DNA of 64,000 nt from Adhaeribacter pallidiroseus. Lineage in GTDB: Bacteria; Bacteroidota; Bacteroidia; Cytophagales; Hymenobacteraceae. A model generated the notes under the pieces. That model was not told the origin of the DNA, did not search any database, and saw nothing but the letters and a program-made list of their open reading frames with translations. A program made the translations under genes and the position numbers. The stretch spans positions 5,208,001 through 5,272,000 of the forward strand of contig NZ_QASA01000001.1 in NCBI RefSeq assembly GCF_003340495.1. The letters are read 5' to 3'. This document shows positions 1 to 64,000 of this stretch, one piece after another (position 1 is the stretch's first letter; each line of letters starts with the position of its first letter).

Positions 1-1568
1 ACATTTTCGATGCCGGTATAGGGCGCATTAAAGTACACGTAATTCCCTATTAGTATTGGGTGCCCGATGTTCTCGGTGGTAGGGGGCAGCACTTCGGTAA
101 AAACCTCCGTTTCGGTGTTAAATAAACTAATGGTCCGCTGGCCATTGGCGGTGCGGAGCAATACAATGTTTTTACCGTCCGGGGACCAGCGGGGCATCGA
201 GAGAAAATCGTTTTGCGGCGCGGCTATTCTTTTTAATTCATTCCCGGTAGCCGCATCCAGAATAACCAGCGCGTATTCGTTTTTTAAAGAAGCCTCGATG
301 GCCACTATTTTACTGGCATCCGGCGAAAAGGCGGGGGCGGCTAAGCGGGTTTTGCGCTGTAAAACCTGCTGTTTACCGGTAGTAATATCATAAGTTTTTA
401 AAACCGAATACGTTCTTACCTGCCAGCGCGGATCAAACGCATACTCCGACCACACAATTTTATTCTGCGCCACCGATAACATGGCGTTACCATTTAACGG
501 ACCCGGCGTAAATAATTTTTCTTCGGAACCATCGGTTTTAACTTTTACAAACTGCGGGTAATCGCCCAAGCCGGATTTAAGCACAACTACGCTACCATCC
601 GGGAGTTCCTGCGGAAACTCGTAGTTGGTGTAAACAGAATCTGTTCGTTTAGTGATGGTAGTAGCTGGAGTAAGTTTAATTTGGTTCACCTGTCCGGTCC
701 AGAGCGAATCGAGTTCGTGTTGCATGCGGCGGTAGTTGGCGGGCAAGCTGTAACCACTTTCGTAGCGCAACGACGACGAAAACACAAAAGGAACAAAGAA
801 CCGACTCGCCGCCTGGTCTATTACGCCGCTCCAAAAATCGGCCCCGTAATGTCGCCGGCCGTAAGTTACAAAGTGGTAGCCTAATACGTAATGGTTGGGT
901 ACCGGATCTTTAAAAGACCCTAGATGTTGCTTGTTGTACGAGTACTGGCGGCCGCTGAGTAAATTGGTGCGGAACAGTAAATCAAAATCCGGGGTGCGGC
1001 CCCGGCCGCTACGGGTAAAAGCGGTTTCGGTACTTACGGCATCGCCTTCCCAAAACCAGTTCGGGATAGAAATATTATTCGCGATGGACAGGCCATATTC
1101 GCCGCCTAAATAATACATTAATTTCGTGGCACTTTGCCGGGCTTTGTCGTATTGTACCACGTGCCGGAACTCGTGTACCGCTAATAAATCGAGCCAGCGG
1201 TTAGTGCCCAGCAAGGTGTAATCCTGGGGCGGCATGGTGTAAAACTCCGACCGGCGCGGCGCCAGCGTTACAAAGCCGTTAGAAATAGCGTTGCGGTTCT
1301 GCAAAATTAAAGGCAAGCGGCGCGGCTCTTTCTTTAGGGTACGCGACAAAGGGGCGTGTAAGTACTGTAGGGTGTTGGCCACTTTTTGCGCCTGGTCTTC
1401 GAAACCTTCCGGGAAAATTACCTGAAACTTTTCGGTGTTGATTTGCCGCCACGACACATCGGGCGGGTTGGTTTCCAGTTGCGCCTGGACCGTATAATTT
1501 AAAAACAGGGAAATAAATAAAAGCAATACCTTGCGCTTCGGCGAAAAAAGCAACGTACTAGTATGCAT
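1..1568 (-). CDS. Secreted gluzincin-like metallopeptidase/beta-propeller protein, 3' end cut by window edge
   Basis: Reading the minus strand from the ATG at 1566-1568 gives 522 codons with no stop up to the window edge, so the C-terminus is missing. The N-terminus is a signal peptide (basic start, hydrophobic stretch near residues 14-25, AQ cleavage site). A HEFRH motif at residues 132-136 followed by WEGD with E174 fits the HExxH...E zinc site of gluzincins. From about residue 290 the sequence has repeated strand-turn motifs of the PD40/TolB beta-propeller type (FSPDASK, WSPDGKN). Comparable Bacteroidota proteins exist but are poorly characterised, so protease activity is inferred from motifs. 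It is divergent from the HTTM gene. Confidence 0.8.
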   Translation of the reverse strand, partial: MHTSTLLFSPKRKVLLLFISLFLNYTVQAQLETNPPDVSWRQINTEKFQVIFPEGFEDQAQKVANTLQYLHAPLSRTLKKEPRRLPLILQNRNAISNGFVTLAPRRSEFYTMPPQDYTLLGTNRWLDLLAVHEFRHVVQYDKARQSATKLMYYLGGEYGLSIANNISIPNWFWEGDAVSTETAFTRSGRGRTPDFDLLFRTNLLSGRQYSYNKQHLGSFKDPVPNHYVLGYHFVTYGRRHYGADFWSGVIDQAASRFFVPFVFSSSLRYESGYSLPANYRRMQHELDSLWTGQVNQIKLTPATTITKRTDSVYTNYEFPQELPDGSVVVLKSGLGDYPQFVKVKTDGSEEKLFTPGPLNGNAMLSVAQNKIVWSEYAFDPRWQVRTYSVLKTYDITTGKQQVLQRKTRLAAPAFSPDASKIVAIEASLKNEYALVILDAATGNELKRIAAPQNDFLSMPRWSPDGKNIVLLRTANGQRTISLFNTETEVFTEVLPPTTENIGHPILIGNYVYFNAPYTGIEN

Positions 1569-1886
1569 AAAAAAAGGATTGAGTAAGTTTAAAATTTTAA
1601 AATTATCGGGATATTGGCGACAGTTCTTCCTCGAAATCAGGATTAAGTACTACTTGTCCCGAAACAGGAAAGCCGCAAGCGGAAGATAATATTTTATTTC
1701 TATTTTACAGAATGGCCGTATTTTGCCCGGCGTAAGAAAGAAGACATGGTATTGGATGTTAAATTTTTTAAAAAATTAATTTACGGCATAAAAGTATTTG
1801 ATTGCATCAACCCAGCACATAAGTAGTTCAACTTAATTTTATCCGGAACCTTAAAAAACAAGTATTTTTAAATTTTTAGAATAAAT
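1569..1886. other. Intergenic gap between divergent genes
   Basis: This 318-base AT-rich gap separates the leftward peptidase-like gene from the rightward HTTM gene and must hold promoters for both. Three T-run/A-run words occur (near 1591, 1762 and 1864), the last 10 bases before the HTTM start codon. I find no exact TAnnTTTG -7 box, no RNA gene and no coding potential. Confidence 0.5.
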
Positions 1887-3254
1887 ATGGCTCACCCGGT
1901 TACTGCGCCTCCTATAACTTCCCGCTTGCTGGCTTGGCTTTGCCAACCCGTCGATAACAGTCCCCTGATTATTTTCCGGTTGTTCTTTGGTTTGTTACTG
2001 GCTTTGGAGGCCAGCGGGGCTATTGCCACCGGTTGGGTAAAACATAATTTAATCGATCCCACGGTACAATTACCATTTATCGGTTTTGAATGGCTGCAGC
2101 CTTTACCCGGCAACGGCATGTATTTTTACTACGGTTTCATGTCGGTACTCGGGTTGCTCATTATGGTGGGCGCTTATTACCGCGTGAGTTTAGCGGCTTA
2201 TACCCTTATGTGGTGGGCTACTTACCTGATGCAGAAAGCCAGTTATAACAACCATTATTACTTTATTATTCTGCTTGGTTTTTTAATGCTGCTGGTGCCG
2301 GCAAACGCTTACGCTGCCTGGGATGTGCGCCGGAAACCCGGAATAAAATCCTTAACCTGCCCGCGGTGGTGCCTGGCTATTTTTGCCGCCCAAATTGGCC
2401 TGGTGTATACCTTTGCCTCCATTGCCAAAATGTACCCCGATTGGGTGCAGGCCATGCCGATTAAACTGTGGTTCAGTGTAAAGGCGCACTACCCTATTAT
2501 CGGGCCGTGGCTGCAAAACCATCTTTTACAGGTGTTTATCGCTTACGGCGGCATCTTGTTCGATTTACTGATTACCCCCTTTTTACTGTGGCGCCGAACC
2601 CGCAAGTGGGCCTTTATTACCTCGCTTTTCTTTCATTTATTTAATTCGGCGGTATTTCAGGTGGGCGTTTTTCCATACATCGCTATTGCGTTATCGGTAT
2701 TCTTTTTTAATCCCGAAACCGTCCGACGCATATTTTTAAAAAAAAAGCCGCAACTATCCGGAAACGGTAAGTTAAGTCTGCCGGAAACAGAAATTACCCG
2801 TACGCCACCTGTTCTTTATTTACTCGCCGTTTATTTTCTAATCCAGTTAATTTTACCAGTGCGGCATTGGTTTATTCTGGGCGACGTGCACTGGACCGAA
2901 GAAGGACACCGCATGGCCTGGCAAATGATGATGCGCGCGAAAACCGGCACTATATCCTTTGAAGTGCGCGACCCGGTTACCCATCAAAGCCAAACCGTTT
3001 ACCCTAACCAATTTCTTACCAGCAAACAAGCCAGCGTTATCGCCGTGCGGCCCGATTTAATCTGGCAGTTTGCGCAATTTTTAAAAAAACACTACCAGCA
3101 GCAAGGCTACCAGCAAGTGCAGGTTTTTGCCCACGCGCAAGCCAGCCTCAACGGTCGGCCGTACCAGCCGTTTATTGATTCTAAAACCGACTTAGCCGCG
3201 GTACCCTGGCAGCCTTTTCAACACGCCGACTGGATATTACCTTATACCCCATAA
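1887..3254 (+). CDS. HTTM domain (vitamin K-dependent gamma-carboxylase-like) membrane protein
   Basis: This 455-residue polytopic protein has about eight hydrophobic segments (roughly residues 25-50, 75-98, 104-120, 126-150, 158-180, 205-230, 238-275 and 305-325) and a soluble C-terminal part. The N-terminal pattern (SPLIIFRLFFG), a following aromatic-rich loop (ASYNNHYYF) and the KMYPDW motif match HTTM domains, the bacterial relatives of vitamin K-dependent gamma-glutamyl carboxylase. The bacterial function is unknown. The secreted M28 peptidase starts 30 bases downstream on the same strand, so the two are probably one transcript; a link in function is only inference. Confidence 0.8.
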   Translation: MAHPVTAPPITSRLLAWLCQPVDNSPLIIFRLFFGLLLALEASGAIATGWVKHNLIDPTVQLPFIGFEWLQPLPGNGMYFYYGFMSVLGLLIMVGAYYRVSLAAYTLMWWATYLMQKASYNNHYYFIILLGFLMLLVPANAYAAWDVRRKPGIKSLTCPRWCLAIFAAQIGLVYTFASIAKMYPDWVQAMPIKLWFSVKAHYPIIGPWLQNHLLQVFIAYGGILFDLLITPFLLWRRTRKWAFITSLFFHLFNSAVFQVGVFPYIAIALSVFFFNPETVRRIFLKKKPQLSGNGKLSLPETEITRTPPVLYLLAVYFLIQLILPVRHWFILGDVHWTEEGHRMAWQMMMRAKTGTISFEVRDPVTHQSQTVYPNQFLTSKQASVIAVRPDLIWQFAQFLKKHYQQQGYQQVQVFAHAQASLNGRPYQPFIDSKTDLAAVPWQPFQHADWILPYTP

Positions 3255-3284
3255 ATAAACTTACCCGTACTTGCTTACGCGCTC

Positions 3285-4658
3285 ATGAAACCTAACTCTT
3301 TTATCTTATCCTGTCTAACTATTGCTTTTACTGTAGCGGCTGCTCCAATTTTCAGTTTTGCTCAAACCATTATAAAATCAGATCCGGTTATCAACCAAAT
3401 GGTGCAGGAAGTTTCGGCGCAGAACCTGGAAAATACCGTCCGGAAACTGGTCAGCTTCGAAACGCGGCATTCGTTAAGTTCTACTACCGATAAAAAGCGC
3501 GGCATTGGCGCTGCCCGGAATTGGGTAGAAAGCGAGTTTCAAAAAGCGGCTGCTGCTTCTAACGGCCGATTAACGGTAACCCAGGATAAGTACGTGATCA
3601 AAGCGGATGGGCGCCGGATTCCGGTGGATGTAGAAATGGCGAATGTAATGGCTACTTTAAAAGGTACCGACCCCACCGATAACCGGGTGTTTATTGTTTC
3701 GGGACATATTGATAGCCGCAACACCGATGTAATGGATGTAAAAGGCAAAGCCCCGGGCGCGAACGATGATGGTTCGGGCGTAGCCGCCGTAGTGGAACTG
3801 GCCCGCGTAATGGCTACGCGTTCTTTTCCGGCTACAATTATTTTTGTGGCGGTGCAAGGCGAAGAACAAGGTTTGTACGGCGCCAAGCATTTAGCCGACC
3901 GGGCCAAAAAAGAAAACTGGAACTTGGTAGCCATGCTCAACAACGACATGATCGGCAATTCTTTATCCGATGAAACCAACCTGCGCGATAATACGCACGT
4001 CCGGATTTTTAGCGAAGGCGTACCCGCTCTGGAAACCGAAGAAATGGCTGCTTTACGTAAAAGTATTGGTGGCGAAAACGACAGCCGCAGTCGCCAGTTA
4101 GCGCGCTATTTAAAAGAAATGAGCGAGCGCTATGTGCCGCAATTAGAAGTAGTACTTAACTACCGCACCGACCGCTTTTTGCGGGGCGGCGACCATACGC
4201 CATTCAGCCAGGCTGGTTTTACCGCCGTGCGCATTTGCGAAATGAACGAAAATTACCAGCACCAGCACCAAAACGTTCGCACCAAAAACAACATTGCCTA
4301 CGGCGACTTTCCCGAACACATTGACTACGATTACTTACGTAAAAACACGGCCCTGAATTTAGCCACTTTAGCCAGTTTAGCCGCTGCCCCGGCTTCGCCC
4401 GAAAACGTGGGAGTGGTAACCAGTAACCTTACCAACCAAACCGAGCTGCGCTGGCAGACGCCAACTACCGGTAAAAAACCCAATGGTTACTACATACTCA
4501 TGCGGGAAACCGCTATGCCCATGTGGCAAAAGAAAATTTACGTAAACGACACGAAAGCCCTGCTCCCCTACTCCAAAGACAATTACTTCTTCGCGGTACA
4601 AGCCGTAGATAGCGAAGGTCACGAAAGTTTACCAGTAATGCCTAAGCCAATCCGATAG
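3285..4658 (+). CDS. Secreted M28 family zinc aminopeptidase
   Basis: The 457-residue protein begins with a signal peptide (hydrophobic residues 6-25, cleavage near FAQ). The M28 co-catalytic two-zinc site is complete: H141 (GHIDS), D161 (NDDGSG), the catalytic/ligand pair E193-E194 (GEEQG), D221 (NNDMIG) and H304 (GGDHTPF). Residues about 370-457 look like a fibronectin type III fold (strand-rich, ending YFFAVQAVDSEGHES), a common C-terminal appendage in Bacteroidota exopeptidases. It should release N-terminal amino acids from peptides in the periplasm or outside the cell. It follows the HTTM gene closely. It is intact, unlike the second M28 gene at 5404-6371. Confidence 0.92.
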   Translation: MKPNSFILSCLTIAFTVAAAPIFSFAQTIIKSDPVINQMVQEVSAQNLENTVRKLVSFETRHSLSSTTDKKRGIGAARNWVESEFQKAAAASNGRLTVTQDKYVIKADGRRIPVDVEMANVMATLKGTDPTDNRVFIVSGHIDSRNTDVMDVKGKAPGANDDGSGVAAVVELARVMATRSFPATIIFVAVQGEEQGLYGAKHLADRAKKENWNLVAMLNNDMIGNSLSDETNLRDNTHVRIFSEGVPALETEEMAALRKSIGGENDSRSRQLARYLKEMSERYVPQLEVVLNYRTDRFLRGGDHTPFSQAGFTAVRICEMNENYQHQHQNVRTKNNIAYGDFPEHIDYDYLRKNTALNLATLASLAAAPASPENVGVVTSNLTNQTELRWQTPTTGKKPNGYYILMRETAMPMWQKKIYVNDTKALLPYSKDNYFFAVQAVDSEGHESLPVMPKPIR

Positions 4659-4761
4659 AATAATTATACGGAAGTTTCACAAGTCATAAATAAACTATAA
4701 AAATAAGCTGATCTTAGATTCGGGAAGAACAATGTGAAATTTAAATTCGTAAATTCATATC

Positions 4762-4965
4762 ATGATAATAGAACGGACTGATAACGAAATAATACTCCGG
4801 TTGCCTTCTAATATTGACCCTATTGGCTTACAACGTATTATTAATTATTTACAATATAAAGAAGCAACTGCCAGCAGTGAAGCAACCGAAGAAGTAGCTA
4901 ATAATCTCGCTGATGAATCTAAAAAAAGATGGTGGACCGAAAATAAACATCGGTTCCTTAAATGA
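4762..4965 (+). CDS. Small antitoxin-like protein paired with PIN toxin
   Basis: This 67-residue protein carries charged residues and a C-terminal KKRWWTENKHRFLK tail, typical of the small partners encoded before PIN toxins in Bacteroidota. Its TGA stop (4963-4965) overlaps the ATG of the following PIN reading frame (4962-4964) as ATGA, the usual translational coupling of toxin-antitoxin pairs. It presumably binds and inhibits the PIN RNase. Because the toxin is frameshifted the pair may no longer work. The assignment comes from context and tail sequence rather than a recognisable DNA-binding fold. Confidence 0.6.
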   Translation: MIIERTDNEIILRLPSNIDPIGLQRIINYLQYKEATASSEATEEVANNLADESKKRWWTENKHRFLK

Positions 4966-5403
4966 ATATTGTCGTTGATACCAATATTGTATTTAGTGCT
5001 TTACTAAATGCTAATGGTCTTATTGGTGAATTACTCTTAAATTCCCAAAACGAATTTCAATTCTATTCGCCTGAGTTAATGACAGAGGAAATCCTACGAT
5101 ACTCTGAATAAATTGATGAAAGCTTCAAAATTAACGGAAAGTCAATTCTCTCAATCTTCTTACCGGATATTCACCTCCATTGAGCTTATTTCTGAAGAAG
5201 TAATATCTACTAGTTCGTGGAAAAAAGCATTAGAGTTTACTGCCAGTATAGATGAAGATGATACACCATTTGTGGCCTTAGCCCTAGAGATAAATGGATT
5301 ATTGTGGACCGGCGACAAGAAATTACTTAAAGGATTAACGGAAAAAGGATTGCAGAATGTTTTATCCACGCAAGACTTATTCCAACTCCGGCGAAAACTT
5401 TAA
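4962..5403 (+). pseudogene. PIN-domain toxin, frameshifted
   Basis: Frame one runs from ATG 4962 to a stop at 5109-5111 and encodes 49 residues starting MNIVVDTNIVFSALL, the first PIN strand with its catalytic Asp, and TEEI with the next acidic position. The rest of the domain (KLMKASKL ... DEDDTPFVALAL ... WTGDKKLLKGL) continues in the next frame to 5403. Dropping the T at 5109 joins them as RYSE-KLMKASKL, giving about 145 residues, close to the intact 138-residue PIN protein at 10920-11336. A PIN toxin is a ribonuclease needing four acidic residues, here split across two frames. It is inactive unless this is a sequencing error or a programmed frameshift. Confidence 0.75.
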
Positions 5404-6371
5404 CTATAACTGCAGCACGGCCCAGTAAACCCCTTTTACAACTTCGCCCATTTTCGCAAAGTCTAAAGTATCAATGGTATCGGAAACCTGGTGGTAGTTC
5501 GGGTTGCGGTAAAACGACGTATTGGTAATCATCACGGCGGGGTAACCGTTAGCCCAATAATTTAAATGGTCCGAAAAATCAACCCCTGGAATAGAAGAAG
5601 GCGCGTTTAACGACTGCACATCAATGGTGCTGCCAGCCAGCATGAACTTTTTTACGTGCGCTACCAACTGATTTTGGTTTAAATCGCCGACTACCGAAAT
5701 AAAATTAGCTTTATCAGGATAAATGGCATCCATGCCGGGTACCGGGTACCGCTGCGAACCTTTTTCCTCGGAGTAGTAACCAATCATTTCGAGACAGATC
5801 ATTGCTTTTACCGTTACGCCTTGTTTTTTTAAAAATTTAGCGTGTACGGCACTGCCCATCGATTCGGTTTTAAAAAAAGGTGGCTCCTCCAGGCAAAAAG
5901 ATGCTAAATCGATGCGGTATTTTAAATTAGCTTCTTCGGTGTGTAAAAGCCGGGCCAGTTCCAGTAAGCCGGCCACCCCGCTGGCATTATCGTCGGCGCC
6001 GGGTTGGTTCCCGCACACGTCGTAATGCGCTCCCAGAATAATGCGTTCGCCGGTGGAAGGACCCAGGGTACAAATAACGTTTTTATACGTTTGCCCACTC
6101 ACTAGAAACTCCTGGTAACTTACCCGGTCGCTTATTTTTTAAATTCCTGATAAATGTAAGTGGCCGCCAGCTCTATACCTGCCTGATTAAAGGCTTGCCG
6201 GGCCGGTTCTATCCGGGTCAGATATTGGACATCGTTGTAAAGCCGGTCACGGGATACGGCAATTGTGGGAACAGTCTTCATCTTCTTACTAAAAACAGGA
6301 TTAAAAACTACATAAGCGCTTATCAACCCAATACCCGTAAAAATTGCCAGTAAAATCAGCGCTTTTTTCAT
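5404..6371 (-). pseudogene. M28 family peptidase, frameshifted in an A-run
   Basis: The 5' part (6371 to stop 6132) encodes 79 residues with an N-terminal membrane anchor or signal (residues 4-25). The 3' part, to 5404, has M28 zinc motifs: GAHYDV, GADDNASG, FCLEEPPF, LEMIG and DHLNYW. The second frame has no ATG near its start (its first candidate is a GTG at 6102), but reading it upstream gives ISDRVSYQEFLVSGQTYKNV, which continues directly from the first part (ELAATYIYQEFKK). One more A in the six-A run at 6133-6138 (minus strand) restores one frame of about 320 residues. It is convergent with the PIN remnant, ending one base away. Decay, homopolymer phase switching or read error are all possible. 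Confidence 0.8.
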
Positions 6372-6540
6372 GGGCTGTAGCTAATAGCTTTAAAGTTAGC
6401 AGGTTTATAACGGGTGAAAGTTTGATTGGTTAAGCTTTTACCTGGGTTTATAAGAGCTTTTTCTGTTAAGCTTTTCAAGTCTCCGGGCACAGGTGCTTTC
6501 TAGTTTGATCAGGCTGAGGTTGCCGGTGCCGGCTGGCGCA

Positions 6541-6596
6541 TAAACCCCTTTACCCTAAAGGGTACCTCCCCTAAAAACAGGGGAGGAGAGGCTGCT
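6541..6596 (+). repeat. REP-like two-hairpin element, copy 1
   Basis: The element contains a small palindrome (CCCTAAAGGG) and a larger hairpin, CCTCCCCT-AAAAAC-AGGGGAGG, followed by AGAGGCTGCT. It matches copy 2 in reverse complement at 48 of 56 positions. The larger stem differs by a C-G to T-A exchange that keeps pairing, so the hairpin itself appears conserved. Such extragenic palindromes are dispersed in many genomes; the mobilising enzyme is not in this window. Confidence 0.75.
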
Positions 6597-6990
6597 ACTA
6601 CTTTTTCATTCCTTTCCTCGCTCCGTTGCGGAATACTACTGTGCAGAACCGGAACCCAAAGTTCTCAGAATCTAAAAGGCACTTCTAAGTCAGAATAATG
6701 CCAGTTTAGAGTAGCGACACTTTATTTTGACATAACTAGAAGTAATGAAGCTTTGAATGAAGTAGTTCGTACTTACGATTTATTAATTTTAATAAGCTTT
6801 TCTTATTCCTGGTCTTCAGAAGAAAACTATTCTGCTACGTAGCCAAATAGGTTCCTCCTGAATGACCGCATTTTTTAAATTTTGACGGCTATGCAACAAA
6901 CAGCTTTAGCCCATTGCAGGAATCAACTCTAAACTGTTTTGTCATTCTCATTTTAAAATCATTAGTAAATGGTAGTTGGTAAATGTAAAA

Positions 6991-7046
6991 AGCAGCCTCT
7001 CCTTCCCTGTTTTTAGGGAAGGTGCCCTTTAGGGCGGAAGGGTTGA
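6991..7046 (-). repeat. REP-like two-hairpin element, copy 2
   Basis: Read on the minus strand it has CCCTAAAGGG then CCTTCCCT-AAAAAC-AGGGAAGG and AGAGGCTGCT, in the same order as copy 1. It faces copy 1, forming a pair like the inverted pairs known for REP elements. It accounts for the spurious reading frame over this spot. Confidence 0.75.
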
Positions 7047-7121
7047 TACCTGAGCAATGAAACTGTTTCACTCAGAAACCAAAACAACAGCCATCGCTAG
7101 GTCAATAAAAAATTTAAAAAA

Positions 7122-7754
7122 TCAATCAAAATACGCTTCTTTCCCCGGATCATCCAGATACTCAAAAAGCATTTGAACCTGCGACGGCGTGTTGCGCTCC
7201 AGCGATAGTTCCGGCAAGTTCGTCCGGTCGAAAAAGCCGACACCTTGCGTTTCCATGCCTTGCTGCAGCGAACCACCAGTAACCTCGCACAGTATAAAAA
7301 TCTTGTAAGTATGGTACGGCGACGGGGGATGCGGATGGTGTTTTTTATCGAGTACCGCCAGCAGCCGAACGGGCTTTACCTCTAAGCCGGCTTCTTCCTG
7401 GGTTTCTTTCACCGCTACTTCAGCCGCCGAATAACCCACGTCGGCCCAGCCGCCGGGCAGCGACCAGCAATTATCAATTTTTTCGTGCACCAGCAAAATC
7501 TTGTTGGCCTCAAATACGACGGCGCGCACATCTACCTTCGGGGTTTGGTAACCGGTTTCGTTGGTAAATAAGTTTTTAATTTTTTCTGGGTTTTCGCCGG
7601 ATAGCTCCTGCATGATCTGCACGCTGATGGCGCTTAATTCTTCGTACCGCTCGGTGTCGTAACCGTTTACGGCGTAGGTTAAACCGGCTTGCGCAATGGC
7701 CTGCACGCGTTTCGCAAAGGCCAGCCACTTATCTGTTGTTTCGGATGGTGCCAT
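7122..7754 (-). CDS. NUDIX hydrolase with N-terminal NUDIX_N-type domain
   Basis: The 210-residue protein has a helical N-terminal region (residues 8-65) like the domain found before the NUDIX fold in ADP-ribose/nucleotide-sugar pyrophosphatases of the YjhB kind. The NUDIX box lies at residues 101-123 (GGWADVG...VKETQEEAGL). The EExG core is present; the first Glu of the consensus is Tyr108 and the Arg is Lys, as often happens in this subfamily. It would hydrolyse a nucleoside diphosphate linked to another moiety; the substrate cannot be read from the sequence. It lies 23 bases after the HAD phosphatase gene on the same strand, so the two are likely cotranscribed. Confidence 0.88.
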   Translation of the reverse strand: MAPSETTDKWLAFAKRVQAIAQAGLTYAVNGYDTERYEELSAISVQIMQELSGENPEKIKNLFTNETGYQTPKVDVRAVVFEANKILLVHEKIDNCWSLPGGWADVGYSAAEVAVKETQEEAGLEVKPVRLLAVLDKKHHPHPPSPYHTYKIFILCEVTGGSLQQGMETQGVGFFDRTNLPELSLERNTPSQVQMLFEYLDDPGKEAYFD

Positions 7755-7777
7755 AAAAATAAAATCAACAAAGCGGC

Positions 7778-8467
7778 TTAGTGGCCGCTGAGCAATAAGT
7801 TTTTTAATTCGTTAATGCTTAACTCCGTAAAATCATCGATAACTAAATCGGTGTGGCTTAATTCTTCGGCGGTGTGGGTGGTGGTAATGCCCACTACTTT
7901 CATTTCGGCCTTCTGACCGGCTTCTACGCCTACTGTGGAGTCTTCCATTACAATGCAATTAGCCGGTTCTACGTGCAGTAACTCGGCGGCCCGTAAATAA
8001 ATCTGCGGATCGGGTTTGCCTTTAGTTACCTGGGTAGCATCTACCACGGCATCAAAATAAGAACGGGTATTGGTGGCATCCAGAATAAAATTGATGTTAC
8101 TGATGGGCGCATTAGAAGCTAAGGCAATGGGAACACCAGCATTTTTAAGTTCTTCTAAAAAAGCTTGCAAGCCGCCGGTTAATTCTACGTGGTCGCGGTA
8201 AATATCCCGGAATAAGGCTTCTTTTTCTTCGCTTAAATCGGTTAGCTGATCGCTGGTAAAGTTGTTGCCGTTGGCGAAGGCTTTGTCCTGCATAAATAAT
8301 TGCAGGGCGTCGCGGTTGGTGCGGCCATAAATGTAATAGCTTAAATCTTTGCCTTCTAAATGAAGCTGGTGCTTTTCCGCAAATTTTTCCCAGGCTTGTA
8401 AGTGGTACGGGTTCGTATCGCAGATCACACCGTCCATATCAAATAATACTGCTAATTCTTTCTTCAT
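7778..8467 (-). CDS. HAD-superfamily phosphatase/phosphomutase, beta-phosphoglucomutase-like
   Basis: All HAD motifs are visible in 229 residues: motif I LFDMDGVICD (nucleophile D10, acid/base D12), motif II near S118-N119, motif III K149 (VTKGKPDP) and motif IV E175-D176 (VMEDSTVG). The helical cap between residues 15 and 95 is of the beta-phosphoglucomutase type. The protein is cytosolic and acts on a phosphorylated sugar or similar small molecule; mutase and phosphatase cannot be told apart from sequence. It is the first gene of a likely two-gene unit with the NUDIX hydrolase. Confidence 0.88.
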   Translation of the reverse strand: MKKELAVLFDMDGVICDTNPYHLQAWEKFAEKHQLHLEGKDLSYYIYGRTNRDALQLFMQDKAFANGNNFTSDQLTDLSEEKEALFRDIYRDHVELTGGLQAFLEELKNAGVPIALASNAPISNINFILDATNTRSYFDAVVDATQVTKGKPDPQIYLRAAELLHVEPANCIVMEDSTVGVEAGQKAEMKVVGITTTHTAEELSHTDLVIDDFTELSINELKNLLLSGH

Positions 8468-8800
8468 TTTACGTATTGGTGGCTATACTTAGCCGATTTC
8501 TTAAAGTCGTGATCATACGGATTTAAGCCATAAAAGTCGGTTTATTTCCAGAAGTAAACTTCTTTATTACAAAATAAATCTTAAAGTAAAGCTAGTTTTT
8601 ATGAAGCGGTGGTTTCTCTACTGGCTTTATTTTTAAAAATTCTGCTGCAAAACTATCCGGGCTTCTTACAATTTAAAAAGCATAGCATAAAATTTTTTCG
8701 CAACAAAATGGTACCTCAGTAACCAGAAACGGTTTAATAATAAATAAAAAAAGCTGCTCCGGTAAAATGGAGCAGCTTTACAGTAGGAACCTGTAATATC
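8468..8800. other. Intergenic gap with the terminator of the next lipoprotein gene
   Basis: The 333-base gap should carry the promoter of the leftward HAD/NUDIX unit at its left end and holds the terminator hairpin of the lipoprotein gene at 8750-8779. Nothing else is recognised. Confidence 0.5.
8750..8779 (-). terminator. Rho-independent terminator of the 8801-9529 lipoprotein gene
   Basis: A perfect 11-bp stem (AAAGCTGCTCC / GGAGCAGCTTT) with an 8-base loop lies 21 bases after the stop codon. On the minus strand it is followed by TTTTTATTTATT. Confidence 0.85.
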
Positions 8801-9529
8801 TTATTTACTTTTTACGGCTTTTATTAAATCTTTGGCATCCTTGCCGGCTTCTAGGGCCAAGTACTCGGCTTGTAAACTTTTAATTTTTAATTCGTCGTTG
8901 GTAGAAATAGAAGTGGTAATTTCTTGTTTCCGGTTGTTCAGTTGCCGGTAAACGTAGTCGGTGTAATCCCAGTCGTTCTGGTCCCAGTTGTGTTTTTTAG
9001 CCCGGACCATGCCCATAAAAACCAGATAAGCTTCGCATACATTAGTAGCATTTATACTATTTAAATTCTGATATTCGCCCAGTAACTGTTTCTGGCGTTT
9101 TTTAATTTCACCGGCCTGCAAAGGCTTGCTGGTACGTTCTTTATTTTGTGCTTCCCACGCTTTGTATTTGGCTTTTGTTGCCAGGTACTCGGCTTTTGCA
9201 TCTTTCGATAAACTATCCAGGCCTTTCTCTAAATGAGCGGTTTTGCGCTTAAACTCAGCTTGTATCTCGGGTAGATTTTCGTTGGTAGCCGAATCTACTT
9301 TGTTGGCTTTCTGGTTTACCCAATCTTTAAATTTTTTTAATTCTTTCACGGCATTGGTATTTCCCCGGACTACCAGAATGGTATCCCGGGAATCTTGCTG
9401 GTCGACTCCGGCGCTGGCCGTAGAGGCTTCTTCTGCCTCGATGGTTCGCCGGGATTCACACGCGGACAGGGCGGTTCCGAGCGTAAAAAAAAGTAACAGG
9501 AAAGGCGCTGATTTATTCAATAATTTCAT
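8801..9529 (-). CDS. Lipoprotein with coiled-coil body, unknown function
   Basis: The reading frame extends to 9562, but the ATG at 9527-9529 is preferred because it begins a clear lipoprotein signal (MKLLNKSAPFLLLFF...ALSAC) with the lipidated Cys about 23 residues in. The remaining 220 residues are highly charged and helical (rich in Lys, Glu, Ala), with several heptad-like stretches. No known domain is recognised. It probably sits in a membrane leaflet facing the periplasm. It has its own terminator and is divergent from the M48 protease gene. Confidence 0.7.
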   Translation of the reverse strand: MKLLNKSAPFLLLFFTLGTALSACESRRTIEAEEASTASAGVDQQDSRDTILVVRGNTNAVKELKKFKDWVNQKANKVDSATNENLPEIQAEFKRKTAHLEKGLDSLSKDAKAEYLATKAKYKAWEAQNKERTSKPLQAGEIKKRQKQLLGEYQNLNSINATNVCEAYLVFMGMVRAKKHNWDQNDWDYTDYVYRQLNNRKQEITTSISTNDELKIKSLQAEYLALEAGKDAKDLIKAVKSK

Positions 9530-9806
9530 AGTTGGTGCGTTCATCAGTATATAAACTGCCATTGGAGTATTTTGGTATATACGTAATTTAGCCCCGGAAA
9601 GTCTAGGCTTTAGTTAAGGTAAGTAAATAGCTATTTACCAGCAAAATAACCGGTACTAGCATTCTGTCAGGATAAAACAGGTTGGCAGAAATATTGCATC
9701 TAACAGGTACATGCCCGATTAGAAAAAAAGCAGATTTTACCCGCTTCTATTCATTGATTAAGGACATTTTTAGAAGAAAAATAACGGTTACTGGTTCCTA
9801 TAAAAC

Positions 9807-10739
9807 ATGAAAAAATTCTGGCAGAAAATAGCATACGTACTGGCGCTTACCGTGCCATTATTGCCGCTTCCCGATACGGCGACAGCGGCCCACCCACATG
9901 TTCTTTCCAACGCGGCTCCGGCGGTAAACCCCGCAGGAGCGCGCGATATTATTAAAGAAATTATTGACGTAGTAGGCTTAAAGCCGCGGTTTGAAGTACG
10001 CGAATCAACGGAAGTACCCAATGCAGCGGCGGTTATTTACAACGGTAAACGCTATATTCTGTACAACGCGCAGTTTGTGGCTTCGGTTAACAATGCGGTT
10101 AAAACCGACTGGGCGGCTGTTAGTATTCTGGCGCACGAAATAGGTCATCATTTAAACGGTCATACTTTAATCCGGGGTGGTAGCAACCCGACTGATGAAC
10201 TGGAAGCCGACGAGTTTTCGGGGTTTGTGCTTCGGAAAATGGGCGCTACTTTACCGCAAGCGCAAGCCGCCATTGCGGCCTTAACCGACGAAAGTTATTC
10301 GGCTACCCACCCGGGCCGCTCGTCGCGGTTAACGGCCATTAGTACCGGTTGGCAAAACGCCAATGGTCAGATTGTAGCCAGCGCCAAACCCAATACCAAA
10401 GCAACTCCGCCGGTAATTGCGCAAGCCGAAGATCCGGAGCAACCAGTAGCTACCCGGCCGGTAGTACGCAAACAAGCCACGGCGGCCGGCCTGGATAGCC
10501 GTTCTATTTTGGGAAAAGTTACGTTTGAGGCGGCGCCCCGGGAACAGTTTTACGTGACTACACGTTATAATCTCGTACGTGTTACTGATGAGGGCATAGA
10601 AGTAGTTGGTAAACTTTCCCGTACGAATAACTCCGAAGTACCTTTTGTTTTTGAAAGCGATTATTTTCAGTCGCTGTATTTAACCCAGGAGGGGATGATT
10701 GTAAACCGTCGTGGACAAAAAGTGGGTTACGTGAGTTAG
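9807..10739 (+). CDS. M48-like metalloprotease, secreted
   Basis: This 310-residue protein has an N-terminal signal (residues 8-28, ending TATAAHP). The zinc motif HEIGHH spans H110, E111 and H114, and the downstream ELEADEFSG (E133) supplies the third ligand in the M48 pattern. After about residue 185 comes a Pro/Ala-rich linker and a C-terminal strand-rich region (residues 230-310) that I do not recognise. Unlike HtpX it lacks transmembrane helices in the catalytic part, so it should be periplasmic. It is followed by a strong terminator and is a single-gene unit. Confidence 0.88.
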   Translation: MKKFWQKIAYVLALTVPLLPLPDTATAAHPHVLSNAAPAVNPAGARDIIKEIIDVVGLKPRFEVRESTEVPNAAAVIYNGKRYILYNAQFVASVNNAVKTDWAAVSILAHEIGHHLNGHTLIRGGSNPTDELEADEFSGFVLRKMGATLPQAQAAIAALTDESYSATHPGRSSRLTAISTGWQNANGQIVASAKPNTKATPPVIAQAEDPEQPVATRPVVRKQATAAGLDSRSILGKVTFEAAPREQFYVTTRYNLVRVTDEGIEVVGKLSRTNNSEVPFVFESDYFQSLYLTQEGMIVNRRGQKVGYVS

Positions 10740-10792
10740 CATTAAGATTTTTTAAATTTTTTACTTTCCTGTTTTCTTGTTTCTTTGTTTGT

Positions 10793-10827
10793 AAGCCCTT
10801 GCCGGTAACCTTTGGCAAGGGCTTTTT
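10793..10827 (+). terminator. Rho-independent terminator of the M48 protease gene
   Basis: An 11-bp stem (AAGCCCTTGCC / GGCAAGGGCTT) is followed by TTTTT. It lies about 55 bases after the stop codon, after a T-run/AAA/T-run word. Confidence 0.88.
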
Positions 10828-10919
10828 ACGTATAGTAAGTTATGGGTGCTTTATTAAAAAATTATTACTTAAATACACGATATGAAGGCTACATAGGTTT
10901 TTGTAAAGGTTGATCCTAT

Positions 10920-11336
10920 TTAAGGTTTATAATTGTCCCAATATTCTCTGGGTGTAACAATTTTAGTATATTCGAATTCAGTTATTGTAAAATCAAGCGT
11001 ATTTCCTGTTATTAAATAATCAGCTGAACTTACCGCTGCTAACTCTAAAAATTTATTATCACTTGTATCCGTTAAAACTTCTACTTTCCGGTTAGTTTGA
11101 TAGAATGATGACAAATCTTTTAATTTAGCTAATACTACTTCTGCTTTAATTTTGAACGCATAAATTCTACTAAATTTTTCCCTTCCAAGTACCTCAATAT
11201 ACTCTGTAAAAATTTCGGTTAAAAGGCAGGGGTTCACTAATTGTTTAAAAACTAAATTATACAAAATTTTGGTTGGTACAGAGTTAGAAATTAGTGCTGA
11301 TACAATCACATTTGTGTCAAGGATGATTTTTTGCAT
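10920..11336 (-). CDS. PIN-domain toxin (putative toxin-antitoxin RNase)
   Basis: This 138-residue protein is a full-length PIN domain: MQKIILDTNVIVSALIS with catalytic D7, a second acidic position in the LLTEIFTEYIEV helix, and DTSDNKFLELAAVSSADYLITGN with the remaining acidic residues. It matches the 'toxin component, PIN family' proteins. Such proteins cut RNA, often tRNA or rRNA, when freed from the antitoxin. Its start overlaps the upstream antitoxin by 20 bases. The pair lies in a tract clearly more AT-rich than the flanking genes, suggesting acquisition. It is the intact counterpart of the broken module at 4762-5403. Confidence 0.88.
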   Translation of the reverse strand: MQKIILDTNVIVSALISNSVPTKILYNLVFKQLVNPCLLTEIFTEYIEVLGREKFSRIYAFKIKAEVVLAKLKDLSSFYQTNRKVEVLTDTSDNKFLELAAVSSADYLITGNTLDFTITEFEYTKIVTPREYWDNYKP

Positions 11337-11547
11337 CGCGTACTGCTTTTATTTCTGCATTAATCTCATCTAAAGTCATTTCAGACAATCCGGCTTCCTG
11401 CGCGATCTCATTACATTCTATTAAGGCTTTCCTGGCATATTCCAGGTTTACTTTTTCAATCAAGTCCGAAAACTTGATTTCTTGCCCGTTTCCTAGATCG
11501 TACTTTTGAAAGTCGGTTTCACTTACTTTTATTTGGATGATTCTCAT
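11317..11547 (-). CDS. Antitoxin of the PIN toxin-antitoxin pair
   Basis: This 76-residue protein begins MRIIQIKVSETDFQKYDLG, a short strand region, and ends with an acidic helix (MTLDEINAEIKAVRDAK) typical of antitoxins that wrap around PIN toxins. It overlaps the toxin start by 20 bases, so translation is coupled. Autoregulation by the complex is usual for the class; I could not find a clear palindromic operator in the 66 bases before it. Confidence 0.78.
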   Translation of the reverse strand: MRIIQIKVSETDFQKYDLGNGQEIKFSDLIEKVNLEYARKALIECNEIAQEAGLSEMTLDEINAEIKAVRDAKNHP

Positions 11548-11613
11548 TTGATCTTTAATTCAAATTTCTCTTCTAGTCTAAACTATTTTCTTAACTCTTG
11601 TTAACTTTTTGTA

Positions 11614-12612
11614 TTATTTCTCTTTATCGTTGTCCTTAGTAAATAAATTTAGCTGCTGTTTTTCTCCTTCTTTCTTCTGTCTATGTCGCCGACCCTCTGG
11701 TGTTTCTATCGGTTTATCATTTTCAAAGTAGTTATTAACTCTAGTAACCTCAAAGCTTGTTATTCTTTCTACTCCTTCATTGTCTATTTTTTTGTGTACT
11801 ACTAAATGGCAATTTATTGCAGTTCCATTTTTAAATTTGATTTCACCTACCTGAACTAGTGTTTTAAATTCTTTAGATTTCATTGAAAATGGAATTGGCT
11901 CACCATTATAAATCCCCATCCATTTATAATTCCCTTTTTTTAGTACAGGTGAGATGATTTCAATGACAGCGTTATCGATTTCGGTTGGCTCTAGTTCATC
12001 ACTAACTAAAATAAATTCTTTGAAGCTTCTTCGATAGACGACTTGTTCATTATATCGTTCCTTTTTGTTACTATCAGAAACTAAAAATGAAACTTTTTCA
12101 ACTTTAGGATACTTTTCAAGTACTTCATAAAAGTTTGATTTCTTTTTCTTAATTACACTATTTTCTTCTAATTGTTGACTATTCTTACTTATTTCCTGTC
12201 TTAACTTTTCAATTTCAAGCTTCAGTTTTTCTTTTTCGAGTTTATTTATCTCAGGATCTTCAAAAAATTTTTCTATTAGCTTTTCTGTCGCCTTGCTGAT
12301 AGACGTTGTTATTGGCGTAACAATTATACTTGTCAAAAAAGCTACGATTAATGCGACCGTAATTGTCGCTTTTTTGTTTTCATCTTTAGCTGCAACTTTA
12401 AACCATCTTCTAAGTCCGCCATCAGCTAAAGGTTCTGTTTCAATAATAATAACTATCTTAAATACCGATGCAATTTCTCGAATTATTCCTAAGAACTCAT
12501 ATTCACACTTGTTCTGAACAACAGCGTCCATTAAATGAGTATTGTCTGTAAACCAATTATGAAGTTCTATTGTCCTACGGTCAATTATTGATATTTCATT
12601 TTCAATACCCAT
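11614..12612 (-). CDS. Orphan membrane-anchored coiled-coil protein in an AT-rich islet
   Basis: I do not recognise this 332-residue protein. Residues 1-95 look like a compact alpha/beta domain with a conserved-looking ETEPLADGGLRRWFK stretch. A hydrophobic hairpin follows at about 105-128 (TITVALIVAFLTSIIVTPI), then a Lys/Glu-rich coiled coil (145-178), then a strand-rich domain (185-300) and a very basic and charged tail. It could sit in the inner membrane with both ends in the cytosol. It lies 66 bases upstream of the PIN antitoxin on the same strand, and its base composition is near 30% G+C in sampled lines against about 43% in neighbouring yebC. A defence or stress role is speculation from context. 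Confidence 0.6.
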   Translation of the reverse strand: MGIENEISIIDRRTIELHNWFTDNTHLMDAVVQNKCEYEFLGIIREIASVFKIVIIIETEPLADGGLRRWFKVAAKDENKKATITVALIVAFLTSIIVTPITTSISKATEKLIEKFFEDPEINKLEKEKLKLEIEKLRQEISKNSQQLEENSVIKKKKSNFYEVLEKYPKVEKVSFLVSDSNKKERYNEQVVYRRSFKEFILVSDELEPTEIDNAVIEIISPVLKKGNYKWMGIYNGEPIPFSMKSKEFKTLVQVGEIKFKNGTAINCHLVVHKKIDNEGVERITSFEVTRVNNYFENDKPIETPEGRRHRQKKEGEKQQLNLFTKDNDKEK

Positions 12613-12747
12613 TTTTTATTCAAACCTGTTGTTAGAGGTAATCGTCTTAATACTTCTACAGCCAATGAAGAGCTTAACTTCATATGGCATAAGTATTTAA
12701 TATAGCAGTGCCTACTTTTAATTACGTAAGCTCTTATATGTTATACA

Positions 12748-13455
12748 TCAGGCCATGTTGTGGTAAACAGCTTGCACGTCATCGTCTTCCTCAATCTTCT
12801 CAATTAAAGCTTCAATTTCTTCGGCTTGCTCGTCGTTTAGCTCGGTGCGGGTGTTGGGGATGCGTTGTAATTCAGCGCTGGTAACCGGTAAACCTTTTTC
12901 TTCCAGGGCTTTTTGCATGGCCCCGAAATCGGTAAAAGCAGTTTCCACAATTATTTCGCCTTCGTGCTCGTAAATATCTTCGGCGCCATAATCAATTAAA
13001 TCCAGTTCCAGTTCTTCTGTATCTAAACCTTCGGCGGGTAACCGGAAAATGCCTTTGCGGGTAAATATAAAATCCAGGGAACCGGTTTTGCCTAAGGTGC
13101 CGCCCGCGCGGGATAAATATACCCGGATGTTGGCTACCGTACGGTTGATATTATCGGTAGCCGTTTCTATCAGAATGGCAATGCCATGGGGGCCGTAGCC
13201 TTCGTATACTACTTCTTCGTAATCTTTTTCTTCTTTGCTCGAGGCTCGCTTAATGGCCGCCTCTACCCGGTCTTTGGGCATGTTTACGCCTTTCGCGTTT
13301 TGAATAGCGGTACGCAAACGCGCGTTTGCATCCGGGTTGGGGCCATTTTCTTTTACGGCCATTACGATCTCTTTGCCTAAGCGCGAGAACGCTTTCGACA
13401 TTTTATCCCAACGTTTAAACTTACGGGCTTTTCTAAATTCAAATGCTCTTCCCAT
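12748..13455 (-). CDS. yebC: YebC/PmpR family protein
   Basis: The 235-residue protein is a full-length YebC: N-terminal MGRAFEFRKARKFKRWDKMSK, the ENGPNPDANARLRTAIQNAK helix region, the GYGPHGIAILIE motif and the acidic C-terminal domain. YebC proteins were annotated as transcription regulators; later work on family members points to a ribosome-associated role in translating proline-rich stretches. The Bacteroidota variant is slightly diverged at the start (usually AGHSKW). It appears to be a single gene. Confidence 0.95.
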   Translation of the reverse strand: MGRAFEFRKARKFKRWDKMSKAFSRLGKEIVMAVKENGPNPDANARLRTAIQNAKGVNMPKDRVEAAIKRASSKEEKDYEEVVYEGYGPHGIAILIETATDNINRTVANIRVYLSRAGGTLGKTGSLDFIFTRKGIFRLPAEGLDTEELELDLIDYGAEDIYEHEGEIIVETAFTDFGAMQKALEEKGLPVTSAELQRIPNTRTELNDEQAEEIEALIEKIEEDDDVQAVYHNMA

Positions 13456-13535
13456 AGTAATTTATAATCTAATGTTTTTGTTCTTTTGGCTGAATGTTAA
13501 AAGAAGCAAGTTACACTTCTTTCGGGTTATGGAGC

Positions 13536-13595
13536 AAGTAAGTTTTAAGTTAGAAGGTTGGAAAGTTAAAAGGTTGAAAAGTTGCCAAGTTGTAG
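13536..13595. repeat. Degenerate AAGTT/GGTTG short tandem repeat
   Basis: About seven imperfect 7-9 base units built on AAGTT(G) and AAGGTTG follow each other in the gap between yebC and the symporter gene. No coding or hairpin explanation is evident. Confidence 0.55.
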
Positions 13596-13671
13596 TTTTA
13601 ACCTATTTTCCGCTGCGTATTATAACAATTCCTTCATAGAACTACTGATTTTACCGATCAGATCGCTAAAA

Positions 13672-15075
13672 TTACTCCGAAGAAAATTTTATCGGTGCTG
13701 GGTGAGCCGTTGAAACCGGCCAGAATATACCCAACACCCACCCCACTATACTCGCCAGCAAACCATACAACAGCGGATTAATGGTAGTATCGAGCCACAA
13801 AGCCCCTAACCAAACCACCATGCCGGCTACCATCGAAATAATGGCGGCTAATGATGATACGCGTTTGGTATATAAACCCGCTACCAACGGCACAAACAAC
13901 GACACCAAACTTAAAGCCGACGACGAACTTACCAATTCGTAAATGTTACTTTTTAACAAAGCCATGATTAACCCCACGCCCGACACCAGCAACACGCAAA
14001 CCCGCGACAAAAGCAAAAGTTGTTTATCGGTGATTTTAGTAAAATAAGGCTTAAAAATATTCTCGCTGAGGATAGCCGCGGGCGCCAGAATAGCCCCGCT
14101 TGCCGTACTGATAATAGCCGAAATTAAAGCGCCGAAAAACAAAATTTTAACCCACAACGAGGTAGAATGCAGAATCAGGCCGGGCAACAATAATTGGGTA
14201 TCGCCTTGAAGCAATGTTGGCTGCAGGACCTTGGCATATAAAACCAGAATGAGCGGCAGCAAAGCAATGGTTAAGTAAAGACCAGCCGCCGCTAAAGAAG
14301 AGTACACCGCCGTTTGCTCCGACTTAGCCGACATAACCCGCTGAAATACGTCTTGCTGCGGAATAGAACCTAAGCCAATGGTAAGCCAGAGGGCCAGGTA
14401 ATTGAGCCAGGTAGTAAAAGAATTTTGCGGCGGTATAAAGTCGAAAAAATGCGGCGGCACCGTGCGGAGTACGTCCTGCACCGGCACTTTGTCCACAATA
14501 TTAATGGTAACGAAAATTAAGCCGCCAATAATCATAATGGTTTGCAGAAAGTCGGTAATCGATACCGACCACATACCCCCCATGTACGTATAAATAATAA
14601 CGGCTACGGAGCCCAGAATAATACCCAACGTGATAGACAGCCCGGAAATTAAATTTAAAATAATGCCCAGCGCTACCATTTGCGCCGCCACCCAGCCAAA
14701 ATACGAGATCACCAGAAAAAACGAAGCTACCAGTTCGGTGGTGCGGTTAAAATACAACCGGTAAAAATCACCGAAAGTAAGCAGGTTAAGCCGGTAAAGC
14801 TTTTTAGCAAAGAACAATCCTACCAGAACCAGACACAGCGCGGCGCCAAACGGATCTTCAATTACGCCCAGTAGACCATTTTCGGCAAACTCCGAAGAGG
14901 CGCCTAAAACGGTTTCGGAACCAAACCAGGTTGCAAACACTACAGCCGTAGAAATGTAAAAAGGCAATTGCCGTCCGGCCAGTAAAAAATCGCTGGTGTT
15001 TTGTACCCGGCGTGCCGCCCATACGCCGATAAATACATTGATTAATAAGTATAACCCGATAAATAACAGTAGCAT
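13672..15075 (-). CDS. Sodium:solute symporter family transporter
   Basis: The 467-residue protein is hydrophobic throughout with about 13 membrane segments. SSF hallmarks include the start GVWAARRVQNTSDFLLAGRQLP, ATWFGSETVLGASSEF, the glycine-rich IIYTYMGGMWSVSITDFLQ region in the middle, and LISAIISTASGAILAPAAILSEN. It would couple solute uptake to the sodium gradient in the inner membrane; the substrate cannot be told from sequence. It stands alone, with no neighbouring catabolic genes. Confidence 0.92.
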   Translation of the reverse strand: MLLLFIGLYLLINVFIGVWAARRVQNTSDFLLAGRQLPFYISTAVVFATWFGSETVLGASSEFAENGLLGVIEDPFGAALCLVLVGLFFAKKLYRLNLLTFGDFYRLYFNRTTELVASFFLVISYFGWVAAQMVALGIILNLISGLSITLGIILGSVAVIIYTYMGGMWSVSITDFLQTIMIIGGLIFVTINIVDKVPVQDVLRTVPPHFFDFIPPQNSFTTWLNYLALWLTIGLGSIPQQDVFQRVMSAKSEQTAVYSSLAAAGLYLTIALLPLILVLYAKVLQPTLLQGDTQLLLPGLILHSTSLWVKILFFGALISAIISTASGAILAPAAILSENIFKPYFTKITDKQLLLLSRVCVLLVSGVGLIMALLKSNIYELVSSSSALSLVSLFVPLVAGLYTKRVSSLAAIISMVAGMVVWLGALWLDTTINPLLYGLLASIVGWVLGIFWPVSTAHPAPIKFSSE

Positions 15076-15377
15076 TTTAAAAAATAGCTGGCAAGAAAAG
15101 TATGTACGGCCGTAAATTACAGATTATTGGGAGCAAATACTTTCCTGCTTTTACCATTGCTCTGTTTCCTAAAGGTGAGCATAATTTAATTTAAAATTTT
15201 CGGGTGCTTACTTCATCTAGGTAAAGCTTTGATAATGACTATACTTCAGCTTTGCTAACCGTTCAGCAACTCGTTTATGTCACAAAAAAGCGCCAAAATA
15301 TCCATTAACACTTTGCGAAAGTAAGCCGTATAGCTGAAACATACCAAAATGATTGGACAACACTAAACCATAAAACT
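15076..15377. other. Intergenic gap between divergent symporter and YciE-like genes
   Basis: This 302-base gap must contain promoters in both directions. An ACTTTGCG stretch near 15310 may be part of the rightward promoter, but no exact TAnnTTTG box is seen. No RNA gene is evident. Confidence 0.4.
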
Positions 15378-15869
15378 ATGAGCAAATTAAAAAATTTAGA
15401 TGATCTCTTTCAACACGAGATTAAAGACTTGTACAGCGCCGAGAAACAATTAATTCAGGCGTTACCTAAAATGGCCGAATCGGCTACTGACCCGAAATTA
15501 AAGCAACAGTTTGAACAACACCTGGAACAAACCAAAGCCCAGAAAGAACGCATCGAGAAAGTATGCGAGTTGTTAGGCATTTCGCCGGGCCGCATGAAGT
15601 GTGAAGCCATGGAAGGTTTGATTAAAGAAGGTCAGGAATTAATTGCCGAAGATGCTGATCCGGAAGTAAAAGATGCCGGCCTGATTGCCAGCGCCCAGCG
15701 CATCGAGCATTACGAAATTTCGGGTTATGGTACCGCTGTTCATTATGCCGAGCGTTTAGGCCATGCCGAAGCCCAACAGTTATTAAGCGAAACGTTAAAA
15801 GAAGAACAAACCGCGGATACCTTATTAAATAAACTGGCGAAAGGTTATATCAACCAAAAAGCCATGTAG
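15378..15869 (+). CDS. YciE/DUF892 ferritin-like protein
   Basis: This 163-residue all-helical protein begins LKNLDDLFQHEIKDLYSAEKQLIQALPKM, the typical start of DUF892 proteins, with metal-type Glu/His positions in four helices (HEIKDLYSAE, EQHLEQT, RIEHYEISGYG, LSETLKEEQ). The family has a ferritin-like fold and is often linked to general stress responses; its function is not settled. It is followed by its own terminator and then by a small acidic protein, a grouping that suits stress induction. Confidence 0.92.
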   Translation: MSKLKNLDDLFQHEIKDLYSAEKQLIQALPKMAESATDPKLKQQFEQHLEQTKAQKERIEKVCELLGISPGRMKCEAMEGLIKEGQELIAEDADPEVKDAGLIASAQRIEHYEISGYGTAVHYAERLGHAEAQQLLSETLKEEQTADTLLNKLAKGYINQKAM

Positions 15870-15890
15870 TAAATGCTTTTTGACTGCTTA

Positions 15891-15920
15891 AAAGAACCTG
15901 CCTAAAGCAGGTTCTTTTAT
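15891..15920 (+). terminator. Terminator of the YciE-like gene
   Basis: An 11-bp stem (AAAGAACCTGC / GCAGGTTCTTT) with a 5-base loop, then TATTT, lies 21 bases after the stop. Confidence 0.85.
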
Positions 15921-16099
15921 TTAGGATCTATTGACAAGTTCAAAAGCCAGCAGCAACTGGTTTTTTTAAATTTTTGCCTTTTATGGGCAGTAAAGTGCTC
16001 AGCCGGACAAGTTAATAACTTTAACTGCTCAATATGAGTACCTATAGTTCGGCTTTACCGAAGCCCATTGGTACATCTGTAAACATAACTTATATAATC

Positions 16100-16327
16100 A
16101 TGGAAAAGAAAGAACCGCAGGATAACAAAATAAAAGACGAACAAACCCAAACTACCAACAGCCAATTAACCGGCTCCGACGATGATAAAGTAAAGCGAAA
16201 TCTAACAGGAACCGGCGCAAGTAAATCCGACGAAAATTGGGACCAGGAGCAGCAACAGGAAGACGAAAGAGACCTGGAAGACCGCGACACCAATGATGGT
16301 GATGCTAACACGGAGAATAATTTTTAA
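16100..16327 (+). CDS. Small acidic hydrophilic protein, unknown
   Basis: The frame is open from an ATG at 16034, but the second ATG at 16100 is the better start because the residues from it (MEKKEPQDNKIKDEQTQTT) set the uniform composition of the protein. The 75-residue product is almost free of hydrophobic residues, rich in Asp, Glu, Gln and Asn, and ends in an acidic stretch (DLEDRDTNDGDANTENNF). It is probably disordered. Its position after the YciE-like gene suggests a stress role by association only. Confidence 0.5.
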   Translation: MEKKEPQDNKIKDEQTQTTNSQLTGSDDDKVKRNLTGTGASKSDENWDQEQQQEDERDLEDRDTNDGDANTENNF

Positions 16328-16675
16328 TTAAGCAGGAGCAGTCTGGTTTAGGCGCTACTATAATAAACTTTACTGCTCCTTTTCTTTCTCCCACAAAAAT
16401 AATTTAAAAATTTTTGCTTTAAATAGTACTAAAAAAGTTAGGATGCAAAACTGCTTCTTAAGCGTAGCACTTGGCTTTCAAATTCTTTCGCAACCATCTT
16501 TTTACCTATTTTGCGGCAAAAAACAGTATTTTACAAATAAGTTTATTCATTTATTTAGAACCTTGATATAGTTAAAAAAGAAAAGTTCAAGAAAAAAATG
16601 GAATAAACTAAATCTTAAACTTGCGCGTTTAAGATTGATTACCAATGAAATTAGTGTCCAACTAACTTTTTAAAC
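16328..16675. other. Intergenic gap with probable terminator and T-run/A-run words
   Basis: This 348-base AT-rich gap starts with a probable terminator (16334-16384). The rest, up to the 3D-domain gene, holds A-run/T-run words near 16405 and long A/T stretches. No RNA gene or further coding frame is visible. Confidence 0.4.
16334..16384 (+). terminator. Probable terminator of the small acidic protein gene
   Basis: AGGAGCAGT and ACTGCTCCT pair over 9 bp, with a long 29-base loop, and are followed by TTTCTTTCT. The long loop makes it weaker than the others here. Confidence 0.5.
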
Positions 16676-17224
16676 ATGTTAAGATACAAAATCGATGGTA
16701 TTTTCTTCTTATTTATTTCTTTAGTTACGTTCCCGCACCTCGTGTCCTACTCAAAGGAAGAAAAGCCAACTTATTCTACCACTTACCATTTTGAGAGCCT
16801 TCTTGATAGAGCCAACTCCTTTAAATCAACCCGGATTACTACTGCCAAAAAAACCCTCCAAAAAAAGAAAACGGCGCCTGTTGAAGAATTACACATCACC
16901 CATGTTACGGCTTCTGTTTATTTCCCCGAAGAAGCGCAAACTGATTCTTCTCCCTTAATTACCGCCGATGGTTCGCGTATCAACGAAATTCACCCCAAAA
17001 AACATAAATGGATTGCAGTATCGCGCAATTTGCTTACCCGTTGGGGCGGCCACATTGAATTTGGCGATAAAGTAAAAGTAAGCGGCATTTCGGACCGCCT
17101 GGATGGCATATACGTGGTCCGCGATACTATGAAAAAACGGCTCCGGAACCGCATTGATATTTTAGTAGGTCCCAACGATAAGGTAATGGGCCGCTGGAAC
17201 GATGTAAAGCTTACTAAGCTCTAA
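16676..17224 (+). CDS. 3D-domain (double-psi beta-barrel) secreted protein
   Basis: The 182-residue protein has an N-terminal hydrophobic signal (residues 8-25), a Lys/Thr-rich linker, then a 3D domain from about residue 75: VTASVYFPEEAQTDSSPLIT, KHKWIAVSRNLL, GDKVKVSGISDRLDGIYVVRDTM and IDILVG. The three-Asp pattern that names the domain is partly visible in these motifs. The fold is related to RlpA and MltA C-terminal domains and is usually tied to cell-wall glycan processing. Enzyme activity is not certain. Confidence 0.8.
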   Translation: MLRYKIDGIFFLFISLVTFPHLVSYSKEEKPTYSTTYHFESLLDRANSFKSTRITTAKKTLQKKKTAPVEELHITHVTASVYFPEEAQTDSSPLITADGSRINEIHPKKHKWIAVSRNLLTRWGGHIEFGDKVKVSGISDRLDGIYVVRDTMKKRLRNRIDILVGPNDKVMGRWNDVKLTKL

Positions 17225-17330
17225 TTCAACTTCTGCCTGGGAGCAGTTACTTTTTTCTTTAGTATTGCTATAATTTAGTTTTATAGCGTAAAACCTTATT
17301 CCGGTTACATAACAGTAGTTGTTGTGTAAT

Positions 17331-17370
17331 AAGCAGCCTGGCCTTTGTTGCCATCAGGGCTGCTTTTTTA
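17331..17370 (+). terminator. Terminator downstream of the 3D-domain gene
   Basis: AAGCAGCC and GGCTGCTT form an 8-bp stem followed by TTTTTAATTTTT. Confidence 0.7.
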
Positions 17371-17450
17371 ATTTTTAAACCTTCCGCAACTACTTTGTTC
17401 GGCTGTTTTATCCGGTACGGTGTTCCACAGGTACCATAATAAAAATTTAA

Positions 17451-17481
17451 TTTGGAATAAAAATAAAAGCCTCTACTTTTG
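17451..17481 (+). promoter_or_regulatory. Consensus Bacteroidota promoter of the TonB receptor operon
   Basis: A TTTG -33 element (17451-17454) and an exact TAnnTTTG -7 element (TACTTTTG, 17474-17481) are separated by 19 bases, as in the known Bacteroides housekeeping promoter. Transcription should begin near 17488. Confidence 0.7.
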
Positions 17482-17601
17482 CACCCGCTTTCCCCGATCT
17501 ACTTTTTCGCCCCACTCAAAACAAACAAACAAATGACCCCACGACACCTGTAGCATTTTAGTAAACCTTTGACCATCAAACCAATCCAAATTTAAACAAC
17601 T

Positions 17602-19947
17602 ATGAAAATCCTTTTGTACCGGGTGCTGCTCACGGCCTTCGTGATGAGTCTCTGCCCCTTATTTTCTGCCAGAGCGCAGGAAAAAGTAACCTTGAGCGGT
17701 TATCTTAAAAACAAAGCTTCCGGCGAAGGTTTAATTGGCGCCAGCATTGGCGTAAAGGAATTAACCGGCGTGGGCGCTACCACCAACGAATACGGTTTTT
17801 ACTCCCTCACCTTACCCAAAGGCATTTACACCATTCAGTTCTCGTACATTGGCTTTGCGCCTTTCGGCCAATCGGTAACACTTTCGGCCAACAAAAAGCT
17901 GGATGTAGAACTATCCGAAAACCAGACTACCCTCCGCGAAGTGGAAATTACGGCCCGTAAAGAAGACGAAAACGTGAAAACCATGGAAATGAGCACCCTG
18001 AAAATGCAGGTAGCGGAGCTCAAAAAAATGCCGGCCTTAATGGGTGAAGTGGACGTGATTAAAGGCATCCAGATGATGCCCGGCGTACAAACGGCCGGCG
18101 AAGGTACCTCGGGCTTTTACGTGCGCGGCGGCGGCGTAGATCAGAACCTGATTCAACTGGACGAAGCCCCAGTGTATAATGCCTCGCATTTATTGGGCTT
18201 TTTCTCGGTGTTTAACGCCGATGCCATTAAAGATGTGCAGCTATACAAAGGCGGTATTCCGGCCGAATATGGGGGGCGTTTATCTTCTTTACTCGACATC
18301 CGGATGAAAGAAGGTAACTCCAAAAAGTTGGGTGTTTCGGGTGGTATTGGTACGCTGTCGAGCCGGTTAACCGTAGAAGCACCTATTGTAAAAGATAAAG
18401 GATCGTTTATGGTATCGGGCCGGCGCACCTACGCCGATTTATTTTTTAAATTAAGCTCCGACGAGGCTCTCAAAAACAACAAACTTTACTTCTACGATCT
18501 CAACTTAAAAGCTAATTATAAACTCAACAACAACAACCGTTTGTTTGTATCGGGCTACTTTGGGCGCGATGTGGCTAAAAATTTATCGGCTTCTTTTAAC
18601 TGGGGCAACGCTACGGGTACTCTACGCTGGAACCATTTATTCAACGACCGGCTATTTTCCAATACCACGTTAATTTTCAGCGATTTTGATTATTCCTTGG
18701 GCTCCACGGATAAATCATCGGAATTTACCTGGACCTCACACATTAAAGATTACAGCCTGAAAAATGATTACACGTTTTACATTAACCCGCGCAACCAGGT
18801 TAAGTTTGGTTTTACCGGCACCTACCATCAGTTTTTACCGGGCAAAGTGGTACCGGGTCCGGATTCGTATTTTAACGAAATTAAGCTAAATTCCACAAGT
18901 GCTCTGGATGGTGCCCTGTACCTGAGCAATCAGCAAACGCTTTCGCCGCGCTTGTCCGTAGAATATGGCTTGCGTTTATCGGGTTTTGCCAACGTAGGTT
19001 CGGGCACTGTTTACGAATATGGCTCTGATGGCCGCACCAAGATAGATAGTACCGTGTATGGTTCTCTGGATAAGATTAAATCTTACGGCGGCTTAGAGCC
19101 CCGTTTCTCGGCCAAATACGAGCTAGATGACGTTAGTTCTATTAAAGCTTCTTACAACCGCACGCGCCAGTACCTGCATTTAATTTCCAATTCTACTTCG
19201 TCGCTGCCTTTCGACGTGTGGGTACCGAGCAACCAGTACACCAAACCGCAATACGCCGACCAGGTAGCTGCCGGCTACTTCCGGAACCTGCAAGATAATA
19301 TGTTCGAAACGTCGGTGGAAGTATATTATAAAAAAATGTACAACCAGATTGATTACAAAGACAACGCCGAGATTTTTTTAAATAATCGCATCGATACGGT
19401 GTTGTTACGCGGCGAAGGCAAATCGTACGGAGCGGAATTTTTTGTGCGGAAGCAGAAAGGCGCTTTAACTGGTTGGGTAAGTTATACCTTAGCCAAAACC
19501 GACCGTACGGTACCGGGCATCAACAATGGCCATGCGTACCCGGTACGTTACGATAAACGCCATTCGGTAAATATTGTAAGTACTTATCAATTAAGCCCGA
19601 AATGGAACGTGGGGGCGAACTGGGTATATTACACGGGCGGCGCTATTACGATGCCGGTAGGTAAATTTGAGTACAACGGTCAAACCTTCCCGGTATATTC
19701 GGCCCGGAACGGCTATCGCTTGCCGGCTTATCACCGCCTCGACTTATCCGCTACTCTGGAAAAGCCGCAAACCACCTATAAACGGTATTACAGTTCCTGG
19801 ACGTTCTCGTTGTATAATGCTTATTCGCGCAAAAATGCTTTCTCTATCTCGTTCCGCGAAAACGAAGATAATCAGGGCCGTACCGAAGCCGTGAAAACTT
19901 ATATGTTCGGTATTATTCCGGCCGTTACCTACAATTTTAGTTTTTAA
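17602..19947 (+). CDS. TonB-dependent outer-membrane receptor with carboxypeptidase-regulatory-like domain
   Basis: The 781-residue protein has a signal peptide (residues 1-25), a carboxypeptidase-D regulatory-like domain at about 30-110 (GYLKNKASGEGLIGASIGV ... GFYSLTLPKGIY), a plug domain (about 120-225, with VDVIKGIQMMPGVQ and YVRGGGVDQNLIQLDEAPVYN), and a 22-strand barrel ending in a C-terminal aromatic (YNFSF). It imports a substrate using TonB energy. The partner DUF4249 lipoprotein is the next gene instead of SusD, so the substrate is probably not a glycan, but it is unknown. Confidence 0.95.
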   Translation: MKILLYRVLLTAFVMSLCPLFSARAQEKVTLSGYLKNKASGEGLIGASIGVKELTGVGATTNEYGFYSLTLPKGIYTIQFSYIGFAPFGQSVTLSANKKLDVELSENQTTLREVEITARKEDENVKTMEMSTLKMQVAELKKMPALMGEVDVIKGIQMMPGVQTAGEGTSGFYVRGGGVDQNLIQLDEAPVYNASHLLGFFSVFNADAIKDVQLYKGGIPAEYGGRLSSLLDIRMKEGNSKKLGVSGGIGTLSSRLTVEAPIVKDKGSFMVSGRRTYADLFFKLSSDEALKNNKLYFYDLNLKANYKLNNNNRLFVSGYFGRDVAKNLSASFNWGNATGTLRWNHLFNDRLFSNTTLIFSDFDYSLGSTDKSSEFTWTSHIKDYSLKNDYTFYINPRNQVKFGFTGTYHQFLPGKVVPGPDSYFNEIKLNSTSALDGALYLSNQQTLSPRLSVEYGLRLSGFANVGSGTVYEYGSDGRTKIDSTVYGSLDKIKSYGGLEPRFSAKYELDDVSSIKASYNRTRQYLHLISNSTSSLPFDVWVPSNQYTKPQYADQVAAGYFRNLQDNMFETSVEVYYKKMYNQIDYKDNAEIFLNNRIDTVLLRGEGKSYGAEFFVRKQKGALTGWVSYTLAKTDRTVPGINNGHAYPVRYDKRHSVNIVSTYQLSPKWNVGANWVYYTGGAITMPVGKFEYNGQTFPVYSARNGYRLPAYHRLDLSATLEKPQTTYKRYYSSWTFSLYNAYSRKNAFSISFRENEDNQGRTEAVKTYMFGIIPAVTYNFSF

Positions 19948-19968
19948 TCTTTCCAAAAGCATTTCATC

Positions 19969-20757
19969 ATGAAAAATATACTTTTATTCTTCAGCTTAAT
20001 AGCGCTCCCTCTAGCAGGTTGCGAACAAGTAATTGATTATGAACTCGAACAAGGTACCGAAAAAATTGTTATTGAGGGACTTGTTACTGACCAGCCCGGA
20101 CCCTATACCGTGCGCGTATCGCGTACTTTGGGTTATTTGCAAAATGGTCGTACTCCCGGCATTGCCGATGCCGAAGTAACCAATTCGGATGATAAAGGCC
20201 ATTCGGAAGTATTACAAGCCAAAGGCGAAGGTATTTACCAAACTTCGGAGCTGGTGGGCACCATTGGTAATACGTACTTTTTTAAAGTAAAAGTAAACGG
20301 CCAGGAATACACTAGCCAATCGTATTTAAAACCGGTGAGCATCCTGGATTCGGTTACCTATAAATTTAAAGAAAAAAACGCCGAAACAGATGAAGGATAT
20401 TACGCGACTATTTACTTTCAGGAGCCAAAAGGCAAAGGCGATTATTACCGGTTTAACATTTGGGTAAACGAAGAGCCCGAAGACGACATAGTAGCCATTA
20501 ACGACGAAGTATACGACGGCAATTACGGCGACCCGGAAATTGATATTTCCCTAAAAAAAGGCGACAAACTACGGGTAGAAATGCTTTCGCTGGACCGGGC
20601 CGGTTACGACTTTTTACGGGTACTGGGTACCATGCAGTATTATACCGGTGGCCCGTTTGATGCGCCACCATCTAACGCTCCGAGTAATATCAGCAATGGC
20701 GCCATCGGTTATTTTGGAGCTTCGGCAGTTACAATAATAAATTCTACGGTAAAGTAA
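19969..20757 (+). CDS. DUF4249 outer-membrane lipoprotein, partner of the TonB receptor
   Basis: This 262-residue protein starts with a lipoprotein signal (MKNILLFFSLIALPLAGC, lipidated C18). The EKIVIEGLVTDQPGPYTVRVSRT segment is characteristic of DUF4249. The gene starts 21 bases after the receptor and shares its promoter and final terminator. These proteins occur next to TonB receptors in Bacteroidota and are thought to act at the cell surface; a defined role is lacking. Confidence 0.92.
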   Translation: MKNILLFFSLIALPLAGCEQVIDYELEQGTEKIVIEGLVTDQPGPYTVRVSRTLGYLQNGRTPGIADAEVTNSDDKGHSEVLQAKGEGIYQTSELVGTIGNTYFFKVKVNGQEYTSQSYLKPVSILDSVTYKFKEKNAETDEGYYATIYFQEPKGKGDYYRFNIWVNEEPEDDIVAINDEVYDGNYGDPEIDISLKKGDKLRVEMLSLDRAGYDFLRVLGTMQYYTGGPFDAPPSNAPSNISNGAIGYFGASAVTIINSTVK

Positions 20758-20770
20758 CCTGCTGTTTTCG

Positions 20771-20820
20771 CTACAAACAAAAGCCGCCGTTACTAAGGTA
20801 ACGGCGGCTTTTGTTTGTAG
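20771..20820. terminator. 23-bp perfect palindrome, bidirectional terminator
   Basis: Two perfect 23-base arms around TAAG form the longest hairpin in the window; the core is AAAGCCGCCGTTAC paired with its complement. It ends the rightward TonB/DUF4249 unit and could also serve the leftward fasciclin gene, whose stop lies 61 bases away. Confidence 0.85.
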
Positions 20821-20880
20821 GAATTTTAAATTTTTAAAATTTGAGTAAAAAACTTACCTGAAAAATATAAGCATAATCTT

Positions 20881-21402
20881 TTAATCTAGCTTTTTAGGTT
20901 TTAGAACATCGTCTATGGTATGTACTACTATATTTTTGGTGGTTTCGTGGCTACCGCTAATAGGTATGCTGTTAATGGAAACGGCGTTGAATTTCCGGAA
21001 AACAGTAATACTATCGCCGGCTAAAGTAGGTAAAACAGCCCCATCTTTTAAATCTATCAATGCATACCGGCCCAGCACTATATGATGTTGCATAATGGGT
21101 TGTAGCTTCTCGGCACTTTCGTATTGGAGTTCTTTTAAAGCGGCTTCGGTAGGAGCAAAAAAAGTGTACGGTTTATCGCTGGATAAAGTGGCTAAAATAC
21201 CCGACTGAATAATTAATTCCCGTAAAACAGGCCGCTCATTCGAAAGCGAAATAATATCAGCTGTTAAGGTGTTATTGGTGGAGCCAGCGGTTACAACGGG
21301 TATGGCGCTATTTAGCAGTTGTTGGGCCCAAGCCAATGAAGTACTGCTGCTAAAAAGCAGTATTAAAAATTGAACGGCCAATGTACTGGCGCAACGCTTC
21401 AT
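20881..21402 (-). CDS. Secreted fasciclin (FAS1) domain protein
   Basis: The 173-residue protein begins with a signal peptide (MKRCASTLAVQFLILLFSSS...AWAQ). One FAS1 domain follows: H1 motif YTFFAPTEAALKEL, the conserved MQHHIVLGRY, and H2-like IVVHTIDDVL. FAS1 domains mediate adhesion or extracellular interactions. The start codon lies 4 bases after a 19-bp perfect hairpin, an unusual position for a leader. The rhomboid gene is upstream on the same strand. Confidence 0.92.
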   Translation of the reverse strand: MKRCASTLAVQFLILLFSSSTSLAWAQQLLNSAIPVVTAGSTNNTLTADIISLSNERPVLRELIIQSGILATLSSDKPYTFFAPTEAALKELQYESAEKLQPIMQHHIVLGRYALIDLKDGAVLPTLAGDSITVFRKFNAVSINSIPISGSHETTKNIVVHTIDDVLKPKKLD

Positions 21403-21406
21403 GAGA

Positions 21407-21450
21407 GTATACAGAAGGAATAACCAAATCAGGTTATTCCTTCTGTATAC
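21407..21450 (-). promoter_or_regulatory. 19-bp perfect inverted repeat abutting the fasciclin start codon
   Basis: GTATACAGAAGGAATAACC and its exact complement flank the 6-base loop. On the minus strand the hairpin ends 4 bases before the ATG and has no T-run, so it is not a normal terminator. It may mask translation initiation or act as an operator for a dimeric regulator. Confidence 0.6.
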
Positions 21451-21497
21451 GCGAGATCAAGCAATCAGAATCAGAAAAATTTAAAAATTTTCGTTTA

Positions 21498-22130
21498 TTA
21501 GTTAAAGAACGGTAACCGCCATGCTCCAATTTGCTCAATAAAGTTTACTCCGGAACCGGGTAAGAGCAAAAAGCTTACGACAAAACCAAATACCGCCCCG
21601 TAAAAATGCGCACTGTGGTTGATACCGCCTCCCATTCGCTGCCCTTGGTAATAAGAATAAATCAGATAAACAAAGCCAAAAATAAAACCCGGCATACAAA
21701 TAAAAGCAAACAAACAAATTAGATTTAACGGATTAAACAAGATACTGGAAAATATAATAGCCGATACAGCGCCTGAAGCACCTAAGGCCCGGTAATCAAA
21801 ATCTTTTTTGTGCTTGATGTAAGTAGGAATATCGGCTATAATCATTCCGCCCAGATAGATAAGCAAGTAAAGCGCTATACCCATTTCATAACCAAAGCTA
21901 GCCATAAACACCCGCTCCACCACTTCGCCAAAAAAATACAACGACAGCATGTTAAAGAATAAATGTGTCCAGTCGGCGTGCAAAAAGCCGGAAGTAACAA
22001 AGCGGTACCACTGGTTCTTTTTATTTACACTAAACGGATGGAAAACCCACTTATCTAATAAATCCTGATGCGACCAGGCATAAATGGAAACTCCGGATGT
22101 CAGGATAATTAGAATCAGGGTGATGCTCAT
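21498..22130 (-). CDS. Rhomboid family intramembrane serine protease
   Basis: This 210-residue protein has six hydrophobic segments. The catalytic Ser is S119 in GASGAVS and the catalytic His is H175 in NHSAHFYGA (HxxxxxG spacing as in rhomboids). The HADWTHLFFNMLSLYFFG segment is the conserved loop 1/TM2 motif. It cleaves membrane proteins within the lipid bilayer; substrates are unknown. It follows the polyprenyl synthase gene with a 63-base gap that holds a short ATGG-rich repeat. Confidence 0.95.
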   Translation of the reverse strand: MSITLILIILTSGVSIYAWSHQDLLDKWVFHPFSVNKKNQWYRFVTSGFLHADWTHLFFNMLSLYFFGEVVERVFMASFGYEMGIALYLLIYLGGMIIADIPTYIKHKKDFDYRALGASGAVSAIIFSSILFNPLNLICLFAFICMPGFIFGFVYLIYSYYQGQRMGGGINHSAHFYGAVFGFVVSFLLLPGSGVNFIEQIGAWRLPFFN

Positions 22131-22148
22131 GTTTTTACTGTTTTATTA

Positions 22149-22190
22149 TGAATTGCTGAATGGCTAAATGGTAAATGGTACTTGGTAAAT
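22149..22190. repeat. Short ATGG/TAAATGG-rich repeat
   Basis: Imperfect TGAATGG, TAAATGG and TTGGTAAAT units fill the gap between rhomboid and polyprenyl synthase. The 20 bases 22171-22190 match 6965-6984 at 19 of 20 positions. Confidence 0.55.
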
Positions 22191-22193
22191 TTT

Positions 22194-23195
22194 TCAGCTT
22201 TCACGGGCCATTAGTTCAAAAGCTAAGCTTTGCAGTACTTCTTTGCGCTCGGCTGGAGCATCTACTGCGTGCAAACTTTGCATAGCTTCCTCGAAGTAAT
22301 AATTTATTTTGGTTTGCGTTTGCGCTTTTATCTGCAATTGGTCATAAATAGCGGTTACTTCCTGCACCTTTTGTTCCGGCGAGTATACCGCCTGTTCCCG
22401 GTATTTAGCAAAAACTTCTTTTTGCTCCGGGTTAGCTTGTTCCAAAGCGGTTAATAACAGAAAGGTTTTTTTATCCGCTAAAATATCGCCACCTACCTGT
22501 TTACCAAATTTTTCGCGGTCGCCGTACACATCCAATAAGTCGTCGCGCAGCTGAAAGGCAATGCCAATATTAATTCCAAAATTTTTCAACAGCAAGGCAT
22601 TGTTTTCGGAGGCATTGTTTAAGGTGGCTCCTAATTCTAAGCTAAAGCCCAACAGAACTGCCGTTTTCAGGGTAATCATGTGCAGGTAATCCGAGATACT
22701 TACTTCCTGGCTGCTTTCATAATTCATATCCAGCTGTTGACCTTCACAAACCTGGGCCGCTGTATGACTAAATAGCGTAAGTACTTTTCGTAGCTTACCC
22801 GTTTCTACTTGTAAAAAAAACTCATAAGCCCGCACCAGCATTACATCGCCGCTTAGAATAGCAATGTTTTGGTTCCACTTTTCATGCACGGTAGGTTGGC
22901 CCCGCCGGAGCGGAGCTTTATCCATAATATCATCGTGCAGCAACGAAAAATTGTGGAAAACTTCTGTGCCAATGGCGGGTAACAATACGTGATCTAATTC
23001 ATTTCCAAATAAATGCGCTGCTATTAAAGTAAGCGTTGGGCGTATACGTTTACCGCCCAGACGCATAATATACCGGATAGGCTCATACAATTCAGAAGGG
23101 TTATCCCCAAAAGAAAGCGTGGATATCTTCTGATTTATTCTTTGAGCAAAATCGGCGATAGTTACCGGCAAAGCGTGCTGTAATGGCTGGTTCAA
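22194..23195 (-). CDS. Polyprenyl diphosphate synthase (long-chain trans-isoprenyl)
   Basis: The 333-residue protein carries GGKRIRP (residues 47-53), the first Asp-rich motif HDDIMD (D88, D89, D92) with RRGQPT, and the second motif QLRDDLLD (D218, D219, D222). It condenses isopentenyl diphosphate onto an allylic diphosphate in the cytosol, most likely making the quinone side chain. The residues before the first Asp motif (EVFHNFSLL) lack the bulky pair typical of short-chain enzymes at positions -4/-5 only in part, so chain length is uncertain. It lies 12 bases after rnr and is probably cotranscribed. Confidence 0.93.
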   Translation of the reverse strand: MNQPLQHALPVTIADFAQRINQKISTLSFGDNPSELYEPIRYIMRLGGKRIRPTLTLIAAHLFGNELDHVLLPAIGTEVFHNFSLLHDDIMDKAPLRRGQPTVHEKWNQNIAILSGDVMLVRAYEFFLQVETGKLRKVLTLFSHTAAQVCEGQQLDMNYESSQEVSISDYLHMITLKTAVLLGFSLELGATLNNASENNALLLKNFGINIGIAFQLRDDLLDVYGDREKFGKQVGGDILADKKTFLLLTALEQANPEQKEVFAKYREQAVYSPEQKVQEVTAIYDQLQIKAQTQTKINYYFEEAMQSLHAVDAPAERKEVLQSLAFELMARES

Positions 23196-23207
23196 AGTAA
23201 TTCTGTT

Positions 23208-25517
23208 TTAATCATCAAAGCCATAATAATCTTTTAAATTATAGCCGTCAGGTTTTGCTTTTTTGGAAGCGTCTGTTTTAGTGGTATCCGTCTTTTTACT
23301 TCGGGTAGCTTTCTTAGCTTCCGTTTGCTCGGTTACCAGGAGTAAGTCAATGGTACGATCGTTCAAATTTACACCTTTTACTTCTACGGTTACTTCGTCG
23401 CCGAAAGAAATTATGCGTTTATTACGCCGGCCAATAATCCGGTAATTCTGCGCATCCAGTTCGTAGAAATCATCTTCCAGTTCGCTTAAGCGTACCATGC
23501 CTTCGCATTTATTTTCCTGAATTTCCACGTACAAGCCCCATTCGGTTACTCCCGAAACAATGCCTTTAAATTGCTGCCCAATGGTATTCTGCATGAACTC
23601 TACTTGCTTGTATTTGATGGAGGCCCGTTCGGCATCAGCCGCTCGTTTCTCCATTTCGGAAGAATATTTACATTTTTCTTCGTACTCTTCTTTGTTCTCG
23701 GATTTGCCGCTATTCAGATAATGAAATATCAACCGGTGCGCCATCATATCGGGGTACCGGCGAATAGGCGAAGTAAAGTGCGAATAATGTGCGAAGCCTA
23801 AACCAAAATGGCCTAAAGGTTCGGTCGTATATTTCGCTTTAGCCATTGTCCGGATTGCCAAATTCTGCAATACGTTTTGTTCGGGTTTGCCTTCGGTTTG
23901 TACGGCCAGTTTGTTTAGCTCATCCGAAATTTTATCAATGTTATCCACCGTTAAGTTATAGCCGAACCTTTTTGCAAACATCGAAAAATTTGTCAACTTA
24001 TCCGGGTCCGGCGCATCGTGGGTACGGTACACCATCGTATTCCGCACTTTGGTTTTTTTTATGTTAAACACGAATTCCGCCACCTTGCGGTTAGCCAGCA
24101 ACATAAATTCTTCAATTAACTTATGCGCATCTTTGCGTTCTTTTACATATACCGATAAAGGCTTGCCTTGTTCATCGAGCTTAAACTTTACTTCCACGGT
24201 TTCGAAACTGATAGCGCCGTTTTTAAAACGTTTATCTTTTAACTCGTGGGCAATTTTGTTTAAGGTTAGTATCTCCGAAGCAAAGTCGCCTTCGCCGGTT
24301 TCAATGCGTTGCTGCGCTTCTTCGTAGGTAAAACGGCGGTCGGAGTAAATAATGGTTTTGCCAATCCACTGGTCATATAGTTTGCCGGTTTCATCAAGCT
24401 CAAACACTGCCGAAAAGGTTAACTTTTCTTCGTGCGGCCTTAAAGAACACAAGCCGTTCGATAACTTTTCGGGCAGCATGGGAATGGTGCGGTCTACTAA
24501 GTAAACCGAAGTGGCCCGGTGATATGCTTCGCGCTCTAAGGCTGTTTTTTCCTGAATATAATGCGTTACGTCGGCAATATGCACACCAATTTCCCAATGC
24601 CCGTTTTCTAATTGCCGGATAGATAAGGCATCGTCAAAATCTTTCGCATCTAGCGGGTCGATGGTAAAAGTAGTGATATTCCGGAAATCGCGACGTTTGG
24701 CAATTTCTTCTTCCGGAATAGCCACTGGAATAATTTCCGCTTCTTTTTCCACATTTTCGGGAAACTCGAAAGGCAAGCCAAACTCGGCCATAATCGAGTT
24801 AATTTCGGCTTCGTTTTCACCGGCCGGACCAAAATTGCGCACTATTTTGCCAATTGGGCTTTTGTTACTGGAGGTTGGCCATTCGGTTATTTTTACTACT
24901 ACTTTATCCCCGTTTTTAGAGTCCAACAAATCATCTTCGCCCACAAATACATCAAAGTATAGTTTTCGGAAATCGGGGATTATAAAAGCAAAGTTTTTGG
25001 AAAGTTCTACTCTTCCTACTATCTCGTCTTTGGAGCGTTCGAGTATTTCTACTACTTCGCCTTCTTGCCGGTCGCCGCTCCCCGAGGAATATACGCGTAC
25101 TTTAACGCGGTCGCCGCCCATAGCAAATAGCAGCTTTTCACTGAATACCCGTACATCTTCTTCCGTTTCGTCCGACACAATGTAAGCGTATTTGGGATTT
25201 GCTAAATCCACAATGCCAGTGATGTAAGAAGCCGTATTGTTTAAAACGTAATTACTGCCTTCGAGTATCTTTAGCTTATCTTCTTTCCGGAGTTGCTTTA
25301 AATATTCGTTTATTAAATCGCGGCCTGCTTTATCGTTCACCCCCAACCGACGCGACAATTGTTTGTAGCCGAATGCCTGCTCCGGGTTGCTTAAAAATAT
25401 TTTATATAATCTAGATTTGGTTACTGTTAGTTCTTTACCCCGTGTTTTAGCAGTATTACCTGCTTTATCAGCACGATTGCTGTTACCACGAGGTGAGGTT
25501 TTTTCTTTGTTTCGCAT
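23208..25517 (-). CDS. rnr: Ribonuclease R
   Basis: The 769-residue protein has the RNase II/R order: an N-terminal helix-turn-helix (residues 30-80), cold-shock domains, the RNB catalytic domain with TIDPLDAKDFDDALS (the metal-binding Asp cluster) and HYSHFTSPIRRYPD, an S1 domain near 650-720 and a Lys-rich C-terminal tail. It degrades structured RNA from the 3' end. It heads a leftward group with the polyprenyl synthase and rhomboid genes. Its length is normal for the family. Confidence 0.96.
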   Translation of the reverse strand: MRNKEKTSPRGNSNRADKAGNTAKTRGKELTVTKSRLYKIFLSNPEQAFGYKQLSRRLGVNDKAGRDLINEYLKQLRKEDKLKILEGSNYVLNNTASYITGIVDLANPKYAYIVSDETEEDVRVFSEKLLFAMGGDRVKVRVYSSGSGDRQEGEVVEILERSKDEIVGRVELSKNFAFIIPDFRKLYFDVFVGEDDLLDSKNGDKVVVKITEWPTSSNKSPIGKIVRNFGPAGENEAEINSIMAEFGLPFEFPENVEKEAEIIPVAIPEEEIAKRRDFRNITTFTIDPLDAKDFDDALSIRQLENGHWEIGVHIADVTHYIQEKTALEREAYHRATSVYLVDRTIPMLPEKLSNGLCSLRPHEEKLTFSAVFELDETGKLYDQWIGKTIIYSDRRFTYEEAQQRIETGEGDFASEILTLNKIAHELKDKRFKNGAISFETVEVKFKLDEQGKPLSVYVKERKDAHKLIEEFMLLANRKVAEFVFNIKKTKVRNTMVYRTHDAPDPDKLTNFSMFAKRFGYNLTVDNIDKISDELNKLAVQTEGKPEQNVLQNLAIRTMAKAKYTTEPLGHFGLGFAHYSHFTSPIRRYPDMMAHRLIFHYLNSGKSENKEEYEEKCKYSSEMEKRAADAERASIKYKQVEFMQNTIGQQFKGIVSGVTEWGLYVEIQENKCEGMVRLSELEDDFYELDAQNYRIIGRRNKRIISFGDEVTVEVKGVNLNDRTIDLLLVTEQTEAKKATRSKKTDTTKTDASKKAKPDGYNLKDYYGFDD

Positions 25518-25695
25518 GTATTTTTTAAAATAAATCAGCTGTTAAGGTACTTATACGGGCATAAAGCCTGAGATGTAAGTAAGTAATAAGTGTATTATTT
25601 AAATTGAAGCTGATTTTTGATATTTTTTTAAATTTTTTATTTTTTAACGCTGCTTCCGGAACATACAACCATTATTCCTCTTGCTTGTTTTGGAA

Positions 25696-27501
25696 TCAGG
25701 TTGCTTTCCGGATGGTACGTTTTTGTTGGGCCGCCACAATAGCTTTTATTTCCCCCGTTGGTATGGCCTGAATTAAAGTGCGGGTATATTCGTGCTGTGG
25801 TTGCTCGTAAATTTGAACAGCAGTTCCACTTTCTACTATCTTCCCTTGGCTCATCACAAAAATGCGATCCGCCATAAAACGGGCAACCGCTAAATCGTGC
25901 GTTATAAACAGGTACGTAATTCCAAAATCTGCTTTTAATTTATTTAACAAATTAAGCACCTGCGCCTGCACCGATACATCTAATGCCGAGACGGATTCGT
26001 CACAGATGATACACTGGGGTTGTAAAGCCAAGGCCCGGGCAATAGATATGCGTTGCCGCTGACCGCCCGAAAATTCATGTGGATAACGAGAGTAATGCTC
26101 CGCGCTTAAGTTCACAGTTTGAAGCAGTTCTAATACGCGTTCTCTTCTTTCTGCCTCTGTATTATAAACATTATGTACGCGCATAGGTTCCATTATGGCT
26201 TCCCCAATTGTTTGCATCGGGTTAAGGGAAGCATACGGATCTTGAAATATCATTTGTAAGTTCTTTCGTTCGCGGCGCAACTCTTTACCGGATAAGCTGG
26301 CAATATTAACGTTGTTAAAGTTAATGCTGCCGCTGGTAGGTGCTACCATTTTTAAAATGGCCCGGCCTAAAGTAGTTTTCCCACAACCCGACTCTCCTAC
26401 CAAAGCAACCGTTTCGCCAGGGAAAACACTAAAACTTACGCCATCTACTGCTTTGATAAACTCCTGATTACGACAGAAGAAAGATTTACGAACCGGGAAA
26501 AATACTTGCAGGTTTTCCACAGTTAATAGCGGATTATTTTTTCTCTTTAACGGATTTGTGATGAGGAAAGGCTCCGGCTTTGCAGGATTTTTAAATTTAT
26601 TATCAACTAAGGAATTTGATCTCTCCCGAATAATGCCTTCAGCGGATACTTCCATGAAATCTGCCACCGTAGGTAAAACTTTTTTCCCGAAAGATAAAGC
26701 AGGTCGGCACGCTAGTAAGCCTTTGGTATAAGGATGTTGCGGGTTTTCGAATAATTGTAAAACCGGTCCTTGCTCTACAATTTTACCTTTATACATAACC
26801 AAAACGCGATCGGCAATTTCGGCCACTACTCCTAAATCATGCGTAATAAACAAAACAGAAGTTTGGTGTTGCACCTGTAAATCTTCTAACAATTTCAGGA
26901 TACGCGCTTGCACCGTTACATCCAGCGCGGTAGTTGGTTCGTCGGCAATAAGGATAGCCGGATTACAGGCCATCGCCATGGCAATCATAACCCGTTGCTT
27001 TTGACCGCCCGATATTTCGTGAGGATAAGCTTTTAAAATTTTATCAGGTCGAGGAAGTTTAACTTGTTCAAAAAGCGTTAACGTTTTCTCGTTGGCTTCT
27101 TTACGGGATAATCCTTTATGCAGTTGCAGCACTTCCCGCACCTGAAACCCGCAGGTATAAACCGGGTTAAGCGAGGTCATAGGTTCCTGAAAAATCATTG
27201 AGATTTCATTGCCCCGGATTTGCTGCATTTCTTTCTCAGGCAGCTTTAACAAATCTACTGTTCCAAACTGGCGAGAATTATAGATGATTTCGCCGCCGCT
27301 AATTTTACCGGGCGGGCTGTTGATAAGCCGTAAAACTGACAAAGAAGTAATCGATTTGCCCGATCCGGATTCACCCACAATAGCTATTGTTTCGGCAGGA
27401 TACAAATTAAACGAAATTTGATCTACCGCTTTTACAGTTCCGTGTTGTGAGTTAAACTCTGTTTGTAGACTGTTTATTTGTAATAATGGCGTTGTTAGCA
27501 T
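25696..27501 (-). CDS. Oligopeptide/dipeptide ABC transporter, two ATPase domains fused
   Basis: The 601-residue protein contains two complete ABC ATPase domains. Domain 1 has Walker A GESGSGKS, signature SGGQKQR and Walker B ILIADEP. Domain 2 has Walker A GESGCGKT, signature SGGQRQR and Walker B-like CIICDES. The C-terminal PxxEYTRTLI-type ends are typical of the peptide/nickel subfamily. This is the DppD-DppF-type fusion also seen in GsiA/YejF. The cognate permeases and binding protein are not adjacent. Domain 2 has Asp-Glu-Ser in place of the usual Asp-Glu-Pro, which is normal in this group. Confidence 0.94.
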   Translation of the reverse strand: MLTTPLLQINSLQTEFNSQHGTVKAVDQISFNLYPAETIAIVGESGSGKSITSLSVLRLINSPPGKISGGEIIYNSRQFGTVDLLKLPEKEMQQIRGNEISMIFQEPMTSLNPVYTCGFQVREVLQLHKGLSRKEANEKTLTLFEQVKLPRPDKILKAYPHEISGGQKQRVMIAMAMACNPAILIADEPTTALDVTVQARILKLLEDLQVQHQTSVLFITHDLGVVAEIADRVLVMYKGKIVEQGPVLQLFENPQHPYTKGLLACRPALSFGKKVLPTVADFMEVSAEGIIRERSNSLVDNKFKNPAKPEPFLITNPLKRKNNPLLTVENLQVFFPVRKSFFCRNQEFIKAVDGVSFSVFPGETVALVGESGCGKTTLGRAILKMVAPTSGSINFNNVNIASLSGKELRRERKNLQMIFQDPYASLNPMQTIGEAIMEPMRVHNVYNTEAERRERVLELLQTVNLSAEHYSRYPHEFSGGQRQRISIARALALQPQCIICDESVSALDVSVQAQVLNLLNKLKADFGITYLFITHDLAVARFMADRIFVMSQGKIVESGTAVQIYEQPQHEYTRTLIQAIPTGEIKAIVAAQQKRTIRKAT

Positions 27502-27713
27502 TAAAGCAAGTTCGGATAAATATTTACTTTAAGGATACCATATGATTATCTTTTCCGGAAACTTTATTATAGTTTTTTACTTATTTGGCAGCGATGTGGT
27601 TTACTAACACATGCACGTGAAACACGGCAATGGCTAAATTTTAAAAATTTGGACTAAACAAAAAGTAGTTAAGCTTCTTAAATTTAAAAAATGGTTGGTA
27701 TTACAAATTAGAA

Positions 27714-27750
27714 ACTAAAAAGCCACCCCGTTACAGGATGGCTTTTTAGT
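27714..27750 (-). terminator. Terminator of lspA
   Basis: ACTAAAAAGCCA and TGGCTTTTTAGT pair around a loop, with one mismatch further inside the stem. On the minus strand it lies 21 bases after the lspA stop. Confidence 0.75.
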
Positions 27751-27770
27751 TTTTTAAATTTATTTTATAC

Positions 27771-28433
27771 TCAAGCTTCCAATTTGGCGTTAGTAGTTTC
27801 TGGGTGGCTAGTTTCCGTATTTTCTTCCGTTGACGTGGGAACCGGATTTTTTTCGGGTAAGCTGGAGAAAAAGCGTTTTTGATTAAATAAAATAATTAAT
27901 ACGCCAATAAAAATAGCCGAATCAGCCACGTTAAAAATGGGCCACAACGACATAGCCGTACCGCCAATTACAGGAACCCAGTTCGGAATAATACCTTCCC
28001 AAATATCCAGGTAAAACATATCTACAACCTGGCCATGAAACCACGGGGTAGGCGAGCCATAAGGAGCATTGTCGAACCAGATACCATAAAATACACTGTC
28101 AATTAAATTGCCGATGGCACCGCCTAAGATTAAAGCTACGCACCAGATAAAGCCCGGATGCGCCCGGTTTTTCCAAAGGTAATACAGGCCGTAGCCAATA
28201 AATACCATAGCCACCATCCGGAACAAACTTAAGATGAGTTTGCCATAACTCGAACCCAGTTCTACCCCAAAGGCCATTCCAGGGTTAAGGGTATAATGTA
28301 ATTTAGCCCAGTCACCGATTACGTGAATTTCGCCAGGTAAGCCCATTTCCATATTATAATGGACTACAAATTTCACAACCTGGTCGATAATAATAACCAG
28401 CAGACTAAGCAGGTAATATTTTAAATATTTCAT
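27771..28433 (-). CDS. lspA: Lipoprotein signal peptidase II
   Basis: This 220-residue protein has four membrane helices and both catalytic Asp motifs of signal peptidase II: GNLID (in AIGNLIDSVFYG) and NVADSAI. It is longer than the usual 160-170 residues because of an insert before the second motif and a Thr/Glu-rich C-terminal tail, both common in Bacteroidota. It cleaves lipoprotein signal peptides in the inner membrane. ileS lies 123 bases upstream on the same strand, the classical ileS-lspA order. Confidence 0.95.
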   Translation of the reverse strand: MKYLKYYLLSLLVIIIDQVVKFVVHYNMEMGLPGEIHVIGDWAKLHYTLNPGMAFGVELGSSYGKLILSLFRMVAMVFIGYGLYYLWKNRAHPGFIWCVALILGGAIGNLIDSVFYGIWFDNAPYGSPTPWFHGQVVDMFYLDIWEGIIPNWVPVIGGTAMSLWPIFNVADSAIFIGVLIILFNQKRFFSSLPEKNPVPTSTEENTETSHPETTNAKLEA

Positions 28434-28556
28434 TTACAAAAATTTACTATAAACTATAAAGAATGAAGGCCGCTAAAATTTAAAGTATTAAACTTAAACA
28501 ATTCTAGTAACACATAATTCAATTCCTCCGGTTCTTAATTATCAAGATTTACCTGT

Positions 28557-31500
28557 TTAAATTACTTCCAACTTAGCGGTTAGGGTATATTCATCAATCT
28601 CTAATGCGGTACCATCCGCCATCATCTCGGTTAACTGCACGCCGGAAGCCTGAGTTTCTTCACTGATATACTTTTCAAATGCTTGAACTGCGGCATTTAC
28701 TTCGGCATTATTATTCAGTAACGAAATCCGGATCCGATCCTGTACGTCCAAGCCGCTATCTTTCCTTAAGTTCTGAATGCGATTTACTAAATCGCGGGCG
28801 ATACCTTCTTGTTTCAGAGTTTCGGTTAAGGTAATATCTAAAGCTACCGTTAATTTACCTTCCGAAGCTACTAACCAACCCGGAATATCCTCCGAAGAGA
28901 TTTCCACATCTTCCGGCGTAATGGTTACGGATTCAGAACCTAAAGCTATGGCAAATCCATTTTCTTTTTCCAGTTGATTAATTTCGTCCTGGTTCATCTT
29001 TTGAATAGCGGCTGCTACTTCTTTTAATCGTGGCCCGTAAACCTGGCCTAATTTTTTAAAATTTGGCTTTATTTTCTTCACCAAAATACCGGAAGTATCA
29101 TCAATGTATTCGATGGTTTTTACGTTTACTTCCGACAAGATTAAATCGGCTACTGCTTCTATTTGCTGCCTGGTTTTTTCGTTTAGTACCGGAATTAAGA
29201 TCCGGGAAAGCGGCTGCCGCACTTTTATGGTTTCCTTTTTCCGAAGGGAATGCACCAGCGACGATACCGTTTGCGCCAGTTGCATGCGTTCTTCTAATTC
29301 CGCATTGATAGCTGATTTCTTTACCTGTGGATAATCGGCTAAATGCACCGACTCAACCGGATTTTTACCCGAAACTTTGTTTAAATCTAAAAACAGTTGA
29401 TCCATGTAAAAAGGCGCTACCGGGGCAGCCAATAAAGCAACCGTTTCCAAACAGGTATAAAGCGTTTGATAAGCGGCAATTTTATCTTCGTTGTACTCGC
29501 CTTTCCAGAAACGCTTGCGGTTCAGGCGCACGTACCAATTACTTAAATCATCGCTTACAAAATCCTGAATGGCCCGGGTAGCTTTAGTTGGGTCATAATC
29601 GGCGTAAGCAGCATCTACCACGCTTACCAACGAATTTAATTTCGAAATAATCCATCGGTCACTCTCCGTCCGGTTTTCCAATGAAACTTCGGCTTCGGCG
29701 TAGGTAAAATTATCCAGGTTAGCGTACAGTGCGAAAAACGAATATGTATTCTGTAAAGTACCGAAGAACCGGCGCTGTACTTCTACAATGCCATCGGTAT
29801 TAAACTTCAGGTTATCCCAAGGCGGCGCATTCGAAATCATGTACCAGCGCGTTGCATCCGGTCCGTAGGTTTTAATGGTTTCGAACGGATCGACAGCATT
29901 GCCTAAGCGCTTGCTCATTTTATTGCCGTTTTTGTCGAGTACCAAACCGTTGGCCATTACATTTTTAAAAGCCACGCTGTCTTCCAACATTACCGCAATG
30001 GCGTGTAAGGTAAAAAACCAACCACGGGTCTGGTCCACTCCTTCCGCAATAAAATCAGCCGGGAAGTTCTGCTTAAAGGTTTCCTGGTTCTCGAAGGGGT
30101 AATGCCACTGCGCATACGGCATCGCGCCGGAATCAAACCAAACGTCGATTAAGTCCGGTTCGCGGCGCATTGGTTTGCCGGTTTTGCTTACGAGTATAAT
30201 GTTATCCACGTAAGGGCGGTGCAAATCCATATCTGAAACAATGGTTGGTTCCATTATACCGGCAATAACAGCTTTATCCACTTCGGTTTGTAATTCGGCA
30301 ACTGAGCCAATGCATGTTTCTTCATCCCCTTTTTCGGTGCGCCAGATAGGCAAAGGCGTACCCCAAAAACGGGAGCGCGACAAGTTCCAATCAACCAGGT
30401 TTTCTAACCAGTTACCAAACCGACCTGAACCGGTTGATTCGGGTTTCCAGTTGATGGTTTTATTTAACTCTACCAGTCGGTCTTTTACAGCGGTTGTTTT
30501 AATAAACCAGGCATCCAATGGATAATATAAAACTGGTTTATCGGTGCGCCAGGAGTGTGGATAAGTGTGCTCGTACTTTTCTACTTTAAAAGCTTTATTC
30601 TCTTCTTTTAAAATAATGGAAATAATAACATCCGTTGTTTTATAATCCGGGTTGCTCTCATCTTCATTGGTGTAATTCTTAACGTAGAAGTCGTCTGGGC
30701 CAAGTGCTTTATGGGTTTTGATTTTATACTTTTCAACACCTTCCAGCAGCTTTATTCCAACTTCGTTAATAAATTTTCCTCTCCGATCAACGGTGGGTAA
30801 CTCATTTCCGGTTTCATCTTTTATGGTTAAAGCCGGAATACCATGTTGTTTGGCTACCCGAAAGTCATCCGCTCCAAAAGTTGGTGATGTATGCACTACG
30901 CCGGTTCCGTCGGAGGTGGTAACAAAATCACCCGCAATAACCTGAAAGGCTTTATCAGCATCGTAAAATGGTTGGAGGTAAGGCATTAATTGTTCGTACC
31001 GGATACCTACTAATTGCTTACCCGTAAACTCCTGCACAATCTCAAACGGAATAGCTTTATCGCCGGTCTTGTAATCCGAAATTTTTAAATTTTTATTTTT
31101 TTCGGAGAAATACTTACCTACCAGTTCTTTGGCAATTACTATACTCACCGGTTTATGGGTATAAGCGTTAAAGGTATTTACCTGCACATAAGTTATCTTA
31201 TCGCCAACAGCCAGAGCGGTATTAGAAGGTAAGGTCCAGGGGGTGGTTGTCCAGGCCAGAATAAAGACATCGCCGTTAGGTTCCGAGAAAAGGAATTCTG
31301 ATTTTGAATCTTTAATTACTTTGAACTGGGCTACGATAGACGTATCTTTTACTTCTTTATAGCAGCCGGGCTGGTTGAGTTCGTGCGAGCTTAGTCCGGT
31401 CCCATCGGATGGCGAGTACGGCTGAATGGTATAACCTTTATATAAAAGGCCTTTTTCGTACAGCTTTTTCAAGAGAGCCCAGATAGATTCGATATAATCG

Positions 31501-31958
31501 TTTTCGAAGGTGATGTACGGATTGTCCAGGTCTACCCAGTAACCCATTTTCTGGGTTAAATCGTCCCATTGACTTTTAAAGCGCATTACTGTTTCGCGGC
31601 ACCGGGCATTGTAATCTTCAATGGAGATTTTTTTACCAATGTCTTCTTTAGTAATGCCTAATTCTTTTTCTACCTGAAGCTCGATAGGCAAACCGTGCGT
31701 ATCCCAGCCTCCTTTGCGGTTTACCTGAAATCCTTTTAAAGTTTTGTACCGGCAGAAGATATCTTTTACCGCCCGGGCCATTACGTGGTGAATACCCGGC
31801 GTACCGTTCGCCGATGGTGGACCTTCGTAGAAAACAAAAGGCGTTTTACCTGCCCGGGTCTCTACCGATTTTTGAAATATTTTATTTTGATTCCACTGGG
31901 TTAGCACGTCTTCGGCTAATTTGGCATAATTCAGGTTCTTGTACTCGCTATACTTCAC
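28557..31958 (-). CDS. ileS: Isoleucine--tRNA ligase, long (IleS2-type) form
   Basis: The 1133-residue enzyme has the class I signature GPPSANGTPGIHHVM in place of HIGH, the CP1 editing motif WTTTPWTLPSNTALAVG, and KMSKR (in KNGNKMSKRLGN). The length (about 1130 against 930 in E. coli) and KMSKR fit the eukaryote-like clade, which as a group is less sensitive to mupirocin. It charges tRNA-Ile in the cytosol. Regulation by a T-box is not seen in the upstream gap. A T-run/AAA/T-run word lies 11 bases before the start codon. Confidence 0.97.
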   Translation of the reverse strand: MKYSEYKNLNYAKLAEDVLTQWNQNKIFQKSVETRAGKTPFVFYEGPPSANGTPGIHHVMARAVKDIFCRYKTLKGFQVNRKGGWDTHGLPIELQVEKELGITKEDIGKKISIEDYNARCRETVMRFKSQWDDLTQKMGYWVDLDNPYITFENDYIESIWALLKKLYEKGLLYKGYTIQPYSPSDGTGLSSHELNQPGCYKEVKDTSIVAQFKVIKDSKSEFLFSEPNGDVFILAWTTTPWTLPSNTALAVGDKITYVQVNTFNAYTHKPVSIVIAKELVGKYFSEKNKNLKISDYKTGDKAIPFEIVQEFTGKQLVGIRYEQLMPYLQPFYDADKAFQVIAGDFVTTSDGTGVVHTSPTFGADDFRVAKQHGIPALTIKDETGNELPTVDRRGKFINEVGIKLLEGVEKYKIKTHKALGPDDFYVKNYTNEDESNPDYKTTDVIISIILKEENKAFKVEKYEHTYPHSWRTDKPVLYYPLDAWFIKTTAVKDRLVELNKTINWKPESTGSGRFGNWLENLVDWNLSRSRFWGTPLPIWRTEKGDEETCIGSVAELQTEVDKAVIAGIMEPTIVSDMDLHRPYVDNIILVSKTGKPMRREPDLIDVWFDSGAMPYAQWHYPFENQETFKQNFPADFIAEGVDQTRGWFFTLHAIAVMLEDSVAFKNVMANGLVLDKNGNKMSKRLGNAVDPFETIKTYGPDATRWYMISNAPPWDNLKFNTDGIVEVQRRFFGTLQNTYSFFALYANLDNFTYAEAEVSLENRTESDRWIISKLNSLVSVVDAAYADYDPTKATRAIQDFVSDDLSNWYVRLNRKRFWKGEYNEDKIAAYQTLYTCLETVALLAAPVAPFYMDQLFLDLNKVSGKNPVESVHLADYPQVKKSAINAELEERMQLAQTVSSLVHSLRKKETIKVRQPLSRILIPVLNEKTRQQIEAVADLILSEVNVKTIEYIDDTSGILVKKIKPNFKKLGQVYGPRLKEVAAAIQKMNQDEINQLEKENGFAIALGSESVTITPEDVEISSEDIPGWLVASEGKLTVALDITLTETLKQEGIARDLVNRIQNLRKDSGLDVQDRIRISLLNNNAEVNAAVQAFEKYISEETQASGVQLTEMMADGTALEIDEYTLTAKLEVI

Positions 31959-32549
31959 TGTTATTTTTTAAATTTTTATCTATGGCAATTATATCGTAAG
32001 CTTTAGAAAACGAGCTATTTTGTTTACAAGTATTCTAAAAATGCTTTAGAAGCAATTTAAGTTCGTGCCCCGTAAGAACTAAGTTTTATATGCTTAAAGA
32101 TGCTTGTGGCTTCTTGTTCTTGAAATTAGCCGGACAAAAATAAGAAAGCCAATCAACAAAACCGAAGAAGTACAGAATATACTGATAATTACTATTATAA
32201 CCTGAATACACGTTTTCTCCTGTTTGATCTTACTTTAACACGAGTTCGCGGTTAATACGGTCTTATTTTTTTAAATTTTACCCGTGAGTAACTATTTAAT
32301 TCAGCAAGGCTAATTTTTTATTATGATCTCATTTATAATTTTTTGCTAAAAAAATTTTTAAATAATAACCCCTGTTTTTCTTAACACTATTTTAAGTTCA
32401 ATCATTAAGTTTTACACACCTTCCGGAGCTAATAATTGCCTTTAGCTAAGAAAATATGGATAATACTTTTGGAACATCTGTGCATTTTGCTTCTTTTCTG
32501 CATCCAGAAACTGTTAATTTTGCTTCCACTTTATAATCTATTTTAAACT
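31959..32549. other. Intergenic gap between divergent ileS and lipoprotein genes
   Basis: This 591-base AT-rich gap contains a -7 box (32515-32522) for the rightward lipoprotein gene and presumably the ileS promoter. T-run/A-run words lie near 31968, 32268 and 32348. I see no T-box, tRNA or open frame of note. Confidence 0.5.
32515..32522 (+). promoter_or_regulatory. Probable -7 element for the 32550 lipoprotein gene
   Basis: TAATTTTG matches TAnnTTTG exactly, 27 bases before the ATG. A TTTTG near 32485-32489 is a possible -33 element but the spacing (25) is longer than usual. Confidence 0.4.
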
Positions 32550-33200
32550 ATGAAATTAAAATCTTTTTCAAACCTATTGACTGTGGTACTCTTGGTGGTA
32601 CTTGGATTATCTTTTAGCAGTTGCTCTACTTCCCAATCTTTCTATTTTGCCAAAGGTACGGGTGCTTTTAAGGATCCTTATAAAACTAATTCTCCGACAG
32701 CTAATACACTAACGGCTAATGCTACCTCTGATCAATCAGCCACTGACTTAACAACCTTATTGCAAGCTCAGGTAACTGCTGTTACTGCAGAAAACAGTAC
32801 CCAGCATGTTACTCAGAAAATTATAATTCAAAAACCTTCGCGTAAAGAGCTAAAAAATTTAAAAATACGCTTAGAAGCGGTGCTGGATACCACCAAAAAG
32901 CGGGAACGCGTTACCATTAAAACCAATGAAAAGAAAGTAGATGAGCTACGCAACGAAGTAGAAAGTTTGAAGAACTCTGTACGTACAGAAAAACAAAGCG
33001 ATAAAGTAGTTGTTTCTTTTGACAAGCCCCAAACCAGTTTATCGAAGGAAGCAAAAATTTTAATTATTGTGGGTGCTGCCTTGTTGTTAATTGGTTTACT
33101 TTCTCTCCCTATTATCGGACCGGTGCTTGGGGTAGTTTTGGGTATTGCGGTTGTAGCGGCAGCGCTGGCTTTAGTTTTAGGAATTGTGGAAATTGGTTAA
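32550..33200 (+). CDS. Lipoprotein with coiled coil and C-terminal membrane helices
   Basis: The 216-residue protein starts with a lipoprotein signal (VVLGLSFSSC, lipidated C25). A Thr/Asn-rich segment follows (45-85), then a charged coiled coil (95-150), then two adjacent hydrophobic stretches (about 167-188 and 190-213) separated by a short turn. Carrying both a lipid anchor and C-terminal hydrophobic helices is unusual. I do not recognise the family. It is monocistronic with a strong shared terminator. Confidence 0.75.
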   Translation: MKLKSFSNLLTVVLLVVLGLSFSSCSTSQSFYFAKGTGAFKDPYKTNSPTANTLTANATSDQSATDLTTLLQAQVTAVTAENSTQHVTQKIIIQKPSRKELKNLKIRLEAVLDTTKKRERVTIKTNEKKVDELRNEVESLKNSVRTEKQSDKVVVSFDKPQTSLSKEAKILIIVGAALLLIGLLSLPIIGPVLGVVLGIAVVAAALALVLGIVEIG

Positions 33201-33220
33201 TGTATCTACCATTAACTAGT

Positions 33221-33258
33221 ATACAAAAGGTCTGATTAAGTAATCAGACCTTTTGTAT
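33221..33258. terminator. 18-bp palindromic bidirectional terminator
   Basis: ATACAAAAGGTCTGATTA pairs with the exact complement across two bases. It lies 20 bases after each of the two convergent stop codons (lipoprotein gene on +, serine hydrolase gene on -). Confidence 0.85.
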
Positions 33259-33277
33259 TTAAGATAAAATTTAAAAA

Positions 33278-35092
33278 TTACCGAGTTAAAGCCGAAAGCT
33301 TTTGCTGTAGTTCTTTGTCCTGGGGATTATCTTTTAAAGCTTGTTGATAAGCGGCGGTGGCTTCCTTAATTTTTCCTTGCAACTGATACAAGTCGCCCCA
33401 CCGAGCTAAAACAATACTGGATTGCGCAAATCGTTCATCGGCTAACTGCAATATACCTTCGGCTTCTTTTAACTTAGCCGGCTTTTGGTGCATAAACTCG
33501 TAAGCCATATACGTAAGTTGGTTCTCATTCAACTGTAATTTTCGATAGCCCGCCATGGCTTCTGGAATACGGCCTTGTTGCATTAATTCATTCGGCAAAA
33601 GATCATCGTTTGCTAAACGAGGCATTACTTTATCTATACCCAAGATTTCCACACCTGTTATTTGATTTTGATTGTTACGCCGAAACACACCTTTAAACGG
33701 AAAATCTGAAAAGGCAATGGTATCGGGAGCAATGGGGAAACAATAAATAGGATTACCTTGATTGATAGTTTCTACTAAGTAATTTTTTTCCTGGCGAAAT
33801 TTTACTACTTCATCCGGTGCTCGTTGATAGCGGCCTGCATATTGTTGTAATTGGTTAGTGGCTAAAGCAATCGGATTAATTTGGTCGGGTAAAAAAGCAG
33901 TCCAGTTATAAACTTTAGCCACTGCCCGTCGGATTTCTTTTCCTAATTCATCGGCAGCTCCATCTTTATTCATCATAATAACTACGCCATTACCTTCGGT
34001 TAAACTGCCAATGGCGTAGGCCAGAAAACCCGCATTAACCCCGGTATGTTCAAAATAAATACCCGCCGGATTTTGGTTATCGTGGCGTTGCAGCAGAAAA
34101 GCCCCTAGGCCCATATCTTCGTGGTAAAAGCCTTTAGTTACCGCAACTTGTGGTTTAAGCATTTCCGTGATTATTTCACGGGACAAAAGCTTACTTTGTC
34201 CTTGATAACTTTTTTGTAACTGAATAATAAGCTTTGCTAAATCGGAAGGAGTGGAATATAAACCAGCAGCGGCTTGCTGTGGATAAACGTATGGCATTCC
34301 TTTGTACCAACTATTTTCGGAGTACGCCCAGGAAGCTAATTTTTGAAATTTAACGGGTAAAGGTTGAGCAAAAGTGGTGTGTGGCATGCCCCATTTTTTA
34401 AAAATATTTTGATAGGTGTAATCCGTAAAACTCTTTTTGGTCATATCCATTATAGCTTGTTGCGCAATTAAGTAGGCACCACCCGAATAACGAAACTCTT
34501 TGCCCGGCTGGGAGTTTACCACAACCGGCCGGCTCTCTGCCGGAGGTAGCCCATTTAATATTTCAATAATGGTAGGAAACGGCGCTTCATTGGGAGTAGA
34601 TCCATAATAAGAAGATTGGCTAACACCTGCCTGATGACTTAACAGATAACGTAGAGTTATAGGTGTATTTTGGGTATACTGGTTATCTGGCAATTTCCAG
34701 GAAGTCAAATAATTATTAATTGGGGAATCTAAAGTAAGTTGCTTTTTATCCACCAACTGAAGAGCGGCTACTGCGGTTACCAACTTAGATATAGAACCCG
34801 CCGAAAACACGGTAGTGGTAGTAACCGGCATTTTGGTAGTAGTATCGGCTAAGCCGTAGCTTTTTGCCCAATCAATTTTTAAATTGCGGATAACTGCTAT
34901 ACTTAGGCCTGGTACCCGATAGTGTTTCATCCGTTCTGCCAGGTTCCATCCTGGAAAATCTTTTATTGGTACATAAGGCATCAAGCTATTTTCTACTTGC
35001 TGGATGCGTTCTGTTTCGGGCAGTAGTTGCTGGGCATAACTAAAGCTTATCTGCAGGCTAAAAGAAATTAAGAACAAAAGGCGAGTTTTCAT
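33278..35092 (-). CDS. Secreted serine hydrolase (class C beta-lactamase fold) with C-terminal TPR-like region
   Basis: This 604-residue protein has a signal peptide (residues 1-21), then a beta-lactamase/D-alanyl-D-alanine-peptidase fold with the SxxK motif S100-I-S-K103 (FSAGSISKLV), a Tyr-containing second motif (EFRYSGGAY) and the HTG-type third motif (FEHTGVNAGF). After about residue 490 the sequence is helical with two TPR-like units (LNENQLTYMAYEF, ARWGDLYQLQGKIKEATAAYQQALKDNPQ). The substrate is unknown. It is directly downstream of a membrane AraC regulator that probably controls it. Confidence 0.9.
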   Translation of the reverse strand: MKTRLLFLISFSLQISFSYAQQLLPETERIQQVENSLMPYVPIKDFPGWNLAERMKHYRVPGLSIAVIRNLKIDWAKSYGLADTTTKMPVTTTTVFSAGSISKLVTAVAALQLVDKKQLTLDSPINNYLTSWKLPDNQYTQNTPITLRYLLSHQAGVSQSSYYGSTPNEAPFPTIIEILNGLPPAESRPVVVNSQPGKEFRYSGGAYLIAQQAIMDMTKKSFTDYTYQNIFKKWGMPHTTFAQPLPVKFQKLASWAYSENSWYKGMPYVYPQQAAAGLYSTPSDLAKLIIQLQKSYQGQSKLLSREIITEMLKPQVAVTKGFYHEDMGLGAFLLQRHDNQNPAGIYFEHTGVNAGFLAYAIGSLTEGNGVVIMMNKDGAADELGKEIRRAVAKVYNWTAFLPDQINPIALATNQLQQYAGRYQRAPDEVVKFRQEKNYLVETINQGNPIYCFPIAPDTIAFSDFPFKGVFRRNNQNQITGVEILGIDKVMPRLANDDLLPNELMQQGRIPEAMAGYRKLQLNENQLTYMAYEFMHQKPAKLKEAEGILQLADERFAQSSIVLARWGDLYQLQGKIKEATAAYQQALKDNPQDKELQQKLSALTR

Positions 35093-35115
35093 TGGGAGCT
35101 TTTTTTAAAATAAAA

Positions 35116-36195
35116 TTAGCTCTCATTCGGTAGTGCTTCGCCCCGATTTATAAGTTGGGACTCTTTTTTAAAGAATTTAGGAGCCATTCCGGTTCGTTCC
35201 TTAAAAACCCGGTTGAATGTTGTTTTGGAAGAGAACCCAGCATCTAAGGCAAGACCCAGTAAAGAAAATCTTTCATCTTCCGCCTTCAGCATACGTTCCT
35301 TTACTTCCGCAATTCTAAAGTCATTTACAAAATCGGCAAATGTTTTTTGTAAACCGCTGTTGATAATTCTGGATAATTCATTTGTTGGCAAACCAATCTG
35401 TTGCGCCAAAATAGGGAGGGATAAATCCGGATTTTTGTAAAGTTTTGCTTCGTGCATCACTTTGATTACCTGATCTAATTTATCTTTATCCACACTAGAG
35501 TTCGCTGCCTTTTTGCGGATTAGAATGGTAGGTTTTCGCAGTAAGCCGTACAGTGCTAAGCTGTACATAAATAGGGGTAGCACCAAAGCAGTCAAATAAA
35601 ACTTTGGAGCAGTAGGTTCCAGATATAAATGATTAAAAAGCGGATCAATGGCAGCTACTATATAAAACAGTATCAATCCGCACAAAAAATAATAGTGCCG
35701 GCTATCACGTTCTTTAGAAATGCCCCCGAAAGTAATACTGCTTATGCCATAACACAACACCGATAAACAAGCCCCGTAATGTTCCAGGTAGCGGGTATAA
35801 GGTTTATGCACCGAAATCCAGAAATCAGCTTTTACGCTAAGCGGTTGAAAAACTAAAAGTAAATAAAAAATGCCTTGCACCATTACCGGCACAAAATGCC
35901 AATATGATATACGGTTAATTTTTTGAACCCTGGATTTTACGTAGAAATAAATAAGCGGACCAAAACTCCAGGAGAAAAAGAAAGGGCTAAAGTATAACCA
36001 GCGGTTGCGGTAATAAATACCCGAACGGCTCAGAAAGTAATCTGTTATTTGCAGGGTTAATCCTAAAAGTAGCCAACCAAGCCAATAATGACTTGGTTGC
36101 TGCTTTTTAGTTGTTAATAAATAAATGCCCGTAGTAAAACCTTGTACAATACAGAATACCTGAAACAGTACTACCCAATCAAAATAGACTTGCAT
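35116..36195 (-). CDS. AraC-type regulator with seven-helix membrane N-terminus
   Basis: This 359-residue protein has about seven hydrophobic helices in residues 1-215 and a C-terminal AraC-type double helix-turn-helix (LPILAQQIGLPTNELSRII, then LGLALDAGFSSKTTFNRVFK and TGMAPKFFK). Such membrane-bound AraC proteins are common in Bacteroidota and are thought to sense a signal at the membrane. It is 23 bases upstream of the serine hydrolase gene in the same direction, so the two probably form an operon with autoregulation. Confidence 0.9.
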   Translation of the reverse strand: MQVYFDWVVLFQVFCIVQGFTTGIYLLTTKKQQPSHYWLGWLLLGLTLQITDYFLSRSGIYYRNRWLYFSPFFFSWSFGPLIYFYVKSRVQKINRISYWHFVPVMVQGIFYLLLVFQPLSVKADFWISVHKPYTRYLEHYGACLSVLCYGISSITFGGISKERDSRHYYFLCGLILFYIVAAIDPLFNHLYLEPTAPKFYLTALVLPLFMYSLALYGLLRKPTILIRKKAANSSVDKDKLDQVIKVMHEAKLYKNPDLSLPILAQQIGLPTNELSRIINSGLQKTFADFVNDFRIAEVKERMLKAEDERFSLLGLALDAGFSSKTTFNRVFKERTGMAPKFFKKESQLINRGEALPNES

Positions 36196-36338
36196 GCGGA
36201 ATGTTTACCGGTTAAAATTTAAAAATTAGATTAGCAGCTGATCAAAAGCAATCTTTTGCTTTTTTCTAATTTATTAATGTTACCCAAGATAAACAAATAG
36301 TTTATTTACCAGTATTCCGGATTTAGAGATAGCTTCTG

Positions 36339-37910
36339 TTACAAATTTTCAAAAATTCGTTTCAGACTTACGGCTTCGCCAATGTAAGTTCTTAACTCGT
36401 TAATTGGCATTCGTTTTTGCTCCCGGGAATCCCGATCCCGCACGGTTACTGTATTGTTTTCTAATGTTTCATAGTCTACGGCAATACAAAACGGCGTACC
36501 AATTAAATCTTGGCGAGTGTAGCGCTTACCAATTGCATCCCGCTCTTCGTATATGAGATTAAAATCAAATTTTAAATCGTCGAATATTTCCAATGCTTTT
36601 TCGGGTAAGCCATCTTTGCGCACCAACGGGAAAACGGCCGCTTTTACCGGAGCTAAAGTAGGGTGTAATTTCAAGTAAGTCCGGGTTTTGGTTCCTTCGC
36701 CCTCAGTTACTTCTTCTTCGGTAAAGGCATTGCACAAAGTCATTAAAAATAAACGATCAGCCCCGGCCGAAGTTTCGATTACATAAGGTACGTAATTACC
36801 GTATGGTTTTCCTTCTTCGTTTAAATCGTTATCAAAGTATTGTTGCTTCTTTTTCGATAAGGCCTGGTGTTGGGTTAAATCAAAATCGGTGCGGGAGTGA
36901 ATACCTTCTACTTCTTTAAAACCAAACGGAAATTCAAATTCGATGTCTACCGCGGCATTGGCGTAATGGGCTAATTTTTCGTGATCGTGGAAACGCAGCT
37001 TTTCAGTGGGTATACCCATTACCTGGTGCCACTTCATCCGGATAGTTTTCCACTTCTGATACCATTCCATTTCAGTACCGGGCCGTACAAAATATTGCAT
37101 TTCCATTTGTTCAAATTCGCGCATCCGGAAAGTAAACTGCCGGGCCACAATCTCGTTCCGGAAAGCCTTCCCAATTTGGGCAATGCCAAAAGGGATTTTC
37201 ATGCGGCCGGTTTTCTGCACATTCAGGAAGTTAACAAATATTCCTTGAGCCGTTTCCGGGCGCAGATAAATAGTAGTGGATTCATCAGCTACCGAGCCCG
37301 TTTGGGTCGAAAACATTAAATTAAATTGCCGAACTTGGGTCCAGTTAGCCGTCCCATTTCCAGACTCAAAAATATCTACCTGCTTAAAAGCATTATTAAA
37401 AGCTTCAGGACTACCAATTTTTAATGTATCTTCAAGAAAATTGATATCTTTTTCAATAGACTCTATTGCAGTTTCTCCTGTCCAAGGTCCATCAGGTATA
37501 TGATCTTTAATTTGATCCTGCTTCTTTTTAATTTCAAAAAGGATCGCTTTTAATTCATCAAGTTTATCCTCAATCAACACATCGGCCCGATAACGTTTCT
37601 TTGAATCTTTGTTATCAATCATGGGGTCATTAAAAGAATCCACGTGCCCGGACGCTTTCCAGGTATCCGGATGCATGAAAATGGCGGCATCAAGGCCCAC
37701 TACATTCTGGTTGAGCTGGGTCATGCACTTCCACCAGAGATTTTTAATGTTGTTTTTTAATTCTACGCCATTCTGGCCATAATCGTACACGGCTTGTAAG
37801 CCATCGTAAATTTCGCTGCTCGGGAATACAAAGCCGTATTCTTTTGCGTGCGAAATAATATCTTTTAACTGTGTGTTTTCCAGGGTTAGTTTTTCTGCTT
37901 GTGTTGCCAT
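36339..37910 (-). CDS. glyS: Glycine--tRNA ligase, homodimeric type
   Basis: The 523-residue class II enzyme begins with FVFPSSEIYDGLQAVYDYGQNG and has the motif 2 region FRNEIVARQFTFRMREFEQMEMQYF with the IGKAFRNE loop, and GAD (ETSAGADRLF) in motif 3. The C-terminal anticodon domain follows. The insertion between motifs 1 and 2 (residues 125-180) is Lys-rich. It is the single-chain archaeal/eukaryotic-like form, as is normal for Bacteroidota. It charges tRNA-Gly. It is monocistronic. Confidence 0.96.
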   Translation of the reverse strand: MATQAEKLTLENTQLKDIISHAKEYGFVFPSSEIYDGLQAVYDYGQNGVELKNNIKNLWWKCMTQLNQNVVGLDAAIFMHPDTWKASGHVDSFNDPMIDNKDSKKRYRADVLIEDKLDELKAILFEIKKKQDQIKDHIPDGPWTGETAIESIEKDINFLEDTLKIGSPEAFNNAFKQVDIFESGNGTANWTQVRQFNLMFSTQTGSVADESTTIYLRPETAQGIFVNFLNVQKTGRMKIPFGIAQIGKAFRNEIVARQFTFRMREFEQMEMQYFVRPGTEMEWYQKWKTIRMKWHQVMGIPTEKLRFHDHEKLAHYANAAVDIEFEFPFGFKEVEGIHSRTDFDLTQHQALSKKKQQYFDNDLNEEGKPYGNYVPYVIETSAGADRLFLMTLCNAFTEEEVTEGEGTKTRTYLKLHPTLAPVKAAVFPLVRKDGLPEKALEIFDDLKFDFNLIYEERDAIGKRYTRQDLIGTPFCIAVDYETLENNTVTVRDRDSREQKRMPINELRTYIGEAVSLKRIFENL

Positions 37911-38058
37911 AACCGCAAATATAGAAATTTAGAACGGAGCCGAAAGTAGGTAAATAGAGGAATAATTTATAAATATTGATTGAAAGTTTTTTAATGTGGG
38001 CTGTTTAGTTTAAATTTTTTAAAAATATCTCCGAAATAGTTACGAATTTACCTTTGTT

Positions 38059-38086
38059 TTAACGGGATTTAACAATTCCTTAACAA
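38059..38086 (+). promoter_or_regulatory. Triple TTAAC direct repeat, Pho-box-like, upstream of the phosphate transporter
   Basis: TTAAC occurs at 38059, 38069 and 38080, one helical turn apart. The last two extend to TTAACAA with a 4-base spacer. The repeat ends 20 bases before the -7 box. Bacillus PhoP boxes are also TTAACA-type direct repeats with 11-base period. Confidence 0.5.
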
Positions 38087-38105
38087 TAGCCGCTGCAAAT
38101 TAGCT

Positions 38106-38113
38106 TAATTTTG
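38106..38113 (+). promoter_or_regulatory. Probable -7 element of the phosphate transporter gene
   Basis: TAATTTTG is an exact TAnnTTTG match 32 bases before the ATG. There is no TTG at the -33 position, as is expected of an activator-dependent promoter. Confidence 0.5.
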
Positions 38114-38145
38114 CCTGCATTTTTACCCAACCTCAACCAACCTTT

Positions 38146-39552
38146 ATGCTCGGATTAGAAACTCACCTTCTACTTCTACTTTTTCTCTGTCTACTTGCGG
38201 CTTGTGCCTTCGAGTTCGTAAATGGCTTTCACGACACCGCTAACGCTGTAGCTACTGTTATTTATACGAATACTTTACGCCCGTGGGTAGCCGTAGTTTG
38301 GTCCGCATTCTGGAATTTTATTGGCGTATTTGCCGGCGGTATTGGCGTTGCAATGGGCATTGTATATTTATTACCCGTAGAAGCCTTGATTGACCAGAAC
38401 ATCTACCACGGCATTGCCATGATTGGCGCCTTGCTTTTAAGCGCTATTCTCTGGAACTTAGGAACTTGGTACTATGGTTTGCCTTCTTCCAGTTCTCATA
38501 CCTTAATTGGTTCTATTTTGGGAGTTGGCGTTGCTTTTTCTTTGCTCCCGGATAATACTTCCGGTGCTGCCGTAAACTGGGACGAAGCTATTAAAACGGG
38601 TTTATCATTGATTGTTTCTCCTTTTCTGGGCTTTACCCTTACTGTTTTCTTAATGTTTATTTTAAAACGGTTTGTAAAAAACAAGGCTATTTTCCGGCAA
38701 CCGCATAAACGTAAGCCCCCACCCCTTTGGATTCGTTTAATCTTGATTTTAACCTGTACCCTAGTTTCTTTTTTCCACGGTTCTAACGACGGTCAAAAAG
38801 GAGTAGGTTTAGTTATGTTAATTTTAATTGGTATTGTTCCTACTTTTTTTGCCCTTGATAATAGCAGAAATCCCTTGCTTATTCAATCATCATTAGCCCA
38901 GGTTGAACAAACTATGAGCCGGATTGATACTACCGTTTTATCACAGGCTGATGCGGCTGTAGTAGCTAAAATGAATAACCAAGCCAAAGATCTACATAAC
39001 TTATTTGCTCCTGTTAAAACTATTGAAGATTTACCCAAGAAAAGCCGTTTTCTTATACGCAGAGATATTTTATTGCTTGCTCGGGGTTCAGAAAAGATTT
39101 TAACTAGTCCAGGTATTCCGCTTAGCTTATCCGACCGCGATTATTTAAAATCCAGTATAAGTGAACTGCGCTCCTTCACAGACTACGCCCCGGATTGGGT
39201 AATTCTGATGATTGCGATGTCGCTAGGTTGTGGAACCATGATTGGCTGGAAACGGATCGTAAAAACTATTGGGGAGAAGATTGGTAAAGAACATTTAACT
39301 TATGCGCAAGGTGCATCGGCTGAGTTAATGGCCGCTGGCGTTATTGGCTTTTCCACATTCATTTTTAAATTACCGGTAAGTACTACTCACATACTATCAT
39401 CGGGCATCGCAGGTAGTATGGTAGCTAATAAAGGCATTCGCAATTTAAATCCCAGTACCATCCGTAATATTGCATTAGCCTGGGTACTAACTTTACCTGT
39501 TTCTATGTTTTTAGCTGGCTCATTATTTCTTATATTCCGATGGGCTATTTAA
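38146..39552 (+). CDS. PiT family inorganic phosphate transporter
   Basis: This 468-residue membrane protein has the two inverted PiT signatures: FVNGFHDTANAVATVIYT near residue 25 and FFHGSNDGQKGVGLV near residue 205. About ten membrane helices flank a soluble middle segment (residues 240-340, rich in Ala, Asp and Lys). PiT proteins take up metal-phosphate with protons or sodium. No phoU gene is adjacent. Its promoter region carries the triple TTAAC repeat. Confidence 0.95.
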   Translation: MLGLETHLLLLLFLCLLAACAFEFVNGFHDTANAVATVIYTNTLRPWVAVVWSAFWNFIGVFAGGIGVAMGIVYLLPVEALIDQNIYHGIAMIGALLLSAILWNLGTWYYGLPSSSSHTLIGSILGVGVAFSLLPDNTSGAAVNWDEAIKTGLSLIVSPFLGFTLTVFLMFILKRFVKNKAIFRQPHKRKPPPLWIRLILILTCTLVSFFHGSNDGQKGVGLVMLILIGIVPTFFALDNSRNPLLIQSSLAQVEQTMSRIDTTVLSQADAAVVAKMNNQAKDLHNLFAPVKTIEDLPKKSRFLIRRDILLLARGSEKILTSPGIPLSLSDRDYLKSSISELRSFTDYAPDWVILMIAMSLGCGTMIGWKRIVKTIGEKIGKEHLTYAQGASAELMAAGVIGFSTFIFKLPVSTTHILSSGIAGSMVANKGIRNLNPSTIRNIALAWVLTLPVSMFLAGSLFLIFRWAI

Positions 39553-39571
39553 TTTAGTTATCCACCTTTAC

Positions 39572-39605
39572 AAAAAAAGCCGCAAATTAATTTGCGGCTT
39601 TTTTT
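39572..39605 (+). terminator. Palindromic terminator of the phosphate transporter gene
   Basis: A perfect 34-base palindrome (AAAAAAAGCCGCAAATT and its complement) ends in a T-run, 20 bases after the stop codon. It may also stop leftward transcription from the 39624 gene. Confidence 0.85.
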
Positions 39606-39623
39606 ATTATAGCGAAGTTGTAA

Positions 39624-40091
39624 TTAAGCTAATCCTTCTGATGGCCATTGTACTTCCAGATCATCGTTGATGAAAACTCCGAAATTTATTGCAATCAGTT
39701 TATCATCTTCAAAATACAAGTCTAACATCTCCTGTTCAAACGACCAACGAAGTTCTCCTGTTTCTAGCTTCTCTGTTTCATAATCCTTTAAGTTATTCTT
39801 CTGCAACAAATCTTTAATTTCTTCAGTGGATTTCTGAATAACGTTTACATTAAAAAGCTGAACGTTGTCATCCTCCGTTTGAATACAACTTAAGCGGTAA
39901 TCATCTTCCCGGTCGAAGAAGAAGGAGTATCCTTTTTCCCAGTAGTTAAATGCTCTATGTTCAAATTCATCATCTTCATCAGATTCTTCAATTTCTTCAG
40001 GTTCACCCATAATATCTTTTACCTGGTCTATTGAAAACCCAAAATAAATATTGCTTATACCGGTTCCGAGTTGTATTTCGTTTTCTTTCAT
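39624..40091 (-). CDS. Hypothetical acidic protein, possibly SmpA/BLIP-like
   Basis: This 155-residue soluble protein is very acidic (EEIEESDEDDEFE at about 31-43). The pattern IYFGFSIDQVKDIMGEPEE resembles the first helix of SmpA/BamE-like or immunity proteins, where a short helix leads into GxP. It has no signal peptide. I cannot name a function. It stands alone near the candidate origin region. Confidence 0.6.
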   Translation of the reverse strand: MKENEIQLGTGISNIYFGFSIDQVKDIMGEPEEIEESDEDDEFEHRAFNYWEKGYSFFFDREDDYRLSCIQTEDDNVQLFNVNVIQKSTEEIKDLLQKNNLKDYETEKLETGELRWSFEQEMLDLYFEDDKLIAINFGVFINDDLEVQWPSEGLA

Positions 40092-40155
40092 AAATATATT
40101 TGTAAATAAAAGTATTAATTTTTTAAATAATTCTCATTTGCGCAAGTGTTGTTAC

Positions 40156-40650
40156 TTATAAGCCGTATTTAGATTTATGTTCCGCCATTAAATATTGGTA
40201 CACAGCATTGTTTTTAGCTTCCATCCATTTTTTTTTAAAAATAGCTGCCGATTCTGCTTTTACCTGGTCTTCCTCTATGGGTAGCAAATATTTTTTACGA
40301 GCTATTTTCTCTAATTCTTTAGTAGGTTCTTCCTGAGGATTTTGTTTATACTTCTGGCCAGATTTATGGTTGGCATATCTTCGGGAGCGCGTATATCCCA
40401 TTTGCAGGAACTTACGGGCCATATCTGCTCCTACAAAGTCTTTTGCTTGCAAATACTCCAGAAATAAAGAATATATCTTCTTAGAAGATTCACTGGCTAT
40501 ATCTGGCGTTTTAAACCGCCAGTAGGGCAATATTTCTGATTTATAAGGTTCTACCAATAAAACGCCTTGTTCTCCTTTACCTACCCGGTATAACTCCGGC
40601 CTTTTTCTAAAATCTGTATTTTTAAAATCTAAAGTGTAATCGAAAGACAT
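40156..40650 (-). CDS. DUF4385 family protein
   Basis: This 164-residue protein matches DUF4385 throughout: FDYTLDFKNTDFRKRPELYRVGKGEQGVL, VEPYKSEILPYWRFKTPDIA, and FVGADMARKFLQMGYTRSRRYANHKSG. It is soluble and basic. Family members of this length are widespread and uncharacterised. It borders the AT-rich gap with DnaA-box-like sites. Confidence 0.88.
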   Translation of the reverse strand: MSFDYTLDFKNTDFRKRPELYRVGKGEQGVLLVEPYKSEILPYWRFKTPDIASESSKKIYSLFLEYLQAKDFVGADMARKFLQMGYTRSRRYANHKSGQKYKQNPQEEPTKELEKIARKKYLLPIEEDQVKAESAAIFKKKWMEAKNNAVYQYLMAEHKSKYGL

Positions 40651-41175
40651 ACCTTAATTCTTTTTACTCTTTATACGAACGTAGATTTAAAAGGCTAAAC
40701 AAGATAGTTTTCCATCTTTCCACATTTATAATAAGTTTATTATTAAAAAGAAATTTTAAATTAAATCTTTAAACCTTCATCATTAAGCCTGTTTATAAGT
40801 GGATAAACTTACCTATTATTCTTTTTACACCAGCCACTCGGACTAATCCACGAGTTATACGCTTTTACAAAACAATAAAGTATGCCGAAAGGAATACAAT
40901 TAGACTTATTTAGTTAAATTCTCCACATATACACATAAATAATTGTGCATAGCTTATTAGAAACTAACAAGTGAATAAATTTAAAATGAATAAGACTTTA
41001 AGCTTTATTTTCCCACAACTAAGTAATCTGTACTTCTATTTTTAAATATGCTCGCATAACTAATGAAAGTTATGAGTTTTAAGTCTAGACTTTTCCACAG
41101 GTTATTAGTTACTTTTTAAGTACTACTAAAAAAGAAATAACCAGAATTAATCTGGTTTTTTTAGGCAATGATGAT
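40651..41175. other. AT-rich gap with a cluster of DnaA-box-like 9-mers (candidate oriC)
   Basis: The 525-base gap holds five 9-mers one base from TTATNCACA: 40798-40806 (reverse), 40919-40927, 40927-40935, 40944-40952 (reverse) and 41091-41099. Weaker ones lie at 40716-40724, 40845-40853 and 41009-41017, and TTATCCACC lies just outside at 39558-39566. Fewer than one would be expected by chance. Stretches such as 40935-41010 are nearly all A/T. A perfect parS lies 4.6 kb away beside mnmG, a classical origin neighbour. The gene orientation does not change here, which counts against. There is also a terminator hairpin at 41139-41157. No gene is present. Confidence 0.4.
41139..41157. terminator. 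Small terminator hairpin after the Ig-like lipoprotein gene
   Basis: AACCAGA and TCTGGTT pair around ATTAA; on + it is followed by TTTTTT and on - by ATTTCTTTTTT, so it may work in both directions. The Ig-like gene stop lies 19 bases away. Confidence 0.6.
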
Positions 41176-42762
41176 CTAAAACTCAAAGGGAACATCTTGT
41201 ACCCAGTTAATTCTTACTTCTATAGGTTTAGGCTGATTGATCACTTTTTCGGGAATAGTCTTTAAATCCTGATTGCCGGCACGCCACTCTCCATTTTGAT
41301 CTTCATCTATTTTTACCCGTATACGATAAGAACTGGGTTCTAATTCTGCTAAGACTAATGATTTAGGTGTATCGTATGTTTTAAGTATTTTATAGTCTTT
41401 ATCTAGTAGTTCTAGAAAATACTTTTTGTAATTCGTATTAATTTTTAAGTCTATAGTGCCTCCTTGATCTTTATCTGCTACTAATAAACTTACTTTTTGT
41501 TTTTTAAATCTATCACCTGAAACAGGTATCAGTACTGTGGTATCAATTAGGATGTCTATTGTTTTCTTGGCTTTAGAATTTAAGGAAAAATTTAAAATAT
41601 TTTTACTCTTATTCAACTTTACGTCTTCTGGATAGTTCAATACTCGATTAGTAACGGAATCTTCTACCAATGTAACTACCGGACCTTTATTTAAACGCAA
41701 GGGTGCATCAAACTTTAATTGCAAAGCTTCATTTCCTTTAACTTGGTTAGTTTTAGGAATTACTTGAAAGTTTAGGTCTCGACGGGCTTTTTTTCCGGAA
41801 AATACAATATCAACTGTATCAACCTTGGCGTTTTCTGCCGAATCCAGAGCCGTTATAAAGTATTTCCCTTTAATCTGATTAGTATTAGGAAATAAACGAA
41901 CTGTTTTTGTGTTTTCACTAATTAGGCTATATAAATCGGTAGAATCACCCCCTGCAATTTTTACTGCGGTAATACCTTCATTATAGTTTAAATGATATTC
42001 ATCTAAATACGGCTGCTTAGATGTTATATAAGGGGCTTTAGTATCAATCCGAACTAATTGTAAATCCTGTGGAGGAGTTTGCGCAGTTATTTCAATAGGA
42101 TTGGCTAAGTACCCGATTTTTTCATTTTCATCATTATAGATGTTATCGTTATTCTTGTCGTGATGCGCATATAAATAATAAGTACCATACTTGATATTCT
42201 GTAACAAATAAGTCCCATCCTCTCCCGTTTTGGTTAGATAATAAGGTTTATTTTTACGAATAGTAGCAGTATCATTTACGGCGTATAATACAACATTAAT
42301 GTCTTTTGCCGGTGTGCTGGTAAGCAAATCTGTAACTACACCTTGTACTTGGCCTGAATCCAGGAATGCTCCGGTACTAAATGTTAAAGTCAGATTTTTA
42401 GGTTTATTGCCTTCGGTAATATCTTCTATACCTTCCCGGAAATTCAAAAAGTAAGTAGTATTGGGTTCAAAATTTTTTTCAAAACTTAATTTTACCTCTT
42501 CCCGATCTACTTCTGAAATAATTTGATTTTCGGTACTTGGAGATATAATTAACTGCCGATTAAAGTCTTTTAAACGTATTTCTTCGTTAAAGCGCAAAGT
42601 AATTGATTTACCAGATACTTGTAATGACTTGTTGGTTGGCGAACTACTTACTAATTCAGGGCTTTTTATATCTTTTTCGCCACCTTCGGGTGGACTAATG
42701 CTGGCACAGCCACAAACAATAAACACAAAAAAGTAGTTGATTAATTTTCTAAAATCAGACAT
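41176..42762 (-). CDS. Ig-like domain (Big_5) lipoprotein
   Basis: The frame extends to 42789, but the start at 42762 is preferred because it begins a lipoprotein signal (MSDFRKLINYFFVFIVCGC, with SIS-PPEGG after the Cys). Residues 30-130 form the bacterial Ig-like 5 domain (SPELVSSSPTNKS ... SITLRFNEEIRLKDFN), followed by an SdrD-B-like repeat region (GTYYLYAHHDKNNDNIYND) and further beta-strand domains. These proteins are anchored on the outer membrane or periplasmic side. It lies downstream of the mnmG methyltransferase unit with a 155-base gap. Confidence 0.85.
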   Translation of the reverse strand: MSDFRKLINYFFVFIVCGCASISPPEGGEKDIKSPELVSSSPTNKSLQVSGKSITLRFNEEIRLKDFNRQLIISPSTENQIISEVDREEVKLSFEKNFEPNTTYFLNFREGIEDITEGNKPKNLTLTFSTGAFLDSGQVQGVVTDLLTSTPAKDINVVLYAVNDTATIRKNKPYYLTKTGEDGTYLLQNIKYGTYYLYAHHDKNNDNIYNDENEKIGYLANPIEITAQTPPQDLQLVRIDTKAPYITSKQPYLDEYHLNYNEGITAVKIAGGDSTDLYSLISENTKTVRLFPNTNQIKGKYFITALDSAENAKVDTVDIVFSGKKARRDLNFQVIPKTNQVKGNEALQLKFDAPLRLNKGPVVTLVEDSVTNRVLNYPEDVKLNKSKNILNFSLNSKAKKTIDILIDTTVLIPVSGDRFKKQKVSLLVADKDQGGTIDLKINTNYKKYFLELLDKDYKILKTYDTPKSLVLAELEPSSYRIRVKIDEDQNGEWRAGNQDLKTIPEKVINQPKPIEVRINWVQDVPFEF

Positions 42763-42917
42763 TCTTATTATTAGACTGCTTTGACGCAAATTTTTGGTGG
42801 CGGGATGATTCTTAGCAGATAAATTTTAAAAAAAGTGTTAATAACTAGCAAAAAATTTAAAAATTATAAATCATAAGGTGCTCATATTTTAAACATTACG
42901 AATTTTAAACATACATA

Positions 42918-43811
42918 TTAGTTTTTTTTACCAACATAGATTAAGCTGGAATAATCGTTTGCATTTTTGCTGGCATAGTTGTTAGATTTTAAACCAGTCA
43001 GTACAGATTTTACTAAAGCGGTGTTTCCAGATATATATTTCTCACTTAAAAGACTTACATAATATGCATCAAATTTCATCGGTATAGTTTCAACTAATTC
43101 AATTTTGTGCTTTTTGAGAAATCGCTTCATGGTATTTTGCGTGAAGTGATATAAATGACGAGGCACATCGTAGGCTGCCCAATTCTCTTTGTACACCTTT
43201 GCATCATGCGAATCGGCATTTGGTACTGCAATAATCATTATACCACCAGATTTAACGAGCTGGATTAGTGTTTTAAAAGTTTCATTTAGCGTATGTATAT
43301 GTTCCAGAACATGCCATAAAGTTATTACCTGAAAACTTTCGTTGAGAAATATCTCTAGTGAATTTCCTTCGCCAGCTATTTTTTGGTTCAACAAATCTTG
43401 GGCTTGGGTGCGGGCTAAATTATTCGGTTCATAGCCTTGCACCTGCCAACCATTTTTTTTACATGCAGCTAGAAAATTACCTGTACCGCAGCCATAATCC
43501 AGTATAGAATCTTTAACAGAAAGTCGATTGATTAAATCAACTTTCTGCTTAATGGTATACGTACGGACAATTTTATAAGCTTGGTTAGTGAGTCCAGTAG
43601 CTTTGTTGGTGTGCGAAATATATTCTTCTGATTGGTAGTATTGATCAATGCTAGATTCATCCGGTCGAGGATTCGTAAACTTAAAACCACAATTTTCACA
43701 TTGAACAATAACAAAACTTTCTTTTGAAACCGAATTATCTTTTACAACCATAAAGTTTTTAAAACTTTCCTTGTTGCAAATAGGGCATTGTTCTAGTCTT
43801 TCGTAGTTCAT
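42918..43811 (-). CDS. Class I SAM-dependent methyltransferase with N-terminal zinc ribbon
   Basis: This 297-residue protein has a four-Cys zinc ribbon at the N-terminus (CPIC...CENC), then a Rossmann methyltransferase fold with motif I ILDYGCGTGNFLAACKKNG and LWHVLEHIH as motif IV-like. The Cys-rich lead resembles methyltransferases that act on sugars or lipids of the surface. Its start is immediately adjacent to the mnmG stop (43811/43812), so it is cotranscribed. The substrate is unknown. Confidence 0.88.
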   Translation of the reverse strand: MNYERLEQCPICNKESFKNFMVVKDNSVSKESFVIVQCENCGFKFTNPRPDESSIDQYYQSEEYISHTNKATGLTNQAYKIVRTYTIKQKVDLINRLSVKDSILDYGCGTGNFLAACKKNGWQVQGYEPNNLARTQAQDLLNQKIAGEGNSLEIFLNESFQVITLWHVLEHIHTLNETFKTLIQLVKSGGIMIIAVPNADSHDAKVYKENWAAYDVPRHLYHFTQNTMKRFLKKHKIELVETIPMKFDAYYVSLLSEKYISGNTALVKSVLTGLKSNNYASKNANDYSSLIYVGKKN

Positions 43812-45677
43812 TTACTTTCCTAAATACACCATTAATATGGATATATCCGCCGGCGATACTCCACTAATGCGAGAGGCCTGGCCAATTGTTTCGGGATTAA
43901 TTTTTAATAGCTTTTCGCGCGCTTCTTTAGAAAGGGCTGACATATTTTTGTAATCAAGTCTTTCTTTAATAATGTAATTTTCCAGCTCCTCTATTCTGCT
44001 AGCCATTTGATGTTCTTTATCAATGTAGCTGGCATACTTTACCGCGATAGACGCTTGCTCTATACTATCAGGTAAGTATTTACTTAAATAAGTTTTTGCG
44101 ACAGGTACGGCCTCCATAATATGGTTAATATCTACATTAGGCCGTTTAATTAAGTTACCTGCTTTGGCCTTCTCGGTTATAGGTGCAGAATTTAAACGTT
44201 GTAGGATTGCGTTTATTTCAGCTGGTTCTACCGATTTATTGTTTAGATAATCTATAATTTCCTGCGTTTCGGATATTTTCCGGTTTACTTGATCTAAGCG
44301 TTCCTGACTTGCCAAACCAAGATCGTAACCTTTTTTTGTTAAGCGAATGTCCGCATTATCCTGGCGTAATAAAATACGATGCTCAGCTCGGGAAGTAAAC
44401 ATACGGTAGGGCTCTTCAGTACCTTTATTTACTAAATCATCAATAAGTACGCCTATATAAGCTTCGGAACGTTTTAAAATAAAAGAGTCTTTTTCGTGAA
44501 TTTTGTTGTGGGCATTAATCCCGGCCATTAAACCTTGGCAAGCAGCTTCTTCGTAACCAGTAGTACCGTTTATCTGACCGGCAAAGTATAAGTTTTCAAC
44601 CAACTTCGTTTCTAAAGTAAGATTTAGCTGCGTGGGTGGGAAAAAGTCATATTCAATAGCGTATCCAGGTCGAAACATTTTAGCATTTTCAAATCCGGCA
44701 ATACTGCGTAAGGCTTTAAATTGAACATCTTCGGGCAAGGAGCTAGAAAACCCATTAACGTATATTTCTACTGTACTCCTACCTTCTGGTTCCACAAAAA
44801 TCTGATGGCGATCTTTATCTGCGAAGCGGTTAATTTTATCTTCAATGGAAGGGCAATAGCGCGGACCTAAACCTTGGATGCGCCCTTGGAACATAGGCGA
44901 TTTTTCAAACCCTGTTTTTAAAATTTCGTGCGTTTCCGAACTAGTATAAGTTATATAGCAACTGCGTTGCTCTTGTAATGATTTAGTTTTGGTGTAAGAA
45001 AATTTAGAAGGGTTTTCATCCCCTTTTTGCTCTTCCATTCGAGAGTAATCTAAAGATCGGCCATCTACCCGCGGCGGTGTACCCGTTTTCATGCGGCCAG
45101 CTTCAAAACCTATACTTATTAGTTGTTCGGTAATACCCGTAGCTGCTCTTTCAGCAGCTCGTCCACCGCCAAATTGTTTTTCACCAATATGGATAATACC
45201 ATTTAAAAAAGTGCCATTGGTTAATACGACTGCTTCTGACTTAAACTCAATACCTAATGCTGTTTTTATACCAACTGCTTTACCTTTTTCTACTAAAAGG
45301 CTTGTGACCATTTCTTGCCAAAAATCAATGTTTGCAGTTTGTTCTAAATTCATGCGCCATTCTTCAGCAAAGCGCATGCGGTCGCTTTGCGCCCTAGGGC
45401 TCCACATTGCCGGTCCTTTTGACATATTCAGCATTCTAAACTGAATCATTGTTTTATCGGTAATAATGCCACTCTGTCCGCCCAAAGCATCTATTTCGCG
45501 TACGATTTGTCCTTTGGCTACTCCCCCCATAGCAGGGTTGCATGACATTTGCGCAATGGTATTCATGTTCATAGTTACCAGTAGAACCTTAGAACCCATG
45601 CGGGCAGCAGCAGCAGCAGCTTCACAGCCAGCGTGTCCGGCACCCACTACAATTACGTCGTATTTTGCGGTGATCAT
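43812..45677 (-). CDS. mnmG: tRNA uridine-5-carboxymethylaminomethyl modification enzyme MnmG (GidA)
   Basis: The 621-residue protein is a full-length MnmG: FAD-binding [17 protein letters not shown] at residues 12-28, the conserved [32 protein letters not shown], and the C-terminal helical region that binds MnmE. With MnmE it modifies U34 of several tRNAs using FAD. A perfect parS site lies 17 bases upstream of the start codon, between it and ybeY. In many bacteria gidA borders the replication origin. The methyltransferase gene follows without a gap. Confidence 0.97.
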
Positions 45678-45693
45678 AAGATATGTTTAAATG

Positions 45694-45709
45694 TGTTTCA
45701 CGTGAAACA
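45694..45709. other. Perfect parS (ParB-binding) site
   Basis: TGTTTCACGTGAAACA matches the parS consensus (TGTTNCACGTGAAACA) at all 16 bases. It lies in the 46-base gap between ybeY and mnmG. ParB loads here and spreads to drive chromosome segregation; such sites cluster near oriC. Confidence 0.92.
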
Positions 45710-45723
45710 ATAGAGATGGTAGA

Positions 45724-46170
45724 TTAAATTCCGTCTGTAGTAAAATCACGCAAAGATAACCAGTAATCTTCTTTTTGCCGCATTTCCGTTTTGTTTGATT
45801 CTGTTTTATCATCATACCCTATTAAATGCAAAACACCGTGTATGATTACACGGTGCAGTTCCTCTAAAAGTAGTACGTTAAAATTAATAGCGTTTTCTTT
45901 TACCCGGTCTATACTAATAAATATATCTCCTTCTATTGTTTGTTCCTCATCCGAATTATCAAAGGTAATAATATCGGTAAGGGTATCGTGATTCAGGTAA
46001 GACTTATTTATATCCAATAAGTAATCGTCGTAACAGAATATAAAAGTTAAATTTTCTAAATTAAACTCGTAAAAATTAATAACTCGTGCTATCCAATCTT
46101 TAAGCTTATTTTCGTCCGGAATGGTAAAAGGAATATCTTCGGCTATAAACTCTATTGGTAAATCAGGCAT
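45724..46170 (-). CDS. ybeY: Endoribonuclease YbeY
   Basis: The 148-residue protein has the YbeY zinc motif H111-G-V-L-H115-L-I-G-Y-D-D121. The third ligand, usually His, is Asp here; Bacteroidota YbeY proteins commonly deviate at this point. The LNHDTLTDIITFD segment is the other family signature. It takes part in 16S rRNA 3'-end maturation and ribosome quality control. It overlaps the preceding anti-sigma-like gene by 8 bases, so translation is coupled. Confidence 0.93.
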   Translation of the reverse strand: MPDLPIEFIAEDIPFTIPDENKLKDWIARVINFYEFNLENLTFIFCYDDYLLDINKSYLNHDTLTDIITFDNSDEEQTIEGDIFISIDRVKENAINFNVLLLEELHRVIIHGVLHLIGYDDKTESNKTEMRQKEDYWLSLRDFTTDGI

Positions 46171-46570
46171 TGTTAATGTAAAACGTTAATTGCACATTAC
46201 GACCTTCGTTGGTGAATTTAACTTCATCGCATAAATGCTTCATCAGAAAAATTCCTCTACCACCCGGGTTTTCTAAATTTTCAGGAGCGGTAGGGTCTGT
46301 TAAGGCATCGGCATTAAAGCCGTTTCCTTCGTCTTGCACTTCAAACCGGAGCAAATCTGGTTCTACGAAGAGCGATAAGTATACGTTTTTATCTTTATCA
46401 AACTTATTACCGTGCCTGATGGCATTGTTAACAGATTCTGTTACGGCCACCATAATATTGCCGTATATGTCATCTTCGATGTGAAATTTTTCTTTCGAGT
46501 TGTCGATAAAACTTTCTACTACCCGAATGTTTTCAATGAGAGAAGGAATCTGAATTTTAATTTGATTCAT
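46163..46570 (-). CDS. HATPase-family anti-sigma-like ATP-binding protein (RsbW-like)
   Basis: This 135-residue protein is a single HATPase_c domain: the N-box AVTESVNNAIRHGN, VQDEGNGFN as G1-type motif and GRGIFLMKHL as G2-type. This short type corresponds to serine kinases of the RsbW/SpoIIAB class that bind sigma factors or anti-sigma antagonists. No partner switch protein (STAS domain) is adjacent, so its partner is elsewhere. It lies between the DUF4175 gene (33-base gap) and ybeY (overlap). Confidence 0.88.
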   Translation of the reverse strand: MNQIKIQIPSLIENIRVVESFIDNSKEKFHIEDDIYGNIMVAVTESVNNAIRHGNKFDKDKNVYLSLFVEPDLLRFEVQDEGNGFNADALTDPTAPENLENPGGRGIFLMKHLCDEVKFTNEGRNVQLTFYINNA

Positions 46571-46603
46571 AATGGTCGTTTAATAGCGCTAATATATGCA
46601 AAG

Positions 46604-49600
46604 TTATTTTCCTATTTTTTGAAAATATTCGTTCACCTCTTTCTTGTAATAAGGTGTAAAGGCCGGCGAAATAGTTTTTAGTAACTCTGTCTGTTTTTCT
46701 TTGTTCTTAATATACTTTTCAAAAGATGGCGGCACGGCACGAGCCAACTCCTTACCTGATTGCGATTCCCGTTTATTATCCAGTTCTCTTTCCCGAGCTG
46801 ATTTCTCTGCTTCTAGCAAACGCGTTAATATTTCGCGCTGCCGCATGATTGTTTGCTCCGTAAGTCGTTTATTAACGAGATCGGTTTCGGATTGTTCCAT
46901 CATTTTATTTAATTTATCGAGCTTGCCGCCAGCACCATCACTTCCCTCCTCTTTGGTGCCTTTGCCTTCTTTGCCGCCTTGTTTCTCTAATTCTTTTAAA
47001 GCATTGCGCAAACGTTGCTGTTCGGCAGCTAATTTAGCTAGTTCTTCCGAAAGTGCTTTACCCGACAAGTTGCCTTTTTTTAAATCTTCCATTTTCTGAT
47101 TAAGCATTTGCTGCATTTTACCCATTTCACCGGATCCTGGTTTAGGTTTGCCGCCTGGCTTAGGCTTACCTTTGCCTTGCATTTGTGCCGCCATAGCCAT
47201 TTGCTGTTGCATTTGCTTAAGGGCATCGTTTAACATTAGCGCTAGGTTGTTTACCGAGGTCATGGTGAGTTGCTGGTGCATGGTTGCTTTACCTACGTTG
47301 CGTTCCTTAATCTGATTCAAACTTTCCGAAATATTATTGTTCATCGCCCCTACCTCACGGGTTACAAAAGACTGAATCTGAAATACCTTTTTAGCTAACG
47401 AATACAAGCTATCTTCAATAATTTTAGCATCATCTTTCAGCTTCATTTGTTGTTGCCCCAAACTTATAAATCGGGGGTCGCTCTGGCTCACACTCCGGAA
47501 CGATTTCATCAGTTCTTCCTGATCGAAAGAAAGTTTAATTAAATTATTTAAAATATCCCGTAAATGATCCAGATTCTGTTGTGCTTCTTCCATGCTGCTG
47601 CTCTCAGATTCTTGTTCCATTTTCTGCGCCATCTGTTGCATTTTCTCAGCCGCATTTTTCTGTGATTGAGCCGCTTTCTTATTTTGCTTCTTATCTAATG
47701 ATTCCTGGCTATTCTGCATTTCTTGGTCGACCTGCTTTTCTTCCTGCTTGGTGTCTTCCATTTGATTTTGATCTTCCAGTTCCTTATTTAACTTTTCTAG
47801 ATCATCCAGTTCTTTTTTGACATCTTCAAACTCTTGTTGCAGCTCTTTTTGTTCTTGCTGTAACTCCGGGTTAGGCGCCTTCTTCTCTTCAGTTTTATCC
47901 GAAAGCTGTTCTTGTTCTTTCGACAGCTCGTTTAGTTTATCGGTGGCACTTTCCAGCTTTTGCTCAAATTGCAGTTGCTTAAATAATTCGAGAGCTCGTT
48001 CCAGTTCTTTTTCTAAATTATTTTCTTTGTTATCCAACTTATCCAGCAGTTTTTGCAACTCCCGTTCGTTTGGCATTTGTTGTTGCAAAAGTTTTTCTAA
48101 TTCTTCGTACAATTTCTTAGTTTCTTCATCAAGTAAGTCTTCCATAAGCTTTTGCAACTGCTTAGTTTTTTCGGCTAGCTCCAGGCTCTTCTCGTCTACC
48201 TTATCTTGTTGCTGATTTAGCTGATCAAAGGACTCTTTCATGGAGTTAATATCACGCTCTAATTGCTTCTTTTTTTCGAGCAAATCTTCTATCTGCTTTT
48301 TGTCCTGCCAGTTTAATTCCTTCTTGGTTTTAAGCTTTTCTTCGGATTGCGATATTTGCTCTTGCAACTTTTGCGCTTTTTGTACCGACTTACTCATTTG
48401 GCTTTGCATGGATTTAGCATTAGAAGCTATTTCTTTGTTTAGCTCGGTGCGAGAAGGTATCTTCAGCGACAATATTTGCGAACGGGCACTTTTAGGTCCT
48501 CTAATGCCATCGTTATCCCAAACCTGCACAAAATATTCCAGCTGCTGACCTGGGGTAATTTTTAAATTTGCTACGTTCCAAGGATAGTAGTACGACTGGC
48601 TGTTCTGTTGCGGCTCTAAGCGTAAGGGGATAATTTTAAAATTTCCACCTTGTGAGTTATTCCCGCTCGTTACCCGGTAATAAATATTTAACCGCGATAA
48701 ACCATAGTCATCGGCTACCGTGCCACCTAACACCAGGTTATCAAACCCCACTGAATCCTGAAAGCTTTCCAGGATAATTTCCGGCACCCGGTCCGGAATA
48801 GAAGTAATCAGGAAGCTCATTTTATCTTTGTTGCCGCTGTACTTGTTTTTGAGCCGTACTTCGTACTCCTGGGTAGCGTTTATTTTTTTGCTCACTGTAA
48901 AATCAGATTCTTCTTGCGTAGCGGCCAGAACAGATGTTGGATTGGTAAAAGCCAGCTCTAATTGCTCCGTTGCTAGAGTGACAAAATTCCAGGTAATCAA
49001 ACTTCCTTCGGGCACCGTTATACTGCCGGTGTTATTAATCGCTTCCGGTTTTTTTTGTAAATACTTGGGATATTGAATCTGTAAACTAAAATCTTTAATG
49101 TTCGGACGCGAAAGCACATCGAGCATGTACGGGTCCGAATAAAAACCGGAACCGGCCAGCTGAAATGCCAGTGGTTTTTGTAAATTCTGGAAAGTGTAGG
49201 TAAACGTATTGTTTTTATTCCGGATCAGGTTTTGTTCCCGGCCATTGTATATTACTTTAATTTCGTTCGGAATGGTTTTACCTTCCAGCTTTACCTCCAG
49301 TTGAAAATCTTCATTGCGGAAAGTTTCCAATTTACGATTTTGGACGATGAATTTGAAAGGAGCTTCCGGCGCATAATACTTCTTGTAATTAATAATGCGT
49401 TCGGTGCCTTTTACGAATAAATTAGGGTAGATTAAAGTAATAAGCAACATTAAACCAACCGGAATTAATACGTATTTTAGCAAAGGCTTATTTTCCTGCA
49501 ACTTCACACTTTCGTCAAACTTAAATCCCGCTAAATGCTGGCTTTTTTGCTCAATGCTGGCCGCTATTAAGTCATTGGTTTTGCTGAGATCTTTTAGCTG

Positions 49601-49945
49601 GATGGTGTTTAAAAGCTTGTCTTTTATTTCGGGATAAAAAGTTCCTACTTTCTGCGCAGCTTGCTCGTCGCTCAGTAATCGTTTAAAGTTGGCGAAGGCG
49701 CTGAGTGGAGTAAATATCCAGCGCAGAAAAGCGTAGATGATTATGCCTAAGAAAGAGAAAAATAAAAAAGCCCGCACGTAATACGGAAAATAAAAAAAGT
49801 ATTCCAGCAGGTTATAAATCAGGAAAAAAGTTAAAAGCAATCCCACTGAAAAAATACTTCCTTTAATAAGTAAATTAAGGTAGAACTTTTTCTTGAAAGC
49901 CTGCAAATGCTGCAGCACCACATCCATCGTAACATACTGATTCAT
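46604..49945 (-). CDS. DUF4175 family large membrane-anchored coiled-coil protein
   Basis: The 1113-residue protein has three hydrophobic segments near the N-terminus (about 27-48, 53-72 and 153-172). A beta-rich periplasmic-type region (180-510) follows, then a very long Lys/Glu/Gln-rich coiled coil (510-800) and a Met/Gln-rich stretch with GKGKPKPGGKPKPG. This matches the DUF4175 proteins of Bacteroidota, which are essential-looking and lack a known function. It starts the leftward transcription unit that contains ybeY and mnmG. Confidence 0.88.
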   Translation of the reverse strand: MNQYVTMDVVLQHLQAFKKKFYLNLLIKGSIFSVGLLLTFFLIYNLLEYFFYFPYYVRAFLFFSFLGIIIYAFLRWIFTPLSAFANFKRLLSDEQAAQKVGTFYPEIKDKLLNTIQLKDLSKTNDLIAASIEQKSQHLAGFKFDESVKLQENKPLLKYVLIPVGLMLLITLIYPNLFVKGTERIINYKKYYAPEAPFKFIVQNRKLETFRNEDFQLEVKLEGKTIPNEIKVIYNGREQNLIRNKNNTFTYTFQNLQKPLAFQLAGSGFYSDPYMLDVLSRPNIKDFSLQIQYPKYLQKKPEAINNTGSITVPEGSLITWNFVTLATEQLELAFTNPTSVLAATQEESDFTVSKKINATQEYEVRLKNKYSGNKDKMSFLITSIPDRVPEIILESFQDSVGFDNLVLGGTVADDYGLSRLNIYYRVTSGNNSQGGNFKIIPLRLEPQQNSQSYYYPWNVANLKITPGQQLEYFVQVWDNDGIRGPKSARSQILSLKIPSRTELNKEIASNAKSMQSQMSKSVQKAQKLQEQISQSEEKLKTKKELNWQDKKQIEDLLEKKKQLERDINSMKESFDQLNQQQDKVDEKSLELAEKTKQLQKLMEDLLDEETKKLYEELEKLLQQQMPNERELQKLLDKLDNKENNLEKELERALELFKQLQFEQKLESATDKLNELSKEQEQLSDKTEEKKAPNPELQQEQKELQQEFEDVKKELDDLEKLNKELEDQNQMEDTKQEEKQVDQEMQNSQESLDKKQNKKAAQSQKNAAEKMQQMAQKMEQESESSSMEEAQQNLDHLRDILNNLIKLSFDQEELMKSFRSVSQSDPRFISLGQQQMKLKDDAKIIEDSLYSLAKKVFQIQSFVTREVGAMNNNISESLNQIKERNVGKATMHQQLTMTSVNNLALMLNDALKQMQQQMAMAAQMQGKGKPKPGGKPKPGSGEMGKMQQMLNQKMEDLKKGNLSGKALSEELAKLAAEQQRLRNALKELEKQGGKEGKGTKEEGSDGAGGKLDKLNKMMEQSETDLVNKRLTEQTIMRQREILTRLLEAEKSARERELDNKRESQSGKELARAVPPSFEKYIKNKEKQTELLKTISPAFTPYYKKEVNEYFQKIGK

Positions 49946-50117
49946 AACCTAAAATAAAAGATTCAAGTAAAAATAACTAATAAGCTGGTATTCATGTAAT
50001 TAGGGAAGAGTAGCTAAAGTAGTTTGGTTAAAGTAAATATAACACAGTACTCGCTATTAACCTGAAACTTAATGCTTAAAATAAAACGATAAAGCCGGTT
50101 AATACGATATAATCCAA

Positions 50118-50891
50118 TTAGGCTATTTCGGAGGTTAATTCTACTAATACCGGACAATGATCAGAATGTTTGGCTTCGGTTAAAATAGTGGCTCGTTTTA
50201 AACGATTTTTTAATGGTTCTGTAACAATGGCGTAATCAATACGCCAGCCTAAATTTTTGCCCCGGGCACCAGCCCGGTAACTCCACCAGGTGTAATTATG
50301 CGGTTCCTGGTTAAAGTGCCGGAAAGAATCTACGTAGCCATGGCTTAGAAACTGCGAAAACCATTCTCGTTCTTCCGGTAAAAAGCCGGAGCTATTCGCA
50401 TTTGATTTGGGATTATGAATATCTACGGGTTGGTGGCAGATGTTGTAATCGCCGCAAATTACCAAATTAGGCAATTGGGTACGAACTTGGTTGATGTATT
50501 GGAGAAAATACTCCAGCCATTGCATTTTAAAATCCTGACGGGTATCGCCGCTCGATCCGGAAGGCATGTACACATTTACCACGGAACAATCATCAAAGTC
50601 AGCCCGCAAAACGCGCCCTTCCGCATCGTATAATTCGTGGCTGCAACCTACAGTTACATTATTCGGTTTTTGTTTTGAAAATATGCCTACCCCACTGTAG
50701 CCTTTTTTAACGGCCGGATGAATGTATACGTGGTAACCTAATGCTTCAAAAAGCTGTTTATCGAACTTCTCTTCGTCGCACTTTATTTCCTGTAAACAAA
50801 TTACATCGGGGTCAGCAGCCTGTAACCAATCCACAAAACCTTTACTTACCGCTGAGCGGATCCCATTTACATTATAACTAATAATTTTCAT
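50118..50891 (-). CDS. xth: Exodeoxyribonuclease III
   Basis: The 257-residue protein shows the exonuclease III/AP endonuclease fold: MKIISYNVNGIRSA at the N-terminus, LQEIKCDEEK with the metal-binding Glu34, VNVYMPSG, the GDYNICHQPVDIHNPK segment, RIDYAIV and the C-terminal SDHCPV with the catalytic His. It removes abasic sites and degrades DNA from 3' ends. It is the last gene of a leftward three-gene unit with no gap between genes. Confidence 0.96.
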   Translation of the reverse strand: MKIISYNVNGIRSAVSKGFVDWLQAADPDVICLQEIKCDEEKFDKQLFEALGYHVYIHPAVKKGYSGVGIFSKQKPNNVTVGCSHELYDAEGRVLRADFDDCSVVNVYMPSGSSGDTRQDFKMQWLEYFLQYINQVRTQLPNLVICGDYNICHQPVDIHNPKSNANSSGFLPEEREWFSQFLSHGYVDSFRHFNQEPHNYTWWSYRAGARGKNLGWRIDYAIVTEPLKNRLKRATILTEAKHSDHCPVLVELTSEIA

Positions 50892-51248
50892 TTAGTTTTC
50901 CTGATCAAAATATTCTAATATATGCCATTTCAGCATTTTTTCCTGTTCTTTTAAATTAGCCGAAGGTATGGATTTTACCGTTCGGTAATGCGGCCAGCCT
51001 TCCTCATCGCGGTGCGTAAATTCATAATAGCCGGATAAGCTAAATAATTTACAAGTTGCAATATGCATTAAATCTTGTTTTTGTTCTTTAGTAAACTCCC
51101 GAAGGCCCTGGCCTAATTCCTGAATACCAATTAAAAACAAGATGCCATTTAGATGGAGCGTCTTCCCAAATTTTTCGCGTAGATCCCGTAAACGCTCCAA
51201 CCACCGGTTTTCAAAATCGGCGTTGTAATCAATTCTTCTCACAGCCAT
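50892..51248 (-). CDS. Hypothetical protein between AhpD-like gene and exonuclease III
   Basis: This 118-residue soluble protein has helical segments (RWLERLRDLREKFGKT, EFTKEQKQDLMHIATCKLFS) and a WPHYRTVKSIP stretch. It abuts both neighbours directly (51248/51249 and 50891/50892), so it is translated as part of one operon. I do not recognise the family; homologues next to xth in related genomes would support a conserved role. Confidence 0.75.
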   Translation of the reverse strand: MAVRRIDYNADFENRWLERLRDLREKFGKTLHLNGILFLIGIQELGQGLREFTKEQKQDLMHIATCKLFSLSGYYEFTHRDEEGWPHYRTVKSIPSANLKEQEKMLKWHILEYFDQEN

Positions 51249-51590
51249 TTAACTAATTTTTAATTCTTCCCAATATTCCACCGCTCTACGGAAATGCGGA
51301 ATTACAATAGATCCACCAATTAAATTTGCAATGGCAAAGACCTCGTATACTTCTTCGTCAGTAACGCCGCATTCCTGGCATTTACCTAAGTGGTATTTTA
51401 CACAATCGTCGCAACGTAATACCATAGAACAAGCTAAGCCCAGCATTTCTTTGGTTTTTACATTTAAAGCGCCTTGTTGGTAAGCATTGGTATCGAGATT
51501 AAAAAAACGTTTAATAACTTTGTTATCCGCCGCCATTATTTTTTCGTTCATGCGCGTGCGGTAATCATTAAATTTTTCTACTTTATTCAT
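51249..51590 (-). CDS. Carboxymuconolactone decarboxylase/AhpD-like protein
   Basis: This 113-residue helical protein contains the CMD/AhpD motif with two cysteines, LRCDDCVKYHL (CxxC plus His), and DEEVYEVFAIANLIGG. AhpD-type proteins act as peroxidase partners that pass electrons to peroxiredoxins. It starts the three-gene unit with the hypothetical protein and xth, which would fit an oxidative-stress operon. Confidence 0.92.
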   Translation of the reverse strand: MNKVEKFNDYRTRMNEKIMAADNKVIKRFFNLDTNAYQQGALNVKTKEMLGLACSMVLRCDDCVKYHLGKCQECGVTDEEVYEVFAIANLIGGSIVIPHFRRAVEYWEELKIS

Positions 51591-51702
51591 TTTTTAAATT
51601 TATTACGTATTCTTAAATTAAACCTTGTTTGCTACTTGGTAATGGTTAACAACAAAGGTCTAGATTATAAAATTACAAAATAGCTCCGTTTTCTGAACAG
51701 GT

Positions 51703-52407
51703 ATGTTGGCCCCAATTACGAATATATTTGCTGATTTTATATCGTTGTTGTTTCCGCAGGAGTGTCTAGCCTGCCAGGAGTTACTGGCCCGTGGTGAAAA
51801 ATCAGTTTGTACGGAGTGCCGGATTAATTTACCTTATACCAATAGTCATCTTTTGTTTAATTCAGATAACGGGCTGCTACAGCGTTTTTACAATAAAGTA
51901 CCGGTAAAATATGCCTTTGCTTACCTGTATTTTAACCGATCAGGTAGGGTACAGAAGCTACTGCATGCTTTAAAATATAAAGGCCACGAAGAAGTAGGGG
52001 AAACGCTGGGTAATTGGTACGGAGCCGAATTAAAAGAAAATAATTATCACCAGCAGTTTGATGTGATTATACCGGTGCCGCTGCACACCAAAAAATTAAA
52101 AAAACGGGGTTATAACCAATCGGATTCTTTTGCGAAAGGTTTAGCACAGATGTTAGAAGTTAATTGGCAACCCCACATCCTGAAGCGAACCGCTGATACC
52201 AGTACTCAAACTAAAAAGACCCGTTTGGAAAGATGGCAAAATGTAGGACAGCTTTTTACGGTAGCGGATCCCGCTAGTATTCAAAATAAACGAATTCTGC
52301 TGGTTGACGATGTCATGACTACGGGAGCTACATTAGAAGCATGTGCTCTGGTGTTGTTAGAAGCAGGCGCCCAAGAAGTGAGTGTGGCGGCTATTGCGGC
52401 GGCCTAA
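51703..52407 (+). CDS. ComF family phosphoribosyltransferase-like protein
   Basis: This 234-residue protein has an N-terminal zinc finger (C21, C24, C36, C39) and a phosphoribosyltransferase fold with the PRPP motif ILLVDDVMTTGATL near residue 195. The KKRGYNQSDSFAKGLA and RLERWQNV segments are typical for ComF. In naturally competent bacteria ComF helps DNA uptake or processing; elsewhere the role is unclear. It is divergent from the xth operon and has a strong terminator. Confidence 0.94.
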   Translation: MLAPITNIFADFISLLFPQECLACQELLARGEKSVCTECRINLPYTNSHLLFNSDNGLLQRFYNKVPVKYAFAYLYFNRSGRVQKLLHALKYKGHEEVGETLGNWYGAELKENNYHQQFDVIIPVPLHTKKLKKRGYNQSDSFAKGLAQMLEVNWQPHILKRTADTSTQTKKTRLERWQNVGQLFTVADPASIQNKRILLVDDVMTTGATLEACALVLLEAGAQEVSVAAIAAA

Positions 52408-52410
52408 AAC

Positions 52411-52442
52411 AAAAAAGGTCTGCTGTTGAGCAGACCTTTTTT
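52411..52442 (+). terminator. Terminator of the comF gene
   Basis: A perfect 14-bp stem (AAAAAAGGTCTGCT and complement) with GTTG loop and T-run begins 4 bases after the stop codon. It is symmetrical enough to work for the convergent gldJ gene too. Confidence 0.88.
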
Positions 52443-52459
52443 TATAATTTTTAAAATTC

Positions 52460-53701
52460 TTATTTGTTAGAGCCAGTATTAATCATGGCGCAACGGAAAC
52501 CAATAGTAGCAGTAGCGGAATCCTGAGCCATAAAGCGACGGGTACCCGGCGATAACCAGTAAGCCACGTCTCTCCAGGAACCGCCTTTAAATACGCGTAC
52601 TTCATCGTTAATCAACGACTGGAAACCAGCTATATCGTAGTTAGCAGCCGGATCGCTAATACCACCTCCCCGACGTACCGGGTTTAAGTCTTCTACGTCC
52701 TGGAACGATAATGGACGGTACACATCTTGTACCCACTCATTTACGTTACCCGCCATATTATACAAACCAAAATCGTTCGCAGGATAAGCATATACCCATT
52801 CGGTAATCATGGCGCCATCGTTTAAGGAACCAGCAATACCCGCGTAGTCACCCCGGCCCCGTTTAAAGTTGGCCAGGAATTCACCTTGACGTTTGCCATA
52901 CGGATTACGCATTTGGTGACCATCCCAAGGATATAAACGCTTGTTCGATTGATTTTCGTCTTCGTCTAATTGGGTACCAATCATAGCCTGAGCGGCATAT
53001 TCCCACTCCGCCTCTGTAGGTAGACGATAATTTGGTAAAACTAAGCCCGACTCGATAGATAAAGAACCACCTTCGGCCGGAGCTTCAGCGGCCGCACCTT
53101 TTTTCTTTTTGCCGAATAACTTAAAGCCACCTCCCCCGGAAGCACCTCCGTTGCGGGCCATGTTTTCGTTTACTTTGGCAGTACGCCACAAGCAATAATC
53201 GTTAGCTTGTTCCCAGCTTACTCCTACCACCGGATAAAACCGGAAGCCCGGATAACGCAGGTAATATTGCTCGTAAGGATCGTTGAATGATAATTCCCGT
53301 TGCCAAACAGTAGTATCGGGTAATGCTTTTGTATAAACTTCTTCAGCTGAATCTTTTTTAATGTGGGATAGATATTCTAACCAATGGATGTTGGCTACCT
53401 CCGTTTCGTCCATGAAGAAAGAAGCAACAGTAACCGTTCGCTCGATATTATCGCGGGTCATAGCTACGTCTTCTTCCATAGAGCCCAAGGTAGTACGGCC
53501 ACCCTCAATAAACTTAAGTCCCGGACCTTCGGCCAGTGGTTCGTAACTGGCAACCTGAAACCCTTCCTCCGTATTATACTCAATTCCGGTTTTAGCACTA
53601 ATATCGCCTGGATTGGTGCTGGTTGGATTTCCTTTTCTGTTACAAGCGGTAAGAATAACGGCGCTCGCGGCGGCGTAACCTAAAAATTTTAACAACTCCA
53701 T
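52460..53701 (-). CDS. gldJ: Gliding motility/type IX secretion lipoprotein GldJ-like (SUMF1 domain)
   Basis: This 413-residue protein starts with a lipoprotein signal (AAASAVILTAC, lipidated C20). The rest is a formylglycine-generating-enzyme-like fold with FIEGGRTTLGSMEEDV, FFMDETEVANIHWLEYL, PVVGVSWEQANDYC, LPTEAEWEYAA, NMAGNVNEWV and FKGGSWRD. The VSWEQANDYC and DETEV patterns with this length match GldJ. GldJ stabilises the type IX secretion/gliding machine in the outer membrane. A Lys-rich insert (FGKKKKGAAAEAP, near residue 195) is variable. It lies 59 bases after the porP/sprF gene. Confidence 0.88.
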   Translation of the reverse strand: MELLKFLGYAAASAVILTACNRKGNPTSTNPGDISAKTGIEYNTEEGFQVASYEPLAEGPGLKFIEGGRTTLGSMEEDVAMTRDNIERTVTVASFFMDETEVANIHWLEYLSHIKKDSAEEVYTKALPDTTVWQRELSFNDPYEQYYLRYPGFRFYPVVGVSWEQANDYCLWRTAKVNENMARNGGASGGGGFKLFGKKKKGAAAEAPAEGGSLSIESGLVLPNYRLPTEAEWEYAAQAMIGTQLDEDENQSNKRLYPWDGHQMRNPYGKRQGEFLANFKRGRGDYAGIAGSLNDGAMITEWVYAYPANDFGLYNMAGNVNEWVQDVYRPLSFQDVEDLNPVRRGGGISDPAANYDIAGFQSLINDEVRVFKGGSWRDVAYWLSPGTRRFMAQDSATATIGFRCAMINTGSNK

Positions 53702-53760
53702 AAAAGATGTTGGCTCCTAAAAATATTAATTTTCTAAATTTACTGCAATAATAACACTAT

Positions 53761-54774
53761 TTAAAATGCCGGACAAGAGATATGTTTATAATTTTTCTTA
53801 GATGCCCGGCCTTTGAAAATTTTATCGTAATCGATCTTATCAAAAGATATTCCTATTTCGTGTGCTCCGCCGCTCCGGCTGCCCGCCCCGGTAAAAACAA
53901 CATCATAACTATAGGCAATTCGAAAAGGTTCTAAAACAATGCCGGTTATTATAGCAACCGATTGATCATAAGGCAAATCGCTGGTTATGGGTAATCCCCG
54001 GTACAATAATCCTAACGTAATAGGCGTATAGGTTAAGTATAAACCCAGGTCGGTTTTTTTAAAAAACTGTTGCTGCGTGTACGTAATAGTTGGCGTTACA
54101 CTGAACTCATATAAATATGCATCGCGGTAATAGTTAGACACGTAAAATTTATATCCGGTGTTAATGGTAAATTTTACTGGTAATTTAGATTCGTTTGCGA
54201 AACCAATGTTGGGCTGGTTTGCATGGTGCGCGGCTAACCCTACCCAGAATTGGTTATTGTATAGTATACCTCCGGCTGCTACACTTAAGTAAGATATCGG
54301 ATCGTAAATGTAACTTTCCTGAGAGGTAGGATTAATGCTGCCATTATTGTTTAACTGATCGCCAAATATCAAATCGTTGAAAGAAAAACGCTGCGAACCA
54401 TAAGTAGCTTGTAAAGCGACACTTGCCGCAAAGTTATTGTTTAGTTTTGTTTGATAGGAATAAATACCGCCAACCTGGGTTCGGGTAAAACCTGCGGAGC
54501 CTGCTTTATCTACGGAGGCAATAAAGCCAGCAGCGGTTTTTTTATTTTTAAATTTATAATCGCCGGCTATCTGTTGGGTTACAAATCCTTTGTCTACATT
54601 AAACCATTGGGTGCGGTAAGCAGCGGCAATGCTATAATCTGACCGGAGCCCGGCAAAGGCCGGATTAATATGTAAACGATTGGTAAATTGCTGGCTAAAT
54701 TGATAATCTTGCCCCACTGCCCAAAAACTGCCAAAAAGGAAAAGGCACAAAATTTGAAAACGTTTTACCAGCAT
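53761..54774 (-). CDS. PorP/SprF family type IX secretion outer-membrane protein
   Basis: The frame is open to 54831, but the ATG at 54774 starts a clean signal peptide (MLVKRFQILCLFLFGSFWAVGQ). The mature part begins DYQFSQQFTNRLHINPAFAGLRSDYSIAAAYRTQW, the signature of PorP/SprF proteins, and continues as a beta barrel (about 12 strands). These proteins anchor or guide type IX secretion substrates at the cell surface. It sits upstream of gldJ on the same strand, and the two are likely cotranscribed. Confidence 0.9.
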   Translation of the reverse strand: MLVKRFQILCLFLFGSFWAVGQDYQFSQQFTNRLHINPAFAGLRSDYSIAAAYRTQWFNVDKGFVTQQIAGDYKFKNKKTAAGFIASVDKAGSAGFTRTQVGGIYSYQTKLNNNFAASVALQATYGSQRFSFNDLIFGDQLNNNGSINPTSQESYIYDPISYLSVAAGGILYNNQFWVGLAAHHANQPNIGFANESKLPVKFTINTGYKFYVSNYYRDAYLYEFSVTPTITYTQQQFFKKTDLGLYLTYTPITLGLLYRGLPITSDLPYDQSVAIITGIVLEPFRIAYSYDVVFTGAGSRSGGAHEIGISFDKIDYDKIFKGRASKKNYKHISCPAF

Positions 54775-54951
54775 ATTATACGAAGGTGCAAGCCTTACCG
54801 AGGTTTCTGTGTGCCCCGGCAATAATACCAAGGTATTCAGAAAAACGTTGTATTTAAACCAACTGGTATGTTCATTCGTCTAATTAATTCGTAATCGGGC
54901 AAAGAGAACGTATTTTTAAATTTTTGCCGATCTTAAACTATAGAACGCCTT

Positions 54952-57900
54952 ATGAAAAAAGTATTTATAGGATTTACCATTTTTATTGTGGTGTTACTGG
55001 CCGCCGCGGCTCTGGCACCCTACTTATTTAAAGATAAAATAAAACAGGTACTGGATAAACAAATAGCTAAAAATGTTAATGCGAAAGTTTTGTATCAAAC
55101 CGATAAGGTAAATGTAAGTTTGTTCCGCGACTTTCCTAACCTGGCTTTGAGCATTGACGATTTAACGATTATCGGGCAAGATTCTTTTCAGCGCGATACC
55201 TTAGCCGCCTTGCCCAACTTTAGTTTGGGTCTGGATTTAATGAGCGTGATAGCGGGCGACCGCTTAAAAATTCGTTCGGTAAAACTGCAAGATCCGCGGC
55301 TGAAGATTAAAGTTTTAAAAAGCGGCCGCGCCAACTGGGATATTTTTATTGCGGATACTACTGCCACCGAAACGCCGGCCGACACGGTTAATGAATTTAA
55401 AATGGCCATTAAAGGCTGGGAAATTAATAACGGTACCTTGGTTTACGAAGATCTGAGCATTCCTTTTCGTACAAAGGCTTTTCACGTGAACCATACCGGC
55501 AGCGGCGATTTTGAACAGAATGTATTCGATATGAAATCGCGGACCACAGCCGATGGCTTTACCTTTAATTTTGACGGGATGGATTACCTGGATAGTACCC
55601 AATTGGATGCCGATATTACCTTAGCCATGGATTTAAACCAATCCAAATACACCTTTAAAGAAAATAGCATTAAGCTAAACGAATTTGGTTTTGGTTTCGA
55701 TGGATCTTTGGCGATGCCCTCTGAAGATATTAATATGGATTTAACGTTTAAAGCCGCTGATACGGATTTTAGGAGTATTTTATCCGTAGTGCCTGGGATT
55801 TTTACCGAAAAATTTAAAAATATTAAAACAGAAGGTAAAGTTGCCTTCAATGGTTATGTAAAAGGTACTTTTAACGACACCTCTTTGCCCGGTTTTGGTA
55901 CCGATTTAAAAGTTACCAATGCCATGTTTAAATATCCGGATTTACCACAAGCGGCTACTAATATCAACATTGATATGAACGTAGATAATAAAGATGGCGT
56001 GATAAATAACACCAACATTTTAATCCGGCAAATGCATCTGGATTTAGGTAAAAACCCGGTGGATGCAAAAGCTTCGATCCAAGGCTTAGAACCCATGAAA
56101 GTAGATGGTAACGTAAAAGCCCGCGTGGATTTAGCCGAAATGACCAAAGTTTTTCCGATTGCCGACATGACTTTGCGGGGTTTATTAGCAGTTGATGCGG
56201 TAGCCAAAGGTACTTACAGCAAAACGCAAATGCCGGTGGTAAATGCCAAAATGAACCTCACCAATGGTTTTGTAAAAGCCAAGCAATTTCCGGCGCCTAT
56301 TCAAAATTTAAATATGGTATCTACCATTACCAACACTACCGGCAATACCGACGATACTAAAGTTTTAATTGAACGCTTTAATATGTTGCTGGATGGGGAA
56401 CCGTTGGAAGGTCGGGTATTTGTGCAGAATCTTGATAAACCCGCTTTTGACGCTCGCATTAAGGGTATTCTGGATTTAACCAAAATTACCAAGATTTTCC
56501 CGCTCGAAGGCATGACCTTAGCCGGTCGCATTAACGCCGATGTAAGCACCAAAGGGAAAATGACCGATATTGACGCCGGCAAATACGCGAACATAACCTC
56601 TAGCGGGAATATGCAGGTAACAAACCTGACCTATAAAAGCACCGATTTGCCGCAGGGTATGAAAATTACGTCGGCCAATACCGTATTTAATAACGAGAAA
56701 ATTGAAGTACGCGACATGAAAGGTTTTGTGGGTAAAAGCGATGTGCAGGTAAACGGTTCGGTATCAAATTACATGGGTTATTTGTTCGGTAAAAATCAAC
56801 CACTGCGGGGTAACTTTAATATGGCTTCCACGCGCTTCGACGTGAATGAATGGATGGTAGATGAAATGAGCGGCGAGCCGGTACCGGAGGAAGCTGCCGG
56901 CGGTGTTATTCCGGTACCCGAAAATCTGGACTTTGTTTTAAATACCACGACTAACCAGGTAGTGTATGATAACTTAAAGTTGAATGATTTAAAAGGAACC
57001 ATCACGCTCCGCGACCAGGTTGCCAAACTGGACCAGGTGGCTTTTAATACCTTGGGCGGTTTTTTTGTAACTACGGGTTCGTATAACACCCAAAACCTGC
57101 AGCACCCCGCCTTTACTTTCGGGTTAAATATTAAAAATCTGGATTTTAAATCGGCTTATAATACATTTAATACCATTAAGGCCTTAGCTCCGATTGCGCA
57201 GTTTCTGGATGGTAAGTTTTCTACTAATTTTAACTTTAACGGCGAGCTAAGCCCCGATATGATGCCGGTTTACAGTACCTTAACCGGAAAAGGTTTAATT
57301 GAAGTAGTAAAAGCCGTGGTTAACGATAACGTAATTATAAACCGCATCAGTGAGGTTACAAATTTTAAAGATTTAAAGAACTTTACCATCGAGAACAAAG
57401 CTTTTTCCGCCGAAATCGTGGGCGGTAATCTGGTAGTAAAACCATTTGATTTTAATGTGGGTAACATTAAAACAACCATTGGTGGTACCAATAGTTTTAA
57501 TGGAGGGTTAACTTACGCGGTAGCGCTGGATGTGCCCACCGGTAAAGTAGGTAATGCTTTAAACGCGAAACTTACCTCACTTACCGGGGTAAAAGATATA
57601 AAAGGTACCGAACGCGTTACCATGAACCTGAATGTAGGTGGTACGGTTACCAACCCGAAAGTATCACTATCCACGGCTAGTGCTAAGTCGCAGGCCAAGC
57701 AAGTGGTGCAAAGCATTGTGCAGGATAAAGTAGATGTGGCCAAAGCGCGCTTGGAACAGGAAAAACAAAAAGCGCAGGATAGCCTTAAAGCCGAATTAGA
57801 CCGTAAGCGAATAGAAGCAGAAGCTAAAGCCAAAGCCGAAATTGCGAAACGCACGCAACAAGCCGAACAAAAGCTAAAACAACAAGCTTCGGAAAAATTG

Positions 57901-57954
57901 AATAATTTATTTAACAAGCGTAAACCGGCTACCGATACCGCTAAGCGCAACTAA
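54952..57954 (+). CDS. AsmA-like protein
   Basis: This 1000-residue protein begins with a membrane anchor (residues 4-25) and an AsmA N-terminal domain (LFKDKIKQVLDKQIAKNVNAKVLYQTDKVNVSLFRDFPNLALSIDDLTI). Repeated beta-strand units of the AsmA family follow to about residue 900. It ends with a Lys/Ala/Gln coiled coil (KAQDSLKAELDRKRIEAEAK) that is unusual for the family. AsmA proteins are long periplasmic bridges linked to lipid transport to the outer membrane. It is divergent from porP/sprF and terminated at 57983-58010. Confidence 0.9.
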   Translation: MKKVFIGFTIFIVVLLAAAALAPYLFKDKIKQVLDKQIAKNVNAKVLYQTDKVNVSLFRDFPNLALSIDDLTIIGQDSFQRDTLAALPNFSLGLDLMSVIAGDRLKIRSVKLQDPRLKIKVLKSGRANWDIFIADTTATETPADTVNEFKMAIKGWEINNGTLVYEDLSIPFRTKAFHVNHTGSGDFEQNVFDMKSRTTADGFTFNFDGMDYLDSTQLDADITLAMDLNQSKYTFKENSIKLNEFGFGFDGSLAMPSEDINMDLTFKAADTDFRSILSVVPGIFTEKFKNIKTEGKVAFNGYVKGTFNDTSLPGFGTDLKVTNAMFKYPDLPQAATNINIDMNVDNKDGVINNTNILIRQMHLDLGKNPVDAKASIQGLEPMKVDGNVKARVDLAEMTKVFPIADMTLRGLLAVDAVAKGTYSKTQMPVVNAKMNLTNGFVKAKQFPAPIQNLNMVSTITNTTGNTDDTKVLIERFNMLLDGEPLEGRVFVQNLDKPAFDARIKGILDLTKITKIFPLEGMTLAGRINADVSTKGKMTDIDAGKYANITSSGNMQVTNLTYKSTDLPQGMKITSANTVFNNEKIEVRDMKGFVGKSDVQVNGSVSNYMGYLFGKNQPLRGNFNMASTRFDVNEWMVDEMSGEPVPEEAAGGVIPVPENLDFVLNTTTNQVVYDNLKLNDLKGTITLRDQVAKLDQVAFNTLGGFFVTTGSYNTQNLQHPAFTFGLNIKNLDFKSAYNTFNTIKALAPIAQFLDGKFSTNFNFNGELSPDMMPVYSTLTGKGLIEVVKAVVNDNVIINRISEVTNFKDLKNFTIENKAFSAEIVGGNLVVKPFDFNVGNIKTTIGGTNSFNGGLTYAVALDVPTGKVGNALNAKLTSLTGVKDIKGTERVTMNLNVGGTVTNPKVSLSTASAKSQAKQVVQSIVQDKVDVAKARLEQEKQKAQDSLKAELDRKRIEAEAKAKAEIAKRTQQAEQKLKQQASEKLNNLFNKRKPATDTAKRN

Positions 57955-57982
57955 AGCTTAACAATTTTAAAAATTTAAAAAA

Positions 57983-58012
57983 ACTAGACTGTAAATGCGG
58001 TCTAGTCTTTAT
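57983..58012 (+). terminator. Terminator of the AsmA-like gene
   Basis: ACTAGAC and GTCTAGT pair around a 10-base loop and are followed by CTTTATTTTAT, 28 bases after the stop codon. Confidence 0.6.
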
Positions 58013-58089
58013 TTTATCACTTAAGAATAGTACTCTAACAAATTCAGGTTTTTCTTGGATAATCTTACCCCAAATAGGTGATTGGTCAA

Positions 58090-58659
58090 CTATACGGGTA
58101 CTGACCTTTGTAGCTTTCTAATTACGCTACGCAGCCGGGGCCGATTGTACCGTTGTACTAGTATCGGATAAACATTAAATAAAATATTAAGCAGAATAAG
58201 CCAACGAGCTTCTGCAACAGGATATTGGAAACAAACGAATACCGTAATTATTGCCACTAGAACCGCGATAATTAAATGTCCAAATTAGGAAACTCGAGTT
58301 GCCCTTTCGGATTGTAAAAGAGGGGTAAGGTTCTTTTTAATGAGATTCTTTTTCTGACTTAACTTTTCCCAGCCACTTAGAACCAGTAATTTCCGGAATC
58401 CATACACGCCGAGTTTTTCGTAGATCTTACCTTCTTTTTCAAAAGCATATTCTTCAAAATACTTAAAAGTAAGGGCTGGTTTCAGTTGCAATTCAACCAC
58501 CGAAATCCAGAACATAAGCGAAAAGTTTAAAGTCCAGCTAAACAGAAAAGTGGTAACACCTGCGAAGTGCGAAAAAGTTAAAATAAATAGGGCAGTTCCG
58601 AGAGTGGTTAGCAAAATGATCCCCCACAGGAAAAGTAATTTTCGGCTAGCACCAGACAT
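58090..58659 (-). pseudogene. CrtO-like (glycosyl-diaponeurosporenoate acyltransferase-type) membrane protein with in-frame stop
   Basis: Reading minus from the ATG at 58659 gives 124 residues ending ...SERATRVS before a TAA at 58285-58287. The same frame continues for 64 more codons (FGHLIIAVLVAIITVF ... LNILFNVYPILVQRYNRPRL) to a TAG at 58090-58092. The post-stop part has a membrane helix and the NVYPILVQRYNR motif typical of the C-terminus of this family, whose members are about 165-200 residues. The sequence before it (FEEYAFEKEGKIYEKLGVYGFRKLLVL) is also typical. A single base change (for instance GAA to TAA) explains the break. The remaining product may be inactive. Confidence 0.7.
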
Positions 58660-58745
58660 TTTTTAAATTTTTTAAAAAATAATAGTTGAAGTTACCAGTT
58701 CAGATAGGCTTATCTTATTAGTTAAAAAATATCTGTTGCTGACCT

Positions 58746-59210
58746 TTACTTCGAACGCTCGCGTACAAACATAATGTAATCTGTATTTACTGGTTCTAAA
58801 CCATTTTGGCGCAAGTCGCGGGCAATCTGTGCCCGATGGTAAGTGCCGTGATTAAATACGTGCAGTAAGATATCCTCCAGCGAAGTATTAAATAATTCGC
58901 CCTTCGTATTTTTATAAGTAATTTCGGCTTCTAACTCTTCGGCTGTGGAATCGGCCAGACCAATGAAGCGCTCAAACGTGCTTTGGTGTACCCGGCGGCA
59001 TTCAGTTAAACTATGGTCATCGAAAACCTGTACCGGGCTTTCTAAATGTTGGATGCGAGCTAGCCAAATTACTTCGGCATTTAATAAGTGGCTGTACAGA
59101 TGTAAACTCGTGGCAGGAACTTTATCACCAATTTTTTCCAAAGTTTCCAGCACCCGTTGATTGGCCCAACTGGTATAAACTGCCAGTTTTTGTAAAGTAT
59201 CTGCTGCCAT
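58746..59210 (-). CDS. DinB family protein
   Basis: This 154-residue helical protein has the DinB metal-site pattern: a His in HLYSHLLNAEVIW, and the pair in VFNHGTYHRAQIARDL. DinB-fold proteins bind a metal ion and include thiol transferases and stress-induced proteins; the particular role is not readable. It is 86 bases upstream of the CrtO-like gene on the same strand. Confidence 0.92.
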   Translation of the reverse strand: MAADTLQKLAVYTSWANQRVLETLEKIGDKVPATSLHLYSHLLNAEVIWLARIQHLESPVQVFDDHSLTECRRVHQSTFERFIGLADSTAEELEAEITYKNTKGELFNTSLEDILLHVFNHGTYHRAQIARDLRQNGLEPVNTDYIMFVRERSK

Positions 59211-59303
59211 TTTTAATTTGTTCTTAACACGTAATTACAAACTAAATAAAGTAAACTAAAGCCATCAAAAAAATAAAAATTTAAAAAAGCTGTAGAGCCA
59301 ATC

Positions 59304-60476
59304 TTAATTTGCTGAATGCGTAGCTACCGCAATTTTAGAATCAGCGGTTCCGTAATACAAAAACCACTTGTTGTTTAAAAAAACTAAACCTTCCAGAAAA
59401 CAAACATTCCCTACCTGGCCGGTAATTTCATATTCTTTTTCGGGTTTCATAAAGTAGTTGGCGGTACGCTGTAATACTTTAGTGGGGACTTTAGGATCGA
59501 GCAAAATTTGCCCGGCTGTGTACGTGCCAGCAGGCAAAGCCGCCGTACCGCCTTTATCCAGGTTCATACTGTTATAGATCAACAAAATACCAGCTTCCGT
59601 AATCATAGCGGGTGGGCCCGGTTCCACTAACCGGCTATCGAACTGGCCCGGACGCGGGCCAAAAGCAACGGCTAGTTTGTTATTTTCTTCCAGGGGAGTC
59701 CAGTCGAGCAAATTATCCGAAGTTGCCATAAACATGTCGGTATCGCCCCAATACATCCAGTACTTGCCATTTATTTTATTGGCTACTATCTGACTGCCTT
59801 GGCGCTGGCAAACAATCGCTCCCGACTTCGACCAAATATCTTTATACTTGCCATTATAAGCTTTGCCAAAAGCTAACCCGTGTTTTTTCCAGGTTTGTAA
59901 ATCTTTAGAAGTAGCTACGCATAATCGGGCTGTTTTTCCATCGTAGGTGGTATAAGTCATTACGTAAGTGCCTTCCAAGGTTTCTACTACCCGGGGGTCT
60001 TCGCAACCACCTTCCCACTCGTACTTCTTCATGAAATCATTATCGGGGTACAATACGGGGTTGGGCATTCTTTTAAAATGTAAGCCATCCTGGCTAATAG
60101 CTAACCCAATGCGCGAGGTACCGGCAAACTTACCAATTTTGTCTTCAGCCCGATAAAGCAAATGCACTTGGCCATTCCGCATTACGGCTGCCGGGTTAAA
60201 TACGTCTTTTTCTTCCCACTTTACCGAATCGCGTCGGATCGGATCATAGAATTTTGTAGTACTATCGGGGCCCAGAATAGGGTTTAGTGCATCTTCTTTT
60301 CGGAAAGGTCCTAAAGTCCAGGCCTCGGTTTTAGTAACTTCTTGGTTTGCTTGTGAACTGGATTCCGTACTACCGGATTTTGTATCTGCTTCCGTTTGTT
60401 TAGTTGATTGTTGATTACAACTTACAAATAAAAACAACAAAAAATTTAAAAAATAAAGGCAGCGAACGGTAGGCAT
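59304..60476 (-). CDS. GH130-like glycosidase/phosphorylase lipoprotein
   Basis: The 390-residue protein starts with a lipoprotein signal (FLNFLLFLFVSC, C20) and a Ser/Thr/Glu-rich linker. The catalytic part has a five-bladed propeller pattern as in GH130: NPILGPDS, FNPAAVMRNGQVHLLYRAEDK, WEGGCEDPRVVETLEGTYVMTYT, and YGTADSKIAVATH at the end. GH130 enzymes act on beta-mannosides, mostly by phosphorolysis; whether this one hydrolyses or phosphorolyses is not clear. A secreted, membrane-anchored form is common in Bacteroidota. Confidence 0.82.
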   Translation of the reverse strand: MPTVRCLYFLNFLLFLFVSCNQQSTKQTEADTKSGSTESSSQANQEVTKTEAWTLGPFRKEDALNPILGPDSTTKFYDPIRRDSVKWEEKDVFNPAAVMRNGQVHLLYRAEDKIGKFAGTSRIGLAISQDGLHFKRMPNPVLYPDNDFMKKYEWEGGCEDPRVVETLEGTYVMTYTTYDGKTARLCVATSKDLQTWKKHGLAFGKAYNGKYKDIWSKSGAIVCQRQGSQIVANKINGKYWMYWGDTDMFMATSDNLLDWTPLEENNKLAVAFGPRPGQFDSRLVEPGPPAMITEAGILLIYNSMNLDKGGTAALPAGTYTAGQILLDPKVPTKVLQRTANYFMKPEKEYEITGQVGNVCFLEGLVFLNNKWFLYYGTADSKIAVATHSAN

Positions 60477-60679
60477 AACTGTAGAATTCTTCTAGTATGT
60501 TATTGGTGTAATTGCTTTTACGTCAGCAATATGTTAATAATAATTTATTAATACCTAATATGGTTATCCACACTTTTATTTTAGTGGTACTGGTTTATAA
60601 ATGATAGTTTGGGTATCAGCATTATTGAGTATAAGAATAATTAGGATATACCTTACTAGTACTGAAGATACAAACAAGT

Positions 60680-61609
60680 TTACTGATCTGATTTTGTAAA
60701 GAAACTGGAATATTGTTGGATGCCATTGGCGTAAGAAGTTGGTTGAACCTGAAACGCTTTTTCGAACTTCTGAGAATTAAAGAGATAATCGTATTGATAT
60801 TGGTAGTACAACTCTGCAGTCTCCCCAACCAGCTTGTTAAATAAGCCGATGGTTTGAAGCATTAGCTTATTTACTTTCATAAAATTTGGTTTCGTTTCAA
60901 AAATACTAGCCGCTAACTGAATAAATTCATGGCCGGTAAGCGCTGGGGCAGTAGGTAAATGCCAGATTTGATTATCCGTTTCGGGATGTTGACCTAATAA
61001 GTATACAGCTTTACCCGCATCTGGAATGTAGATAAACGAATGTTTACTGGCCGGTTCGCCGAGCCACATAGCTTTCGCTTTTTGCGCGTATTTAGCCAGC
61101 ACCATCGAATCGTAGAAGCTGTTAAGGCTTTCGGTGCCGTAAAAGTCAGGAGCCCGGGCAATGGTGGCGCGTATATTACCCATTTTAGCTTCGTTCATTA
61201 ACTTTTCGGCTATTTGGGCCCGCACTTCACCTTTTACACTGCTGGGATTATACGGTGTTTCCTCGGTCATAGGACCGCGCACATGGCCGTACATATACAC
61301 GTTATCGAAAAAAATAAGCCGGGCCCCGGTAGCTTTGGTCGCATCTAGCAGATTTTGCATAATTACCGGCCATTCGGCGGCCCATACTTTTTTATTGTAT
61401 TGCAAGCCAGCGCACATATAAATCACTTCGGAGCCTTGCACGGCCTGTAATACCTGTTGATAATTCTTTAAATCAGCTCCAACCCAAGTAGCTTTTTTAA
61501 ATTTTTCTATTTTCCGGCGGCTTACTAACCGCACGGGTTGGTTATTTTTTAATAATTCCTGCGCGAGCGCATTGCTGACGGGTCCGCCAGCGCCTAATAT
61601 AGTATGCAT
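60680..61609 (-). CDS. NAD(P)-dependent epimerase/SDR-type protein
   Basis: This 309-residue protein opens with a Rossmann motif (HTILGAGGPVSNALAQEL), has the MCAGLQYNKKVWAAEW segment, VYMYG with the YxxxK-type active-site region (VYMYGHVRGPMTEETPYNPSSVKGEVRA), and RAPDFYG. It belongs to the extended SDR/NAD-dependent epimerase group. The canonical YxxxK is replaced by Tyr...Lys at wider spacing, so activity is uncertain. It has no close operon partner. Confidence 0.88.
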   Translation of the reverse strand: MHTILGAGGPVSNALAQELLKNNQPVRLVSRRKIEKFKKATWVGADLKNYQQVLQAVQGSEVIYMCAGLQYNKKVWAAEWPVIMQNLLDATKATGARLIFFDNVYMYGHVRGPMTEETPYNPSSVKGEVRAQIAEKLMNEAKMGNIRATIARAPDFYGTESLNSFYDSMVLAKYAQKAKAMWLGEPASKHSFIYIPDAGKAVYLLGQHPETDNQIWHLPTAPALTGHEFIQLAASIFETKPNFMKVNKLMLQTIGLFNKLVGETAELYYQYQYDYLFNSQKFEKAFQVQPTSYANGIQQYSSFFTKSDQ

Positions 61610-61834
61610 CTTTTTCTTATTTATAATTGATGCAAGCTAGGCCCGATTAATCGTTAAAAACGTTAACAAAAGATAAGAAAGAACAATCGTAACAAATTAA
61701 TAATGCTAGCTTTCTGTTTGCAACGTCTTTGCTATGGTGCGTTCAAATGCACTACAGCTTTTGTTAGTAGTTTTATTTTTTATATCTGTTTAAATAGAGA
61801 AGTTGCCACTATTAAAAGTAAATCGAACAAAAAA

Positions 61835-62164
61835 TCATTCTTTATTTAAACGCTTTTTCATTCCGGTAAAAATAATTACAGTAATACAAATGATTATCAA
61901 AGATTTAAGTGGAATTGTAAGATTAGCATTCCCAAAGATTGACCCAACTACTAAATTTAAAAAGATAGTAAATCCACAAATCAGATAAACAATTATTCTT
62001 ATGGCTTGATATTTCCGCCATATAAGACTTATAATGAAACATATAATAGGAATAATATGAAAAAATATGTAAACATCTTGAGCATAGCTATTCAAATCTA
62101 AGGCGAATAACGGGAGATTGATGAACTGAAGAAATAATACCAGATATATTACCCTATATTTCAT
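61835..62164 (-). CDS. Small membrane protein, unknown
   Basis: This 109-residue protein is almost wholly hydrophobic: about four helices at roughly 2-22, 30-50, 55-75 and 80-102, with a Lys/Arg-rich C-terminal end (GMKKRLNKE). It has no recognised family. The region is markedly AT-rich. It is monocistronic and may be a recently acquired or lineage-specific gene. Confidence 0.6.
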   Translation of the reverse strand: MKYRVIYLVLFLQFINLPLFALDLNSYAQDVYIFFHIIPIICFIISLIWRKYQAIRIIVYLICGFTIFLNLVVGSIFGNANLTIPLKSLIIICITVIIFTGMKKRLNKE

Positions 62165-62289
62165 AGTTGTATTCTAAATAATTTAATCTCAGCAAGAATT
62201 TTAATACTAAAATTTCACTATTTTATTAAATCCAATATTACTCCCAACTAAAGATATAGTAAGAATGCTTATAAACGTTTTTTAAATTT

Positions 62290-62925
62290 TTAAGCAGCTA
62301 CTGAATTGCCTTTACTTCTAACAGCGGCAAAAATTCGCTTCCGGATGCGGGAAAGTGATACGGGCGTGATGCCTAAAAAATTAGCTATGTAATGCTGCGG
62401 AATGCGCTGTAACAAATCGGGTTGCTGTTGTAATAATTGGCGGTAACGCTCTTCTGGTGTTTGCGTAACAAATGCTACTACGCGGTCTTCGTAGCAGCAA
62501 ATAAGATACTCGGCTACCAATCGGCCAAAACGCTCCATTTTAAAAGAAATTTTTGGGTTATTGCTTAATTGTTCTAAAGTAGCGTACGAAAAGCAAATGA
62601 CTTCGGCATTTTCCATGGCTTCAATGTTAATAACACTGGGTTCTCTTTTCAGGAAGCTGCGGTAAGAACTAACCAGTTCTCGCTCGAAGCAAAAGTAATT
62701 ACTAATTTCGATGCCTTCTTTTAAAAAGAAAAACCGAAAGGTACCCGAATAAATAAAACCTACTTCGTTACAAACACTGCCACTGGTAATAAATACTTCG
62801 CGTTTTTTAATTTTTCGTAAATAAAGATGGGCCGCAAACAAGTCCCATTCTTCATCAGAGAAAATAACAAAAGTTTCCAGGTTGCGCCGGAAAGTGGCTA
62901 ACATAAAATCAGTTAATTCAGCCAT
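62290..62925 (-). CDS. Crp/Fnr family transcription regulator
   Basis: The 211-residue protein has a cyclic-nucleotide-binding-like N-terminal domain (residues 20-130, with GSVCNEVGFIYSG and a central ENAEVICFSYATLEQL) and a C-terminal helix-turn-helix (QHYIANFLGITPVSLSRIRKRI). The phosphate-binding residues of true cAMP receptors are not clear, so the ligand is unknown. It is a common type in Bacteroidota. Confidence 0.92.
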   Translation of the reverse strand: MAELTDFMLATFRRNLETFVIFSDEEWDLFAAHLYLRKIKKREVFITSGSVCNEVGFIYSGTFRFFFLKEGIEISNYFCFERELVSSYRSFLKREPSVINIEAMENAEVICFSYATLEQLSNNPKISFKMERFGRLVAEYLICCYEDRVVAFVTQTPEERYRQLLQQQPDLLQRIPQHYIANFLGITPVSLSRIRKRIFAAVRSKGNSVAA

Positions 62926-63173
62926 AATTATTTAACTTTAATATAGAAGCACTAATTAAAGTTAAGTTTTTCTAATCAATTTAGTTTGGATCAAAGTAAT
63001 AATTTAAAAGTATAAAGGCCTAAGTTAATTCGGTGAAATGGAAAACGCAGCTATTTTAATGGGCTATGCTTACCTTTACGCCATTATTTGCGTTGGAAAA
63101 AGGAGGAGATGGAATGCAAGGCTACGTTATCCAGATCTAAAAAGAATATAAACCGGACAGATAGGCTATTCAT

Positions 63174-64000
63174 ATGGAAGCAAAACGATTAAATAAATTT
63201 ATCAGCGATACCGGTTTCTGTTCCCGCAGAGAAGCCGACACTTTACTGGAACAAGGCCGGGTAACGGTAAACGGCAAAATTCCGGAGGCGGGCACTAAAG
63301 TTACGGCCCAGGATAAAGTACGGGTGGATGGGGAGATACTGCGTGTCCGGCACGAAGAACCGGTTTATTTGTTGTTTAACAAACCCGCGGGCATCGCTAC
63401 CACCACCGACCTTTCGGTACGCAATAATATTATTCAGGCGCTTAACTATCCCGCTTCCCTCCTGCCCATCGGGTTTTTAGACCGCGATGCCGAAGGTTTG
63501 CTGTTTTTAAGTAACGAAACCGAATGGGTCCGTAAAATGACCAAGGCAGACGCCCGCTACGAAAAAGAATATCTAGTAACCGTAGATAAACTGATTAATA
63601 CCGACTTTCTGGCGAAAGTAAGCGAAGGCGGCTTTCCGGAACCGGGTACCGAAAGAAAAAAGAACTTTGTTACCAAGCTAGGCACCAACCGGTTCCGGAT
63701 AGTGCTGGAGCCCAGTACCAACCACCACGTAAAAAAAGTGGTTGAAGGTTTAGGCTATAAAGTAGTGCATTTACAAAGAACACGTTTAGCCGACATAACT
63801 CCGGGTAAATTGCAGGTTGGCATGTGGCGCACCTTAACCCATGCCGAAGTAGAGAGTTTAAAAAATGTGGTTTCTCAAAAACCCCAAAGAACTTTCGGTT
63901 CTTCCAAAATAGCAAATGATTTTACCGACGAAGGCCTGGCTCCCCGAAATGCGGTAGCCGCTAAGTCACGGGCTACCGCTAAACCAGATTCTCCATCACG
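63174..64000 (+). CDS. RluF-like 23S rRNA pseudouridine synthase, 3' end cut by window edge
   Basis: From ATG 63174 the frame is open for 275 codons to the window edge. An S4 domain (residues 4-50, RLNKFISDTGFCSRREADTLL) is followed by the pseudouridine synthase domain with LLFNKPAGIATT and the catalytic Asp D103 in PIGFLDRDAEGLLFL. The Arg normally before Leu-Asp is Phe101, and the usual QGxNRQIRRM motif reads EPSTNHHVKKVV. These changes set it apart from typical RluF/RluB. A basic Lys/Ala-rich tail begins near residue 250. It would modify a uridine in 23S rRNA or tRNA. Confidence 0.8.
   Translation, partial: MEAKRLNKFISDTGFCSRREADTLLEQGRVTVNGKIPEAGTKVTAQDKVRVDGEILRVRHEEPVYLLFNKPAGIATTTDLSVRNNIIQALNYPASLLPIGFLDRDAEGLLFLSNETEWVRKMTKADARYEKEYLVTVDKLINTDFLAKVSEGGFPEPGTERKKNFVTKLGTNRFRIVLEPSTNHHVKKVVEGLGYKVVHLQRTRLADITPGKLQVGMWRTLTHAEVESLKNVVSQKPQRTFGSSKIANDFTDEGLAPRNAVAAKSRATAKPDSPS

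Follow-up and report, generated by a model that had tools for sequence, protein, structure and literature searches.

Many species have several parS sites, and the clustering of these sites at the origin is common without being universal. The described systems closest to the locus considered here are Soj/Spo0J-parS of Bacillus subtilis and ParAB-parS of Caulobacter, with which it shares the type of 16-bp site, the order of the ParB domains, the adjacency of parA and parB, and the position of the site beside the origin. It differs from both in that there is one perfect site, that parAB lies 2.7 Mb away from it (0.43 of the contig), and that dnaA is also far away. In Escherichia coli, oriC lies beside mnmG (gidA) and, to our knowledge, there is no ParABS system; the origin is beside mnmG here as well, but it is parS that touches mnmG, the oriC candidate being 4.5 kb off. 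A canonical ParABS system with one parS is likewise found in Xanthomonas campestris, a member of a different phylum, for which a position beside mnmG is not mentioned in the accessible part of the report (PMC7333895). According to the same partial text, a single parS frequently suffices, and the zone within which additional ones are tolerated is limited to the surroundings of the native site or of the origin. In Bacteroides caecimuris and other gut bacteria, parS likewise marks the skew-defined origin; these bacteria, in contrast, carry clusters of parS at ori, and mnmG is not mentioned in the portion of the paper that is available (PMC10197239). A literature search covering mostly open-access papers retrieved no account of parS beside mnmG in Bacteroidota.

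The site described below lies in a 64,000-nt stretch of the Adhaeribacter pallidiroseus genome (hereafter the window; C1:5208001-5272000, in a contig of 6.26 Mb). From its sequence and surroundings, it would be, with a probability of about 95%, a parS that serves as centromere of the chromosome within a ParABS segregation system.

The parS site and its ParA and ParB partners

The site, TGTTTCACGTGAAACA, occupies positions 45694-45709 of the window (no strand assigned); it is a perfect 16-bp palindrome that matches the parS consensus at 16/16 positions, and the sole perfect copy in the genome. It is located between two genes of the minus strand: ybeY (45724-46170), encoding an rRNA maturation RNase (TIGR00043 and PF02130), which ends 14 nt before the site, and mnmG (gidA; 43812-45677), encoding a tRNA modification enzyme (TIGR00136 with 850 bits, and PF01134), whose start codon is 16 nt past it. 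A gene for an HATPase_c_2 (RsbW-like) protein (46163-46570, minus strand) adjoins ybeY, and also borders the ybeY-parS-mnmG block in the family loci that were compared. The preliminary description had reported a perfect palindromic 16-mer at exactly this place, directly before mnmG, which was found as claimed; the intervening gap, given there as 17 nt, is one of 16 nt.

When up to three mismatches are allowed, the window contains three matches to parS, one perfect and two with three mismatches each, versus a mean of 0.27 in shuffled sequences, and a count of three was reached in 0/100 shuffles. With so low an expectation even for imperfect matches, the earlier statement that a chance match is very unlikely holds for the perfect one observed. 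In the whole genome (6.43 Mb in 3 contigs), the scan returned 8 matches, i.e., the perfect site, one site with one mismatch located 322 kb from it, and six with two mismatches, as compared to 2 matches for the reversed control pattern.

The parB gene that was expected from the presence of the site is found in the genome. The single ParB_N match, at C1:2543282, belongs to a canonical ParB of 306 aa in which ParB_N, HTH_ParB and ParB_C (PF02195, PF17762 and PF23552) all score above cut-off; this is the CTPase, HTH and dimerisation domain set of ParB, and the GERR motif is present. A ParA gene directly precedes parB (L048 7304-8083, then 8156-9076). Among solved structures, the best relatives are listed under the names ParB family protein and Spo0J, and Noc ranks just below them; with NCBIfam, the top score is that of the Noc model (235.7 bits, below its 315-bit cut-off), and the general ParB domain model passes. 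By hand count along the alignment to solved relatives, the protein displays the ParB-type residues R173 and G201 and not the Noc-type Q and R, together with Y and K at positions 179 and 184. The residue numbers for the preference for parS versus NBS (R173 and G201) are those of PMC7383237, in the accessible text of which positions 179 and 184 are said to vary among ParBs. R173 and G201 thus speak for parS, and against a Noc site, as the target of this ParB.

In the genome of the window, parB is close to the point at which the skew changes sign, marking the terminus. The separation between parS and parB, an approximate measure since some assemblies are not closed, amounts to 0.28-0.43 of the contig in 12 of 13 large contigs and to 0.12 in the last one, from G032. 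The mnmG gene of G032 (C1:3830019-3831870) is in three pieces with stops, reflecting either a broken gene or assembly errors.

In the mechanism proposed for this system, ParB, encoded far off near the terminus, would load on this one parS, close as a CTP clamp and spread over the neighbouring DNA; ParA and probably SMC would next act on the newly replicated origin region, moving and folding it. The site would keep its place since it is needed beside the origin, which probably corresponds to the gap at 40651-41175.

The probable replication origin region

The cumulative GC skew, computed over 464 contiguous kb, reaches its minimum at C1:5261909, 8.2 kb from parS. A few copies of the site clustered at this minimum had been anticipated: the perfect site does lie close to it, but there is one perfect copy and no cluster. 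Of twenty 20-kb samples, 11 cover the arc that runs from 5.5 Mb across the zero point up to 2.3 Mb, and the skew is positive in 10 of them (the exception being at 6.2 Mb); among the 9 samples spread over 2.5-5.26 Mb, it is negative in 8 (the exception being at 4.225 Mb). The dnaA gene, at C1:403, is 1.0 Mb from parS. As far as the accessible parts of these papers go, the oriC of Bacteroidetes is commonly far from dnaA (PMC4755523), and ori has been placed by parS clusters, with dnaA not always there (PMC10197239); a parS near the skew minimum with dnaA 1.0 Mb off agrees with both. Among relatives, the skew minimum within 200 kb is 8.5 kb from parS in G021 and 11.8 kb in G009; it is 41 kb from parS in the Rufibacter genome G017, and in the Hymenobacter-like genome G020 the skew is flat, with no usable minimum near mnmG or parS.

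The gap at 40651-41175 (no strand assigned), located 4.5 kb from parS and beyond mnmG, is the probable chromosomal oriC; its GC content is 26% and it contains 3 DnaA boxes with one mismatch each. The corresponding gap of G020, between the orthologues of 40156-40650 and 41176-42789, has 13 DnaA boxes in about 650 bp (counted, as in the window, with at most one mismatch). Across the counterpart gaps of the 20 scorable genomes out of 25, that of the window included, the density of DnaA boxes is 5.99 per kb versus 0.42 per kb outside, and boxes are denser and GC is lower inside the gap in 20/20. Of the 20 gaps, 13 share a TTATCCACT box whose flanks are alike, and some Rufibacter gaps have only one to three boxes. 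The five unscored genomes are four Pontibacter (g3), with gaps of about 3 kb in G009, G022 and G026 and the next gene not found in G014, and one f19 genome. The densest window of DnaA boxes falls outside the counterpart region in two of these Pontibacter genomes, G014 and G022, and five boxes directly follow the 41176 orthologue in G054 (f19). Besides the low box number of some Rufibacter gaps, two points count against the candidate: about 13 kb separate it from the skew minimum, which is on the opposite side of parS, and an oriC at this position would set the mnmG operon head-on to the fork.

Five perfect TTATCCACA DnaA boxes are also present within 9.4 kb of the window (26078-35486), versus 3 over the remainder of the contiguous 464-kb stretch. 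As a candidate oriC, this group was rejected, all five boxes being inside ORFs and spread over 9.4 kb. Perfect DnaA boxes are also found 15-39 kb out, on the mnmG side, in G021 and G017. Such a near-origin stretch is possibly a DnaA-titrating region.

DnaA boxes are found close to parS itself in some lineages. In Rufibacter (L029-L034, L213, L214 and L216), TTATCAACA and TAATCCACA DnaA-like boxes flank the site at constant spacing, and in two f19 genomes (L100 and L101) DnaA-like boxes are enclosed by a pair of parS sites. Flanking boxes are clear in Rufibacter (g6, 6/6 genomes) and in one Adhaeribacter (G005). Taken together (16 kb), the 200-bp stretches preceding mnmG in 80 named loci contain 13 DnaA boxes, i.e., 0.81 per kb versus 0.43 per kb elsewhere in the loci, and 13 boxes versus a mean of 4.2 and a maximum of 8 in shuffled sequences. 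At least 6 of these 13 boxes come from three Rufibacter species, and DnaA boxes touching parS as a general rule were not upheld.

parS and mnmG in relatives

In the Hymenobacteraceae, parS is present in the ybeY-mnmG gap of 20 of 37 genomes (19 perfect sites and one with one mismatch), where it ends 12-21 nt before the mnmG start codon. The 17 genomes without a site at mnmG are three A. rhizoryzae-like ones (G001, G002 and G007) and 14 Hymenobacter-like ones, i.e., genera g4 and g5, so labelled from the lack of a site at mnmG that is also seen in named Hymenobacter loci. In 14/14 Hymenobacter-like genomes, a site is found 24-34 kb downstream of mnmG (distances obtained by hand arithmetic), and it is the sole match with at most one mismatch in 13 of them, G010 having one further one-mismatch match elsewhere. 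The relocated parS of G020 (L025 1480-1535) is at the centre of a 56-bp inverted repeat (-42 kcal/mol, z -12.5), and those of six others among L022-L028 are in palindromes of 20-38 bp. Two A. rhizoryzae-like genomes (L137 and L138) have lost parS at mnmG, and their mnmG contigs (G001 C13 and G002 C51) show several matches with one or two mismatches.

The same question can be asked of loci that were fetched by means of the MnmG protein, independently of the site. A perfect 16-mer is present upstream of mnmG in 16 of 17 such Hymenobacteraceae loci outside Hymenobacter and Solirubrum; the exception is the A. rhizoryzae locus, where no match within three mismatches was found. In the 16 loci with a perfect site, the 20-base flanks average 0.71 and 0.72 in major-base frequency. 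A separate column-conservation run was anchored on the perfect 16-mer, so that its parS columns are invariant by construction, and was repeated on the mnmG-chosen loci. Extending to the 80 named mnmG-fetched loci, a site with at most one mismatch lies within 250 bp upstream of mnmG in 57, while the 23 without it consist of 17 Hymenobacter or Solirubrum loci, one of A. rhizoryzae and five others. With one mismatch allowed, these 57 loci have 105 upstream sites, of which 79 are perfect and 26 have one mismatch; all 26 differ from the consensus at position 1 or 16 only, the inner 14 bp being invariant. In Algoriphagus (L253, L257, L259, L271, L274, L277, L278 and others), two parS sites are found 34-47 bp apart upstream of mnmG.

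The arrangement is different elsewhere in the phylum. In each of the 30 phylum loci that were selected on mnmG score, a site with no more than two mismatches (no more than one in 29 of them) is found within about 220 bp of one or the other end of mnmG, and the sites are downstream only in 25 loci and on both sides of the gene in 5; the phylum-wide position is drawn from these 30 loci, 24 of which belong to one family (f41). Just past the downstream end of mnmG, most loci of f41 (L107-L136) carry a pair of parS sites separated by 148-157 bp. In a larger sample of the phylum, 274 of 296 genomes have one or more matches that differ from parS at no more than one position, the positions being known for a minority of them, among the matches listed.

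The presence of the site also follows that of ParB. Among 59 genomes, including that of the window, a ParB_N match was found in 56 and a strong canonical ParB in 55; G007 (78% complete, no ParB match) was dropped from this tally. A site with at most one mismatch is present in 51 of the 55 genomes with a canonical ParB, the other four having only weaker sites. Three near-complete genomes were scored as having no canonical ParB, namely G037, G056 and G049, the last with one ParB_N match above cut-off (51.5 bits, in a 646-aa frame). None of the three has a site with up to three mismatches upstream of mnmG, and their genome-wide matches show no excess over the control (2 vs 7, 8 vs 9 and 1 vs 3). 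The association between ParB and the site has a Fisher p of 0.001, a value obtained from hand tallies, uncorrected for relatedness, G037 and G056 being of the same family. The preliminary proposal of a real parS near the origin is thus supported by the one canonical ParB with its adjacent ParA, by the skew minimum 8.2 kb off, by the conserved position and by the absence of the site together with that of ParB; neither a random scatter of the motif nor the absence of parB, both of which would have spoken against it, was found.

Centromere function versus control of mnmG

Upstream of the site, TATCTTTG (45751-45758, minus strand), inside the 3' end of ybeY, fits TAnnTTTG, which the accessible part of PMC9723704 gives as the sigma-A -7 box of flavobacteria. 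The box is about 41 nt from parS, and an RNA made from TATCTTTG would carry parS in the mnmG leader, at about +38 to +53. Of the 80 named loci, 26 have a TAnnTTTG string in the 130 bp preceding mnmG, as compared to 130 of 3928 background windows, and part of this excess is due to shared ancestry and ybeY coding. In the 18 loci where both elements were seen, the box is without exception the one lying towards ybeY; the values of 26/80 and 18 are approximate, the scripted start codon being wrong for some loci (parS was missed in L219, L221 and L229). In some other families (e.g., L086-L089), it is instead the interval separating parS from mnmG that contains a TAnnTTTG string, and parS is thus not always transcribed with mnmG.

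These features bear on whether the palindrome could serve mnmG. A pure operator of mnmG, bound by ParB or another CACGTG-binding regulator and resembling parS only secondarily, would account for the short and regular distance to the start codon in the 20 Hymenobacteraceae genomes and for the promoter-like box found upstream of mnmG in about a third of the named loci. Such an operator would hardly be expected downstream of the gene, where 25 of the 30 mnmG-chosen phylum loci have their only sites (the other 5 having them on both sides), or 24-34 kb away as in all 14 Hymenobacter-like genomes, nor would it be expected to be missing where canonical ParB is missing though mnmG is present; it was rejected on the positions and is very unlikely. 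Somewhat more room is left for a dual role, i.e., a centromere whose occupancy by ParB would also tune mnmG from its leader, as the distances of 16 nt to the start codon and about 41 nt to the box, and the constant order of box and site, could suggest. This possibility is nonetheless a doubtful one, as the position of the site is not kept in all lineages and as parS, in the families with TAnnTTTG between it and mnmG, is not always in the leader.

The palindrome is also probably transcribed, and a leader hairpin or attenuator acting on mnmG at the RNA level could be imagined. However, the leader folds no better than shuffled sequences (z -1.15) and in its predicted fold the two halves of the palindrome are not paired with each other, on which grounds the hairpin was rejected; furthermore, the central CACGTG, which would partly form the loop, is invariant in the 105 upstream sites. 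An RNA element is hence highly improbable. As to a mere chance match, no point in its favour was found, and both the shuffles and the perfect sites of 16/17 mnmG-chosen family loci led to its rejection; its likelihood is negligible.

On the strength of these sequence comparisons, the main job of the site would be that of a centromere rather than the control of mnmG, because sites elsewhere are downstream of mnmG, on both sides of it or 24-34 kb away. For the same reason, the link between parS and mnmG transcription suggested in the preliminary description would not be the best explanation of the site, other lineages having theirs downstream of mnmG or tens of kb from it. The relocation of parS in Hymenobacter-like genomes fits the limited zone in which sites are tolerated (PMC7333895, in the part available). 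The points against the parS reading are that there is one good site only, that dnaA and parAB are far off, unlike in the usual layout, that the top NCBIfam score of this ParB, although under the cut-off, is with the Noc model, that the skew minimum is 41 kb from the site in G017 and no minimum is seen near mnmG or parS in G020, that the oriC candidate is displaced from the skew minimum and would put the mnmG operon head-on to replication, and that 17 of the 37 family genomes lack a site at mnmG.

The site is thus a canonical chromosomal parS close to the origin, part of a minimal ParABS system with one site, and not a new kind of element. Its noteworthy part is the oriC-mnmG-parS neighbourhood, which is kept while dnaA and parAB are far away. 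A tentative and rather speculative extension would be that Bacteroidota keep an ancient oriC-mnmG-parS block where parS is linked specifically to mnmG, dnaA and parAB having moved far away (parAB towards the terminus), and that this tie comes either from a coupling between ParB loading and mnmG transcription or from the founding position of the centromere in the phylum.

In Bacteroidota, parS beside mnmG offers a simple sequence marker of the replication origin where dnaA misleads. The combination of one parS and a parAB close to the terminus also makes for a clean minimal system. In addition, the phylum provides a natural series of parS positions, with sites upstream, downstream or on both sides of mnmG, moved by 24-34 kb, or missing with ParB, and this series allows testing what fixes a bacterial centromere in place.
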